Under the pieces are notes generated by a model. That model worked only from the letters and a program-made list of their open reading frames with translations. It searched no databases and was not told the DNA's origin. The translations under genes were made by a program, and so were the position numbers. DNA of 64,000 bases from Beroe forskalii (lineage: Eukaryota; Ctenophora; Nuda; Beroida; Beroidae), in contig WFMF01000217.1 in NCBI GenBank assembly GCA_011033025.1, positions 62,001-126,000 of the forward strand, given 5' to 3'. Shown piece after piece: positions 1-64,000 of the stretch; the first letter of the stretch is position 1; each line of letters begins with the position of its first letter.

Positions 1-605
1 CCCCCACTAGCCCCTCACTAGCCCCTTTACTAGCCCCCTTACTTCAGCCCCCTCACTAGCCCCTTTACTAGCCCCTCACTAGCCCCCTCACTAGCCCCTT
101 ACTAGCCCCCTCACTAGCCCTTACTAGCCCCTCACTAGCCCCTTACTAGCCCCCTCATTAGCCCCTTTACTAGCCCCTTACTAGCCCCTTACTAGCCCCT
201 CACTAGCCCCCTTACTAGCCCTTACTAGCCCCTCACTAGCCCCTTTACTAGCCCCTCACACTAGCCCCTTACTAGCCCTCACTAGCCCTTACTAGCCCCT
301 CACTAGCCCCTTACTAGCCCCTCATTAGCCCCTTACTAGCCCCTTACTAGCCCCCTCACTAGCCCCTACTAGCCCCTCACTAGCCCCTTACTTTAGCCCC
401 TCACTAGCCCCCTTACTAGCCCCTCATTAGCCCCTTACTAGCTCCTTACTAGCCCCTCACTAGCCCCTTACAAGCCCCTCACTAGCCCCTTACTAGCCCC
501 TCACTAGCCCCTCACTAGCCCCTTACTAGCCTCTCACTAGCGCCTTACTAGCCCCTCACTAGCCCCTCACTAGCCCCTTACTAGCCCCTTACTAGCCCCT
601 CATTA
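1..605. repeat. TAGCCCC minisatellite block 1
   Basis: Tandem 10-12-bp units alternate between TAGCCCCTCAC and TAGCCCCTTAC with small length variants. Many units carry CTAG at the junction. Reverse-complement blocks lie in the right arm of the foldback at 16,316-17,990. The unit resembles the subterminal repeats found in foldback-type transposon arms. No coding potential is seen. Confidence 0.9.
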
Positions 606-853
606 GCCATTGATATTGGATGCATGACCATGGTGTAGTTGCTACGTCACGTGCTAATTATGACATCACATGACATATCCCGTGGCGGCTAATGGGGGCT
701 AAATTTGACTGAATGAGTTAGCCCCCACGAGAGTACATTTTGTCGTCAAAATGTCAAAATTATAACATCCATTAAACAATTTGAATGCTTTTCTGCACTA
801 GCCCCTCACTTAGTCCTTCGAAACAATTTCCTTAATATTGTTTCCATTCTTCA
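606..853. repeat. Conserved spacer between minisatellite blocks
   Basis: A roughly 240-bp non-minisatellite spacer begins at TTGATATTGGATGCATG and ends before the next TAGCCCC run. Its second half (700-840) recurs at 6,059-6,230 and inverted at 16,588-16,755 and 17,990-18,155. It is therefore a regular module of this element family rather than unique host DNA. Confidence 0.75.
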
Positions 854-1228
854 TCACTAGCCCCTCACTAGCCCTTACTAGCCCCTCACTAGCCCTTACT
901 AGCCCCTCACTAGCCCCTCACTAGCCCTTACTAGACCCTTACTAGCCCTTCACTAGCCCCTTACTAGCCCCTCATTAGCCCCTTACTAGCCCCTTACTAG
1001 CCCCTCACTAGCCCCTTACTAGCCCTTACTAGCCCCTCACTAGCCCCCTTACTAGCCCCCTCACTAGCCCCTCACTAGCCCCCCTCACTAGCCCCTCACT
1101 AGCCCCTCACTAGCCCTTCACTAGCCCCTCACTAGCCCCTCACTAGCCCCTTACTAGCCCCTCACTAGCCCCTTTCTTTACTAGCCCCTCATTAGCCCCT
1201 TACTAGCCCCTTACTAGCCCCCTCATTA
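854..1228. repeat. TAGCCCC minisatellite block 2
   Basis: This is the same 10-12-bp unit family as block 1. It ends at TTGATATTGGATGCATG, which starts a conserved 200-bp segment (1,228-1,435) shared with 6,512-6,712 and with the inverted copy at 16,130-16,316. Confidence 0.9.
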
Positions 1229-1689
1229 GCCATTGATATTGGATGCATGACCATGGTGTAGTTGCTACGTCACGTGCTAATTATGACATCACATGACATA
1301 TCCCGTGGCGCATCACGTGATATACCTCGAGACATATCACGTGACCTCTCTAGTTCTATCCAGTGCTGATTATATCCAGTGCTGATTTCAATTTTCATCC
1401 AGGGCCTTGTTGATCGTAACTAAATCATTTATAAGTATTATTGACGATGTGATATTCTGCTGACGCAAGCTGTTGAGATTCAGCTTGCTTAACACGTATA
1501 TCCCTGTTTGCGTTGCGCGGCGCCCGTACACACACCTATGCAGGCTTAGGAAAGATTCAGCGCGCAGCACGGTGGCGTGGAATTCTCACGAATAATACTA
1601 TGTACTAATAGTTATAAAAGACTAAGACAACTTTCGGCTGTTGACACACCCTCGTGAGAATCAGTGCCTCGTGCGCGGCGCTGAAACTT

Positions 1690-2040
1690 ATCAGTTATCT
1701 CGGCTGGCGTCGCAGTGGGTTATTCATCGTACGACTAAGAGCAAGCAGAGGTCATTTACTTAATTAGTGCACGTGCGCAACACTCGAACATTTTGCATGT
1801 CCCGATCCCATTCACTGTTCCTGCAGAGAGAAGTGCGCGCGGTGGAGGGTAGACCCTTACAATACCAGGACCCTGGTTTCGCACACAGAGCAGAGTGCGC
1901 GGCAGGCGCGACGCCACTGGTTAGTGGTTAGAGGAAGATAATACCCGGGTCGGTCTCCCGAATAAACGGGAGCCTTCATTATCTATGACAATGACCTCTG
2001 CTTGCTCTTAGTCGTACGATGAATAACCCACTGACGCCAG
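1690..2040. mobile_element. Small inverted-repeat element (MITE-like), left-arm copy
   Basis: A roughly 50-bp block containing TTATTCATCGTACGACTAAG and GCAAGCAGAGGTCATT at 1,715-1,765 recurs inverted at 1,985-2,035. It encloses about 220 bp of unique sequence. The right-arm copy is at about 15,505-15,850. It is too short to code for anything, so a non-autonomous DNA element is the likeliest reading. Confidence 0.6.
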
Positions 2041-2129
2041 ACGAGGGTATGTCTCCCATATAAACGGCTCTGAGTGACGTCACAGATCTAGACGTCAATT
2101 TTTCTGTATCCTAAACCTAGATATCAAAA

Positions 2130-2216
2130 TATGGCCCTAACCAAAACCGTAACCTTAATCCTTACCCTAACCCTAACAAATCCTGATCCTAACCCTGACC
2201 CTAACCCCAACCCTTA
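2130..2216. repeat. Degenerate telomere-like CCCTAA tract
   Basis: Repeated CCCTAA, CCTAACC and TGACCCTAA variants form an imperfect vertebrate-type telomere repeat inside the element arm. The reverse-complement tract (TTAGGG type) lies in the other arm at 15,330-15,415. It is interstitial, since transposon sequence continues on both sides. Confidence 0.7.
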
Positions 2217-4799
2217 AAGCGCTAGGTGCGCTTAAATGTATTTTTCTGAGTGACGTCATTATCATAGATATGATGAAGAGCCCAGAGTTATATGGGACAC
2301 TAGCCCAGCCGAGATGAGTATCAGCGCCGCGCACGTGGCGGCGTGGCGCTGATTCTCACGAGGGTGTGTCGGCAGCCGACGGTTGTCTTAGTCTTTTATA
2401 ACTATTATTCGTGAGAATTTCAAGCCACTGTGCTGCGCGCTGAATCTTACCTAAGCCCGCATAGGTGTGTGTACGGGCGCCGCGCAACGCAAACAGGGAT
2501 ATACGTGTTAAGCAAGCTGAATCTCAACAGCTTGCGTCAGCAATTATACTTATAAACGAGAAAACCCGTTGAGTTTTATCTTTTTATTGGACGTATAGTC
2601 AATTGGAAGTACAATTATATATTGAACGAATTCATTGGTGCAATTTTTTTTGTTACTGGGGTAAGGGGTGCAACGTAACGAAACTACGAAATATTTACAA
2701 AGGATTTGAATATGAATCAAAAATTTTTGCAAGTTTTATATTACTAAATTAATTTCGAGGACAGTAAATGAGAAAAACTCAAGAACAATGGTTTTCAAAT
2801 ACAAAGTTCAGATTCGAGAAAGATGGGCAACAAATTTGAATCCAAGTTCATTGAAATCAAAATTGTTCGCATTTCCGTCTGTTTAGAACCCACATCTCCA
2901 CATCTAACTTGAGCAAATATAAATTCCTACTTGTCGAATCCCCGCAGCAAACCATCGAAGCTACAAATCTTTATATCTTTATGTCTTCATATGGAACAAA
3001 ATTTTTAAACTGTTACCTTTCCTCCTACAATAGCGATTAGAGATGATAGGCTTCTGTCGTAATCTTTTTACCAAACTCGAAAATTCCATCGAGAGCGTAA
3101 ATATGACTTAAAACAGTTGGAAACGTTTCCAAAGTACACAGTAAAGAAAAATGGCAGATTATTCGTTAAAATGCACGCAGTTTTTGGTGCGCGCAATCAC
3201 CAATCACCATAACGACGCGCGCAACTGGTGAATTTAACCTAGAACGCGATCTTCTTTTTGGTTAAAGATTTTTTCCGGACTTTCGACGTTATTTACGAAA
3301 AGTCTAAAGCACAAATCCTAATTTTGGCCATGCTATCTTTTAAGTTTAGACATTTTCTACCACCTTGCGAAAAATCATGGCTTTTAAGCTCCATTTGGGT
3401 CAGTTATTCACATACAAACGTAGAAGTGCCTCTTTCCTTCGAACACAACGCAGATTTCACAAACGCAGATTTCACAAATATTTGAATTTGTAGAAATTAA
3501 TGACAAAACATATGTTTGTAAAATTGCGTTTTTTAAAGTTCGGAAGTGTCAATGTGATATCTAAACATTAGTGAGTAAGTCATTGATGCAATTTTTTGTT
3601 ACTGGGGGTGGGGTAACGTAACGAAATTGCGAAATATTCACGTAGGCTTTGAAAATACCTAAATTTAAAAAAAACTCGAGCATAACAGTTGGCAATTATG
3701 ATTATGAAGAACTCAAGAACAATGCTTTAATCTAAAGTTATCAGATTAAAAGTTCAGATTAAAAGTTCAGATTTTAGGAGAATAGATGGGCAACAAATTT
3801 GAATCCAAGATCCTTTAAATAAAAATTGTTCGCATTTCTGCCTGTTCATAACCCACTTTAGCTCCGCCCAGTAAAATTGATTCTTCATTCCGTCGAATTA
3901 TCGCTGCAAACCATCGAAACTACAATTAATATCTTCACATGAATGAATTATCGCTGATTTTCACTGTGGAACAAAATGCTCAACTCTTACCTTTTCTTCT
4001 ATAATGCTGCTAAGAGTTGATAGTCTTAAGCTGTCGTAATCTTTTTCCGTACTGAAAATTTCATTGAGAACGTAAACTATCAATTTCAACGGCTGAAACG
4101 TTTCCAAATATACACAATAGCGAAATGGCATTCTTCTGTAAATGCACGTTTTTGCGCGCCAGCCCATGTATCCATAGCAACACGCGCAATTGATGACTCA
4201 AACCTATAACTCGATCTTGTTTTTTGCGACCTTTTTCCAACTTTGAGCATTAATTACGGAAAATCTAAAGCCAAAAGGAAAACGATGTAATACTAGACAC
4301 ACCTTTTCACCACCCTGCAAAAATCGCGGTAGTCATCACTGAGTTCCCCTTTCAGCCATTCTTTTATCTTGATTGGTGTGTTCTGTCCTATTAATTATTT
4401 TCATTATTTATCATTTTATGGTTTTATATACGTTTCAAAAGCCCTTTGTGGTGCCCCAAGCGGGTTTGCAATCAATGTAACGCGCCAAGTTAATTTGTAA
4501 ATATAGATATCATATATTGCAGAAATACAATGAGTACTCCAAAACAAAAAAAGTTCGGAAATCATATCCGAAAGATTTGAAAATTTCAATATTTTTGCTG
4601 ACGTGAGAAAACTTCAAACACCCCCTCCCTCCCCCTGTCATCACCTGTCAGCATTTGAAAACCCCCTCCCCCTTCGGGTAATGACGTAATATGTGACGGC
4701 TTCCTAAAGTTACATGATTTTTCTAATCAATCGCACAAAATTTTGAATAATCTGAAAAATTTCCTGATCATCAAATCACCAAGAATTATAACTTTAAAA

Positions 4800-4960
4800 A
4801 GCTAACGCGTTATCTGCTCGGTGGAAGACAACTAGCTGGGTGTGGTTAGCATTGCAAGCCATGCCTCCCATCTGTGTGATGCCGGGGGGCGTTGTCCAGC
4901 TGGTGTCCATCTCGTACGTCAGCTCTTCCACTTCTGAAGGGAGTTCGGTTACAGACTTAA
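4800..4960 (-). pseudogene. Possible exon of a peptidyl-alpha-hydroxyglycine amidating lyase (PAL)
   Basis: On the minus strand a short open stretch reads ...EMDTSWTTPPGITQMGG..., then MACNANHTQLVVFHRADNAL. The order W, then Q-x-G-G-x-A, then LVVFHR-x-D resembles the start of the first NHL-type blade of the lyase domain of peptide-amidating enzymes, where an (L/V)(V/I)(V/I)FHRGD motif follows a GQV-type turn. That enzyme acts in the secretory pathway and completes C-terminal amidation of neuropeptides. An acceptor-like CTTAAG precedes the stretch at about 4,960 and the frame stops at 4,794. Only about 50 residues are visible and no neighbouring lyase exon was found, so it may be a captured exon fragment, a real exon of a larger gene interrupted by the element, or chance similarity. 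Confidence 0.35.
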
Positions 4961-5739
4961 GTAAAATGTGGGACATAACCCCAGCCAGAGTTACCTTATC
5001 GGACATAATTATCACGGACCTAAAACTTCACGGACATTTATATTCACGTTTGATTCTGTCACATCAAATTTTCGACAAAAATTCGAAATTTTCGGCTCGA
5101 TTTTCCCCATTTTCTTCCAATATTCAAATAATTGAATTGGATATTTTTCGATAAACACTGGCCTGCTACTGGCGCGATACAGGCCTGCTACTTGCGTGTG
5201 CCGTTTTACTGGCGTGATGAAAAGAATCCCACTGCTTTTTGATAAGAAATGGAACGCTGGTCGGAATGAAATGGGGCGTAAATGTCATAAATTCATTTGA
5301 TTCGAAGATGTTTTATATTTGCTGACTATTAAACATAGACATACAAAGTACCGAGTAAAACGACCGGGTTCCAGCTCAAAGTATTATTGCCGTACAATCT
5401 TCAGGGATCATCCTGAAGATTGTACTTTATACTCTGCATTTCGTTACTCGCTTCCTCGGAAACTTGTTGAGCACTGTCTCGTTCTTAGTTCCAGAACTTA
5501 TTAAAACATAAACATATTATTACATATGGAGCAGATTTGGAACAGTAATAGTTATAGTTTGCAATTTAAGTGCATACCATCAAATCAGTTTTAAAGAATC
5601 TACGCCAAATGTCATAACAAATACATAGTCTACAGTAAAATCGAGAACAGAAAAGTTAGACTGAATCATCGTTTACACATAGAGACTAACATACATGACA
5701 TCGGCGAAATGGTAGTTGAGGAACATGACTGATTTCAGC

Positions 5740-6075
5740 GTAAAATAGCCCCCATTAGCCCCCATGGGGGCTACGTGAGGGGCTAATCTTGGTGTCTAGC
5801 CCCCATGGGCGCTAATATACGGTGGGGGCTATTTGCATTATGTAGCCCTTCACGGTGAGGGGCTAAAAAGTTCACTTAGCCCCTCACTAGCCCCTCACGT
5901 AGCCCCCATGGGCGCTAAATCTGCAATTTAGCCCCTCATAGCCCCTCACAAGACGTTTTAACGAATTTAGCCCCCATTAGCCCCCACGAATTATGTATCT
6001 ACGCATTTCCGTGAGGGGCTATAGCACCCATATGAGGGGCTAAAGCCTTCATATGAGGGGCTAATGGGGGCTAAA
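5740..6075. repeat. Palindrome-rich TAGCCCC/GGGGCTA terminal segment
   Basis: This dense run of facing TAGCCCC and GGGGCTA motifs includes perfect palindromes such as TAGCCCCCATGGGGGCTA. The same segment occurs inverted at 18,120-18,485 in the right end of the giant foldback, and the flank with CATGTTCCTCAAC matches at both places. The motif spacing suggests protein-binding subterminal repeats, which is inference. Confidence 0.7.
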
Positions 6076-6224
6076 TTTGACTGAATGAGTTAGCCCCCAC
6101 GAGAGTACATTTTGTCGTCAAAATGTCAAAATTATAACATCCATTAAACAATTTGAATGCTTTTCTGCACTAGCCCCTCACTTAGTCCTTCGAAACAATT
6201 TCCTTAATATTGTTTCCATTCTTC

Positions 6225-6512
6225 ATCACTATCCCCTCACTAGCCCCTGACTAGCCCCTCACTAGCCCTTACTAGCCCCCTCACTAGCCCCTCACTAGCC
6301 CTCACTAGCCCCTTACTAGCCCCTTACCAGCCCCTTACTAGCCTCACAGCCCCTCACTGGCCCTCACTAGCCTCACTGGCCCTCACTGGCAGCCTTTACT
6401 AGCCCCTCACTGGCCCCTTACCAGCCCCCTCACTAGCCCCTCACTAGCCCCTTACTAGCCCCTTACTAGCCCATCACTAGCCCCTTACTAGCCCCTCACT
6501 AGCCCCTCTCTA
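6225..6512. repeat. TAGCCCC minisatellite block 3
   Basis: TAGCCCCTCAC-type units with more variants (TGGCCCTCAC, CAGCCCC) than the outer blocks. It is followed by the conserved segment at 6,512-6,712. Confidence 0.85.
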
Positions 6513-8196
6513 GCCATTCATATTGGATGCATGACCGTGGTGTAATTGCTACGTCACGTACTAATTATGACATCACATGACATAACCCGTGGCACATCAC
6601 GTGATATACCTCGAGACATATCACGTGACCTCTCTAGTTCTATCCAGTGCTGATTATATCCAGTGCCGATTTCAATTTTAATCTAGTGCCTTGTTGATCG
6701 TAACTAAATCATCTATTATTATAATTGAGAGAGGTAGTTATAAGTAGGAGCCTCCGCTCTCCATGAAAATCTGACACACTAGGAGTTGAAAACCCGCGAT
6801 TTTTTGCAGGGTGGTAGAAAAAGGTGTCTTCGTATTACATCGTTTTCCTTTTTGGCTTTAGATTTTCCGTAATTAATGCTCAAAGTTGGAAAAAGGGTCG
6901 CAAAAAACAAGATCGAGTTATAGGTTTGAGTCATCAATTGCGCGTGTTGCTATGGATACATGGGCTAGCGCGCGCAAAACTGCACGTGCATTTTACGAAG
7001 AATCTGCCATTTCGCTATTGTGTATTTTGGAAACGTTTCAGCCGTTGAAATTGATAGTTTACGTTCTCAATGAAATTTTCGAGTACGGAAAAAAGATTAC
7101 GACAGCTTAAGACTATCAACTCTTAGCAGCATTATAGAAGAAAAGGTAAGAGTTGAGCATTTTGTTCCACAGTGAAAATCAGCGATAATTCATTCATGTG
7201 AAGATATTAATTGTAGTTTCGATGGTTTGCAGCGATAATTCGACGGAATGAAGAATCAATTTTTACTGGAGGCGGAGCTAGAAGTGGGTTATGAACAGGC
7301 AGAAATGCGAACAATTTTTATTTAAAGGATCTTGGATTCAAATTTGTTGCCCATCTATTCTCCTAAAATCTGAACTTTTAATCTGAACTTTTAATCTGAT
7401 AACTTTATATTAAAAAGCATTGTTCTTGAGTTCTTCATAATCATAATTGCCAACTGTATGCTCGAGGTTTTTTTTTAAAATTTAGGTATTTTCAAAGCCT
7501 ACGTGAATATTTCGCAATTTCGTTACGTTACACCCCCACCCCCAGTAACAAAAAATTGCATCAATGACTTACTTACTCACTTAATGTTAGATATCACATT
7601 TGACACTTCCGAACTTTAAAAAACGCAATTTTACAAACATATTATGTTTTTGTCATTAATTTCTACAATTCAATATTTGTGAAATCTGCGTTTGTGAAAT
7701 CTGCGTTGTGTTCGAAGGAAAGAGGCACTTCTACGTTTGTATGTGAATAACTGACCCAAATGGAGCTTAAAAGCCGCGATTTTTCCCAAGGTGGTAGAAA
7801 ATGTCTAAACTTAAAAGATAGCATGGCCAAAATTAGGATTTGTGCTTTAGACTTTTCGTAAATAACGTCGAAAGTCCGAAAAATCCACCTTAAAAAGAAG
7901 ATCGCGTTCTAGGTTAAATTCACCAGTTGCGCGCGTCGTTATGGTGATTGGTGATTGCGCGCAAAAACTGCACGTGCATTTTAACGAATAATCTGCCATT
8001 TCTTTACTGTGTACTTTGGAAACGTTTCAACTGTTTTAAGTCATAATTTACGCTCTCGATGGAATTTTCGAGTTTGGTAAAAAGATTACGACAGAAGCCT
8101 ATCATCTCTAATCGCTATTGTAGGAGGAAAGGTAACAGTTTAAAAATTTTGTTCCATATGAAGACATCAGGGGGCTGGCAAGCCCCCCGCGGCGGT

Positions 8197-8410
8197 TTGC
8201 GAGCCCGAGGGCCCGAAGGGCCCGAGGGCGAGCATTAACGGCGACCCTAACGATGCGAGGGCCGAAGGCCCGAGCTGCGAGCCTGAGGACCCGAAGGGTC
8301 CGGAGGGCGAGCATTGACGGCGGTCCTAACAATGCGAGGGCCGAAGGCCCGAGCGCGAGCCTGAGGACCCGAAGGGTCCGAGGGTGAGCATTGGACGGCT
8401 ATCCTAACAG
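8197..8410. repeat. GC-rich 77-bp tandem repeat, about 2.7 copies
   Basis: Units start at about 8,197, 8,278 and 8,354. Each contains GAGCATT-ACGGC, CCTAAC and GCGAGGGCCGAAGGCCCGAG. The high GC content contrasts with the AT-rich remainder of the insertion. It sits next to the CTGA terminus of the Helitron-like element. Confidence 0.8.
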
Positions 8411-9532
8411 TACACGAGTCTCGGAGCATCGGGAGTGTGTTCATGTAACGTTGCTTGCCAGCCCCCAACTATATGTTTTATGGATTCGCCTACGTCGAAA
8501 TTTGGGCAAACTTTTACAATGTCAGAATGGTACCAAAATTGATACACCGCATGGTTGGGGGTCAAAGGTGCATCTGTCAAAAATTTCAGATCAATCGGAT
8601 TAAAAACGGCGGAGTTATAACAACTTGAAATCGCCAAAATTGAGGTGTTCTTGTTAAAAGGGTAACGATTATATAGATATAGAAGATATACAGATATACA
8701 TATCAATAGAGGATAAAAAACAACGACAAGTATGTCCTTTTTATGATGTCATATCTCAACAACTATAAAAAGATACATGCTTCATCGACCCAGCATTTGA
8801 AAGAAGAAAGATAGAACTTTCAAAAATGGTGTCAAAAATTATCTGATGACAATCCAATGATGTCATAATGACGTCACAAAATCAAGAATTTCGAATTTCA
8901 ATTTCCCAAAAATAGGCGTTTTTCAACGCAATTTTTCGGTATGAAGCTTTCGAGATAGAGAAAAATGCATCAAATAATGCAGAAAGGAAATTTAATGTAC
9001 TTTCTGAAAATGTGGTCAAAAAGTTTCCTGCTTCACAGAATAATGGAGATATTCGCGATTGTTTGGGCCTTTTTGACGTAAAAAATTGAAAAAAAATAGC
9101 CAAAACGGCAAGTTTAGTGGTGAAAAAACAGGGGGATCCCAGGACTCCATATCACTGTATGATGTCGGTTATAGTGTCCCATGAACTAATAAATGGGTTT
9201 CAAGTTGAATCTTAAATATGATGACGTACTTATGACGTCATCAGTTGCACGCAGTAAGTTATTTTTTACACACAAATGCAGCTAATACAAGGTCGATATG
9301 TACGGTTCATCAAACTGGTGTTTGAAAGAAGGAAAGTAAAAACTCCAAAAAATTCCCCGAGAATATCTGATGAAATAGTGGTGACGTCATAGTGACGTCA
9401 CGAAATCACGTTTATCAAAATTTGGCTTGGAATAGACGTTTTCAACCCTATCTTTTGATCCTATTCCTACTATTTATTAAGGTGATCCTTCGAATTTTCA
9501 CAATAGGATTGAACACTGAAAAAGAATGATAT

Positions 9533-9802
9533 TTTTTCCCAAAACCAAAAGGATTTGGTTGTGATGGTCCGCGGCGGTGTTAAGCGTTCTTTATTGAAAA
9601 TACATGATATGAGAAGAACGCGACGGTTAAAACTGCCGCAACGTCACTTTTTTGAGCCATCAGGCGTCAGTGTTGGTTCAAAAAGCGACGTTGCGGCAGT
9701 TTTAACCGTCGCGTTCTTTCTCATATCATGTATTTTTCAATAAAGAACGCTTAACACCGCCGCGGACCATCACAACCAAATCCTTTTTGGTTTTGGGAAA
9801 AA
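9533..9802. repeat. Near-perfect 120-bp-arm hairpin
   Basis: The arm from CCCAAAACCAAAAGG (9,538) through GCGACGGTTAAAACTGCCGC is repeated inverted, ending at GGTTTTGGG (9,797). The loop is about 25 bases around 9,656-9,682. Both arms include CCGCGG and TCTTTATTGAAAA. The pairing is almost exact, so this was either formed recently or is kept as a structural terminus. Confidence 0.85.
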
Positions 9803-10859
9803 TAAAGATATAAAGATTTGTAGCTTCGATGGTTTGCTGCGGGGATTCGACAAGTAGGAATTTATATTTGCTCAAGTTAGATGTGGAGATGTGGGTTCTA
9901 AACAGACGGAAATGCGAACAATTTTGATTTCAATGAACTTGGATTCAAATTTGTTGCCCATCTTTTCTCCGAATCTGAACTTTGTATTTGAAAACCATTG
10001 TTCTTGAGTTTTTCTTATTTACTGTCCTCGAAATTAATTTAGTATCGCAAAACTTGCAAAATTTTGATTCATATTCAAATCCTTTGTAAATATTTCGTAG
10101 TTTCGTTACGTTGCACCCCTACCCCCAGTAACAAAAAATTGCACCAATGAATTCGTTCAATATATAATTGTACTTCCAATTGACTATACGTCCAATAAAA
10201 GATAAAACTCAACGGGTTTTCTCGTTTATAAGTATAATTGCTGACGCAAGCTGTTGAGATTCAGCTTGCTTAACACGTATATCCCTGTTTGCGTTGCGCG
10301 GCGCCCGTACACACACCTATGCGGGCTTAGGTAAGATTCAGCGCGCAGCACAGTGGCTTGAAATTCTCACGAATAATAGTTATAAAAGACTATGACAACT
10401 GTCGGCTGTTGACACACCCCCGTGAGAATCAGCGCCACGCGCGGCGCTGATACTCATCTCGGCTGGACTAGTGTCCCATATAACTCTGGGCTCTTCATAA
10501 TATCTATGATAATGACGTCTATTAGTAAGGGTATGACTGAAACCCCCTGTGAACTAAATAGTATAGTAGGTCTGAGAACGTTTTTCGGCAGTTTATAGGC
10601 CATAGATGCACCAGAAAAAAACTAACCAACTTCCGAGTTGGGCAACCCCCTTTTTTGGACCCCTTTTCTTTCAAAATGGGGCAAAAACTTTGAATGGCAA
10701 TATCTCAGCTTCTGATTGAGATACGAAGCCGACAAATACACCAAACTATGCAGGATGAGTGCATCATAGGGGATGGATCATAGTTTCTAAGTCGTAACCC
10801 CTTTAGTTTTCGAGTTATTGACGAAAAACCTCTTTTTAGCCCTATGTGTATGACCAAAA

Positions 10860-11640
10860 TTGCCCCTTTTCAATAAATGACAACAGAAGATCGTAGAGAC
10901 CTCAACAAGTACACTAGGGTATGCAGAATGAGCACATTAGGGGGGGTAGAGCATGGTTTCAATGTCGCAACCCCTTTCGTTTTCGAGTTATAGACGAAAA
11001 AACCCTTTTTAGTCCTACGCATTTGACCAAAATTGCCCCTATTCGATAAATGAGAACAGAAGGTCGTCGAGAACTCAACAAGTACACTAGGGTATGCAGA
11101 ATGAGCACATTATGGGGGGTAGAGCATAGTTTCAATGTCGTAACCCGTTTCGTTTTCGAGTTATAGACGAAAAACCCCTTTTTAGTCCTATGCGTTTGAC
11201 CAAAATTACCCCTTTTCAATAAATGAGAACAGAAGATAGTAGAGACCTCAACAAGTACACTAGGGTATGCAGAATGAGCACATTATGGGGGGTAGAGCAT
11301 AGTTTCAATGTCGTAACCACTTTCGTTTTCGAGTTATAGACGAAAAAACCCTTTTTAGCCCCAAGCGTATGACCAACAATGCTCTTTTTATAAATGAAAA
11401 CTGAAGGTCATAGAGAACTCAACAAGTTTACTAGGGTATACGTATGCAGAATGGGCACATTATGGAAGGTAGAGCATGGTTTTAAAGTTCTGCCCCCTTT
11501 CGTTTTCGAGTTATGTACGAAATTGAAAAACCCTTTTTAGTCCTACGTGTTTGACCAAAATTGCCCCTATCTAATAAATGAGAACATAGTCAGAAGGTCG
11601 TAGAGAGCTCAACAAGTACTCTAAGGCATCATGCTCCATA
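10860..11640. repeat. About 170-bp tandem subrepeats, left arm of the 4.8-kb foldback
   Basis: Four to five units each contain CAACAAGTACACTAGGGTAT, AATGAGCACATTA, TAGAGCAT and CGTTTTCGAGTTAT. The reverse-complement units are at 13,990-14,960. Small frames in these arms are repeat artefacts. Confidence 0.85.
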
Positions 11641-12413
11641 ATATATTGAATGGTGACATGTGTTTCCAAGCGGAAGTATTTGCAGTCGCAAAAACAGCCG
11701 AAATTCTACAGGAACACGTACTGAAGAACAGAAAGATCTTGATAAACTGTGACAGTAAATCTGCTATCCATGCGATTAACAGCACGATTATCAAGAACAA
11801 GATGCCCCTCAGGGCCAAAAACTGCCTCAACGCACTGGGCCGGTCCAATGACGTAACATTCAGTTGGATTCCGGCCCACAGTGGCTTTGAGGGAAACGAG
11901 TTGGCCGACCTCACAGCGAAAGCTGGGTCGGCCAATGAAAACAACAGCGCAACCAGTGTATTACTTCCTATTCCGCGTAACGTCTGCTACGCGGCTCTTA
12001 GGAGGAAGACGTTTGAGGTCTGGACCAGCTCCTTCAAGGCTGACCCTCCCAGAATGTTCGGCATGATGTGGAGGGACAGATTTGCTAAGGAGCTGCGCAG
12101 CATGGGTAGAAGGGACTTGAGAGTGGCCACTCAACTACTGACTGGCCACGCAGCCCTAAACTACCACCTCAAGAAACTGAACCCTGCTGTAAGTACAACT
12201 TGTCCACTCTGCCTGAGTGAAGAAGAGACGGTGTCACATTTCCTCGGAACGTGCCCCGCCCTGGGTATGATTAGGGCGGAGTATTTCAGTACCTACTACT
12301 GCTCAGGGAACGACATCTTCGACAAGTTCAAGATGAACAGGATCGTCAGCTATGCTCATAGGGCTGGGCGACTGGAACCTAGAAAAGCCGATAACGATCC
12401 TGAAACTAATTAA
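11631..12413 (+). pseudogene. 5'-truncated non-LTR retrotransposon: RNase H domain and C-terminal zinc knuckle
   Basis: The 260-residue frame is the 3' end of a LINE pol gene. Residues 14-95 carry the RNase H signature: QAEVFAVAKTAE, then ILINCDSKSAIHAI, then WIPAHSGFEGNELADLTA, matching the E, D and final H-x-x-x-x-x-x-N-E-x-A-D motifs. Near residue 185 a CPLC-x-x-x-E-E-T-x-x-H-x-x-x-x-C zinc-knuckle pattern follows, as in R1/I/Jockey-type elements. In a full element RNase H removes RNA during target-primed reverse transcription. The endonuclease and reverse transcriptase are absent, so this copy is dead. It lies inside the 4.8-kb foldback. A related 3' end is found truncated at 33,233-33,389. 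Confidence 0.85.
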
Positions 12414-12655
12414 CCATGGCATCCTCCTGGACTTGCGACACGAAGATCCACACCAAAGGGTACCACGAGTCCCAATCCTGGTTGGGACTCGACGGTACCC
12501 CGGAACACCAACACTGGGAAGGAAGTCCTCCTGGGGAGGTACGGGACTCCTTCCCATCCACAGTAGCCCTGGCAACCGGGACCTCCGAGCAGGAGGTCCC
12601 GTGCCGGGGACTCTGATTGGATCTCTTGTAGATCCATCCCCCGTTTAGTAGTAGA
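12414..12655 (+). mobile_element. 3' UTR of the RNase H-bearing LINE
   Basis: GC-rich sequence follows the stop codon at 12,413 and ends at about CCCCCGTTTAGTAGT. The last 125 bases match, in reverse orientation, the short insertion at 33,233-33,389, which marks this as the LINE 3' end. Frames in this stretch are not coding. Confidence 0.7.
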
Positions 12656-12811
12656 TGTACTGTGTAGACTGGAACAGTGTTATAGTGATATGCCCATGGA
12701 ATTTCGATACTCAGTGACATGCTCACAGTGTTCACTTTAGTATCGAATAAAACATCTTCTATGAACCCTCTAGAGAATACTGAGAATCGTGGTATGTCAT
12801 TGTGGTGTATG

Positions 12812-13916
12812 CACAGTGAGCTACCATGCTAGCATAAGCCAAAAATCAAGTTTCTTTGATCTCAACAAAAATGATGTTCCCAATTAGTAGATAGAAGTCC
12901 TGACTTGATACAAAAAACTGCAATTGAAAATCTTTAAAACTGCCAAAATGACAGAACTTGAAAGTGAGCTGATTTTAACATATTATGAAATTTATTACGT
13001 TTCTTCACTAAAAATGGCCATACTGTATTATTTTCTACTAATTGTGCTGAACGAAGTTAAATTTTAGTGTTTGTTCTTAATTAACCTTCTGAGAACACTC
13101 AAGTCTGTAGAAAAAACCTCGTGTATTTATCTTTTACCAAAAAATTTTGCCAACAAATTTAAATTTTGTCATATTTAGTCAATTTTTTGGGCATAAAAGA
13201 GCAAAAATCGTTGTTAGCACGCAATAGTACGCCATATTGCATGGTTACATCTTAAAGAGCAGAAAATTTCGCTCTAGATGCAACTTCGGTAACTTATGGC
13301 CACTTCTGGCCTCCCAGGAAAAAATTCCCAAAACCATAAAATCGAGTGAAATTTGAGCCATTTTAAGCAAATTTTTGGAGTCGATTTTGGCCTTAAAAGG
13401 ATAAATTTTGGCACTTTATGCCAAAAGTATCTCAAAACGATGGCACACACATGTTTATCAATAAGAAATCACAAACAACTCTCATAGTGGATAGAATTGA
13501 AGAAAATCCAAAATATCGATAATTTTGCCCTATTTTGATGAAATTCTCTCAGGATTATTTACGTTTTGCTGAAAAATTGACCTAAAAATGGGCATAACTT
13601 TGGTTTTGATCAATATTTTCGCATAATTTAAAAAGCTTCTGGTGCCTCAGACAATGTGCTTTCTATTGGGACACAAAAGAAAGTACTGAAAGTGTTAAAA
13701 ACATTTCGGAAAATAGTTTTTCTGGCATCAGCCTCTTATTTGGAGGATTAAAATCCTTCAAAAAGGCCCAAAAATTTTTCTGTGAATTTTTTCAAGTCAT
13801 ATTATGGCTTCAAAACATATAATGTGGACCCAATTACCATAAAAACATATTTAGGAGCCAAAGGAATTCTCTGAAATGGTCTATGCTAGCATGACCCCCT
13901 CTCACAGCTCACTGTG
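12812..13916. mobile_element. 1.1-kb DNA element with CACAGTGAGCT terminal repeats
   Basis: It starts at CACAGTGAGCTACC (12,812) and ends at AGCTCACTGTG (13,916). Inside each end lies a second matched motif, ATGCTAGCAT. The flanks carry GTATG on both sides (12,807-12,811 and 13,917-13,921), a possible 5-bp target duplication. The interior is AT-rich with no usable frame. This is a non-autonomous element of unknown superfamily, inserted beside the LINE remnant. Confidence 0.55.
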
Positions 13917-13989
13917 GTATGGTTTCATTGATTCCAACTATATCTAGAAAGATGCTATCGACCATGTCACCAGTCAATATAAGAATATA

Positions 13990-14960
13990 TTATGGAGCAT
14001 GATGCCTTAGAGTACTTGTTGAGCTCTCTACGACCTTCTGACTATGTTCTCATTTATCGAATAGGGGCAATTTTGGTCAAACGCGTAGGACTAAAAAGGG
14101 GTTTTCAATTTCGTACATAACTCGAAAACGAAAGGGGGCAGAACTTTAAAACCATGCTCTACCCTCCATAATGTGCCCATTCTGCATACGTAACCCTCGT
14201 GAACTTGTTGAGTTCTCTATGACCTTCAGTTTTCATTTATAAAAAGAGCATTTTCGGTCATACACGTGGGGCTAAAAAGGGTTTTTTCGTCTATAATTCG
14301 AAAACGAAAGGGGTTACGACATTGAAACTATGCTCTACCCCCCATAATGTGCTCATTCTGCATACCCTAGTGTACTTGTTGAGGTCTCTACGATTTTCTG
14401 TTCTCATTTATTGAATAGGGGTAATTTTGGTCAAACGCATAGGACTAAAAAGGGGTTTTTCGTCTATAACTCGAAAACAAAAGGGGTTATCGACATTAAA
14501 ACCATGCTCTACCCCCCATAATGTGCTCATTCTGCATACCCTAGTGTACTTGTTGAGTTCTCTACGACCTTCTGTTCTCATTTATCGAATAGGGGTAATT
14601 TTGGTCAAACGCATAGGACTAAAAAGGGGTTTTTCGTCTATAACTCGAAAACGAAAGGGGTTACGACATTGAAACTATGCTCTACCCCCCATAATGTGCT
14701 CATTCTGCATACCCTAGTGTACTTGTTGAGTTCTCGACGACCTTCTGTTCTCATTTATCGAATAGGGCAATTTTTGGTCAAATGCGTAGAGGACTAAAAA
14801 GGGGTTTTTCGTCTATAACTCGAAAACGAAAGGGGTTGCGACATTGAAACCATGCTCTACCCCCCATAATGTGCTTATTCTGCATACCCTAGTGTACTTG
14901 TTGAGGTCTCTACGATCTTCTGTTGTCATTTATTGAAAGGGGCAATTTTGGTCATACACA
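13990..14960. repeat. About 170-bp tandem subrepeats, right arm of the 4.8-kb foldback
   Basis: Five to six reverse-complement units of the left-arm repeat, each with CATAATGTGC and ATTCTGCATACCCTAGTG. Some units differ by single-base indels. Confidence 0.85.
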
Positions 14961-15297
14961 TAGGGCTAAAAAGAGGTTTTCGTCAATAACTCGAAAACTA
15001 AAGGGGTTACGACTTAGAAACTATGATCCATCCCCTATGATGCACTCTCATCCTGCATAGTTTGGTGTATTTGTCGGCTTCGTATCTCAATCAGAAGCTG
15101 AGATATTGCCATTCAAAGTTTTTGCCCCATTTTGAAAGAAAAGGGGTCCAAAAAAGGGGGTTGCCCAACTCGGAAGTCGGTTAGTTTTTTTCTGGTGCAT
15201 CTATGGCCTATAAACTGCCGAAAAACGTTCTCAGACCTACTATACTATTTAGTTCACAGTTGGTTACAGTTCTGGGCACATACGACCCTTACTATAT

Positions 15298-16315
15298 CAG
15301 AAAAATACATTTAAGCGCACCTAGCGCTTTAAGGGTTAGGGTGAGGGTCAGGGTTAGGGTCAGGATTTGTGAGGGTTAGGGTAAGGATTAAGGTTACGGT
15401 TTTGGTTAGGGCCATATTTTGATATCTAGGTTTAGGATACAGAAAAATTGACGTCTAGATCTGTGACGTCACTCAGAGCCGTTTATATGGGACACATACC
15501 CTCGGCTGGCGTCAGTGGCTTATTCATCGTACGACTAAGAGCAAGCAGAGGTCATTGTCATAGATAATGAAGGCTCCCGTTTATTCGGGAGACCGACCCG
15601 GGTATTATCTTCCTCTAACCACTAACCAGTGGCGTCGCGCCTGCCGCGCACTCTGCTGTGTGCGAAACCAGGGTCCTGGTATTGTAAGGGTCTACCCTCC
15701 ACCGCGCGCACTTCTCTCTGCAAGAACAGTGAATGGGATATTGGGATCGGGACATGCAAAATGTTCGAGTGTTGCGCACGTGCACTAATTAAGTAAATGA
15801 CCTCTGCTTGCTCTTAGTCGTACGATGAATAACCCACTGCGACGCCAGCCGAGATAACTGATAAGTTTCAGCGCCGCGCACGAGGCACTGATTCTCACGA
15901 GGGTGTGTCAACAGCCGAAAGTTGTCTTAGTCTTTTATAACTATTAGTATTATTCGTGAGAATTCCACGCCACCGTGCTGCGCGCTGAATCTTTCCTAAG
16001 CCTGCATAGGTGTGTGTACGGGCGCCGCGCAACGCAAACAGGGATATACGTGTTAAGCAAGCTGAATCTCAACAGCTTGCGTCAGCAGAATATCACACAT
16101 CGTCCAATAATACTTATAAATGATTTAGTTACGATCAACAAGGCCCTGGATGAAAATTGAAATCGGCACTGGATATAATCAGCACTGGATAGAACTAGAG
16201 AGGTCACGTGATATGTCTCGAGGTATATCACGTGATGCGCCACGGGATATGTCATGTGATGTCATAATTAGCACGTGACGTAGCAACTACACCATGGTCA
16301 TGCATCCAATATCAA
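15298..16315. repeat. Right-arm copy of the nested element, MITE and telomere-like tract
   Basis: This is the reverse complement of 1,228-2,250. It includes the TTAGGG-like tract (15,330-15,415), the small inverted-repeat element (about 15,505-15,850) and the arm holding a frame at 15,975-16,160 equivalent to the one at 1,388-1,570. The two arms differ by scattered substitutions and short indels. Confidence 0.75.
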
Positions 16316-17990
16316 TGGCTAATGAGGGGCTAGTAAGGGGCTAGTAAGGGGCTTATGAGGGGCTAGTAAGGGGCTAGTGAGGGGCTAGTAAGGGGCTAGT
16401 GAGGGGCTAGTGAGGGGCTAGTGAAGGGCTAGTGAGGGGCTAGTGAAGGGCTAGTGAGGGGCTAATGAGGGGCTAGTAAGGGGCTAGTGAAGGGCTAGTG
16501 AGGGGCTAATGAGGGGCTAGTGAAGGGCTAGTGAGGGGCTAGTGAGGGGCTAGTGAGGGGCTAGTAAGGGGCTAGTGAGGGGCTAGTGATGAAGAATGGA
16601 AACAATATTAAGGAAATTGTTTCGAAGGACTAAGTGAGGGGCTAGTGCAGAAAAGCATTCAAATTGTTTAATGGATGTTATAATTTTGACATTTTGACGA
16701 CAAAATGTACTCTCGTGGGGGCTAACTCATTCAGTCAAATTTAGCCCCCATTAGCCGCCACGGGATATGTCATGTGATGTCATAATTAGCACGTGACGGC
16801 AACTACACCATGGTCATGCATCCAACATCAATGGCTAATGAGGGGCTAGTAAGGGGCTAGTAAGGGGCTAGTGAGGGGCTAGTAAGGCCAGTGAGAGGCC
16901 AGTAAGGGGGCCAGTGAGGGCCAGTAAAGGGCCAGTGAGGGGCTAGTGAGGGGCTTGTAAGGGGCTAGTGAGGGGCCAGTAAAAGCTAGTAAGGGGGCTA
17001 ATGAGGGGGCTAGTAAGGCCAGTGAGGCCAGTGGGGGGCTAGTGAGGGGCTAGTAAGGGGCTAGTGAGGGGCTAGTAAGGGGCTAGTAAGGGGCTACAAT
17101 GAGGGGGGCTAGTAAGGGGCTAGTGAGGGCCAGTAAGGGGCTAGTAAGGGGCCAGTGAGGCCAGTGAGGCCAGTAAGGGGGCTAGTGAGGGGCTAGTAAG
17201 GGGGCCAGTAAGGGGCTAGTGAGGGCCAGTGAGGGGCTAGTAAGGGGCCAGTGAGGGGCTAGTAAGGCCAGTAAGGGGCTAATGAGGGGCTAGTAAGGGG
17301 GCTAGTGAGGGGCTAGTAAGGGGCTAGTGAGGGGCTAGTAAAGGGGCCAGTGAGGGCTAGTAAGGGCTAGTAAGGGCTAGTAAGGGGCCAGTGAGGGGCT
17401 AGTGAGGGGCTAGTAAGGGGGCTAGTAAGGGGCCAGTAAGGGGCTAATGAGGGCTAAAGTAGGGGCCAGTGAGGGGCTAGTAAGGGGCTAGTGAGGGCTA
17501 GTGAAGGGCTAGTGAGGGGGCTAGTGAGGGGCTAGTGAGGGGCTAGTGAGGGGCCAGTGAAGGGCTAGTGAGGGGCCAGTGAGGGGCTAGTGAGGGGCCA
17601 GTGAGGGGCCAGTAAGGGCTGAGGGGCTAGTGGGGGCTAGTGAGGGGCTAGTGAGGGGCTAGTAAGGGGGCTAGTGAGGGGGCTAGTAAGGGGCTAGTGA
17701 GGGGCCAGTGAGGGCTAGTAAGGGGCTAGTGAGAGGCTAGTGAGGGGCTAGTGAGGAGCTAGTAAGGGGCTAGTGAGAGGCTAGTAAGGGGCTAGTAAGG
17801 GGCTAGTGAGGGGCTAGTAAGGGGCTAGTGAAGGGCTAGTAAGGGGCTAGTAAGGGGCTAGTGAGGGGCTAGTGAGGGGCTAGTGAGGAGCTAGTGAGGG
17901 GCTAGTGAGGAGCTAGTAAGGGGCTAGTGAGGGGCTAGTGAGGGGCTAGTAAGGGCTAATGAGGGGCTAGTCAGGGGCTAGTGAGGGGAT
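16316..17990. repeat. TAGCCCC minisatellite, right arm (two blocks and a spacer)
   Basis: GTGAGGGGCTA and GTAAGGGGCTA units run over 16,316-16,588 and 16,836-17,990. Between them lies the conserved spacer with AATGGAAACAATATTAAGG. The second block has many GGCCAGT variants. It is longer than the left-arm blocks, so the array length is unstable. Confidence 0.9.
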
Positions 17991-18530
17991 AGTGATGAAG
18001 AATGGAAACAATATTAAGGAAATTGTTTCGAAGGACTAAGTGAGGGGCTAGTGCAGAAAAGCATTCAAATTGTTTAATGGATGTTATAATTTTGACATTT
18101 TGACGACAAAATGTACTCGTGGGGGCTAACTCATTCAGTCAAATTTAGCCCCATTAGCCCCTCATATGAAGGCTTTAGCCCCTCATATGGGTGCTATAGC
18201 CCTCACGGAAATGCAGATACATAATTCGTGGGGGCTAATGGGGGCTAAATTCGTTAAAACGTCTTGTGAGGGGCTATGAGGGGCTAAATTGCAGATTTAG
18301 CGCCCATGGGGGCAACGTGAGGGGCTAGTGAGGGGCTAAGTGAACTTTTTAGCCCCTCACCGTGAAGGGCTACATAATGCAAGTAGCCCCCACCGTATAT
18401 TAGCGCCCATGGGGGCTAGACACCAAGATTAGCCCCTCACGTAGCCCCCATGGGGGCTAATGGGGGCTATTTTACGCTGAAATCAGTCATGTTCCTCAAC
18501 TACCATTTCGCCCATGACATCCATCCATGA
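17990..18530. repeat. Right terminal module of the giant foldback
   Basis: The spacer copy is followed by the palindromic TAGCCCC/GGGGCTA segment and the end-type flank at 18,455-18,530, which matches 5,690-5,760 inverted. Similarity fades after about 18,530, taken as the right end. Bases 18,531-18,787 beyond it show no gene or repeat. Confidence 0.65.
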
Positions 18531-19655
18531 CATTAAATGAACTAAGTACCATTCAAGCTTTATTTTGGGCTGATTATCGCCCGAAAAATCGTTAGCAGGA
18601 CTTTTCCATTCTCTCTTAGTCTTTTAGTGTTCTCATGCGCGTTGTCAACCATCAAATGATACCGAAAGCGAAGCATGCATAACACGTTATGTGGAATCTA
18701 AAAACATTAGCCGCAATAATTCGGGCCACAATAAATTGGTCACAAAAATTCGGGCTAACCATTTGCCACAATAATTCGGGCTAAACATCATAGTTAGGGA
18801 CGAAATGGTCAATATATGAATCCCGTGCATATGGAATGTTAATAAGGAGTTAGGGACGGATTCTGGTACTTTAGACTATGCTGAATCGATTTAGACCTGC
18901 CGCCAATTTTTATTTCGATGGCGTCACCCATTTTGGGCCACGCCCATTTTTGGCCTGTAGATGACGAAAATGAAGGAACTAAAAAACTATTTTTGACATC
19001 ACATGGCATGTAGGGTATCAAAATAGGGGTTTTTAGGGACGAGAAACACGATGCAGTAGTTTGTTTCACTCAAAAACGTTCCTGGGATGAGATATGGTGA
19101 CCACGCCCACTTTTGACCATGCGCGATTACCCAAAATGTGGAAATTTTATTGTCATACTTTTGGTGGCATGACGGGTATCGAAATAGGGGTTTTTGGGGA
19201 CGAGAAACACGATGAAATAGTTGGTTTCACTCAAAAACGTTCCTGGGATGAGATATGGTGACCACGCCCACTTTTGGCCTTGCGCGATTACCCAAAATGT
19301 GAAAATTTTATTGTCATACTTTTGGTGGCATGATGGGTATCAAATTAGGGGTTTTTAGGGACGAGAAAGACGATGCAATAGTTGGTTTCACTCAAAAAAG
19401 TTCCTGGGATGAGATATGGTGACCACGCCCACCTTTGGCCTTGCGCGATTACCCAAAATGTGGAAATTTTATTTTAATTTTGGTGGCATGATGGGTGTCT
19501 AAATAAGGTTTTTCAGACGAGGAACACGATGCAATAGTTGCTTTCACTCCATAACGTTCCTGGTTTGAGATAGGTTGAATAAGGTTGAATCTGGTTTCGA
19601 GTAGCCCAAGGTAAACTGGTAAGGGTTAGCCTGGTATGAGCGATCCTGTGTATAG

Positions 19656-20020
19656 TGGCCAGGTAGGGCAGTGGTTTAGGGCGTCATGCTTTCAATCGAG
19701 AGGTTGGTGGTTCGATTTCCGGTCGTGACTATCGTGCTAAGGGTGAGAACTCTCACCTAAGCTGCCACATGGTTCACTCAGCCAAGCGTACAGGAAACTG
19801 TACGAGAGGGTTAAATGAGGAGCTGCCCATTGCAGCGAAGTCTCGGGCGAAGAAAGTATGGATTACACTTCCTTAACCGTCACTGGTTTGATTACACTTG
19901 AATCCTTCGATTCCAGTCATTGGCTGTTACAGCTGTTGGAATAGAAGTAAACCATCTAAATAAAAAATAAGTGAGATCAGCGTTGGAGAAGCCGTCATTC
20001 GGTAAGTCTTGTACATGGTA
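19656..20020 (+). mobile_element. tRNA-derived SINE in foldback copy 1
   Basis: A polymerase III promoter-like head has an A box (TAGGGCAGTGG at about 19,666) and a B box (GGTTCGATTTC at about 19,710), followed by a roughly 280-bp unrelated body and an A-rich tail (AAATAAAAAATAA). It is flanked by 14-bp direct repeats GATCCTGTGTATAG at 19,642-19,655 and 20,021-20,034. The copy in the other foldback (31,316-31,684) has the same flanks, so the SINE was inside the foldback before it spread. Confidence 0.7.
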
Positions 20021-20034
20021 GATCCTGTGTATAG

Positions 20035-21260
20035 AGATGAGCCCCTGCCAGATTGTGAAAACCTGATTGAAGGGAGATTATGGTAGCCAGTGATTGGAGG
20101 TTATCCTTAGTGTAGGGGAAGCCTGGGTATGGTGAACTCTGGAATAATATGTGATACCTATTATCGGGAATGTGCCCATTCATCCAAAGGGGATACAAAG
20201 GCCCAATTACATGCCAGCCCCATAGAATATGAGTTAAAATAATACACTGATAAGTGTTCTTGTAGCTAGTTGCACCATCACTGAGTTACCAGGCGTGCCT
20301 AATCTGGAAATACTAGCCCCCAAGATAAATAAGTGTTAATGATGTTTACCTTTTCGTGAGTGAAGTGAGATCCCTGTTTCTGATACTGATTCATGTTTGT
20401 GAACATGTGATTGATCTGCGTGTGTACAATAAGCATAACATTTTATTGCGAAACTCTGATTCTAAACAGCAATATTTGCTTAGAAGCTAAGAACTGGGAA
20501 ATATCCCTTGAAAGTGGCATGGTACGCGGGGCTGGAAGAATACCTGTTGGCTGCTCCTCAGTCATGATACCCTGGTCCCTGAACCACTGATTCAACTACA
20601 TGATGCCATGGAATTAAAGCACAATATTAATTTTACAGTTCTTCAGGACGCTAGGTCGATCAAATCGCCTTGTGATTAAGCTAGATGAATGGAGGTGGTA
20701 TATTTATAAAGCCATCTCTGGCTGATCTCTGTCTTTAATGCAAGCAAGCATAGACATGCTATATGTACAGATTGAGGCCCTTGGTTGTTGGCAGCCCGAC
20801 AGACCTGTGTGGTGTAGGTGTGAAGGTCTCTCTGATGTCAGCCCAGTTTATCTCTGACAGTTGAGTGGAATCAGCCACTCAGACCCTCACGAGAGCATAA
20901 CCATCGGCATAGATTAACGGCAAGCATCCATGGGCCTATGGCTGCACGCTGTCAGCTCTGAGTCTGCATGGCTGTGATTAAAGCGAATTCAGACTCCCTA
21001 CTTGAGTACTAATCAGCCAGCTGACTTAAAAACCGAGCTGCTTTTTAAGAATAATAAATTCAAAGAATTATTCCTGCTTTGGTACCTTGGTGTTCATTTG
21101 TCCATTACGCCGGTTCCTCAATTCCCAGAATATGGGTTTTTACATGATGCCCATTGTCCAAATGTGGTGTTTGGCCAGCAATAGCTGCATGGGCATGTCA
21201 CTATATCGCAACCCTGAAACATCTTTGAGATGAACTGGTGGTTCATCTTGTTTTAACCCC
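20035..21260. other. Unrecognised interior of foldback copy 1
   Basis: About 1.2 kb with no convincing gene. Part of it (about 20,520-20,690) matches the interior of copy 2 (30,895-31,090) in reverse orientation, so it is element cargo. Short frames here are not conserved as protein. Confidence 0.5.
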
Positions 21261-22344
21261 AAAAACCAATCATGATCATATCATACCTAGTATACCATAT
21301 TTTGTTGAAAATTTGGGTTATCACGCAAAGCAAAAACCAATCATGATCATATCATACCTAGTATACCATATTTTGTTGAAAATTTGAGTTATCACGCAAA
21401 GCAAAAAAATAGGCATGGTCTCCGTATCTCATAACAAAAATTGATTTAAACCGGCATTTGCATCGTGTTTCTCGTCTCAAAAATCCATCATGCCACAAAT
21501 TAACAAAAAGTATGACAATAAAATGTTCAAAATTTGGGTAATTGCATGATGCAAAAATGGGCACGGCCAGCATATCTCATCCCAGGAACATTTTTGAATG
21601 AACCCAACTATTGTATCGTGTTTCTCGTCCCTGAAAACCCCTCATGCCACCCATCATGCCACCAAAAATATGCAATAAAATTTCCACATTTTGGGTAATT
21701 GCGCAAGGCCAAAAGTGGGCGTGGTCACCGTGTCTCATCCCAGGAACATTTTTGAGTGAAACCAACTATTGCATCGTGTTTCTCGTCCCTGACAACCCCT
21801 TATTTGATACCCATCATGCCACCTAAAGTATGACAATAAAATTTCCACATTTTGGGTAATCGCGCAAGGCCAAAAGTGGGCGTGGTCACCATATCTCATC
21901 CCAGGAACATTTTTGAGTGAAACCAACTATTGCATCGTGTTTTTCGTCCCCAAAAACCCCTATTTCAATACCCGTCATGCCACCAAAAGTATGACAATTA
22001 AATTTCCACATTTTGGGTAATCGCGCATGGTCAAAAGTGGGCGTGGTCACCATATCTCATCCCAGGAACGTTTTTGAGTGAAACAAACTACTGCATCGTG
22101 TTTCTCGTCCCTAAAACCCCTATTTTATACCCTACATGCCATGTGATGTCAAAATAGTTTTTAGTTCCTTCATTTCGTCATCTACAGGCCAAAAATGGGC
22201 GTGGCCCAAAACGGGTGACGCCATCGAAATAAAAATTGGCGGCAGGTCTAGATCGATTCAGCATAGTCTAAAGTACCAGAATCCGTCCCTAACTCCTTAT
22301 TAACATTCCATATGCACGGGATTCCATTTCGTCCCTGACTATCA

Positions 22345-22582
22345 CACAGCCGATCAGATATGCTTTTCAGATCGATTTACCTGCATATTGAAGCTTCATA
22401 GGTCTCTTATTCACTGAAAAACAAGTCAAATTGAGAAACGTCTCCAACCTTGTACATTCCGTACCTTATACAAGGTACAAGCAATTATGGAAATGTGTCG
22501 TCATCCTATTACACAACGCGTACGCGCGCTCTCACAATTGCAATTTGTGCGCAATTCCTCGCTTTGTAAAAACATCGCGTGT
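22345..22582. other. Intergenic stretch, nothing recognised
   Basis: Short unique sequence between two transposons. No gene, repeat or promoter could be supported. Confidence 0.4.
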
Positions 22583-23479
22583 TCCAAATACAGAAGATGA
22601 ATCCGCGAAGTGGATACAGATTTGGGACAATGCGCGGCGCGGCAAAAAGTCGATTTATGCGTGCGCCGTCGTTTTGTCCCATTGTAGGACAAGTTCGGTC
22701 GAAAACCTTCTTGAGTAGATAAAATTTATAAGTCTCTACCAGCTACATGTTTTTACCAAATTTATGTCTTCTAGATCTTGAGAATGTGTCCTATTTGAAA
22801 TTTGTCAGAAGAGTCTGGAGGCACTCCAGATCCAATTTGGCCCAGAATGCCCAAATTTCAATTTCTCCAATCGGTCTGGAAATTGGAAACGCTTCAAATC
22901 GATTTATTACCAGTCTGAGAGGCATTTTACAAAGTTTGTCAGGCCAGAAATTGTCTCTAAGTGTCCCGAAAACGCTGTATCCACTTCACTTTTCAAAAGT
23001 GGATACAGATGGGACAAATCTAGGACATCGGTTTTATGGCTATATTCACGTTGTTTTGTGACTTTCAACGGTCCCAAATGGTTTGTAGGATAGTTCCAAA
23101 GTATGCCCATTGAATTTTGAGCCAGAAAGGCCATTCTGGCCCCAATATGGCCGAAAAGGCCCAACTTTCAAATTGCTCCAATCGGTCTGGAAACGCTTCA
23201 AATCGATTTATTACCATTCTGAGAGGCATTTGACAAAGTTTCACGGCCAGAAATTGTCTCTTAGTGTCCCTAAAACGCTTTCCAAAACGTGGATACATAC
23301 AGCCTGGGACAAAAGTGGATACAGATGGGACAAATCTGGGACATCGGTTTTCTGGCTATCTTTACGTTGTTTTGTGACTTTCAACGATTCCAAATGGTTT
23401 GTAGGATAGTTCCAAAGTATGCCCATCGAATTCCGAGCCAAAATGGCAATTCTGGGCCCAAATGTGGCCAGAATGATTC

Positions 23480-23590
23480 TAGGACATTTGTCCGACACGG
23501 ACATTTGTCCGACACCTGAAATTAACTATTCGGACAAATATCCGTGTCGGACAACAGTCCGAATTTGGACATTTGTCCGAAAGTCAGACA
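23480..23590. repeat. Cluster of TCCGACACGGACA short palindromic motifs, inner edge of left arm
   Basis: Repeated GGACATTTGTCC and TCCGTGTCGGACA motifs, each nearly palindromic. The counterpart cluster is at 25,508-25,680 at the inner edge of the right arm. These could be transposase-binding repeats, which is inference. Confidence 0.6.
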
Positions 23591-23950
23591 CAATTTTATT
23601 CCAAAGTAAAGGGGAACTACTATGTTTACATTTGATGATTATACGGCAAGGTTCCCCGATTGATGTAGGTACAAAATCATGTGATGCGACCCAAGTCCTA
23701 GGTTTGACATCAGCCGATCACTGATAGGGTGATGGGAACCGATACTGACGAGATTGGACGAGATGGGATGTTCTCATGTAATGTGACACCCTCCATCTCC
23801 CCCTCTTCTACGGGCTTCTTCCTGGAAAGACTTCTCTTATTTCTACTTATCGTTTGTTTCAAATTTCGGTCTCTGACTTTTAACAGTACCAGTAAGTCGA
23901 CACCATCCGTCTACCTTCCACCTTGTGGTTGTGGACTTGTGAAAACAGCA

Positions 23951-24897
23951 ATGACGAGTGAACTTCAATCATTGATGAAACGAATTGACGAACTTTCTTC
24001 TACGGTATTCAAGCTTGGGGGAAATGAAGGGGTGAGGGCAAAAGACATCGAGAAGCGATTGAACAAAGCACCGATGGCAGAATTGACCTACAGTCTGTTT
24101 TCATGTCTCTACGATACCAAAAAATACTTGAAGAGTCATATTAAGGAAACCGAAGTTTGTGAAGAGGAAAGACTGAAAATCGATTCGCTCAATTCCAGCA
24201 TCGGAGAAGGATTATCATTCCAGGCCTCACTCATGAACACAATTCTTGACGAAGTAAAAGAAAACAACAAGAAAATATCGGAACTAAAGGAAAGTCTCGA
24301 GAACCAGTCTGAGAAGGTATGCACAGAAGCAAAGAAGGTTTCGTCCTATGCCGAAATACTAAAGAAGTCAACCGAAACAAAGGTAGAGACTTGCAAGCAA
24401 CCACAGAAGTTTGCAAAGCAAATGGTTGTGGAGATGAAAGCTTCCAGCCGAAGGAAAAACCTGATCTTCTACGGAATTCAGGAATTGTTGATAAGGAAAA
24501 ACGCAACTTTGACTACAGTAGTGGTATCGAAGATGTCTTGACTGAGTTAGGGAACCAAGTTGGTTTTCTTTAAACCTAATTATATCGAACTACTGAAGAA
24601 ATCAGATGAGAGCTATTACTCAAAGAAGATCAATTGAGCTACCTGTACACTTCGTGTGCAGTTCCAGAGTGAAGAAATAGCAGCGAAGATTCTGAAGAGT
24701 GCTAAGGGTCTGAGATATACTTCCTTCAGTAAAGTATATATTGCCCCTGATAGAACTATTGAGGAACGCAATGCGAGGGCTAAACTTGTTGAACAATTAA
24801 AAATAAAGATCACCTTCCAGCCATCAACAAAATGGGCCATCCGAAGGGGTGAAGTTGTTGACTGTGGTCCAATAAATGGACCAATTGCTCAGTAGTA
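23951..24897 (+). pseudogene. LINE ORF1-type protein remnant (coiled coil plus RRM-like domain), frameshifted
   Basis: From ATG at 23,951 the frame reads a long alpha-helical, coiled-coil-like stretch, ending in RRKNLIFYGIQE at about 24,455-24,490. That motif is the start of the RRM-like domain of many LINE ORF1 proteins. The domain continues in other frames: GIEDVLTELGNQVGF near 24,520-24,570 and VYIAPDRTIEERNARAKLVE followed by IRRGEVVDCG at 24,690-24,895. At least two frameshifts break it. ORF1 proteins bind the element RNA as trimers. No ORF2 follows. Instead an ATT-rich tail occurs at about 25,069-25,095. It lies inside the MULE-type foldback. Confidence 0.65.
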
Positions 24898-25065
24898 GAG
24901 AACACAAACAACGACTCGGACTCTGAGTAGCAAGTATGACTTATGAGGAGTCAACTGTCACTAATGAATACGAACTCTGAATTTTACTTAATTTTATCAA
25001 AGTGTTGAATTTAAGCGGGTCTTAGGGATTCTTTTTCGAATATGTGAGTTCCCGGAGGGGAAAAT

Positions 25066-25096
25066 CTTATTATTATTATTATTATTATTATTATAG
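25066..25096. repeat. (TTA)n microsatellite, probable retroelement tail
   Basis: About nine TTA units directly follow CCGGAGGGGAAAATC. This is likely the 3' end of the ORF1-only LINE remnant. Confidence 0.7.
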
Positions 25097-25097
25097 A

Positions 25098-25396
25098 CCA
25101 CTACCATCTACAGAAACCTCTTCGAAGAAGTCGACACCTGGAGTCCCTACCAACCCTCCTCCATCCTCATGGACTACGAGCTTGCAATCCACAACGCTGT
25201 TGCTGATGTGTGGCCCTCTACCACCAGGCGGGGATGCAACTTCCACTTCAAACAGTCCCTCTTCAAGCATCTTCGTCAGGCCGCCAAGTGGGTCAGATAC
25301 GATCAAAGGCTGCAGAAGGTCGTTGAGGACTATGATTCTTACACTGATGTTTTGGATTATTTGGAAGCAGTTGGTAGCATGACTATGTTGAAGTAA
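25098..25396 (+). pseudogene. MULE (Mutator-like) transposase fragment
   Basis: One frame reads IYRNLFEEVDTWSPYQPSSI, then LMDYELAIHNAV, VWPSTTRRGCNFHFKQSLFK and about 45 further residues to a stop. The sequence D-x-E-x-A followed by P-x-T-x-x-x-GC-x-FHF-x-Q is typical of the central MULE transposase (DDE) domain, covering the second catalytic Asp region and the C/H motif. The N-terminal part and the last catalytic Glu region are missing. It sits inside the foldback with matching TIRs, so it is probably what is left of that element's own transposase. Confidence 0.7.
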
Positions 25397-26442
25397 TTTG
25401 ATTATATTTTGAGTGCTAATAATACTATACATTATCTTTGTGTGAAACATGCTGATTATACAGTACTTTATTCTATAAACATTGATTACCTCATTAACTC
25501 TGTGTCTTATTCGGACAAATGTCCGTGTCGGACAAGTGAAAAGCTCCTCTCAATCACTTACCAATAAGTTTGAAGAAATTGTTGTGGGATTTTCGGACAA
25601 ATGTCCGCGTCGGACAAATGTCCGCAAAATTTCGTACTGGGTTTCGGACAACTGTCCGTGTCGGACAAATGTCCGACTACCGGCCAGAATGCAACGTAAA
25701 TGTAGCTATGAAACCGGTGTCCAAGAATTGTTCCATCTGTATCCACTTTTGTCCCAGACTGTATCCACGTTTTGGAAAGCGTTTTTGGGACACTTAGAGA
25801 CAATTTCTGGCCGTAAAACTTTGTCAAATGCCTCTCAGAATGGTAATAAATCGATTTGAAGCGTTTCCAGACCGATTGGAGCAATTTGAAATTTGGGCCT
25901 TTTTTGGGCCTTTTCGGCCATATTGGGGACCAGAATGGCCATTCCGGCTCAAAATTCGATGGGCATACTTTGGAACTATCCTACAAACCACTTGGAACCG
26001 TTTAAAGTCACAAAACAACGTAAATATAGCCAGAAAACCGATGTCCCAGATTTGTCCCATCTGTATCCACTTTTGTCCCAGGCTGTATCCACGTTTTGGA
26101 AAGCGTTTTCGGGACACTTAGAGACAATTTCTGGCCGTAAAACCTTGTCAAATGCCTCTCAGAATGGTAATAAATCGATTTGAAGCGTTTCCAGACCGAT
26201 TGGAGCAATTTGAAATTTGGGCCTTTTTGGGCCTTTTCGGCCATATTGGGGACCAGAATGGCCATTCCGGCTCAAAATTCGATGGGCATACTTTGGAACT
26301 ATCCTACAAACCATTTGGAACCGTTGAAAGTCACAAAACAACGTAAATATAGCCAGAAAACCGATGTCCCAGATTTGTCCCAAATTTGTCCCATTGTATC
26401 CACTTTGTATCCACTTCCGCGGAATCATGAACTCTCCAAATA

Positions 26443-27073
26443 ATATATCCACTCGCGTGCGCTCAGTAGATGTTCGAGCTCACAAAGATTACCGATTAGT
26501 CCATAACAAAACTTGCAGCGCGTACATTGTTCAACACAAGCAAGCGGATATGCAGAACTAGTCAAAGACTCTCTTCTGGATGGCATGGTGGCTCAACTCA
26601 AGGGTAGTGTGCCTGTGTGACTCAAAGACCTGGTTCGCCAATATTTGTTTTATCAGTTATTAACTCATACTCAGGAGCCTGTAAGTCCTTGGAGCAGGCT
26701 TCGGCACACCTGTGCTCTGACTTCGAGACAAGTTGGGATCTGTGTTGATTGATCTTCTGATTGATTCATTACTCTTGTACTTCTGTATTCTCATACTCAG
26801 ATAACATTGTTAAGGACGGGAAAGACACTCTCTGGAAGTTTGAGGATGGACTACGGACAAAGACCTCATGTGATTTCTGGCATCAACATGAATTGCGCCT
26901 GAAGGCTCATTTCTTGTGCCCGTTGTTCCCGTGTGCAGGCGCTTAATTTCCTGTTCCCCGGGGCTGGTATCAAAACCTCGGCGAGCGCTTAAATTTATTA
27001 AAACAATAAAGGCCGTACGTGATCACTAGTCGCACGTGCATTTCAATGCACGCACAAATTGAGGCAGTCTCAA
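26443..27073. other. Unique stretch without a supported gene
   Basis: A 61-codon frame at 26,761-26,946 has no recognisable domain or splice context. Nothing else is supported. Confidence 0.4.
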
Positions 27074-27231
27074 AGCAGACCGACCATGTCTCTGAGACGT
27101 CTCCGAGACTTCTCTGAGACTTCTCCGAGACTCTGAGACTCTCCAGATACTCCGGAGAGTCTCGGAGAAGTCTCAGAGAAGTCTCGGAGAAGTCTCGGAG
27201 ACGTCTCAGAGACATGGTCGGCCTGCTTGGA
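27074..27231. repeat. GAGTCTC-rich hairpin (about 75-bp arms)
   Basis: AAGCAGACCGACCATGTCTC at 27,074 pairs with GAGACATGGTCGGCCTGCTT ending at 27,231. The arms are made of TCTCCGAGACT/AGTCTCGGAGA repeats with a small AGATACT-type loop. It could be a MITE or a structured RNA precursor. No target duplication is clear. Confidence 0.8.
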
Positions 27232-28353
27232 CACCATAATTTGTACAAGTAGGTAGGCTCTCCAAAACCGGGACGGTTGTCGTAGTAACCCCCTGCTGAT
27301 TTGGTGACGTCAGTCCATTTCTTTCGGTTGGAACCAACGTAACTAAACCTCACGCATTCCGAAACAACGTTATTCTAACTTGGAATTACTAGAATTGACC
27401 AATTTCTACAAATCGTCCACGTCAACTCACGTTCTGAAATGTGGCACCCAGATCAAATTTCACGTGCATTAGTCGTATTTGAACTCATTTCAACGTAATC
27501 AAGTCGAAAATCGCGTGTAGATATCAATTTCTTGAAATCCCCTAATTTCTACAAAACGTCCACGTGAACTCACGTGATTCACTATTTCATCGTATATTTC
27601 CCATATTTAGTCACTGCTAGACATGAATAAACCATTATTAGTTCACCATCGTATCACAGAATAGGGATACAGTAAAAGTTTTTATCATAAACGTAATTTC
27701 TATCATTCTGCGGTTCAATTTTCAGAGGCTTCCCATGACGACAAATTCTGACCGATCGCCCTGAAACTCGTTTTCTAGCTAAATCTCGAGGTCTAAAAGC
27801 AAAAAATCGAAGTAAAACATATTCCGATGAAAACTCTCTGAGTTAGAGATGTTCAAAGTAGCGCAAAATAGCGTTTTATCGCAAAATACGCTATTTTAGT
27901 GGTTTTACGCAATTTTGATGACGTCATCACAGCACCCAAATAGGCTCTTAGGCTCAAACCAACTTCCCATATAGCCTATAAGACAATTCCGCCTTAGTAC
28001 AACATACTTTGACCGGTCTCATCTCAAGATAAGTCGCAGTTCTTGACATCTCACTCGTTTAAGTTTTGTCCTAAGATTTCGACATCGATTTTTCATCATA
28101 CCTTAGGAAATCGCGTATATCTCGATGAAAAATCGAGATAGCCCAATGATCCGTATGATTTTCTGAAAGCTCTTTAAATTTCCAACGAACGATTTTTCAA
28201 AATTTTTGAGCTATCTCCACTCCTGGGTTAAAAATGCGCTCGAAAACGACCTACCTTATTGTAGGAAATTAAGCACTCAAAAAATTAAGCCTACATGTCA
28301 TTAAGAACCATGAAATTAGGCCCTTTTGAGAGGTCTGGTGCTTAATTACCCTT
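27232..28353. other. Intergenic DNA upstream of the inverted duplication
   Basis: No gene is seen. A short motif, AATTTCTACAAAACGTCCACG, occurs at about 27,398 and 27,545, and a CGCAAAATA/TATTTTGCG-type repeat lies at 27,868-27,905. The TM9SF2 duplication starts at about 28,354. Confidence 0.4.
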
Positions 28354-28469
28354 TACACTGCAGTATATAATAATACGGTAAATGCTTCTTTTCGAGATAT
28401 CAAAGTCCACTCCATATTAACGGTATTCAATTTCAGCTGTTAAATAACGGGACAGGTTGTCGGTGGCGT

Positions 28470-31400
28470 TTAGTCTGTCTTCACCACTGAGTAGATCTTG
28501 TTGATAAACAGGAAACACGACATGAAACCAACGAAACCTGAAATAAAGTTAATTTAAAGGAGAAGAATGAAATAGGGTAAATATTGTTACGAATGAGTGA
28601 ACATGGATCTCTGGAGTCCCTACCAAGATAACAGTGAATTACTCGCCAATGGCCATGGCGTGTAATTTACTGGAGATCGCTGATATTGATCTCCGAATCC
28701 ACGAATCCATGAGCAGACCTGCGTTAATGTATTATCTTAAGCACTACAAAGTAAGGGAGCTAAGGGAGTATGGGATATGGCACATAACCATCTACTATTT
28801 GAAGGGGGTGGGCCAGCGAGGGCCCAGACTGCACCCAGGAGAAGGAGCTTCAGGCCTAAACGAGTGCTCTTTGACCCCCGGGTGGGACGAGAGTCCCTTT
28901 CCTCCCCACATAACTCTCAGTACAGCTGCATTCCGAGATTGACTCACTGCATTCCCAGTATTACTCACCGGTGAGGAGGAAGAAGTAGATTGACATGATG
29001 AAGGTGTAGCCGAAGAAGATGAAGAGCGAAGCAGCCCCCTCCATCTTCAAACGCTCTGAAGAAGGATACAGTGGGTTATTCAGATGACTTTACAGCAGAA
29101 ATGATGAGAAGCAAAATGTGGATTATTGATATTCAGATGAATTTACAGCAAACATGATGAGATTCACTGAATTCTACACCCAAAACTGAAAGCAGAGTTT
29201 TTCATGAACTCTCCAAAAGAAACTTCGTCATTACAGCAAATGCGAAGTGAATAACCTCTGCACTGTAATTAGAGTTTACCGGCGTAGAAGTAGATGGAGT
29301 AAATGAAGAAGTAGAGCGCAGTGCAGCCGCTGCTGAGGTAGGCTCGCCACCACCAGTGGTAGTCCTCAGCACAGAGGTGGAAGTAGCAGAGCAGGATGGT
29401 AGTCTCAGCGCAGGTTATCACAAGGATCAGAAACACGATGAACAGGAACCAGAACATGTAGTAGATCTGGTGGGCCCTGGGGAAGGGGGTTGAGTGGTTG
29501 GAATCAGGGGAATAACGAATATTTTATAGTCAGGGACGAAATGGAATCCCGTGCATATGGAATGTTAATATGAGTTAGGGGACGGACTCTAAGTACTTAG
29601 ACTATGCTGAATCGATCTAGACCTGCCGCCAATTTTTTATTTCGATGGCGTCACCCATTTTGGGCCACGCCCATTTTTGGCCTGATGACGAAATGAAGGG
29701 ACTAAAAACTATTTTGACATCACATGGCATGTAGGGGTATCAAAATAAGTTTTTAGGGACGAGAAACAAGTTGCAATCGTTGGTTTTACTGAAAAACGTT
29801 CGTGGGATGAGATGGTGATTCACGCCCACTTTTGGCCATGCACGATTACCCAAAATGGAAATTTTATTGTCATACTTTTTAGTGGCATGACGGGTATCGA
29901 AATAGGGTTTTTGGGGACGCAGAAACACGATGCAATAGTTGGTTTCACTCAAAAATCTTCCTGGGATGGAGATATGGTGACCACGTCCACTTTTGGCCTT
30001 TAAAAGCGATTACCCAAAAATGGAAATTTTTATTTTTGCATGATGGGTGGTATGATGGGTGGTATGATGGGGTTTGTAAAGTGCGATATCGTTCCAATTG
30101 GCATTATTGATGGGGTCGTCTCGAGAATTATCCCAGGAACAAATGAACTATCGTGTTTCGCCTGCTCTAGACGAGAAACACGATACAATAGTTGGTTTCT
30201 ATTCAAAATGTTCTGGATGAGATATGCTACTGTGCCCATTTTTGCATCATGCAATTACCCAAATTTTTGAAATTTATTTTATTGTCATACTTTTAATTTT
30301 TATTTGTGGCATGATGGATTTTTTGAGACGAGAAACGATGCAAATGCCGGTTTAAATCAATTTTTGTGATGAGACACGGAGACCATGCCTATTTTTTTGC
30401 TTTTGTATGATAACCCAAATTTTCAACAAAATATGGTAAAAAAATTAATAGTTTTTTGGGGGTTAAACAAGATAAACCCCCGTTCATCTCAAAGATTTTT
30501 CAGAGGTGTATAGGGGATTCCATGTCAAAATGGCCAAACCCCAAAATTGGAAAAAGGGATAGGAAACCCATTTTTGGGGGGGAAAATAAGGGAAAAATTG
30601 AACCCCAAGGTCCCAAAAGCGGGAATAATTTTTGTTTTTTTTTTAAAAGCAGTTTGGGTTTTTTAAGTCAGGGGATAGACCTAGGAGGTAAATTTTTTAA
30701 TCACAAAGATAGAGCTGCCCCACCCGGGGCCCAGGGTTTTTGGGGTTAATATGCCGAGGATATGTTGGGGTTTTCTTCATTCCACTCAACTGTGAGATAA
30801 ACTGGAACCCCACCTCACCCATTCTGTGGGCTGCCAACAACCCAAAGGGCCTAATCTGTTTTGTTTTTTTTTTTTTTTGAATAGATCAGAGAATTTTATA
30901 AAAAACCCCCCATTTCTAGCTTAGTCACAAAGCGTTTGATCGACCTAACGTCCTGAAGAACTGTAATATTAATATTGTGCTTTAATTCCATGGCATCATG
31001 TGGTTGAATCAGTGGTTCAGGGACCTGGGTATCATGACTGAGGAGCAGCCAACAGGTATTCTTCCAGCCCCCCGTACCATGCCACATTCAAGGGATATTT
31101 CCCAGTTCTTAGCTTCTAAGCAAATATTGCTGTTTAGAATCAGAGTTTCGCAATAAAATGTTATGATTATGATCATATTCTATGGGGCTGGCATGTTATT
31201 GGGCCTTTGTATCCCCTTTGGATGAATGGGAACATTCCCGATAATAGGTATCACATAATCTCCCTTCAATCAGGTTTTAGCAATCTGGCAGGGGCTTATC
31301 TCTATACACAGGATCAACCATGTACAAGACTTACCGAATGACGGCTTCTCCAACGCTGATCTCACTTATTTTTTATTTAGATGGTTTTACTTCTATTCCA

Positions 31401-34400
31401 ACAGCTGTAACAGCCAATGACAGGAATCGAAGGATTCAAGTGTTATCAAACCAGTGACGGTTAAGGAAGTGTAATCCATACTTTCTTCGCCCGAGACTTC
31501 GCTGCAATAGGCAGCTTCCCATTTAACCCTCCCGTACAGTTTCCTGTATGCTCGACTGAGTGAACCGTGTGGCAGCTTAGGTGAGAGTTCTCACCCTTAG
31601 CACGATAGGCACGGCCGGAAATCGAACCACCAACCTCTCGATTGGAAGAATGACGCCCTAAACCACTGCAGCGCTACCTGGCCACTATACACAGGATCGC
31701 TCATACCAGGCTAACCCTTACCAGTTTACCTTGGGCTACCCGAAACCAGATTCAACCTTATTCAACCTATAGACTCAAACCACGAACGTTATGGAGTAAA
31801 AGCAACTATTGCATCGTGTTCCTCGTCTGAAAAACCTTATTTAGACACCCATCATGCCACCAAAAGTATAGCAATAAAATTTGTATATTTTGAAGAAATC
31901 TCGCAAAGCCAAAGATGGGCGTGGTCACCATATCTCATCCCAGGAACATTTTTGAATGAAACCAACTATTGCATCGTGTTTCTCGCCCTAAAACCCCCTA
32001 TTTTGACACCCATCATGCCATCAAAAATATAAAATAAAATTTCCACATTTTGGGTAATTGCGCAGGCCAAAGGTGGGCGTGGTCCATATCTCATCCCAGG
32101 AACTTTTTTGAGTGAAACCAACTATTGCATCGTGTTTCTCGTCCCTAAAAACCCCTGTTTTGATACCCATCATGCCACCAAAAGTATGACAATAAAATTT
32201 CCACATTTTCGGTAATCGCGCAAGGCCAAAAGTGGGCGTGGTCACCGTATCTCATCCCAGGAACATTTTTGAGTGAAACCAACTATTGCATCGTGTTTCT
32301 CGTCCCTGACAACCCCTATTATGATACCCATCATGCCACCAAAAGTATGATAATAAAATTTCCACATTTTGGGTAATCGCGCAAGGCCAAAAGTGGACGT
32401 GGTCACCATATCTCATCCCAGGAAGATTTTTGAGTGAAACCAACTATTGCATCGTGTTTCTCGTCCCCAAAAACCCCTATTTCGATACCCGTCATGCCAC
32501 TAAAAGTATGACAATAAAATTTCCACATTTTGGGTAATCAAGCAAGATGGCCAAAAAGTGGGCGTGGTCACCATATCTCATCCCACGAACGTTTTTGAGT
32601 AAAACCAACGATTGCAACTTGTTTCTTGTCCCTAAAAACCCCTATTTTGATACCCTACATGCCATGTGATGTCAAAAATAGTTTTTTAGTTCCTTCATTT
32701 TCGTCATCTACAGGCCAAAAATGGGCGTGGCCCAAAATGGGTGACGCCATCGAAATAAAAATTGGCGGCAGGTCTAGATCGATTCAGCATAGTCTAAAGT
32801 ACCAGAATCCGTCCCTAACTCCTTATTAACATTCCATATGCACGGGATTTATATATTGACCATTTCGTCCCTGACTATTAGGGTTAGATTTGAAAGCCAC
32901 AGGAGGATTGGACATGATAAGCATGAGATTGCAGGGATGGCATCGCATACAAGTCTTCCAAATAGTTAATAAATCGTAAGAAATAATCTTACCAGATACT
33001 GTTGAAGATGAAGTAGAGCTGGATGAAGACACTTCCCACAGGGAGAATACCTCCCATGAAGATACCGGGCAGTGGCTTGGTGTAGAAGTTCTGTGGGGGT
33101 ATGTGTCGGGGGATCTGATTGGTGTGCGTGGGGTAGACGATGGCATCCTTCCGGAATCCGAAGAATGCACCGACGAATGTTAGAGGCACTGATACACAGA
33201 TCCTGAAATAGAAACAGCTGATAAACGGTATACGACTACTAAACGGGGGACGGATCTACAAGAGATCCAAACAGAGTCCCCAGCACGGGACCTCCCGCTG
33301 GGAGGTCCCTGATGCCAGGGCTACTTTGGATGGGAACGAATCCCGTACCTTCCCAGGAGGACCAATGTGCCGGGAGCACATACATGGTGGATAAACGGTA
33401 TAACATTGACATCTGAGGGAGAAGCGTCTGTTGCTATTTCAGGTAGGTACCAGAACCAAAACTTACGTGGGTGTATTAGAGGCATTAAAGGTACGATATT
33501 TCTTATGGGCTCTTTAATAACATAAACCTTATTTACCCCACTTCATGCGATCAACTTCTTCAATAAGGTAATGGTACTAAATATTGAGGACCTGGCTTGT
33601 AATGGGTTGAAATGTTAATAGCAGCCAAGATTCATATAAAAAGACTCTGGGTTCCAAAAATTTCGGGAGTCATTCATGAATCCCAACAAAGTGGATGAAC
33701 AATGAACACAAATGAGCCAGAAGAATTCAGAATTGCAATAAGTGTACATACACAATGCGTGTACAAGTCGATGATTCGGTGAAATAATTGAGTATTTTAG
33801 GCCTGGCGTGCGTATACCGGACGCGCAGCGCGGGGCGCGCGCTTTTACGTACTAAATACGTTGATGAAAATGGATTCACGCATCATGATTATGTCCTGGC
33901 GCGTTACGTCTACGTAACACTATTTCGAACTTTTTGTGACATTTCGTCATACCCCCATTGATTACTATGTTAGTTTTGCCTTTGCATTAAGGGTTTTCCA
34001 TAATTTCCCAACTAGATAACTGTATATTTTAAGGTAAGGGCAAGGTCCCTTTACTGTGAGGTTTGGGTCAGTGGGTCATTCCATAGAGTGGGCTATTACC
34101 GAATTTTCCGATTTTAGCACGAATGTGGGTTTTTGTGTTTGTTTTTTTATAGGTACGTTAGGATCTGAGATGGACCATAGTCATTGTGAAATGTAGTGCG
34201 CCGCGCACTGGTGAAGAAATTACTTGAGTTACGTGCAAAACAGAAAAATATTCTGAAGGAGCAGTTTGAAATTAGGAAAATCCCCATGGCAACGTGGAGC
34301 CCCTATATCCCTGTCACATGCTCATTTCCAGTTGCCCGCTTTGCTATTTGCTTACAATTGATTAACTCTGCCAATCTTTCGATCGTTTCACTGAAAATGA

Positions 34401-37400
34401 AGATGTCGAAGACCTTGAAGAAAGTGACGAAATGTTTCAGGAAGAAGAGGAGTGACAGGGTTTACGTATACGACGAGGAGGTAGAAGCATACAGGAGGTC
34501 ACGGTTCGCTAGGTTCTACGGGGCGTTGGGGTTCATCCACGTTCCAAAGCGCCAGAAGTATCAGCCTGAGGTTAGGGATAGGGAGTCTCCACTTCCACTC
34601 CCCTCCCGCAGCACTAGTGTGGAGGGGGAGGAGTGGGAGGTGGAGGGGGTGGAGGTCCTTACTCTCGAGGGGGACTTGCCACCCCGAACAGAGGAGGGGG
34701 AACAGTTGGAGCCCCTTCCGGTCATCATAGCCTGGGAATACCCAGAAGAACAAATGCCAGTTTTTCTGGATTTCCACTATTTTGACAGGGGTTACTAGTT
34801 AGGTTTAGGAGCCATTTTCATTTGTTCTTAGGTTCATGTCAAATCACACATATTCAGATATTTATGACGACCATACGGTCTGATGTCGTTTGAATTTGTT
34901 GAGGCGATTTGAACCTGATAACATGTCCTGTAATTATCCATATTTCATACTGTGCTTAAGTTCAACGTGACTCGATCAAAATCCAAACATTTATGACGAC
35001 CGAATGGTCTGATGTCGTTTGATTTTGTTCGGGAAACTTTGGACTTGTGAACATCATATTCTAGGGTATAGTTTACTTATCGTGTTTTGGTCAACTTAAC
35101 TTGAACAAAATTCAAACATTTATGACGACCAATTGGTCTGATGTCGTTTGATTTCGTTCGAGAAAAGGTAGACCAGATATTATTATTTGACAGAAAATCA
35201 CTAACCATACTTTGCAGCAAACAGGTAGGTATTAACCATTTCAGGTTTCAGACAAGTGCTCCTCAACTAGTGTCATCAGGTAAAAGAAAACATTTCATTT
35301 GTTTTGCATTTCACTCTCAGCTCATTTTACATGACATGATTTGGTTTCAATTTAAGTCATTGATTCTGCCTGTGTTTCATTTTTATAGTTTTATGCACGG
35401 TGATATTATTTTGATTTTAACACCAATTTCATTTCAGGGGACGGGGGCCTATAATCTTTAGGCTATCAACACAACCACCCAAACTCGAATGTCATGCTAC
35501 AACTACACTCAGAAACTATAGACAGATGACGACATAATCAGATTTAACAGACAGATAACGACGCTAGCGGGGATTCTACCAACAGCAGGGACTAAAAAGA
35601 TCACAAAGAAGACAGATGACGACAGGGATTCCATCATCAGATCTACGAAGAAGACATCGAATTCATTATTGATTATAATATCCAAATACAGCTGTCATGG
35701 CTTAATGTTATCTAAATACAATACTTATTAGACTTTCAAACACAATTCAATGAATGACTTTTACTGTCTTCAACATTAATTTATCTGGCGTTATCTCATG
35801 AAATGTTAGGGTTTAGGACAAGGGTCAGTGGGTTATCAAAGAGGGTCAATTCTGCGCTGATTGGGGTCACTTCAGGTTAGGAGAAGGGTTAGTGGGTCAC
35901 TTGAGAGGGTAACTCTGCGCTAATAGAGCAGTAAAGTATCCAGGATTTGAGATCATGTAAAATATTACCAGGGTAGGTATGCAGATTTTCACAGTTGACT
36001 GGAAAATTAGGCCTCATCAGCTATGATTAGATATTTTCCAAAAATTTGAGACTATGCAAATTTCTAAATCTAAAATGCAAGTAAAATTGAAGGGGGTATC
36101 TATTCAAAATTATTTTTCCGTAATGGTTAATCTCCAGAAACTTACTCACTAAGGGAGTATCACTGTGGAAGAAGAAAAAGACACAAAATAAGAAGATAAC
36201 AGTGAGGTTTTTGGTTGAACTGTGGAAGAAAGACACAAAATAAGAAAATAACAGATAAGCACATAAGAGTGATTTGATTGAACGTACCAGAGAGCCAGGA
36301 CTCCACAGAGAGTTCCAAATGGCACAGCAGAGGAGGATCCTTTACCCCACAGAATGAGGTTCAACAGGAAGAACACTGAGAATACGATCCTGAAATTGAG
36401 GTGGTTGGGTACATTTTAAACTTTTAAAAGAGTATTTAGTATTTGTCGGGAAATTCATTTTGTTCACAAAGGCAGACAGATGTATTGGATTTTGTAGCAT
36501 ATCGAGAAGTTTAGTTTGTGACTTGTGTACGTGATTTTACTTTAAAGAATAAGAAAATCATTTAGCATATTATCTATTTTGTTCACAAATATTATACAGT
36601 AATTGGATGAATTGAAAGCAATAACTCACGCTGGTACGAAGAAAGCGGTTAAGAGGACGTTACTCTTCCACTTCTCTCCTCCGAAGCCTGGAAAACTCAA
36701 TGTTAATCAGGAAGATACATCAACCTGTATCCGATAATCCCAACCAGTAGGTACCCATGTTCTCTATGAGCTAACTATCGTCTAACAGTTTTCTGTGAGT
36801 GTTTTTCTTTGCTTTTCTGTAAGCTTGGGTGCAGTAATGCCCGATGTTTTCTCACTTACTCACATCATAGATGCTGACACAATAGAACAATAGAACAAAT
36901 ACTTCTCTCATCTCAATCATTCATCACATTAAACTGATAGCAATGCCCAATGCCCGTGGTACAAGTTATCAATATGCTATGATGAGTAGATAGTGAGTTA
37001 GGATTCATGGTCTGTTTCATGGTCAAAACTTTTATCTCACAGTCAATAGTTAGGATACGGGGAACAATCTAACTATGAGTGGTTAGTACAGGGTAAACTT
37101 TGCTGCTCCTGCAAACCGAAACATGGCATACAAACATATTGTAGGTCCTGAACTGCTATTTAAAAAACTTCCTTAAGGCTCAAAAGTGTTTTGGCAGTAA
37201 ATGAATGACATAGAAGATTGTCCAATGTTCATTTGTCTCGTAAGTCGTAAGCCACCGCTACTTTTCCTCTACTTTTCCGGCATTATTTCACAAAATTGAT
37301 AAATTGCTGCTGCAAGTTGCTAGTTCCATGTACTCATGTAATCATGTAGTAGTTTAGGAGAATTTACTAGTGTACGTATCACAGTACATGGGAGATGTGC

Positions 37401-38093
37401 GGCAACATAAGGTGGTGGAGATGACGTCACTATCAGAGCTTAAAGTGGTATTTAGTGACGATGCAGCGCCCTACTGCTGAGGGGACTAGAGAATTACACA
37501 CCATCCAATGATGCCAACACACACCTAGACGAGGAGTTACTTAACATGAACACTCAGTGTAAACTACATTACACACAAGTTAGACAAACTTGAATATAAC
37601 GCTTACACTCGTGTACTCTTTACACATTACACGTGTGGTAGACAAACATTGGCATTATGCCAGTATAGAAACATACAATACAGCTACAAACTGTCAGACA
37701 GATCAAGACACCGTGAGTAGTTACCTACTAACTACTTCCTACTCAGATTAAGAGCTGATGACAAAAACGGTAAGGGCGATGTTTCAGTTGCAGGAATCTC
37801 GCGCGATTATCCTGCATGCCATTAAACTTCATGCAGAGTTCCATACTTACTTCGATACTTCCAGATTTTAACATACTCATTTAATATGACTGATTACGCG
37901 ATATCATAAACAAGGACAAATGTTAAAGTCATGAACACCCTGTTTTTTGCGTTATGACATCATCTCAACTCACTTTTGTATATCCTGGCAGAGAAGTATC
38001 CGGCAGGGGATCCGAAACACACGTACATGACCACACCCATACTCAGCAGGAAACCTCTGTTACCAGGGTACAGGAACCCAAGACACGATACCA
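28470..38093 (-). CDS. TM9SF2: TM9SF2-like gene, minus-strand copy (C-terminal seven exons)
   Basis: Transmembrane 9 superfamily member of endosome/Golgi membranes. Exons in gene order are 37,974-38,093; 36,630-36,687; 36,288-36,389; 32,993-33,202; 29,280-29,476; 28,969-29,055; 28,470-28,537 (TAA at 28,470-28,472). All have AG acceptors and GT donors, and all phases join. The product, about 280 residues, contains [78 protein letters not shown] and a C-terminal [10 protein letters not shown]. The FYTKPLPGI stretch and the KIYSVVK end point to TM9SF2 rather than TM9SF4. These are the last six to seven membrane segments. The exon coding [15 protein letters not shown] and everything upstream is absent from this arm. 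The 210-nt exon differs from the plus copy at 11 sites, all synonymous. An old LINE 3' scrap lies in the last intron but one. Confidence 0.9.
28785..28940 (-). mobile_element. Old LINE 3'-end scrap in TM9SF2 intron (left copy)
   Basis: About 150 bp containing GAAGGAGCTTCAGGCCTAAA and ACCCCCGGGTGGGACGAGAG, beside a TAGTAG-type end. The same scrap is at about 51,640-51,790 in the right arm, so it predates the duplication. The end CATCTACTA resembles the GTAGTAGATG end of the LINE at 12,655. Confidence 0.45.
30440..30870. other. Probable low-quality sequence inside foldback copy 2
   Basis: Homopolymers are expanded and bases blurred compared with copy 1 (for example the stretch equivalent to 21,180-21,260). 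Runs of G, A and T of 6-16 bases occur throughout. Frames here should not be trusted. Confidence 0.6.
31316..31684 (-). mobile_element. tRNA-derived SINE in foldback copy 2
   Basis: Reverse orientation of the SINE at 19,656-20,020, with the B box (complement of GGTTCGAT) near 31,623 and the same 14-bp flanks (CTATACACAGGATC at 31,302-31,315 and 31,685-31,698). Confidence 0.7.
33233..33389 (-). mobile_element. 5'-truncated LINE 3' end with 13-bp target duplication
   Basis: 157 bp matching the last part of the LINE at 11,631-12,655 in reverse orientation. It is flanked by GATAAACGGTATA at 33,220-33,232 and 33,390-33,402. The right arm has the single-copy target (about 50,555-50,572). The insertion lies 17 bases upstream of a TM9SF2 splice acceptor (exon edge 33,202) and the acceptor is intact. 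Confidence 0.85.
34196..34798 (+). CDS. Conserved hypothetical protein nested antisense in a TM9SF2 intron (left copy)
   Basis: I do not recognise this family. The open frame has 200 codons, is preceded by TGA at 34,187 and ends with TAG. The first in-frame ATG is residue 31 (MATWSPY), giving about 170 residues. Another ATG pair (MKMSKTLKK) follows near residue 67. The middle is strongly basic ([15 protein letters not shown]) with [16 protein letters not shown]. The C-terminal third is acidic and proline-rich ([22 protein letters not shown]) and ends DFHYFDRGY. Compared with the copy at 45,276-45,878, I count about 14 synonymous changes and five altered residues, and no indels. That ratio indicates purifying selection on protein. 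Upstream exons are possible, because the first 30 codons are identical in both copies but lack ATG. It could be a domesticated transposon gene. Confidence 0.6.
   Translation: MRRALVKKLLELRAKQKNILKEQFEIRKIPMATWSPYIPVTCSFPVARFAICLQLINSANLSIVSLKMKMSKTLKKVTKCFRKKRSDRVYVYDEEVEAYRRSRFARFYGALGFIHVPKRQKYQPEVRDRESPLPLPSRSTSVEGEEWEVEGVEVLTLEGDLPPRTEEGEQLEPLPVIIAWEYPEEQMPVFLDFHYFDRGY
34850..35160 (+). repeat. Three GACGACC...GGTCTGATGTCGTTTG repeats downstream of the nested ORF
   Basis: TTTATGACGACC, four variable bases, then GGTCTGATGTCGTTTGA occurs at about 34,860, 34,990 and 35,118, spaced about 130 bp. The three variable loops are ATAC, GAAT and AATT. The flanking ACC/GGT can pair. All three occur in the right arm at 44,930-45,220, with one stem change there. 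Confidence 0.7.
35220..35460 (+). other. Conserved intronic segment with splice-like signals on the antisense strand
   Basis: Downstream of the nested ORF, on its strand, acceptor- and donor-like sites are kept in both arms: CAG/GTAGGT at 35,223, ATTTCAG/GTTTCAG at 35,243, ATCAG/GTAAAAG at 35,280 and CATTTCAG/GG at about 35,438. This may be further exons of the nested gene. The reading frame through the region is not conserved at its end, so coding is unlikely here. Confidence 0.3.
35790..35935. repeat. About 60-bp direct repeat (GGTCACTT / GCGCTGAT type)
   Basis: Two units containing AGGGTTAGTGGGTCA and TCTGCGCT(G/A)AT. The right arm (44,085-44,265) has three units, showing copy-number change between the arms. 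Confidence 0.6.
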
Positions 38094-38327
38094 CTGGGAG
38101 GAGGAACTGGGTTATTTTAAAGAATGGTCTATTGATTACTTCCTGAGTCCTTAATAACAGTTATAATCCACAGAGACGCTTCTTTGATATCGCACACAAA
38201 AAATCGTGATTACAAGTAGCAATGTCGCAAGGTCTCAAGGTTTTCAGAGACTTCTAAATCAATCTAGAACTTTATAATGGTCTCCGCAACCTTTCAACAT
38301 TTATTAAAGTCTAGGAATCTAGTAGAC

Positions 38328-39250
38328 CCCCCATTTCTAGGGGGACGGCGACAAAAACGTCAATTTCGGTTGAAGTGTGCACGAAAAATGTCCAGAAAGT
38401 GTCACAAAGCGTCCAAAAACGCGACAAAAAGCGTCAAAAAGTGTCAAAACGCGACAAAAAGCGTCCAAAAATGCGACAAAAAGTGTCAAAAAGTGTCAAA
38501 ACGCGACAAAAAGCGTCCAAAAATGCGACAAAAAGCGTCCAAAAATGCGACAAAAAGTGTCAAAAAGTGTCAAAACGCGACAAAAAGCGTCCAAAAATGC
38601 GACAAATCGTGTCAAAAAATGCTAAAAAACGCGCCAAAAAGCGTCAAAAATGCGAGTAAAGCTGCGAAAAAAGTGCTGAAATGTTGTCTTAGAGTGTAGA
38701 AAAGCGTTTTGTGTGTAAGTCAGTGTACGTTATTTTACACATCGGGTTTTAGATGCAACAAAGAAGATGTTTTGGAGAGAAATTCGGGAGAGAAATTCGA
38801 GAGAGAAGAAATTTGGGCAGGATTTAAAAAACATGAACTTCTACTTATTGGTTTGTAAAATTCACTTTATCTAATGTTATAAAATATATTAGAATACAAG
38901 TTCAGGGGATACAATCCACTTGAAAGTGCTCTACTAATGGAATAAGGAGCGAGTTATACACAATGATACAACACTTTAGTTTCATGGTTGTAACACCAAT
39001 CATCAGCATCGTGAGCTACTTAACTTGACATTAATTTTCGCAATATCCACGGTTGACTTTAAAAAATATTGAGTCAGACAACTCCATATCAATTAATAAC
39101 GAAAATTTTTAGAAATATCACGGCTAAAAATCAGTTAAATCGGTAAATATCGGTAATTTCTTACCAATTTACCGACTTGTCCCTTCCTTAAGATGCGTCG
39201 AATCACCTACAAACATACATTTTGATACATTTTGAAGGGTTTAGCAGGGA
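38328..39250. other. Loop DNA between the two TM9SF2 arms, left part
   Basis: It includes the AAAAAGCGTC tandem repeat (listed separately). The rest, 38,700-39,240, is AT-rich with no gene. It has no counterpart in the right arm. Confidence 0.5.
38388..38665. repeat. AAAAAGCGTC/AAAATGCGAC tandem repeat
   Basis: About twenty 10-13-bp units alternate among AAAAAGCGTC, CAAAAATGCGAC, AAAAAGTGTC and AAAACGCGAC, with a higher-order period of about 58 bp. All three forward frames stay open (K, S, Q, N, R-rich), which is an effect of the repeat and not evidence of a gene. Confidence 0.85.
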
Positions 39251-39765
39251 TTGCAGTTGGGATCAGTGATGTCCACGCACTCCATCTCCTCGTTCACAGC
39301 TCCAGTCGAGTAAGGAGTTGCTGATTGGAGGTGTGTAACCCGGAACCGGTGGCTTATCCGGGTATTGTGCAAGGAATTCTCCCAGAGCTATTTTGAATGC
39401 CTCTAGCTCCATAACTGAGTTGACTTGTCGTAAGCAGTGGAAACCGAGCGCTGTGCCTTGTAATTGAAAGGCAGGATTTTTGCTCGGACTCCAAGACGTT
39501 CATTGATGTATAATTCCAAACTTGTGCTGTTCGGGGCCTCTTCCTGCAGAATCTTCCATACATATGGATTATGGTGTACCGTTCTCTTCTGCGTTGGAGA
39601 GACATCAGCTTAAACTTCTTCAGACGGTCCCAGTAGCGAGGATCCTTGGTCCCAGCAATGCGTTTGGTTAAGTATCGCTGTATTGATTCCACGGCTTGAA
39701 TGTCCTTGATCAAATGAGGATCCCAGACAGAGCAACAGTACTCCAGTCTACCCTTACAAGGGACT
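39250..39765 (-). pseudogene. LINE ORF2 C-terminal fragment (after the reverse transcriptase)
   Basis: On the minus strand LEYCCSVWDPHLIKDIQAVE, SIQRYLTKRIAGTKDPRYWD and LMSLQRRRERYTIIHMY follow one another (39,555-39,765), the well-known thumb region of CR1/L2-type LINEs. Further on, other frames give INERLGVRAK and then QGTALGFHCLRQVN, LEAFKIALGEFLAQYPD and SNSLLDWSCERG, so at least two frameshifts separate the pieces. Endonuclease and catalytic reverse transcriptase are missing. This lies in the loop, next to the exon-derived array. Confidence 0.75.
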
Positions 39766-39784
39766 TGAAATACATCCAAAAAAA

Positions 39785-41245
39785 ACCCAAAACCCCAGGA
39801 AATCCCTAGAAAAAAATTTCGGGGAAATTTAGTGCCCCCCCAAAAAAGGGACCCTTCGGGGGGTTTATCCAAAAGTCTAATCCCCCCCCCCTCAGGAAGA
39901 CCCCCGGGAAGAGTTCGGAGGGAAAGTTATTGACCCAGTACCTTTTTAAATCCCACCCCCCCCTCAAAAACCCCCAGGAAGAGCGGAGGGAAAGTTTGCA
40001 CGGTGACTCAGTATCAGTGTTTCCCCCTTTCCCCCAGGAAGACCCCCGGGAAGGTTCGGATGGAAGTTGGGGCATGACCAGTATACTGTTTAACCCCATC
40101 CACCCCGGGAAAGACCCCCGGGAAGTTGGTAAAATGCCCCATATCTATTTTAACCCCACCCCCCTCGGGAAGAGTATCCTAGTGTTAATCCCACCACCCC
40201 CTCCAGGAAGATCCCCAGGAAGAGTTCGGCTGGAAGTTAGTGCACGGTGACTCAGTATCCTAGTGTTCATCCCATCACCCCCCAGGAAGATCCCCAGGAA
40301 GAGTTCGGATGGAAGTTAGTGCACGGTGACCCAGTATCCTAGTGTTAATCCCACCCTCCCCTCAGGAAGATCCCCAGGAAGAGTTCGGATGGAAGTTAGT
40401 GCACGGTGACTCAGTATCCTAGTGCTAATCCCACCCTCCCCCCAGGAAGATCCCCAGGAAGAGTTTGGATGGAAGTTAGTGCACGGTGACTCAGTATCTA
40501 GTGTTAATCCCACTCTCCCCCCAGGAAGATCCCCAGGAAGAGTTCGGATGGAAGTTAGTGCACGGTGACTCAGTATCCTAGTGTTAATCCCACTCTCCCC
40601 CCAGGAAGATCCCCAGGAAGAGTTTGGATGGAAGTTAGTGCACGGTGACCCAGTATCCTAGTGCTAATCCCATCCTCCCCTCAGGAAGATCCCCAGGAAG
40701 AGTTCGGATGGAAGTTAGTGCACGGTGACTCAGTATCCTAGTGTTAATCCCACTCTCCCCCCAGGAAGATCCCCAGGAAGAGTTTGGATGGAAGTTAGTG
40801 CACGGTAACCCAGTATCCTAGTGTTGATCCCATCCTCCCCTCAGGAAGATCCCCAGGAAGAGTTTGGATGGAAGTTAGTGCACGGTGACCCAGTATCCTA
40901 GTGTTAATCCCACCACCCCCTCCAAGAGGTCCCCAGGAAGAGTTCGGCTGGAAGTTAGTGCACGGTGACCCAGTATCCTAGTGTTAATCCCATCCTCCCC
41001 TCAGGAAGATCCCCAGGAAGAGTTCGGATGGAAGTTGGTACTTTTGGTGACTCAGTATCTGGTGCTAATCCCACCCTCCCCTCAGGAAGATCCCCAGGAG
41101 GAGTTCGGATGGAAGTTAGTGCACGGTGACCCAGTATCCTAGTGTTAATCCCATCCTCCCCTCAGGAAGATCCCCAGGAGGAGTTCGGATGGAAGTTAGT
41201 GCACGGTGACCCAGTATCCTAGTGTTAATCCCACCCTCCCCTCAG
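39785..41245 (+). repeat. 80-bp array made of a TM9SF2 splice acceptor plus 45 bp of exon
   Basis: About 13 good units (40,205-41,245) and roughly five degenerate ones (39,785-40,200) precede the true exon. Each unit is 35 bp of intron end (CAGTATCCTAGTGTTAATCC, a C/T-rich tract and CAG) plus 45 bp coding [15 protein letters not shown]. In each unit the exon part is followed by TCAGTATCCTAG, giving an in-frame stop if retained. CACG/GTGACT inside each unit could act as a donor, but would give a 40-nt exon out of frame. The degenerate part coincides with low-quality-looking sequence. It appears only in the plus-strand copy. Confidence 0.85.
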
Positions 41246-44200
41246 GAAGATCCCCAGGAAGAGTTCGGATGGAAGTTAGTGCACGGTGACGTGTTCAGAC
41301 CTCCCAGGAAGGGCATGATGTTGAGTGTGCTGGTGGGAAGTGGGGCCCAGGTCTTCATGATGGTCACTATCACTCTGCGTACGTGACACGTCTACTAGAT
41401 TCTTAGACTATAAATATTGAAAGATTGAGGGGACCAATTTTAAGCTCTAGATTGATTTAGAAGTCTCCGAAGACCTTGAGTCACTGCTACTTGTAATCAT
41501 GATTTTTTGTGCGATATCAAAGAGGCGTATCTGTTGTTAAAACTGTTATTTAGGAGGTAATCAATAGACCATTCTTTAAAATAACCCAGTTTCTCCTTCC
41601 AGTGGTATCGTGTCTTGGGTTCCTGTACCCTGGTAACAGGGGCTTCCTGCTGAGTATGGGAGTGGTCATGTACGTGTGTTTCGGATCCCCTGCAGGGTAC
41701 TTCTCTGCCAGGATATACAAAAGTGAGTTGAGATGATGTCACTAATTAACTCAAAAAACAGGGAGTTCATTGAACATTCGTGCGTGTTTATCTGGAACTG
41801 CACATGAAGTAGAATGGTCTGCAGACTGATAGCACAATAGCATTGCTCTTAATAACCTGAGTAGGTTACAGGTATCTACTCACGGTGTTTTGATCTTTCT
41901 GACAGTTTGTAGCTGTATTCTATGTTTCTACTATATGGCATAATGCCAATGTTTGTCTACCACACGTGTATAAATGTGTAATCGTGTACAGAGTACACGA
42001 TTACACTGTGCAGAGTAAACGTGTACAATATACACGAGTGTAAGCGTTGTATTCAACTTAGTCTAACTTGTGTGTAATGCAGTTTACACTGAGTGTTCAT
42101 GTTAAGTAACACCTCCTCTGGGTGTGTTGGCATCATTGGATGGTGTGTAATTCTCTAGTCCCCTCTCAACAGTAGGGCGCTGCACCGTCACTAACATACC
42201 ACGTAAAGCTATGATACTGACGTCATCTCCACCACCTTATGTTACCGCACATCTCCCGTGTACTGTGTAGTACACTAGTAAATTCTCCTAAACTACATGA
42301 TCACATGAGTACATGGAACTAGCAACTTGCAGCAGCAATTTACTAATTTATTGAAATAATGCCGGAAAGGAAGAGGAATAGAAGAGGTGGCTTACGAGAC
42401 AAATGAACATTGGACAATCTTCAATGTCAGTCATTCACTGCAAAAACACTTTTAGCCTTTATGAACTTTCTTTAAATAGCACTTCAGGACCTACAATATG
42501 TTTGTATGCCATGTTTCGGTTTGCAGGAGCAGCAAAGTTTACCCTGTACTTTAAACCACTCATAGTAAGATTGTTCCCCGTATCCTAACTAGTGACTGTG
42601 AGATAAAAGTTTTGACCATGAAATTGACCATGAATCCACACTCACTATCTACTCATCATAGCATATTGATAACTTGTACCATGGGCATTGGGCATCACCA
42701 TCAGTTTAATGTGATGAATGAATGAGATGAGAGAAGTAGTTGTACTATAGTAGTAGTGTCAGCATCTATGATGTGAGAAAACATAGGGCATTACTGCACC
42801 CAAGCTTACAGACAATTCCAACAACAAACAAGCACAGACACGCACTCACAGAAAACTGAAAAACTGATAGACGATAATTAGCTCATAGAGAACGTGAGTA
42901 CCTACTGGTTGGGATTATCGGACCAGATTGTTGTATCTTCTTGAGTAACATTGAGTTTTCCAGGTTTCGGAGGAGAAAAGTGGAAGAGTAACGTCCTGCT
43001 AACCGCTTTCTTCGTACCAGCGTGAGTTCTTGCTTTCAATTCATCCAATTACTGTATAATATTTGTGAACAAAATAGGTTTTATGCTAAATAATTTTCTT
43101 ATTCTTTAAAGTAAAATCATGTACACAATTGTGAACAAACTAAACTTATCGATATGCTACGTACTACAAAAAACCCAATACATCTGTCTCCATTTATGAA
43201 CAAAATGAATTTCCCGACAAATACTGAATACTCTTTTAGAAGTTTAAAATGTATCCAACCACCTCAATTTCAGGATCGTATTCTCAGTGTTCTTCCTGCT
43301 TAATCTGATTCTGTGGGGTAAAGGATCCTCCTCTGCAGTGCCCTTCGGAACTCTCTGTGGAGTACTGGCTCTCTGGTACGTTCAATAGGTCTTATTTTGT
43401 GTCTTTTTCTGGCTCTCTGGTACGTTCAATCACTCTTATTTTGTGTCTTCCACAGTTCAACCGAAAACCTCTCTGTTATCTTCTTATTTTGTGTTTTTCT
43501 TCCACAGTTCAACCGAAAACCTCTCTGTTATCTTCTTATTTTGTGTTTTTCTTCCACAGTTCAACCGAAAACCTCTCTGTTATCTTCTTATTTTGTGTTT
43601 TTCTTCCACAGTTTAACCAAAAACCTCTCTGTTATTTTCTTATTTTGTGTTTTTCTTCCACAGTTCAACCAAAAACCTCTCTGTTATCTTCTTATTTTGT
43701 ATTTTTCTTCCACAGTTCAACCAAAAACCTCTCTGTTATTTTCTTATTTTGTGTTTTTCTTCCACAGTTCAACCAAAAACCTCTATGAGTCTATGTTATC
43801 TTCTTATTTTGTGTCTTTTTCTTCTTCCACAAATGTGTGATACTTCCTAAGTGAGTTAGTTTCTGGGGAGTAACCATTACGGAAAAATGCTTTTGAATGG
43901 ATACACAAACCCCCTCCAATTTTACCTGCATTTTAGATTTAGAAATTTGCACAGTCTCAAATTTTTGGAAAATATCTAATCATAGCTGATGAGGCCTTAT
44001 TTTCCAGTCAACTGGGAAAATCGGCATACCTACCCTGGGAGTATTTTACATGATCTCAAATCCTGGATACTTTACTGCTCTATTAGCGCAGAGTTACCTT
44101 TTCAAGTGACCCACTAACCCATTTCCTAACCTAAAGTGACCCCAATAAGCGCAGAATTGACCCTCTCAAGTGACCCACTAACCCTTCTCCTAACCTGAAG

Positions 44201-47200
44201 TGACCCCAATCAGCGCGATTTGACCCTCTTTGGTAACCCACTGACCCTTGTCCTAAACCCTAACATTTCATCAGATAACACCAGATAATTTAATGTTGAA
44301 AACAGTAAAAGTCATCCATTGAATTGTGTTTTAAAATCTAAAAAGTATTGTAATTAGAAAACTTCAAGCCATGACAGCTGTATTTGGATATTTTAATCAA
44401 CAATGAATTCGATGTCTTCTTCGTAGATCTGATGATGGAATCCCTGTCGTCATATGTCTTCTTTGTGATCTTTATTCTTTAGTCCCTGTCGTTGGTAGAA
44501 TCCTCGCTAGCGTCGTTATCTGTCTGCAAACTCTGATTCTGTCGTCATCTGTCTGTAGTTTCTGAGTGTAGTTGTAGCAATGACATCCGAGTTTGGATGG
44601 TTGTGTTGATAGCCTAAAGATTATAGGCCCCCGTCTCCTGAAATGGAATTGGTGTTAAAAATCAAAATAATATCACCGTGCATAAAACTATAAAAATGAA
44701 ACAAAGGCAGAATCAATAATTTAAATTGCAACCAAATCATGTCATGAAAAATGGGCTGAGAGTGAAATGCAAAACAAATGAAATGTTTTCTTTTACCTGA
44801 TGACACTAGTTGAGGAGCACTTGTCTGAAACCTGAAATGGTTAATACCTACCCGTTTGCTGCAAAGTATGGTTAGTGATTTTCTATCAAATAATAATATC
44901 TGGTCTAACTTTTCTCGAACAAAATCAAACGACATCAGACCAATTGGTCGTCATAAATGTTTGAATTTTGTTCAAGTTAAGTTGACCGAAACACGATAAG
45001 TAGACTACCCTAAAATATGATGTTCACAAGTCCAAAGTTTCCCGAACAAAATCAAACGACATCAGACCATTCAGTCGTCATAAATGTTTGGATTTCGATC
45101 GAGTCACGTTGAACTTAAGCACAGTATGAAATATGGATAATTACAGGACATGTTATCAGGTTCAAATCGCCTCAACAAATTCAAACGACATCAGACCGTA
45201 TGGTCGTCATAAATATCTGAATATGCGTGATTTGACATGAACCTAAGAACAAATAAAAATGGACCGTAAACCTAACTAGTAACCCCTGTCAAAATAGTGG
45301 AAATCCAGAAAAACAGGCATTTGTTCTTCTGGGTATTCCCAGGCTATTATGACGGGGAGGGGCTCCAACTGCTCCCCCTCCTCTGTTTTGGGTGGCAAGT
45401 CCCCCTCGAGAGTGAGGACCTCCACCCCCTCCACCTCCCACTCCTCCCCCTCCACACTGATGCTGCGGGAGGGGAGTGGGAGTGGAGACTCCCTATCCCT
45501 AACCTCAGGCTGATACTTCTGGCGCTGTGGAATGTGGATGAACCCCAACGCCCCGTAGAACCGTGCGAACCGTGACCTCCTGTATGCTTCTACCTCCTCA
45601 TCGTATACGTAAACCCTGTCACTCCTTTTCTTCCTGAAACATTTCGTCACTTTCTTCAAGGTCTTCGACATCTTCATTTTCAATGAAACGATCGAAAGAT
45701 TGGCAGAGTTAATCAGTTGTAAGCAAATAGCAAAGCGGGCAACTGGAAATGAGCATGTGGCAGGGATATAGGGGCTCCACGTTGCCATGGGGATTTTCCT
45801 AATTTCAAACTGCTCCTTCAGAATATTTTTCTGTTTTGCACGTAACTCAAGTAATTTCTTCACCAGTGCGCGGCGCACTGCATTTCACAATGACTATAGT
45901 CCATCTCAGATCCTAACGTACCTATGAAAAAACAAAAAAACCCACATCCGTGCTAAAATCGGAAAATTCGGTCATAGCCATCTCTCTGGAGTGACCCACT
46001 GATCCAATCCGCACAGTAAAATGATTCTGCCCTTACCTTACAATATACTGTTCTCTAGTTGGGAAATTATGGAAAACCCTAAACGCAAAACTAACATTTA
46101 TCAAAAGCAAAACTAACATTGTAATCAAACGGGGTTATTCCATCCATAGTTTATTGATAAATGGGATTATGACGAAATGTCACAAAAAGTTCGAAATAAG
46201 GCTCCGTAGACGTAAGAGTTCATGATTCCGTGAAAATGGATGCAAATTGGATGCACTTGGATGCAATTGGGAAAATTTTCCCAAAATTGGGAAAATGGCT
46301 TTTTAGCCTGTTTAATGCACTGAAAATGATTCCAAATGGTTGGAATATGTTTGTATAGATGATACGAGTCCTAGGACCGTTTTGGAAAATTTGGCCATCA
46401 CTGAGAGCCGATATGGGCGAAAAAGGCCGAAAAAAGCCGAAAATTAAAATTGCTCAAAATTGATTGATTTCTATCGACTCAAATGTGTTCATAAACATCC
46501 ACAAAGTCATTCGTTTTCCGGGTGAAAATTATTTATTTTTCCCAAAAATGGATGCATCCAAGAAATTTGGTCTGAGAAAAGGGGTGGATGCATTTTCCCA
46601 AAATTGGGAAATGGCTTTTAGCCTGTTTAATGCACTGAAAATGATTTCAAATGGTTGGAATATGTTTGTATAGATGATACACGAGTCCTAGGACCGTTTT
46701 TGAAAAATTTGGCCATCACTGAGAGCCGATATGGGCGAAAAAAGGCCGAAAAAATAGAAAATTAAAGAAATTGAGTTTCTATCGACTCAAATGTGTTTTA
46801 TATAGACATCCTAGAAGTCATTCTGCGTCGTTTTCCGGGTGAAAATTGCTTTATTTTTCCCAAAAAATGGATGCATCCAAGTGCGAATTTGGTCTGAGAA
46901 AAGTGGATGCATTTTCCCAAAATTAGGAAAATGGCTTTTTAGCCTGTTTAATGCACTGAAAATGATTCAAAATGGTTGGAATATGTTTGTATAGATGATA
47001 CACGAGTCCTAGGACCGTTTTTGGAAAAATTTATTACCATCACTGAGGAGCCATGGGCGAAAAAGGCCGAAAAAGCCGAAATTAAAATTGCTCAAAATTG
47101 ATTTCTATCGACTCAAATGTGTTTATAAATATCCTAGAAGTCATTCTGCGTCATTTTCCGGTGAAAATTGCTTTATTTTTCCCAAAAATGGATGCATCCG

Positions 47201-50200
47201 TGCGAAATTTGGTCTGAGAAAAGTGGATGCATTTTCCCCAAATTAGAAAATGGCTTTTTAGCCTGTTTAATGCACTGAAAATGATTCCAAATGGTTGGAA
47301 TATGTTTGTATAGATGATACACGAGTCGGAGACCGTTTTTTGAGGTTTATCATACTGAGAGCCGATATGGGCGAAAAAGGCCGAAAAAAGCCGAAAATTA
47401 AATTCAAACATATTCCCATCCTATTTGAAATTCTTTTTTCAGGTAAAAAGCCATTTTTCCCAAAAATGGGAAAATGTAGTCCAAATTTTTCCTGAAAAAA
47501 TTGGATGCATTTTCCCATTTTTGGGAAAAATAAAGCAATTTTCACCCGGAAACGACGCAGAATGACTTCTAGGATGTTTATGAACACATTTTGAGTCGAT
47601 AAAATCAATTTTGAGCAATTTTAATTTTCGGCTTTTTCGGCTTTTTTCGCCCATATCGGCTCTCAGTGATGGCCAAATTTTCCAAAAACGGTCCTAAGAC
47701 TCGTGTATCATTCTCTACAAACATATTCCAACCATTTGAATCATTTTCAGTGCATTAAACAGGTTAAAAGCCATTTTCCCAATTTTGGGAAAATGCATCC
47801 ACTTTTTCTCAGACCAAATTTTGATGCATGCATCCATTTTTGGGGAAAATAAAGGAATTTTCACCCGAAAACGACGCAGAATGACTTCTAGGATGTTTAT
47901 AAACACATTTGAGTCGATAGAAATCAATTTTTGAGCAATTTTAATTTTTTTTGGGCCTTTTTTCGCCCATATCGGCTCTCAGTGATGGCCAAATTTTCCA
48001 CGGTCCTAAGACTCGTGTATCATCTCTACAAACATATTCCAACCATTTGGAATCATTTTCAGTGCATTAAACAGGCTTAAAAGCCATTTTCCCAATTTTG
48101 GGAAAATGCATCCACTTTTTCTCAGACCAAATTTCGCACTTGGATGTATCCATTTTGGGGAAAATAAAGCAATTTTCACCCGGAAAACGACGCAGAATGA
48201 CTTCTAGGATGTTTGGTAAAACACATTTGGGGTCGATAGAAATCAATTTTTGGAGCAATTTTAATTTTCGGTTTTTCTGGCCTTTTCGCCCATATCGCCT
48301 CCGTGATGGCCAAATTTTCCAAAAAAACGGTCCTAGGACTCGTATTATCTATACAAACATATTCCAACCATTTGGAATCATTTTCAGTGCATTAAACAGG
48401 TTAAAAGCCATTTTCCCAATTTTGGGGAAAAAATAATCCAATTTTTCTCAGACCAAATTGCACTTGGATGCATCCATTTTTGGGAAAATAAAGCAATTTT
48501 CACCCGAAAACGACGCAGAATGACTTAGGATGTTTATAAACACATTTGAGCCGATAGAAATCACTTTTGAGCAATTTTTATTTTTTCGGCCTTTTTTCGC
48601 CCATATCGGCTCTCAGTGATGGCCAAATTCTTCCAAAACGGTCCTAGGGACTCGTGTATCATCTATACAAACATATTCCAAACCATTTGGAATCATTTTC
48701 AGCATTAAACAGGGCTAAAAGCCATTTTCCAATTTTGGGAAAATGCATCCACTTTTTCTCAGACCAAATGTACTTGATGCATCCATTTTTTTGGGAAAAT
48801 AGCAATTTTCACCTGAAAACGACGCAGAATGACTTAGGATGTTTATAAACACATTTGGTCAGATAGAAATCAATTTTGAGCAATTTTTAATTTTCGGCTT
48901 TTTCGGCCTTTTTTCCATATCGGCTCTCCGTGATGGCCAAATTTTCCAAAAACGGTCCTAGGACTCGTGTTTTATCTATACAAACATATTCCAACCATTT
49001 GGAATCATTTTCAGTGCATTAAACAGGTTAAGGCTTTTTTGGCCTTTTCGCCCATATCGGCTCTCGGTGATGGCCAAATTTTCCACGAGGTCCTAAGACT
49101 CATGTATCATCTCTACAAAATATATTCCAACCATTTGGAATCATTTCAGTGCATTAAACAGGCTTAAAAGCTTATTTCCATTTTCCCAATTTTGGGAAAA
49201 TGCATCCACTTTTTCTCAGACCAAATTTCGCACTTGGATGCATCCATTTTTGGGAAAATAAAGCAATTTTCACCCGGAAACGACGCAGAATGACTTCTAG
49301 GATGTTTATAAACACATTTAGTCGATAGAAATCCAATTTTGAGCAATTTTAATTTTCGGCTTTTTTCGGCCTTTTTCGCCCATATCGGCTCTCCGTGATG
49401 GCCAAATTTTCCAAAAACGGTCCTAGGACTCGTGTTTTATCTATACAAACATATTCCAACCATTTGGAATCATTTTCAGTGCATTAAACAGGCTAAGGCT
49501 TTTTTTGGCCTTTTTCGCCCATATCGGCTCTCAGTGATGGCCAAATTTTCCAAAAACGGTCCTAGGACTCGTGTATCATCTATATAAACATATTCCAACC
49601 ATTTGGAATCATTTTCAGTGCATTAAACAGGCTAAAAGCCATTTTCCCAATTTTGGGAAAATGCATCCACTTTTTCTCAGACCAAATTTTGCACTTGGAT
49701 GCATCCATTTGTGGGAAAAATAAAGCAATTTTCAGCCCGAATTTTAAAAGTGAAATGATTCAATTTTGGCTGGAAATACACGGACCTTTTCTTTAGATGT
49801 CTTTGAATAAATGTTAGTCGATACAAATCAAATTGTGTTAATGTTTTCGGTATTTTGCCTCAATCTGGTATCCTAAAACGGCTAAGTCTCCTTAAAGTGG
49901 CTTTACCAACCAACCATCATCTATTCAATGATATTCTAATCCGTATTTTCAATCATACTCTATCAGTCTGAGTCACTTTTAAGAAAATGGTAAAATTTTC
50001 CCAACTTCATTCTACAGAATCGCATATATCGAGCGCGCGCGGATTTTCCCAATTTGCATCCAACCCACGGAATCATCTTCTGAGACGTAACGCGCCAGGA
50101 CATAATTGTGATGCGTGAATCCATTTACATCAACGAATTTAGTACGTAAAAGCGCGCGCCCCGCGCTGCGCGTTCGATATGCATACGCGAAAAATACACA

Positions 50201-52105
50201 ATTATTGCACGGAATCATCGACTTGTACACTTATGTACACTTAATGCAATTCAAAATTCTTTTGGCCTTTTTGTGTTCATTGATCATCCACTTTGTTGGG
50301 ATTCATGAATGACTCCCGAAATTATTATAATCCAGAGTCTTTTTATATGATTCTTGGCTGCTTTTAACATTTCAGCCCATTACAAGCCAGGTCCTCAATA
50401 TTTAGTACCATTACCTTATTGAAGAAGTTGCTCGCATGAAGTGGGTAATTAAGGTTGATTTTATTGAAGAGCCCACTAGAAATATCGTACCTATAATGCC
50501 TCTAATATACCCACCTGAAATAGAAACAGACGCTTCTCCCTCAAATTTCAATGTTATACCGTTTATCAGCTGTTTCAATTTCTGGATCTGTGTGTCAGTT
50601 CCCCTAACGTTCGTCGGTGCATTCTTCGGATTCCGGAAAGATGCCATCGTCTACCCAACACACACCAATCAGATCCCCCGCCACATTCCCCCACAGAACT
50701 TCTACACCAAGCCACTACCCGGTATCTTCATGGGTGGTATTCTCCCTGTGGGAAGTGTCTTCATCCAGCTCTACTTCATCTTCAACAGTATCTGGTAAGA
50801 GGGGGATTATTCATTATTTCTTACGATTTAGTATTCGGAAGACTTGTATGCGATGCCATCCCTGAACCTTATGCTTATCATGTCCAATCCTCCTGTGGCT
50901 TTCAAATCTAACCCTGAAATATTCGTAATTCCCCTGATTCCACCCACTCCACCATGTCCCCCAGGGCCCACCAGATCTACTACATGTTCTGGTTCCTGTT
51001 CATCGTGTTTCTGATCCTTGTGATAACCTGCGCTGAGACGACCATCCTGCTCTGCTACTTCCACCTCTGTGCTGAGGACTACCACTGGTGGTGGAGAGCC
51101 TACCTCAGCAGCGGCTGTACTGCGCTGTACTTCTTCATTTACTCCATCTACTTCTACGCGGGTACCCTAATAGTGGCAGTTTGAACTGCAGTTTTGTGTG
51201 CGCGGCGTTAGTTTGCACGCAGCATAAAGAAATGCTGAAATATGAAATGTTATTAACGTGTCTTGATGCCGCGCATACAAAAACTGCAATTCGAACTGTC
51301 ACCATAAACTCTTATTACACACGGGCCCTTCACTTCGCATCTGCTAATAACGAAGTTTCATTTGGAGAGTTCATGAAAACTCTGCTATCCGTTTTGAGTG
51401 TAGAATTCAGTGAATCTCATCATTTCTGCTGTAAATTCATCTGAATAACCCGCTGTATTCGTCTTCAGAGCGTTTGAAGATGGAGGGGGCTGCTTCGCTC
51501 TTCATCTTCTTCGGCTACACCTTCATCATGTCAATCTACTTCTTCCTCCTCACCGGTGAGTAATACTGAGAATGCAGCTGTAGGGGGGGGGGGGCAACCC
51601 CTCACTGGTGAGTAATACTGGGATTGAAGTGAGTCGACCTCGGAATGCAGCTGTACTGAGAGTTATGTGGGGAGGAAAGGGACTCTCGTCCCACCCGGGG
51701 GCCAAAGAGCGCTCGTTTAGGCCTGAAGCTCCTTCTCCTACTCTTGGCCTTGTGCGCCTCGCAGGCCCATCCCCTATATAGTAGTAGATGGTTATGTGCC
51801 ACATGCCCTGCTTAGAACTCTCTTAGCTCCCTTATTGGCCAGTGTTTACAATAACGCAGGTCTGCTCATGGATTGGTGGATTCGGAGATCAATATTAGCG
51901 ATCTCCAGTAAATTTAACACGCCATAGGCGAGTAATTTACTGTTATCTTGGTAGGGACTCCAGAGATCCATGTTCACTCATGCGTAATAATATTTACCCT
52001 ATTTCATTCTTCTCCTTTTAAATTAACTTTATTTCAGGCTTCGTTGGTTTCATGTCGTGTTTCCTGTTTATCAACAAGATCTACTCAGTGGTGAAGACCG
52101 ACTAA
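41246..52105 (+). CDS. TM9SF2: TM9SF2-like gene, plus-strand copy (C-terminal eight exons)
   Basis: Exons: 41,246-41,378; 41,603-41,722; 42,964-43,021; 43,274-43,375; 50,585-50,794; 50,965-51,161; 51,469-51,555; 52,038-52,105 (TAA 52,103-52,105). All phases join, giving about 324 residues from [15 protein letters not shown] through [10 protein letters not shown] and the last membrane segments to [10 protein letters not shown]. The family has about 650 residues, so the N-terminal lumenal half is not in the window. Exon lengths equal those of the minus copy. Oddities: the acceptor of the 50,585 exon is TG instead of AG (a CAG at 50,567-50,569 would add five in-frame residues). The donor at 51,162 is altered by a MITE to GTACCC. 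Two donors are duplicated (43,376/43,420 and 51,556/51,608). The first acceptor is multiplied in the 80-bp array. The protein frame is intact, so this may still be expressed or may be starting to decay. Confidence 0.9.
43440..43835 (+). repeat. 56-bp intronic array with repeated acceptor-like sites
   Basis: About seven units of TTCTTCCACAG-TTCAACC, AAAACCTCTCTGTTAT and TTCTTATTTTGTGT. Each unit carries a polypyrimidine tract ending in CACAG. The left arm has only two units (36,165-36,245). Reading frames across it are repeat artefacts. Confidence 0.85.
45276..45878 (-). CDS. Conserved hypothetical protein nested antisense in a TM9SF2 intron (right copy)
   Basis: Ortholog-like partner of the frame at 34,196-34,798, same 200-codon length and TAG stop, no indels. 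Residue differences are V to A (TCSF region), V to I and K to Q in the HVPKRQ stretch, T to I before SVEGEE, and R to K before TEEGEQ. All other changes I found are synonymous. A basic middle and an acidic C-terminus are kept. First in-frame ATG is again residue 31. It is not recognised as a known family, and no signal peptide or membrane segment is clear in the C-terminal two thirds. Confidence 0.6.
   Translation of the reverse strand: MRRALVKKLLELRAKQKNILKEQFEIRKIPMATWSPYIPATCSFPVARFAICLQLINSANLSIVSLKMKMSKTLKKVTKCFRKKRSDRVYVYDEEVEAYRRSRFARFYGALGFIHIPQRQKYQPEVRDRESPLPLPSRSISVEGEEWEVEGVEVLTLEGDLPPKTEEGEQLEPLPVIIAWEYPEEQMPVFLDFHYFDRGY
46216..50082. mobile_element. 3.87-kb MULE-type foldback made of tandem repeats
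   Basis: The termini are GAGTTCATGATTCCGTG (46,216) and the complement of CAGAAGATGATTCCGTG (50,082). They are flanked by AGACGTAA at 46,208-46,215 and 50,083-50,090. The empty site in the other arm is at about 33,900-33,915. The left arm (to about 47,430) and right arm (from about 47,440) are inverted arrays of 300-350-bp units with TGGATGCATCC, CCCAATTTTGGGAAAATGC, GACGCAGAATGACTTCTAGG and CGTTTTTGGAAAATTTGGCC. No coding frame is credible. The termini match those of 22,591-26,434, so both were probably moved by the same MULE-type transposase. Confidence 0.85.
51165..51304. mobile_element. 140-bp MITE inserted in a TM9SF2 splice donor
   Basis: TIRs GGCAGTTTGAACTGCAG and its near match, GACAGTTCGAATTGCAG on the opposite strand, each lead into TTTTGTGTGCGCGGC-like sequence. 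It is flanked by TA at 51,163-51,164 and 51,305-51,306. The left-arm copy reads GGTAAACTCTAATTAC without it. Insertion changes the donor from GTAAAC to GTACCC. Confidence 0.8.
51640..51790 (+). mobile_element. Old LINE 3'-end scrap in TM9SF2 intron (right copy)
   Basis: Counterpart of 28,785-28,940 with TTTAGGCCTGAAGCTCCTTC and ending near ATAGTAGTAGATGG. It was present before the duplication. Confidence 0.45.
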
Positions 52106-53600
52106 ACGCCACCGACAACCTGTCCCGTTATTTAACAGCTGAAATTGAATACCGTTAATATATGGAGTGGACTTTGATATCTCGAAAAGAAGCATTTCCC
52201 GTATTATATACTGCAGTGTATACACTCAGGTCTTGTTGCTTGACGCAACTGTAAATGTAACAGTAGAAATTATTAATTCTGTTTGCTAGCAATTTGATAC
52301 TGCAAGCTGTTATACTTTGAGACTTGTTAAAGTTATCGAAAACCGGTTAATTTGTGCCGTACCATTAGTTATTTGAATTTTATCACGCATCATTGATTAT
52401 GAATTGAATTGATGATATCTATAATGTACGGATATGCTTATAAATTTGACGTTTCTCAGCGTTCATTTTAGGAGCTTTTGAACAAAATGGAGTGGAAATT
52501 GTGACTGAAAGCATAGTTCACGTTTAAATTATCGAGGCTTAAAATCCATGTTATCAGTAGTGGTTTAGTGCATATCATAGATAAGATTGGATGTATTTAT
52601 CCAAGATGATGTTATATTTGTTAATACACAGGCCAAGCAGTGTGTAGATATTATTGTAGATATCATTTAATTCTAATAGCAGTGTGTATATAGAAATACG
52701 GTAAACTTGAAGAATTCAAAGGGTAAACTTGAGGAATTCAAAGCCTGAAACTGTGCTCCGAATCCGTCTATAATTCGTTGAGCTTTAATATCTAATGATC
52801 ATTCGTGGCACATATAGACGTGATGAAATGCTGTAAAACTAGACGTTTTGCTGTTATTGAGTTGCATTTCGAATAATAATTGTGTAGCGTCTGTTTATTC
52901 ATTGAATTTTTCTCAAGTTTGGTATTGTAGCTAAACTATTAGATTTTGATTGCAGCTTGTTAATGTTATTTCAAACTAAAAGTGGTGAGGATAGAACTGG
53001 TATGGATTTGAAGTAGTTAAGTTGTAAAGTTCGTATAATTTATCATTGCTCAATGATTCATAAAAATTTGTCGTTTCATTTGAAGCCTTTCAAAGGATTC
53101 TATATGTTGCTTTTATAATGGCAATGAAATAGTTTCTGTTTCTTATCAATATCTTAACCTACAATCGATAGAAAATATAACATTCATTACCTATTAGCAT
53201 AATATGATGAAAACTCCTGTTAGTGTTACGGACGCACAATTGAATTTTATCATTAACTACAAAACGTTGCCCTACTGACATCAGTTTGTCATATTGACAA
53301 AAGTTTAAGTAAAACTGTTTAAGTTTAAGTTTATCTTCACGTTGGGGCTTGTAATACTAAACCAAGTTATTGTATTCTTTCAATTGTACTAACAGCTGTG
53401 GTTGTCGGTTGAGAATGAAATCAAATTGACATATAAAAACTGTTAAATCAACATTTTCCGCAAAAAGTTGATGAATTCCCAGAATGCAGGCTACAGCTTC
53501 AATTAAATTCGTCAAAATGTCAGTATGTATTTTAAAAATTAAACGAAGCCTGAGATTATATTTCAATGAATAAACTCTGACTGAAGCTTAAGTCAAACTC
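52106..53600 (+). other. 3' UTR and downstream flank of the plus-strand TM9SF2
   Basis: AT-rich non-coding DNA. The first 115 bases are shared with the minus copy. A canonical AATAAA occurs at 53,569-53,574 and could end the transcript. No other gene is seen. Confidence 0.4.
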
Positions 53601-53711
53601 AAAGATAGCCAGGCTACAATTTAAAACAGGCTACAGCTGCAGAACCCTTCAATAATTTCGTTGAAAACCTTTGCATCGTGCTGTAACGTAACCTGCTTAC
53701 ATTTCAAGGGC

Positions 53712-56700
53712 ATGGCAAATGAAGAACAAGTGGACTCAATCCGTGTCATTGATTCTCCGTCGGCTGAGAAGACCGGAGCTTCTTTGGACACCTCTGAATC
53801 CAATCTTCTGGTGAGTAGTCGAAGATCGTTCACGTAATCATCTAGGGTGAGGGGGCGTTTTTAAATGAAGAGCCGGGAGAGGGTCTTGGTGATGACTTGA
53901 TTACGTAATCAAATTTTCCAATTTTTGAAAAATTTGCCAGAAATTCACGATATTTTTGGCAAATATTTGAGAAAACCTACTCAAAACTAAAAGCAATATT
54001 TTTCAAAACTTTCCTCAAGAAGGGTTGAGCTTTGAGTTTGATTACGTTTGATTACGAGGGGGCTGAACTGGCCAAAAACTATCCCCAATAACATTTATAT
54101 TTACGGCTAAAGAAAATAACCGGCAGCCTGCAGGATCAGAATTGAAGATTATAATATAGCTAGTTCTGAGAACGCTTTCTGGCTTTTCGAAGTTTCCACA
54201 CCAACGCCATTTATGTACGACTACGTAAGTGGCCGTCCATAAAGTTAAACTACGTTCGCATTTCCCCCGATCACCGATATTGAGACCCCCCCTCCCTAAG
54301 TTCGCGCTAGTTAAAAATTCAAACCCCCTTTTTTCTCTTTTTCGCGCAATATGCAACTGATGGCTGCACTACTAGGCAATCTAGCAACCCCTTACCTGGG
54401 TGCCACTGCCAGGTGGTGGTACTCTTACGAGTAACAATTTGTCGGGGCGCCTCTCCAAAACACCCCCCCCCCTGTAACACTAACTGAATTGAGTGCTTCA
54501 AATTAAATTCAGTTAAATGAATAAATCTTTGATTAAGTAAATTTCATGGGGAATTTCACTTCCGAATTCGATAAGATAATTTAATGAATCAAACGAGTAT
54601 GAAAATCCCCCCGCCCAATTATCCCTACTGGTGTGTCCTACGTTTATGCGAAGCACAACCAGGCCTGTTATACAGTGTGCACCAAACTTATCTACTCAGT
54701 GAAAACATGGTAGCAGACTGCTTCACTCTCATTCTCTCCCTCCACAATGGCACAATGACTTTCACTTTCATTTCACCCTTCGTCGAATTTCCTGCACTTG
54801 GCAGCACATTTATCTCGCTTTTGTCACCGAATTCCCATGTATTTATGAGTGTTAAACCTCTGGCTGCGATGCTTTTTGTCAATTACCTGGCTGTGTCATG
54901 GCTGTTAATAATTAACGTCCCAGTCGCTTGGCATTGGTTTAGATCAGATACTGAAATAAGAAAGCCTAGTCACGTCCGCATTCCATTATATGGAATAACG
55001 GAATGTGGAAAGTAGTTATCATTTTGGCTAGAAGTACTGCTGCTTGCGTCATAACACCCTATAATATTGAAGCTTTGAAGCATGTAACACTGTCATTTCT
55101 CAACGCTGGGACCCGTGTAGTGACGTTCGAATCATTATGTTGTAAATTTAAAATTGTTATCGTATTTCACAACCGACAAATGGTATATTTTGCTTCAAAT
55201 TTTCTCGGTCTTATTACGTGGATACGATGAGGCTCTGGCAAGTCAGCAGAATATAATTCTATTATACATCCCATGTTTAACCGTCGAATATGTTTTTCTG
55301 CTGAGAATTCAATACTCGGGTAGTTTGTGTACTGCTCCACTTTGTGTGCGATGCTATCTACTGCCACACCGCAGGCCCCATCAGATGACCAGATGAGGGA
55401 GCCAGCTGGTTCAGAGCACGCCCTTATGAGCCCCATCATTCCGAGAAGACAGCGAGACAGGATATTCTCATCTCCAGGCCTGGAATATGTTCGAGGACTG
55501 GAGATAGGTTCAGACAGCCAGGAACTGCTGGGGATTCAAATACCGGATTCTTCATAGCAGATGACAGATGATCCAGAAGGTGAGCCCACCCAGTCTTCAT
55601 TACCCAGGTCTTCACAGCGCAGTCTTCATTTAATACCCACCACTTCTTCAATACCACCCAGTCTTACCACAGTCTTCATTACCCATAATCTTCATTATAC
55701 CCAGTCTTCATAACCCACCCAGTCTTCATTACCCACCCAGTCTTCATTACCCAGTCTTCATTACCCACCAACTCAGTCTTCATTACCCACCCAGTCTTCA
55801 TTACCCACCCAGTCTTCATTACCCACCCAGTCTTCATTACCCACCCAGTCTTCATTACCCACCCAGTCTTCATTACCCACCCAGTCTTCATTACCCACCC
55901 AGTCTTCATTACCCACCCAGTCTTCATTACCCACCCAGTCTTCATTACCCACCCAGTCTTCATTACCCACCCCCATTACCCACCATTACCCACCCAGTCT
56001 TCATTACCCACCCAGTCTTCATTACCCACCCAGTCTTCATTACTCACCCAGTCTTCATTACCCACCCAGTCTTCATTACCCACCCAGTCTTCATTACCCA
56101 CCCAGTCTTCATTACCCACCCAGTCTTCATTACCCACCCAGTCTTCATTACCCAGTCTTCATTACCCACCCCACTTTCATTACCCACCCAGTCTTCATTA
56201 CTACCCAGTCTTCATTACCCACCCAGAATTAAGTCTATTACCCACCCATCATGGTAGTGCTGCTTTTCTTTACGATTAATTTTTGCAATAGAGGAACATA
56301 GACAGATTCGAATTTCAATAAGTATGACACAAGTCGATTATATTATCGATTTCATAATTTGTTTCTCCAATTTTTTCATGCATGCTCAAGATAATCGGAA
56401 CAGCTGACCCTGTAACGGCAGTTGCACCATATGATAACTCTAATTCAGTAATTCCATCTTCCGGAAATATATTCAAATCGAGTAGGTAGGTAATCGACTG
56501 CAGGGTTTTTAACCGGTAGAATCACTTCCGTGGTTTGCAGAAGTAGGAATAAAGTGGTACTGATGCTCGAAAGGCTGTGCTAGTGCTTGTGAGGACCAGG
56601 CTCTGAGACTAAGGTACACGTATAAGAATTTGAAGAAGTATAAATAGTATTTTCTGCTAATTAAAATCGTTGCAGGTGGAGGAGTGGCTTCAGTCAGCGG

Positions 56701-59700
56701 AACATCAAGAACCACCCTCGCCCAGACTTAATATGGAGAATAGATTTGACAGCTATACATTCGAGTGAAATGATTTTACCTGATCATGTAACCATACTGC
56801 TCATGAATCGATTCAATTCAGGTATCATTAACAACTTCAAATAACGTTTATTTCAAATCTGCAGATTTTGGAGGTCGGTTTCCAGCCCTGCTCTGAACAA
56901 AGGTCGAGCGAACACAGTTCCACCCCTCCCCAAATCCCCAACTTCTGAAGCTCCTAGCGGCAGTACCCAGATCATGCAGGTTACTCTACTCACCTACTTT
57001 TCTTTATTATAGTAAAAGTAAATTTTTTATAACTCCTAGCGGATCAAGGTTTTAAACTCACTTTTGATTCTTTAGTCCCTAAGTAAAGTGAGTTAGCTTG
57101 CAATTGATTGTCAGTTGAACGCGTTGTATCATATGGCAATGTCAATTAACAACCTTTTATTTCGAGTGAACGGTCATGCCTCAAACATTTTTTGACGGTT
57201 CAAAGGATGAGTCGAGAAAAACTATTTCAATCAAGGAAAACATAAATCCTATTGCACTTAAATAGGAGTATTAAAGCGGTCGACGTTTCATACTTCTTTA
57301 CTTCATGACTAACATGGCACTGTTCAATTTTCTAGAACAAGTTTCGGAATTTCCTTGTGTTCATATTGTGGAGGTATCTGTTGGAGTGTCCATCCCATTC
57401 CTTAACTTCTATCAGTCTGCCCTGAGATTTTGACGACAGTAAGCTGGTCCATGTCCTCCTTTCACCATCGTTAGTGCATTGGTCGTTGGCAGACTGTACT
57501 CCAACTACTACTCTACTGGACCACTCCTCTGCTTCTATGGCTCTTCTGTTGCTGCAAGCATTACTTTCAATGCATGCTTGGCTGGAGTTATTGTTGTTTT
57601 TTGCTCTACCGCGGCTAGAACCCTCACGTCTTACGATCGTTCGAAAGCTCAATTTCTTTCTTATCCGATCTTTTTTCTTTTGAGTCTTAACAACCCGTTT
57701 TGGATCGTTCACCTTCAAAGCGTTGCATGATTTCTTCTCTTAGTAGGATACTTCTTCTCTTGTTCATCTCCAGAGAAGAAGTTGAAGATCTTTGTTGCAG
57801 TTGGGAACAAAGGGTTCTCCATTGTAACCACAGAAAATAAAAACTGCTACCAAACACTAGTGTCAAGAATTCCTTGCCTAACATCTAACGCAAAACGTTG
57901 AGATTCTGAATTGGAACTTTTGTAAACTGCACGTGCAGATTATGTTGCCATGACAACTGAACTGCATATTTTTCAATTAAGTTCGTCATACTAAATTAAG
58001 ATGCGGGTCCAATCAGGTTAGTGTTTACCTCAGTCAAATTTACTGTTGAAACCAACTGTTTTATTTGCAGGCTGCCATGGGGAATTCTACTCTGAGTCCT
58101 CTTGATGAAAGACAAATCAGGCGCCTGATTGGAGACAGACGACTCATTCTTACACCACTTTTTCAGTGAGTAGTATTTTGTTTGATCGCTATCTAAATCA
58201 TGTCAATACTGATAGGTTCGATAGAGAGTTGGTTGGTACTACAGTCCAAAAAGTAGAAAACTCCTAAACTATAAAATTCGGTATATTCTTCTCAACGAAT
58301 TCAAACGCATTCAAAAAGATTTTCTTAAAATGTTTAAAACGCAATTTATAATCTGAATGACGTTCTGATAACATTGTTTATGTGACAAGTTAGCCAATAG
58401 ATTATTTGGCTTAAAATATATAGATAATTTAATTTTGTGAAGTTCACAATGAAAATAAAGTATGATAAATTATTCCACAAATTTAATAATAACAAGTTTT
58501 TAGATATAAAATAATAAAATTAAGTCACGTTTTTATTTATCTGACAATTTATCTGCATCAATGATTGGCTGACAACGAAACGGCCCTAAGACCTCTGTGA
58601 TCTTTTCTTCTGAAGAATGATGCACGTGTGCAAGAGATCACTCAGCCTGGCTCCTGAAATTATTAGGTATATGTTTGTCATCTTATATTTGACCTGATAA
58701 CTTAATTTGTAAAGAATTATACTCACGCACGTATCAAATTCTAACCGGAGGGGCCGCCAATTTGGTGCCCTTTTTAAGCTTACAAACTCAGTAGATTTTG
58801 TTAATTTTACAAAATTAATAAAGACCAAAAGGCTTACGTGTTATTGGCCAAAATATCAAAATTTGATGAAAGTAAATCTTAAGTGTAATTTCTGTAATCA
58901 GAAGTTACCCTTCTTATCAGAAAGGCTGCAAAGTGAAGCCGCTTTTTGATAGGAATGAAAAGCAATAACAAATACAATTTACGCTAATTTCACCGGAAAC
59001 TAAAACAGACTGTAGGGTGGCGTTACTGTAAAGCAGATTTAGCCGAATAATTTAATGTTTAGGCGAATAGATGCTAGTTACCAGATAAACTGATATCTCT
59101 AGCAATTATTATCAAACGTAAACTCATTTAAAGATTTAAGGAGTTTATTGTCTACAACTATTATCATTGTTATTAGTTATTAGTTATCATTATTTATTTA
59201 AGTAAGATATGTAAGTAAAAAGATAAAAAGATGTCCACAAGTGAGAGATCTATGTAAGTAAAAGGATAAAAAGATGACCACAAGTGACAGATATTAAAAC
59301 TAACCTGAGCCGTTGATTCTGATACTCTCCAGGGCAATGTCTCTTGAGTAGCCCAATTTCATTGCATACTGTACAAAATCTGGATGTGTCATTCTGGATA
59401 TCCTGTTGCGATACATGGTGTCGGTGTTACAAAACTTTAAAAGAACAACTGCCATTAAAAATGATAAAAAAGCGTTTTATATCGGTTTTATACGCGTTTG
59501 CCGTTTGCACGCGTTGCAGCTATAACATTGATTTCCTAAAATGATTTAAACGACCCACCTTAATAAAACAACTCATATGTAACCTAAGTTTGCTGACTAC
59601 TGAGCACTTAAGTTTAACTTCGCCCTTGTCGAAGTCATCTGTTGGTAGTTTTGCAAATTAATCAATCTCCCTTGAGAGACTTAAGGTTAACGTCAGAGAT

Positions 59701-60730
59701 GACTATCGCCGTTTAACGATTTCTGCAAATATGTGTAACTCGTGCAACATTTCCTATTTCTTTGACAAATAGATAACGCTCCGTGCGTGTGTTCGTTGAA
59801 CACATTGTGCTTCAATTCAAAATTCGTATTTAAAAATGAACCACAAATACAGAGGTTATATGAGTGTCTGTAATCACGGCTGTGCAGCTTTAAACGACTC
59901 AAATCCTAGGGAAGGGGGAGACACAAATATCGTGCTATCTCTGGTGGGGCTAAAGTACGTGAAATGAAATCATGTCACATTATCTGGAGTTGGTTTACCC
60001 TTGTTTCATCAGAGGACTAATTATTTAATTTTACTCGAGAAAGGACTATCTGACTCATAATTGTGCAAATTATATTGGTTTTATGCCAACGTATCATGTA
60101 AAGAACACCGTCCTAAATCCTCTAATGAAATTACCTTTTTATTTATTAGAACTCAGGGGCATGTAAAGTAAGAAAAATAAAACTGTAATTTAGACTTATC
60201 TTATCTGAAGCATCTCTCTAACAACATATGTTGATTTGAACTGGAAATATATGAGCAACCTCGCACCTAAAACAGGCCATGTTACGCTGCCAAGTAACCA
60301 CTCTAACGCATGGTTATGACGTCATCTCAACTGCGTGTTTCCTTTACACGACTTGTAAACCAGTTTGTTGGGCTGGGAATATATGGGCGTGGTGAACTTG
60401 TACGTGAAACGGGCTCCTACAAATATAATGAAAACTGAAATCGGGGTTTTTATATTAATTATAATTCGAGTGATATATACGAAATCTCCCATGGTTTCGT
60501 ATCAATATACTTCATAGGGCATGGTCATAAATCAACGATAATTCAGGATAAAATCAGCTCATGCTAGTACCTTACACGCTATCGTTGGTCGTTGGCGCAA
60601 CAGAAGTGCTGATAATGGAAGATTAGAAATCGATTTTCTTCATACTTTGATAAAGGCAGGGTTTTCTTCGAATTACTCAATTTGTTGAAGCCGGATGGGC
60701 TAGATGTTTTGGTAAAAGCTGCTCTCAAGG
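53712..60730 (+). CDS. Multi-exon gene, possible CARD (death-fold) protein, incomplete
   Basis: Exon 1 (53,712-53,810) starts with ATG, reads MANEEQVDSIRVIDSPSAEK..., and ends CTG/GTGAGT. Exon 2 (56,676-56,764) gives VEEWLQSAEHQEPPSPRLN, then RFDSYTF, and ends GA/GTGAAA. Exon 3 (56,865-56,979) completes that codon and gives FWRSVSSPALNKGRA...STQIMQ. Exon 4 (58,071-58,165) gives AAMGNSTLSPLDERQIRRLI, then GDRRLILTPLF, and ends CA/GTGAGT. Phases agree across all three introns. DERQIRRLIGDRRLILTPLF resembles the first CARD helix. Two later stretches fit the rest: ILDILLRYMV at 59,391-59,420 and DKGRVFFELLNLLKPDGLDV with LVKAAL at about 60,649-60,729, before GTAATT. BCL10-type CARDs have a comparable LLDYL...GLDTLV ending. 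The link between exon 4 and these is not resolved (frame and acceptor unclear). An immune or apoptosis adaptor role is inference only. Confidence 0.45.
55375..55579 (+). CDS. Candidate alternative exon of the CARD-like gene
   Basis: The segment has an acceptor ACACCGCAG before it and a donor AAG/GTGAGC after it. In the phase set by exon 1 it reads APSDDQMREPAGSEHALMSP, IIPRRQRDRIFSSPGLEY and VRGLEIGSDSQELL, then meets TAG at 55,555-55,557. Used after exon 1 it would give a 93-residue protein and end it there. Composition (S, P, E, R) is like the neighbouring exons. It may be an alternative terminal exon or carry a sequence error. Confidence 0.4.
55583..56245. repeat. 18-bp CCCACCCAGTCTTCATTA minisatellite
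   Basis: About 35 units, with a few shortened ones at both ends. It starts just after the GTGAGC donor at 55,580. Minus-strand frames read a repeated MKTGWV peptide, which is an effect of the 18-bp period. Confidence 0.92.
57300..57900 (-). other. Unrecognised open frames in the intron between exons 3 and 4
   Basis: The minus strand has a 128-codon frame (57,332-57,718), rich in K, R, S and N with KTQKKKDRIRKKLSF near its start, and an overlapping 65-codon frame upstream (57,687-57,884). I cannot assign a family. It may be a worn retroelement. Conservation is unknown. Confidence 0.25.
58166..60640. other. AT-rich intronic DNA, mostly featureless
   Basis: A direct repeat (AAGTAAAA(A/G)GATAAAAAGATG, CACAAGTGA) is seen at 59,210-59,290. 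Apart from the ILDILLRYMV stretch (59,391-59,420) and an acceptor-like CTCTCCAG at 59,325-59,332, no gene is supported. Confidence 0.4.
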
Positions 60731-60896
60731 GTAATTTACATTTCTGTATTCGTAAAAAATTAGTTATCAATTATTAGGTACTGTTGAAGATATTCATCCA
60801 ATGGAAGAAAAATAGATTACCAACTCCAAAACTGTCATAGGAAAAAAGTCACAAAACCAACTAGGAAATATATTCTAAACATAAATTATATATTCA

Positions 60897-61985
60897 CTAG
60901 CAGGCCTGTTGGGCCTGCGAATACATAGGTCACTCGGCGCTGCTAAGCAGCATTTCGTTCGCAAATTTTAAACACTCTAATTCAAATTGATTAAATACTT
61001 TTGACCGCATCAAAAAATTCCAATCAGATCAAAAGTTATGAGCAACGAAATCAAAACAGCATTAAACAGAAATAAACGTATGTACAATTTATCTGCACGT
61101 GCACTTTTTCCACTGCGCGCGCTGCCATGGTGCGTGACAGACACACAAAAAACAATTCGCAACTTTATATGAGAGAAAAGCAGGCCTGTTGGGCCTGAAA
61201 AGCTCAATCGGCGCTGCTACGCAGCACCTTGCTCACATCCTCGCAAATTCAAAACACCAAATCTCAAATTGATAAAATACGTTCCTATTTACCGCATCAA
61301 ATAATTCCAATCAGACAAAATGTTAAGAAGCAACGTACCTTACAAGATAAAATAACATTGGACAATAATCCCGGGGATCGAAATTTTGGGGTTCGAAAAT
61401 ATGGGGATTTTTTTCAAAAATCCCCAAATTAAATTAGGGGATTTTCACCTTTTTTCAAATTCGAAAAAATAAGGTAACCTCTGGGAATAAATCCGAACTT
61501 CAGGAAGGCCAATATCACTGAGGTGATCGATGTAGTAGAATTTCCAGTAAAAGATCCCTTTAATCGAGTCGAGTGTAGAAGGTTTTATTTGGAATAACTG
61601 CATTTTAGAAATTTTGAACTCTTCTGCACTGATATACTTATTTAAATTTGTCTGGGAATTCCATATTTCATGCACTGTAAGTCAAATCACAAACCTGCAA
61701 TTAACTAATTTGGGGAAATAATTTTGGGGATCGAAATTTTGGGGGAACGTAAATATGGGAATTTTTTCGAAAAATACCCAAATTTCGTACCTACTACCTT
61801 TTAAATATGTCTCGTAAGGTAATCAAAATAGCAATAAAAAGAAATGAACGCGCCCGCAATTCATCTGCACGTGCACATTCCCCATTCTGCGCGCGTTTCC
61901 ATGGTTCATGTCAGACAAACAGAAAACAGAAAACGCAACTTTATTAATAGGAAGACTAGCAGGCTTTCTGGGTTTGCAAATACAC
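60897..61985. repeat. Duplicated Helitron-like module (AGCAGGCCTGTTGGGCCTG)
   Basis: The first copy runs from CTAGCAGGCCTGTTGGGCCTG at 60,897 to about 61,178 (GCAACTTTATAT). The second starts at 61,181 and resumes at about 61,806 after an insertion of about 440 bp, ending at about 61,950. A third start is at 61,965. On the minus strand the start reads as a short hairpin followed by CTAG and T, like a Helitron 3' end. Shared internal marks are CATCTGCACGTGCAC-like and CAGACAAAC-like motifs. Confidence 0.5.
61370..61800. mobile_element. Insertion splitting the second module, flanked by direct GGGGATCGAAATTTTGGGG copies
   Basis: The segment starts near CCCGGGGATCGAAATTTTGGGG (61,371) with TTCGAAAATATGGGGATT, and a similar unit ends it (61,728-61,790). 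The middle is non-coding. It looks like two copies of a small repeat around unique DNA. The element type is unknown. Confidence 0.4.
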
Positions 61986-62447
61986 CTTTGATATTTATTA
62001 ATTTGATATCATAAACCCAACTTACTCATTTAGATTACTTGCACGATACTGGAATGATCTGGAATGATCTTAAATTTCTATGAAAGCATGGATCAATTAA
62101 ATCTATCGATTTCTAAGATTGAAATAGCAGTGAGATAACTTATTGAACAAGAAGGAAGTGTGCACCGAGAAGCCTAAAACACTTTACTTGAATAGAAAAA
62201 TATACGAATTCGTCAAGATTATGACATATTTGGAAAGTAAACTCTACGAATTATTCAAGTTCGTGTGAATTGTGATATCAATACTAGTACGACGAATCTA
62301 GTGCGGCTCTTGAATACCAAATGGCGATAACAAATTGAGCACCAGAATTCTTGGTAAAATTGTTTTCTTTTTCTAATCCAGAATCTTCCGGTTCCAAACC
62401 ATCCTAACGCGTCCCTTATCTTACTACTTATAATTCTTCATCATATA

Positions 62448-62490
62448 TAAATAAATAAATAAATAAATATATATCTGTCTGTCTGTCCGG
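62448..62490. repeat. AAATA microsatellite followed by CTGT repeats
   Basis: Short (AAAT)n run and then TCTGTCTGTCTGTCCGG. Such a tract is common inside Helitron-type elements; here it lies about 300 bp before the CTAG end. Confidence 0.6.
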
Positions 62491-62735
62491 TTTATGATTT
62501 CTTTCTGTTCGGTGGCTTATATATAGACACAGATTTTTCTGACACCACTCAGTAGCCAATCAAGCATGCCGATTGCCGATGATCGGAATGTTCATACCAG
62601 TGACGTTTGACACCACCTGACATATAGACATCACATAGAGGAGTAGGCACACCCGATTAAAATATGACCTCATCACTGATAAAAACTACTGCATTATACT
62701 GTACGAATTGCTGAAGCAAAAAAAAATTGTGAACG

Positions 62736-62762
62736 GTGGCCGGAGGCCACGGGCCCTGCTAG
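62736..62762 (+). mobile_element. Helitron-type 3' terminus
   Basis: GTGGCC-GGA-GGCCAC forms a 6-bp stem hairpin (62,736-62,750). Eight bases later CTAG ends at 62,762 and is followed by T. This hairpin-spacer-CTRR/T order is the classic Helitron 3' end. The 5' end was not located, and no Rep/helicase gene is in view, so it belongs to a non-autonomous copy. Confidence 0.65.
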
Positions 62763-64000
62763 TCTTTAAAATTACTGAACACTTGAATAATTAAACATCA
62801 TTGGTTGATTTTTATGTGTCAGCCCCGATTTCACAATGACATAATATGCCCAAAAAACAGTAAAAATTTATTATTTCCTAGATTCATTTATTTCACTATA
62901 AAGCACTAAGACTGAAAAAACAGGAAAGAAAATTTCGATTTGGGAAAAGAAGAATAAATCAGATACGGAGACTGCTCGGAATATAGGTTCATGTAATATG
63001 AAAACCTCCCCCTTCCTCGTATTAATAAACCAGCTGCGATGTAATTATCATTGTACTTCATACTGTACCTTGAAATTTATTAATATGGTTTATCTAATAA
63101 TTCAATTAGAATTTCGTGGAAACGCAAAAAAGGGGTGGTAAACAATGAACCGCCAGCCTCGGTCATCACGAACACATTGAACAGGCAGCACGCAATGTCT
63201 GTTGTGACGTCATACCCCGTACACAATGTGTTTAGATTTCTACTTTTTAGGAAAATATTATGCCATCATAACGAGCCTAGGACATCAGGATTATATTATG
63301 ACATCATCAATACACGAATTCTGTAAATATGATATGGGGTTTTATCGCAAAGGTTTGTGCATCGTATAATTTGACCAACAGAGATTAGGCAAGATACCGT
63401 AGGGGAGCGATGGGGCAAATGGGACCCTAAAATTCTAAAGTCTGTAGAGTTTTCATTTTAGTCGATTTCCATGAAATTTTTTGCATAGATACTCGCTATT
63501 GCCTGTAGATTGGTGTACTAACACCAAACTTCACCATTCCGCGCCCATTTTGTGGGTGTGGCCTCATCCCGTTTGGCCAACCCTCGTTTGATTTTCCTGT
63601 GAAAGTATGTCAAATGGGACCCACCTAAATAGCCCAAATGGGATATCCCATTTGACCAACTCCCAGTATCCCATTTAACATCTTGTATTTAAACTATAAT
63701 TTTTGGATGCCTGGAAAGTGCGAATGAAATAGGAATACATTTTAACGGTAAGATGATAAAGTTTAAACCATGTCCCAATTGAATAGAAAATTAGAAAAAC
63801 CTTAGTGGGTCAAATGGGATATAGTAAAATGGCCAAATGGGATATCCCATATTACAAATTCATGAGTATCCCATTTTACAATCTATATGGCAATTCGATT
63901 TATGGCTAATTAACATATTAGACTATCATTAACCAACCAAAAAGCCATCAATCACTGGAGAATACATAATGATGAATTAAATACAATCAAACATAAAGAG
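62763..64000. other. Final stretch with CCAAATGGGATATCCCATTTG palindromes
   Basis: No gene is seen. From about 63,410 to 63,900 the motif CAAATGGGA recurs in both orientations, including a palindrome at 63,636-63,657 and a second at about 63,833-63,850. This looks like a MITE-type repeat, but its ends could not be fixed. Confidence 0.45.

Follow-up and report, generated by a model that had tools for sequence, protein, structure and literature searches.

What does an intron-exon boundary do when it stands not once but many times over in front of a single exon? In the window analysed here, a stretch of 64,000 nucleotides of a Beroe forskalii contig, one exon of an EMP70/TM9SF gene is preceded by just such a series, repeated with a period of 80 bp. 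The repeats might alter the choice of acceptor, might be an inert minisatellite within an intron, or might owe their existence to the assembly.

The array is readily detected by TRF, which reports 14.0 copies between 40173 and 41290 with 91% matches and a score of 1857; the 80-bp period and this score rule out a chance origin. Alignment to a repeated consensus covers 39866-41290, beginning with a partial intron end, continuing with 17 units from 39896, and closing with 45 nt that form the start of the real exon and are identical to the exonic part of the unit. Each unit combines 45 nt of exon start (15 codons) with 35 nt of intron end, which bears out the description in the original prediction of an intron end followed by the first 15 codons of an exon. 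The units span 39896-41245 and lie directly before the real exon:

39896 to 40206, forward strand: four degraded leftmost units, 61-78% identity to the consensus
40207 to 41245, forward strand: 13 clean 80-bp units, 88-100% identity to the consensus
41246 to 41378, forward strand: exon A, the complete exon adjoining the array, with an EMP70 match and its end set by the donor

The figure of about 13 repeats first proposed for this locus agrees with the clean units and misses the four degraded ones, which bring the total to 17. At the edge of the array the last unit is followed by an authentic boundary, and exon A joins in frame to the exons designated B-G, here listed for the right-hand of two gene copies:

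41603 to 41722, 42964 to 43021, 43274 to 43375 and 50585 to 50794, forward strand: exons B-G of the right copy, homology model
50965 to 51161, 51469 to 51555 and 52038 to 52105 (with the stop codon), forward strand: exons B-G of the right copy, continued, homology model

EMP70 domain matches over the exons place the gene in the EMP70/TM9SF family. Exon A (searched as 41246-41377) matches positions 239-280 of the Pfam EMP70 profile with an E-value of 1.4e-17, and the frame over exon D matches positions 363-444 with an E-value of 1.1e-27. Within the family, the name TM9SF2 was assigned from peptides aligned to the window by tblastn, and we treat the gene as TM9SF2-like.

The splice signals of the units are largely, but not uniformly, intact. 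It had been claimed that every unit offers a full acceptor; this does not hold, as AG precedes 14 of the 17 inner units (12 of the 13 clean ones) and is absent at the units beginning at 39967, 40110 and 40926. A branch-site-like YTNAY motif begins 20-22 nt upstream in all 13 clean units, and each of these also carries a pyrimidine stretch of 80-87%. When the 18 possible acceptors were spliced in silico to exons B-G, a single one, at 41246, remained open to the natural stop, giving 324 codons; the other 17 run for 10 to 70 codons before a stop, and all alternative frames are closed. The expectation that all exon parts except the last run into TAG was thus correct in that all 17 meet an in-frame stop. 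It was too uniform in its detail: the TAG supplied by the unit sequence ends the frame at codon 19 in 10 of the 13 clean units, and the remaining three stop at codons 41, 11 and 46. A reading of the array as coding repeats was rejected, every frame from an inner acceptor closing before the natural stop.

Repeats of this type have been described in lancelets. There, 'mirages' are tandem repeats of intron-exon boundaries in Adh3, the globin genes BflGb6 and BflGb9, and PGBD5 (PMC3087553; PMC3902484), and the cited passages on PGBD5, whose splice sites carry repeats of 60 and 108 bp, name troponin C as another case (PMC3902484). The BflGb6 units, of 150-160 bp, consist of an intron 3' end and an exon 5' part and number six in one haplotype versus three in the other; the units of Adh3 measure 10-72 bp; and RT-PCR together with the Adh3 data suggested regular splicing despite the mirages (PMC3087553). 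In common with the lancelet mirages, as far as the cited passages describe them, the array in Beroe has tandem units that cross an exon-intron boundary (45 nt of exon, 35 nt of intron), carry splice signals and adjoin an authentic boundary, that of the complete exon A. It differs in its TM9SF2-like host gene, its 80-bp unit and its at least 13 clean units. The initial view of the locus as a repeated splice acceptor in a housekeeping gene, and as a VNTR that is probably unstable, was right in its anatomy and matches what is reported for these mirages (PMC3087553; PMC3902484). On our best reading, the array would be a further case, in another gene, of a structure already known from lancelets. 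A search of one open-licence library found no paper on TM9SF2 with a tandem repeat and a splice acceptor, and none on TM9SF2 with lancelet.

We propose a general explanation, which we consider probable: the array is a mirage-type minisatellite that arose when an intron-exon boundary of a TM9SF2-like gene was duplicated in tandem, is intronic and mostly silent, and lies at what appears to be an assembly misjoin. This explanation draws on the anatomy of the array, its single open acceptor, the variants among its units, a second boundary duplication at exon C2, the lancelet precedent and the use of the distal site in the human CBS allele 844ins68. The array would behave as intron, with the outermost acceptor used in most transcripts; transcripts spliced to an inner acceptor would gain a premature stop and be subject to nonsense-mediated decay; and array length would change by slippage or unequal exchange. 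The assembly, in turn, would have placed the array where two diverged gene copies are misjoined head to head.

The same features could also be arranged into a regulatory device, in which the inner acceptors are poison sites and the number of units sets how much mRNA survives. With such a copy-number dial, alleles with more poison-acceptor units would lose more pre-mRNA to decay, and gain or loss of units in the germline or the soma would tune a housekeeping gene. The logic is workable, in that all inner acceptors lead to a stop, and AG, pyrimidine tract and branch-like motif are kept together in 12 of the 13 clean inner units. However, recent copying alone accounts for the retained signals, and published mirages are reported to splice regularly in the cited passages (PMC3087553). 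Given these precedents we regard both the tuner and its operation as a dial as improbable, and the original prediction's suggestion of altered acceptor choice or tuned output is unsupported here.

Duplicated splice junctions are also known from human CBS. The 844ins68 allele duplicates 68 bp of the intron 7/exon 8 junction, and the distal site is strongly favoured (PMC2630376); the cited passage calls this site a 'donor', while the title of a reference it cites for this variant speaks of a 3' splice site. It resembles the array in its duplicated junction and competing sites (two in CBS), but is one 68-bp insertion and not a long array. The 31-bp VNTR c.1444_1467+7 of the same gene, linked to reduced enzyme activity in the title of a paper cited there (PMC2630376), likewise spans, to judge by its name, an exon end and an intron start; unlike our array, it concerns a donor-side boundary in a different gene. 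In a model of intron gain by tandem genomic duplication, tandem copies with splice signals could become new introns (PMC3087553; PMC4974935). The copies described here also carry splice signals, but no new intron is shown and every inner unit ends in a stop. With thirteen near-identical AG acceptors (12 clean inner ones and the real one) before one exon, the locus provides a natural test of how the spliceosome chooses between equivalent 3' sites, and it is equally a natural test of the proposal that boundary repeats seed new introns.

The clean units can be told apart by their sequences. They differ from each other at up to 16 aligned columns, carry both private and shared variants, and include a single identical pair (the units at 40525 and 40685). 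Being distinct in their variants, these 13 units are not one segment stuttered by an assembler. An assembly artefact responsible for the array itself is consequently, in our judgement, very improbable: the array does border on atypical sequence at the inverted-repeat axis, and one BflGb6 cluster was, according to its authors, aberrantly assembled in the draft lancelet genome (PMC3087553), but the clean units have their own variants and run unbroken into an intact exon. Eleven of the clean units have all 45 nt of the exonic part, and among these we counted four distinct changes, three of them silent. Variable columns make up 10 of 45 in the exonic part versus 10 of 35 in the intronic part (p 0.61), or 6 of 45 versus 9 of 35 when the aberrant unit at 41005 is left out (p 0.25). 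The two parts do not differ in this respect, and the case for selection on the exonic part of the units is weak. Neighbouring units were not significantly more alike at lags 1-4 (p 0.61, 0.26, 0.48 and 0.18).

The left end of the array is of a different character and meets the following stretch:

39785 to 40172, no strand assigned: homopolymer-rich stretch at the inverted-repeat axis, mean run 1.99

By comparison, the mean homopolymer run in 389-bp windows is at most 1.98, with a median of 1.43 and a value of 1.75 at the 99th percentile. A second inflated stretch (1.94) occurs at 30414-30900, in a fold-back element that the left gene copy carries in one of its introns. The segment around it (30394-31170) aligns to the other, related element of the window with 76% identity, versus 93% and 89% for two control segments. 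Collapsing homopolymers did not raise identity in three of the four degraded units (0.66-0.71 versus 0.78), raised it in the fourth (0.71 versus 0.61), and gave 0.65 versus 0.76 in the patch 30394-31170. Pure homopolymer-length error is therefore not supported as the cause of the degraded units, one excepted, or of the patch. Since plain homopolymer-length error is not the whole explanation, real old divergence is possible for the degraded units, and this result slightly lowered our confidence in the main explanation. We nonetheless lean towards poor consensus in both the degraded left units and the patch. An assembly error had been named at the outset as the finding that would overturn the array; this concern is justified for the left end, whose unusual sequence coincides with the axis of the large inverted repeat and where a misjoin is likely, but not for the clean units, which look genuine. 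Adjoining the homopolymer-rich stretch, 39354-39784 on the reverse strand looks by eye like the reverse-transcriptase end of a LINE, and a Pfam search of it gave no match.

The inverted repeat, which the original prediction had not spotted, consists of two copies of the 3' half of the gene, inverted about a point near 40 kb:

28470 to 38093, reverse strand: left gene copy, exons B-G (38093-28470 in gene order); exon A not found there
41246 to 52105, forward strand: right gene copy, exons A-G

The two arms can be aligned between 41390/38327 and 52220/28354; indels are numerous, and 4.6-7.9% of the aligned columns in the main blocks carry a substitution. Over exons B-G, with right exon D taken at the homologous boundary despite its CTG acceptor, 35 of 840 compared coding positions differ between the copies (4.2%), all of them synonymous, corresponding to a pS of 0.185, a pN of 0 and 279 identical residues. 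Both copies look, from these sequences, to have been selected as parts of working genes. Among the tblastn matches listed, exon A was found in the right copy and not in the left. A search for an upstream exon produced nothing convincing among the matches listed (best E-value 0.30), the query being a single upstream peptide with which a diverged exon could be missed.

Inverted copies that differ by 35 synonymous changes and no amino acid, an exon A on the right side only, no convincing upstream exon among the matches listed, and unusual sequence at the axis all point the same way: two alleles or paralogues may have been misjoined head to head where the array lies, and neither the position of its left end nor the number of its units can be relied on. 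If misjoined, the two copies are perhaps the two haplotypes. Lancelets are 3.2-4.2% heterozygous in the cited passages (PMC12500494; PMC12862219), and set against the 4.2% coding difference found here, this makes the alleles of a very heterozygous animal one candidate source. Nonetheless, a pS of 0.185 is high for alleles and disfavours them. Moreover, homology between the copies ends 115 bp past the stop codon, and no more of it was detected when 11.8 kb were compared with 28.4 kb; this is easier to reconcile with a duplicated gene or heavy insertion than with simple alleles. The two copies may also be paralogues or form a true inverted pair.

If the inverted pair were genuine, it would represent a head-to-head duplication, with the array at the broken 5' edge of one gene and the degraded units old and diverged. 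Homology that is limited to the gene, the pS value, a window free of any N and the failure of homopolymer collapse to restore three of the four degraded units would all agree with this, and inversions reportedly arise at a very high rate in lancelets (PMC12500494). However, 279 identical residues with 35 silent changes are unexpected for two truncated copies, exon A is missing from the left copy, the tblastn matches listed include no convincing upstream exon, and the homopolymer runs at the junction exceed the range of the whole window. We consider a genuine pair unlikely on balance, while giving it real weight beside the misjoin. More generally, the locus is a warning that real repeats may fall exactly in the weakest part of an assembly, and that a single assembly should not be relied on for the number of units.

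Boundary duplication recurs in this gene and differs between its copies:

43365 to 43449, forward strand: donor duplication of exon C2, with donors at 43365 and 43409, 44 bp apart

The sequence across the exon C2 donor (CTGGCTCTCTG in the exon, then GTACGTTCAAT in the intron) is present twice in the right copy and once in the left; if used, the second donor would bring in a stop within the added piece, as judged in silico. A comparison of unit number between the two gene copies is confined to the C2 donor (two versus one), the array exon not having been found in the left copy. Immediately after this duplication lies an intronic array with a 52-bp unit (43446-43784, 6.5 copies), several copies of which match one stretch in the left gene copy.

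Further features of the gene pair and its surroundings were recorded. Exon D of the right copy has CTG at its acceptor (50585), and that of the left copy has CAG. A move to the closest AG upstream would lengthen the right-copy product by five residues in frame; the CTG may reflect either a wrong base or an allele whose acceptor has shifted. An intron of both copies contains an antisense open frame of 202 codons (45276-45884, reverse strand; 34190-34798, forward strand), with 15 synonymous and six amino-acid differences between the copies (pS 0.114, pN 0.013). It has no Pfam match up to an E-value of 1 and is perhaps an undescribed gene; additional Pfam scans covering five frames produced no match above the cut-off. 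Two related elements of ~3.4-3.6 kb, at 18781-22342 and 29526-32878, have ends made of inverted arrays of a 161-bp satellite and probably constitute a fold-back transposon family. An open frame at 11625-12413 on the forward strand contains an RNase H domain (Pfam, E-value 5.9e-9) and is thus part of a retroelement. Finally, rotations of the 11-bp unit CCCTCACTAGC or of its complement form arrays that occupy 1-1231, 6226-6515, 16317-16589 and 16833-17995, where they sit within nested inverted repeats in the first 18 kb of the window.
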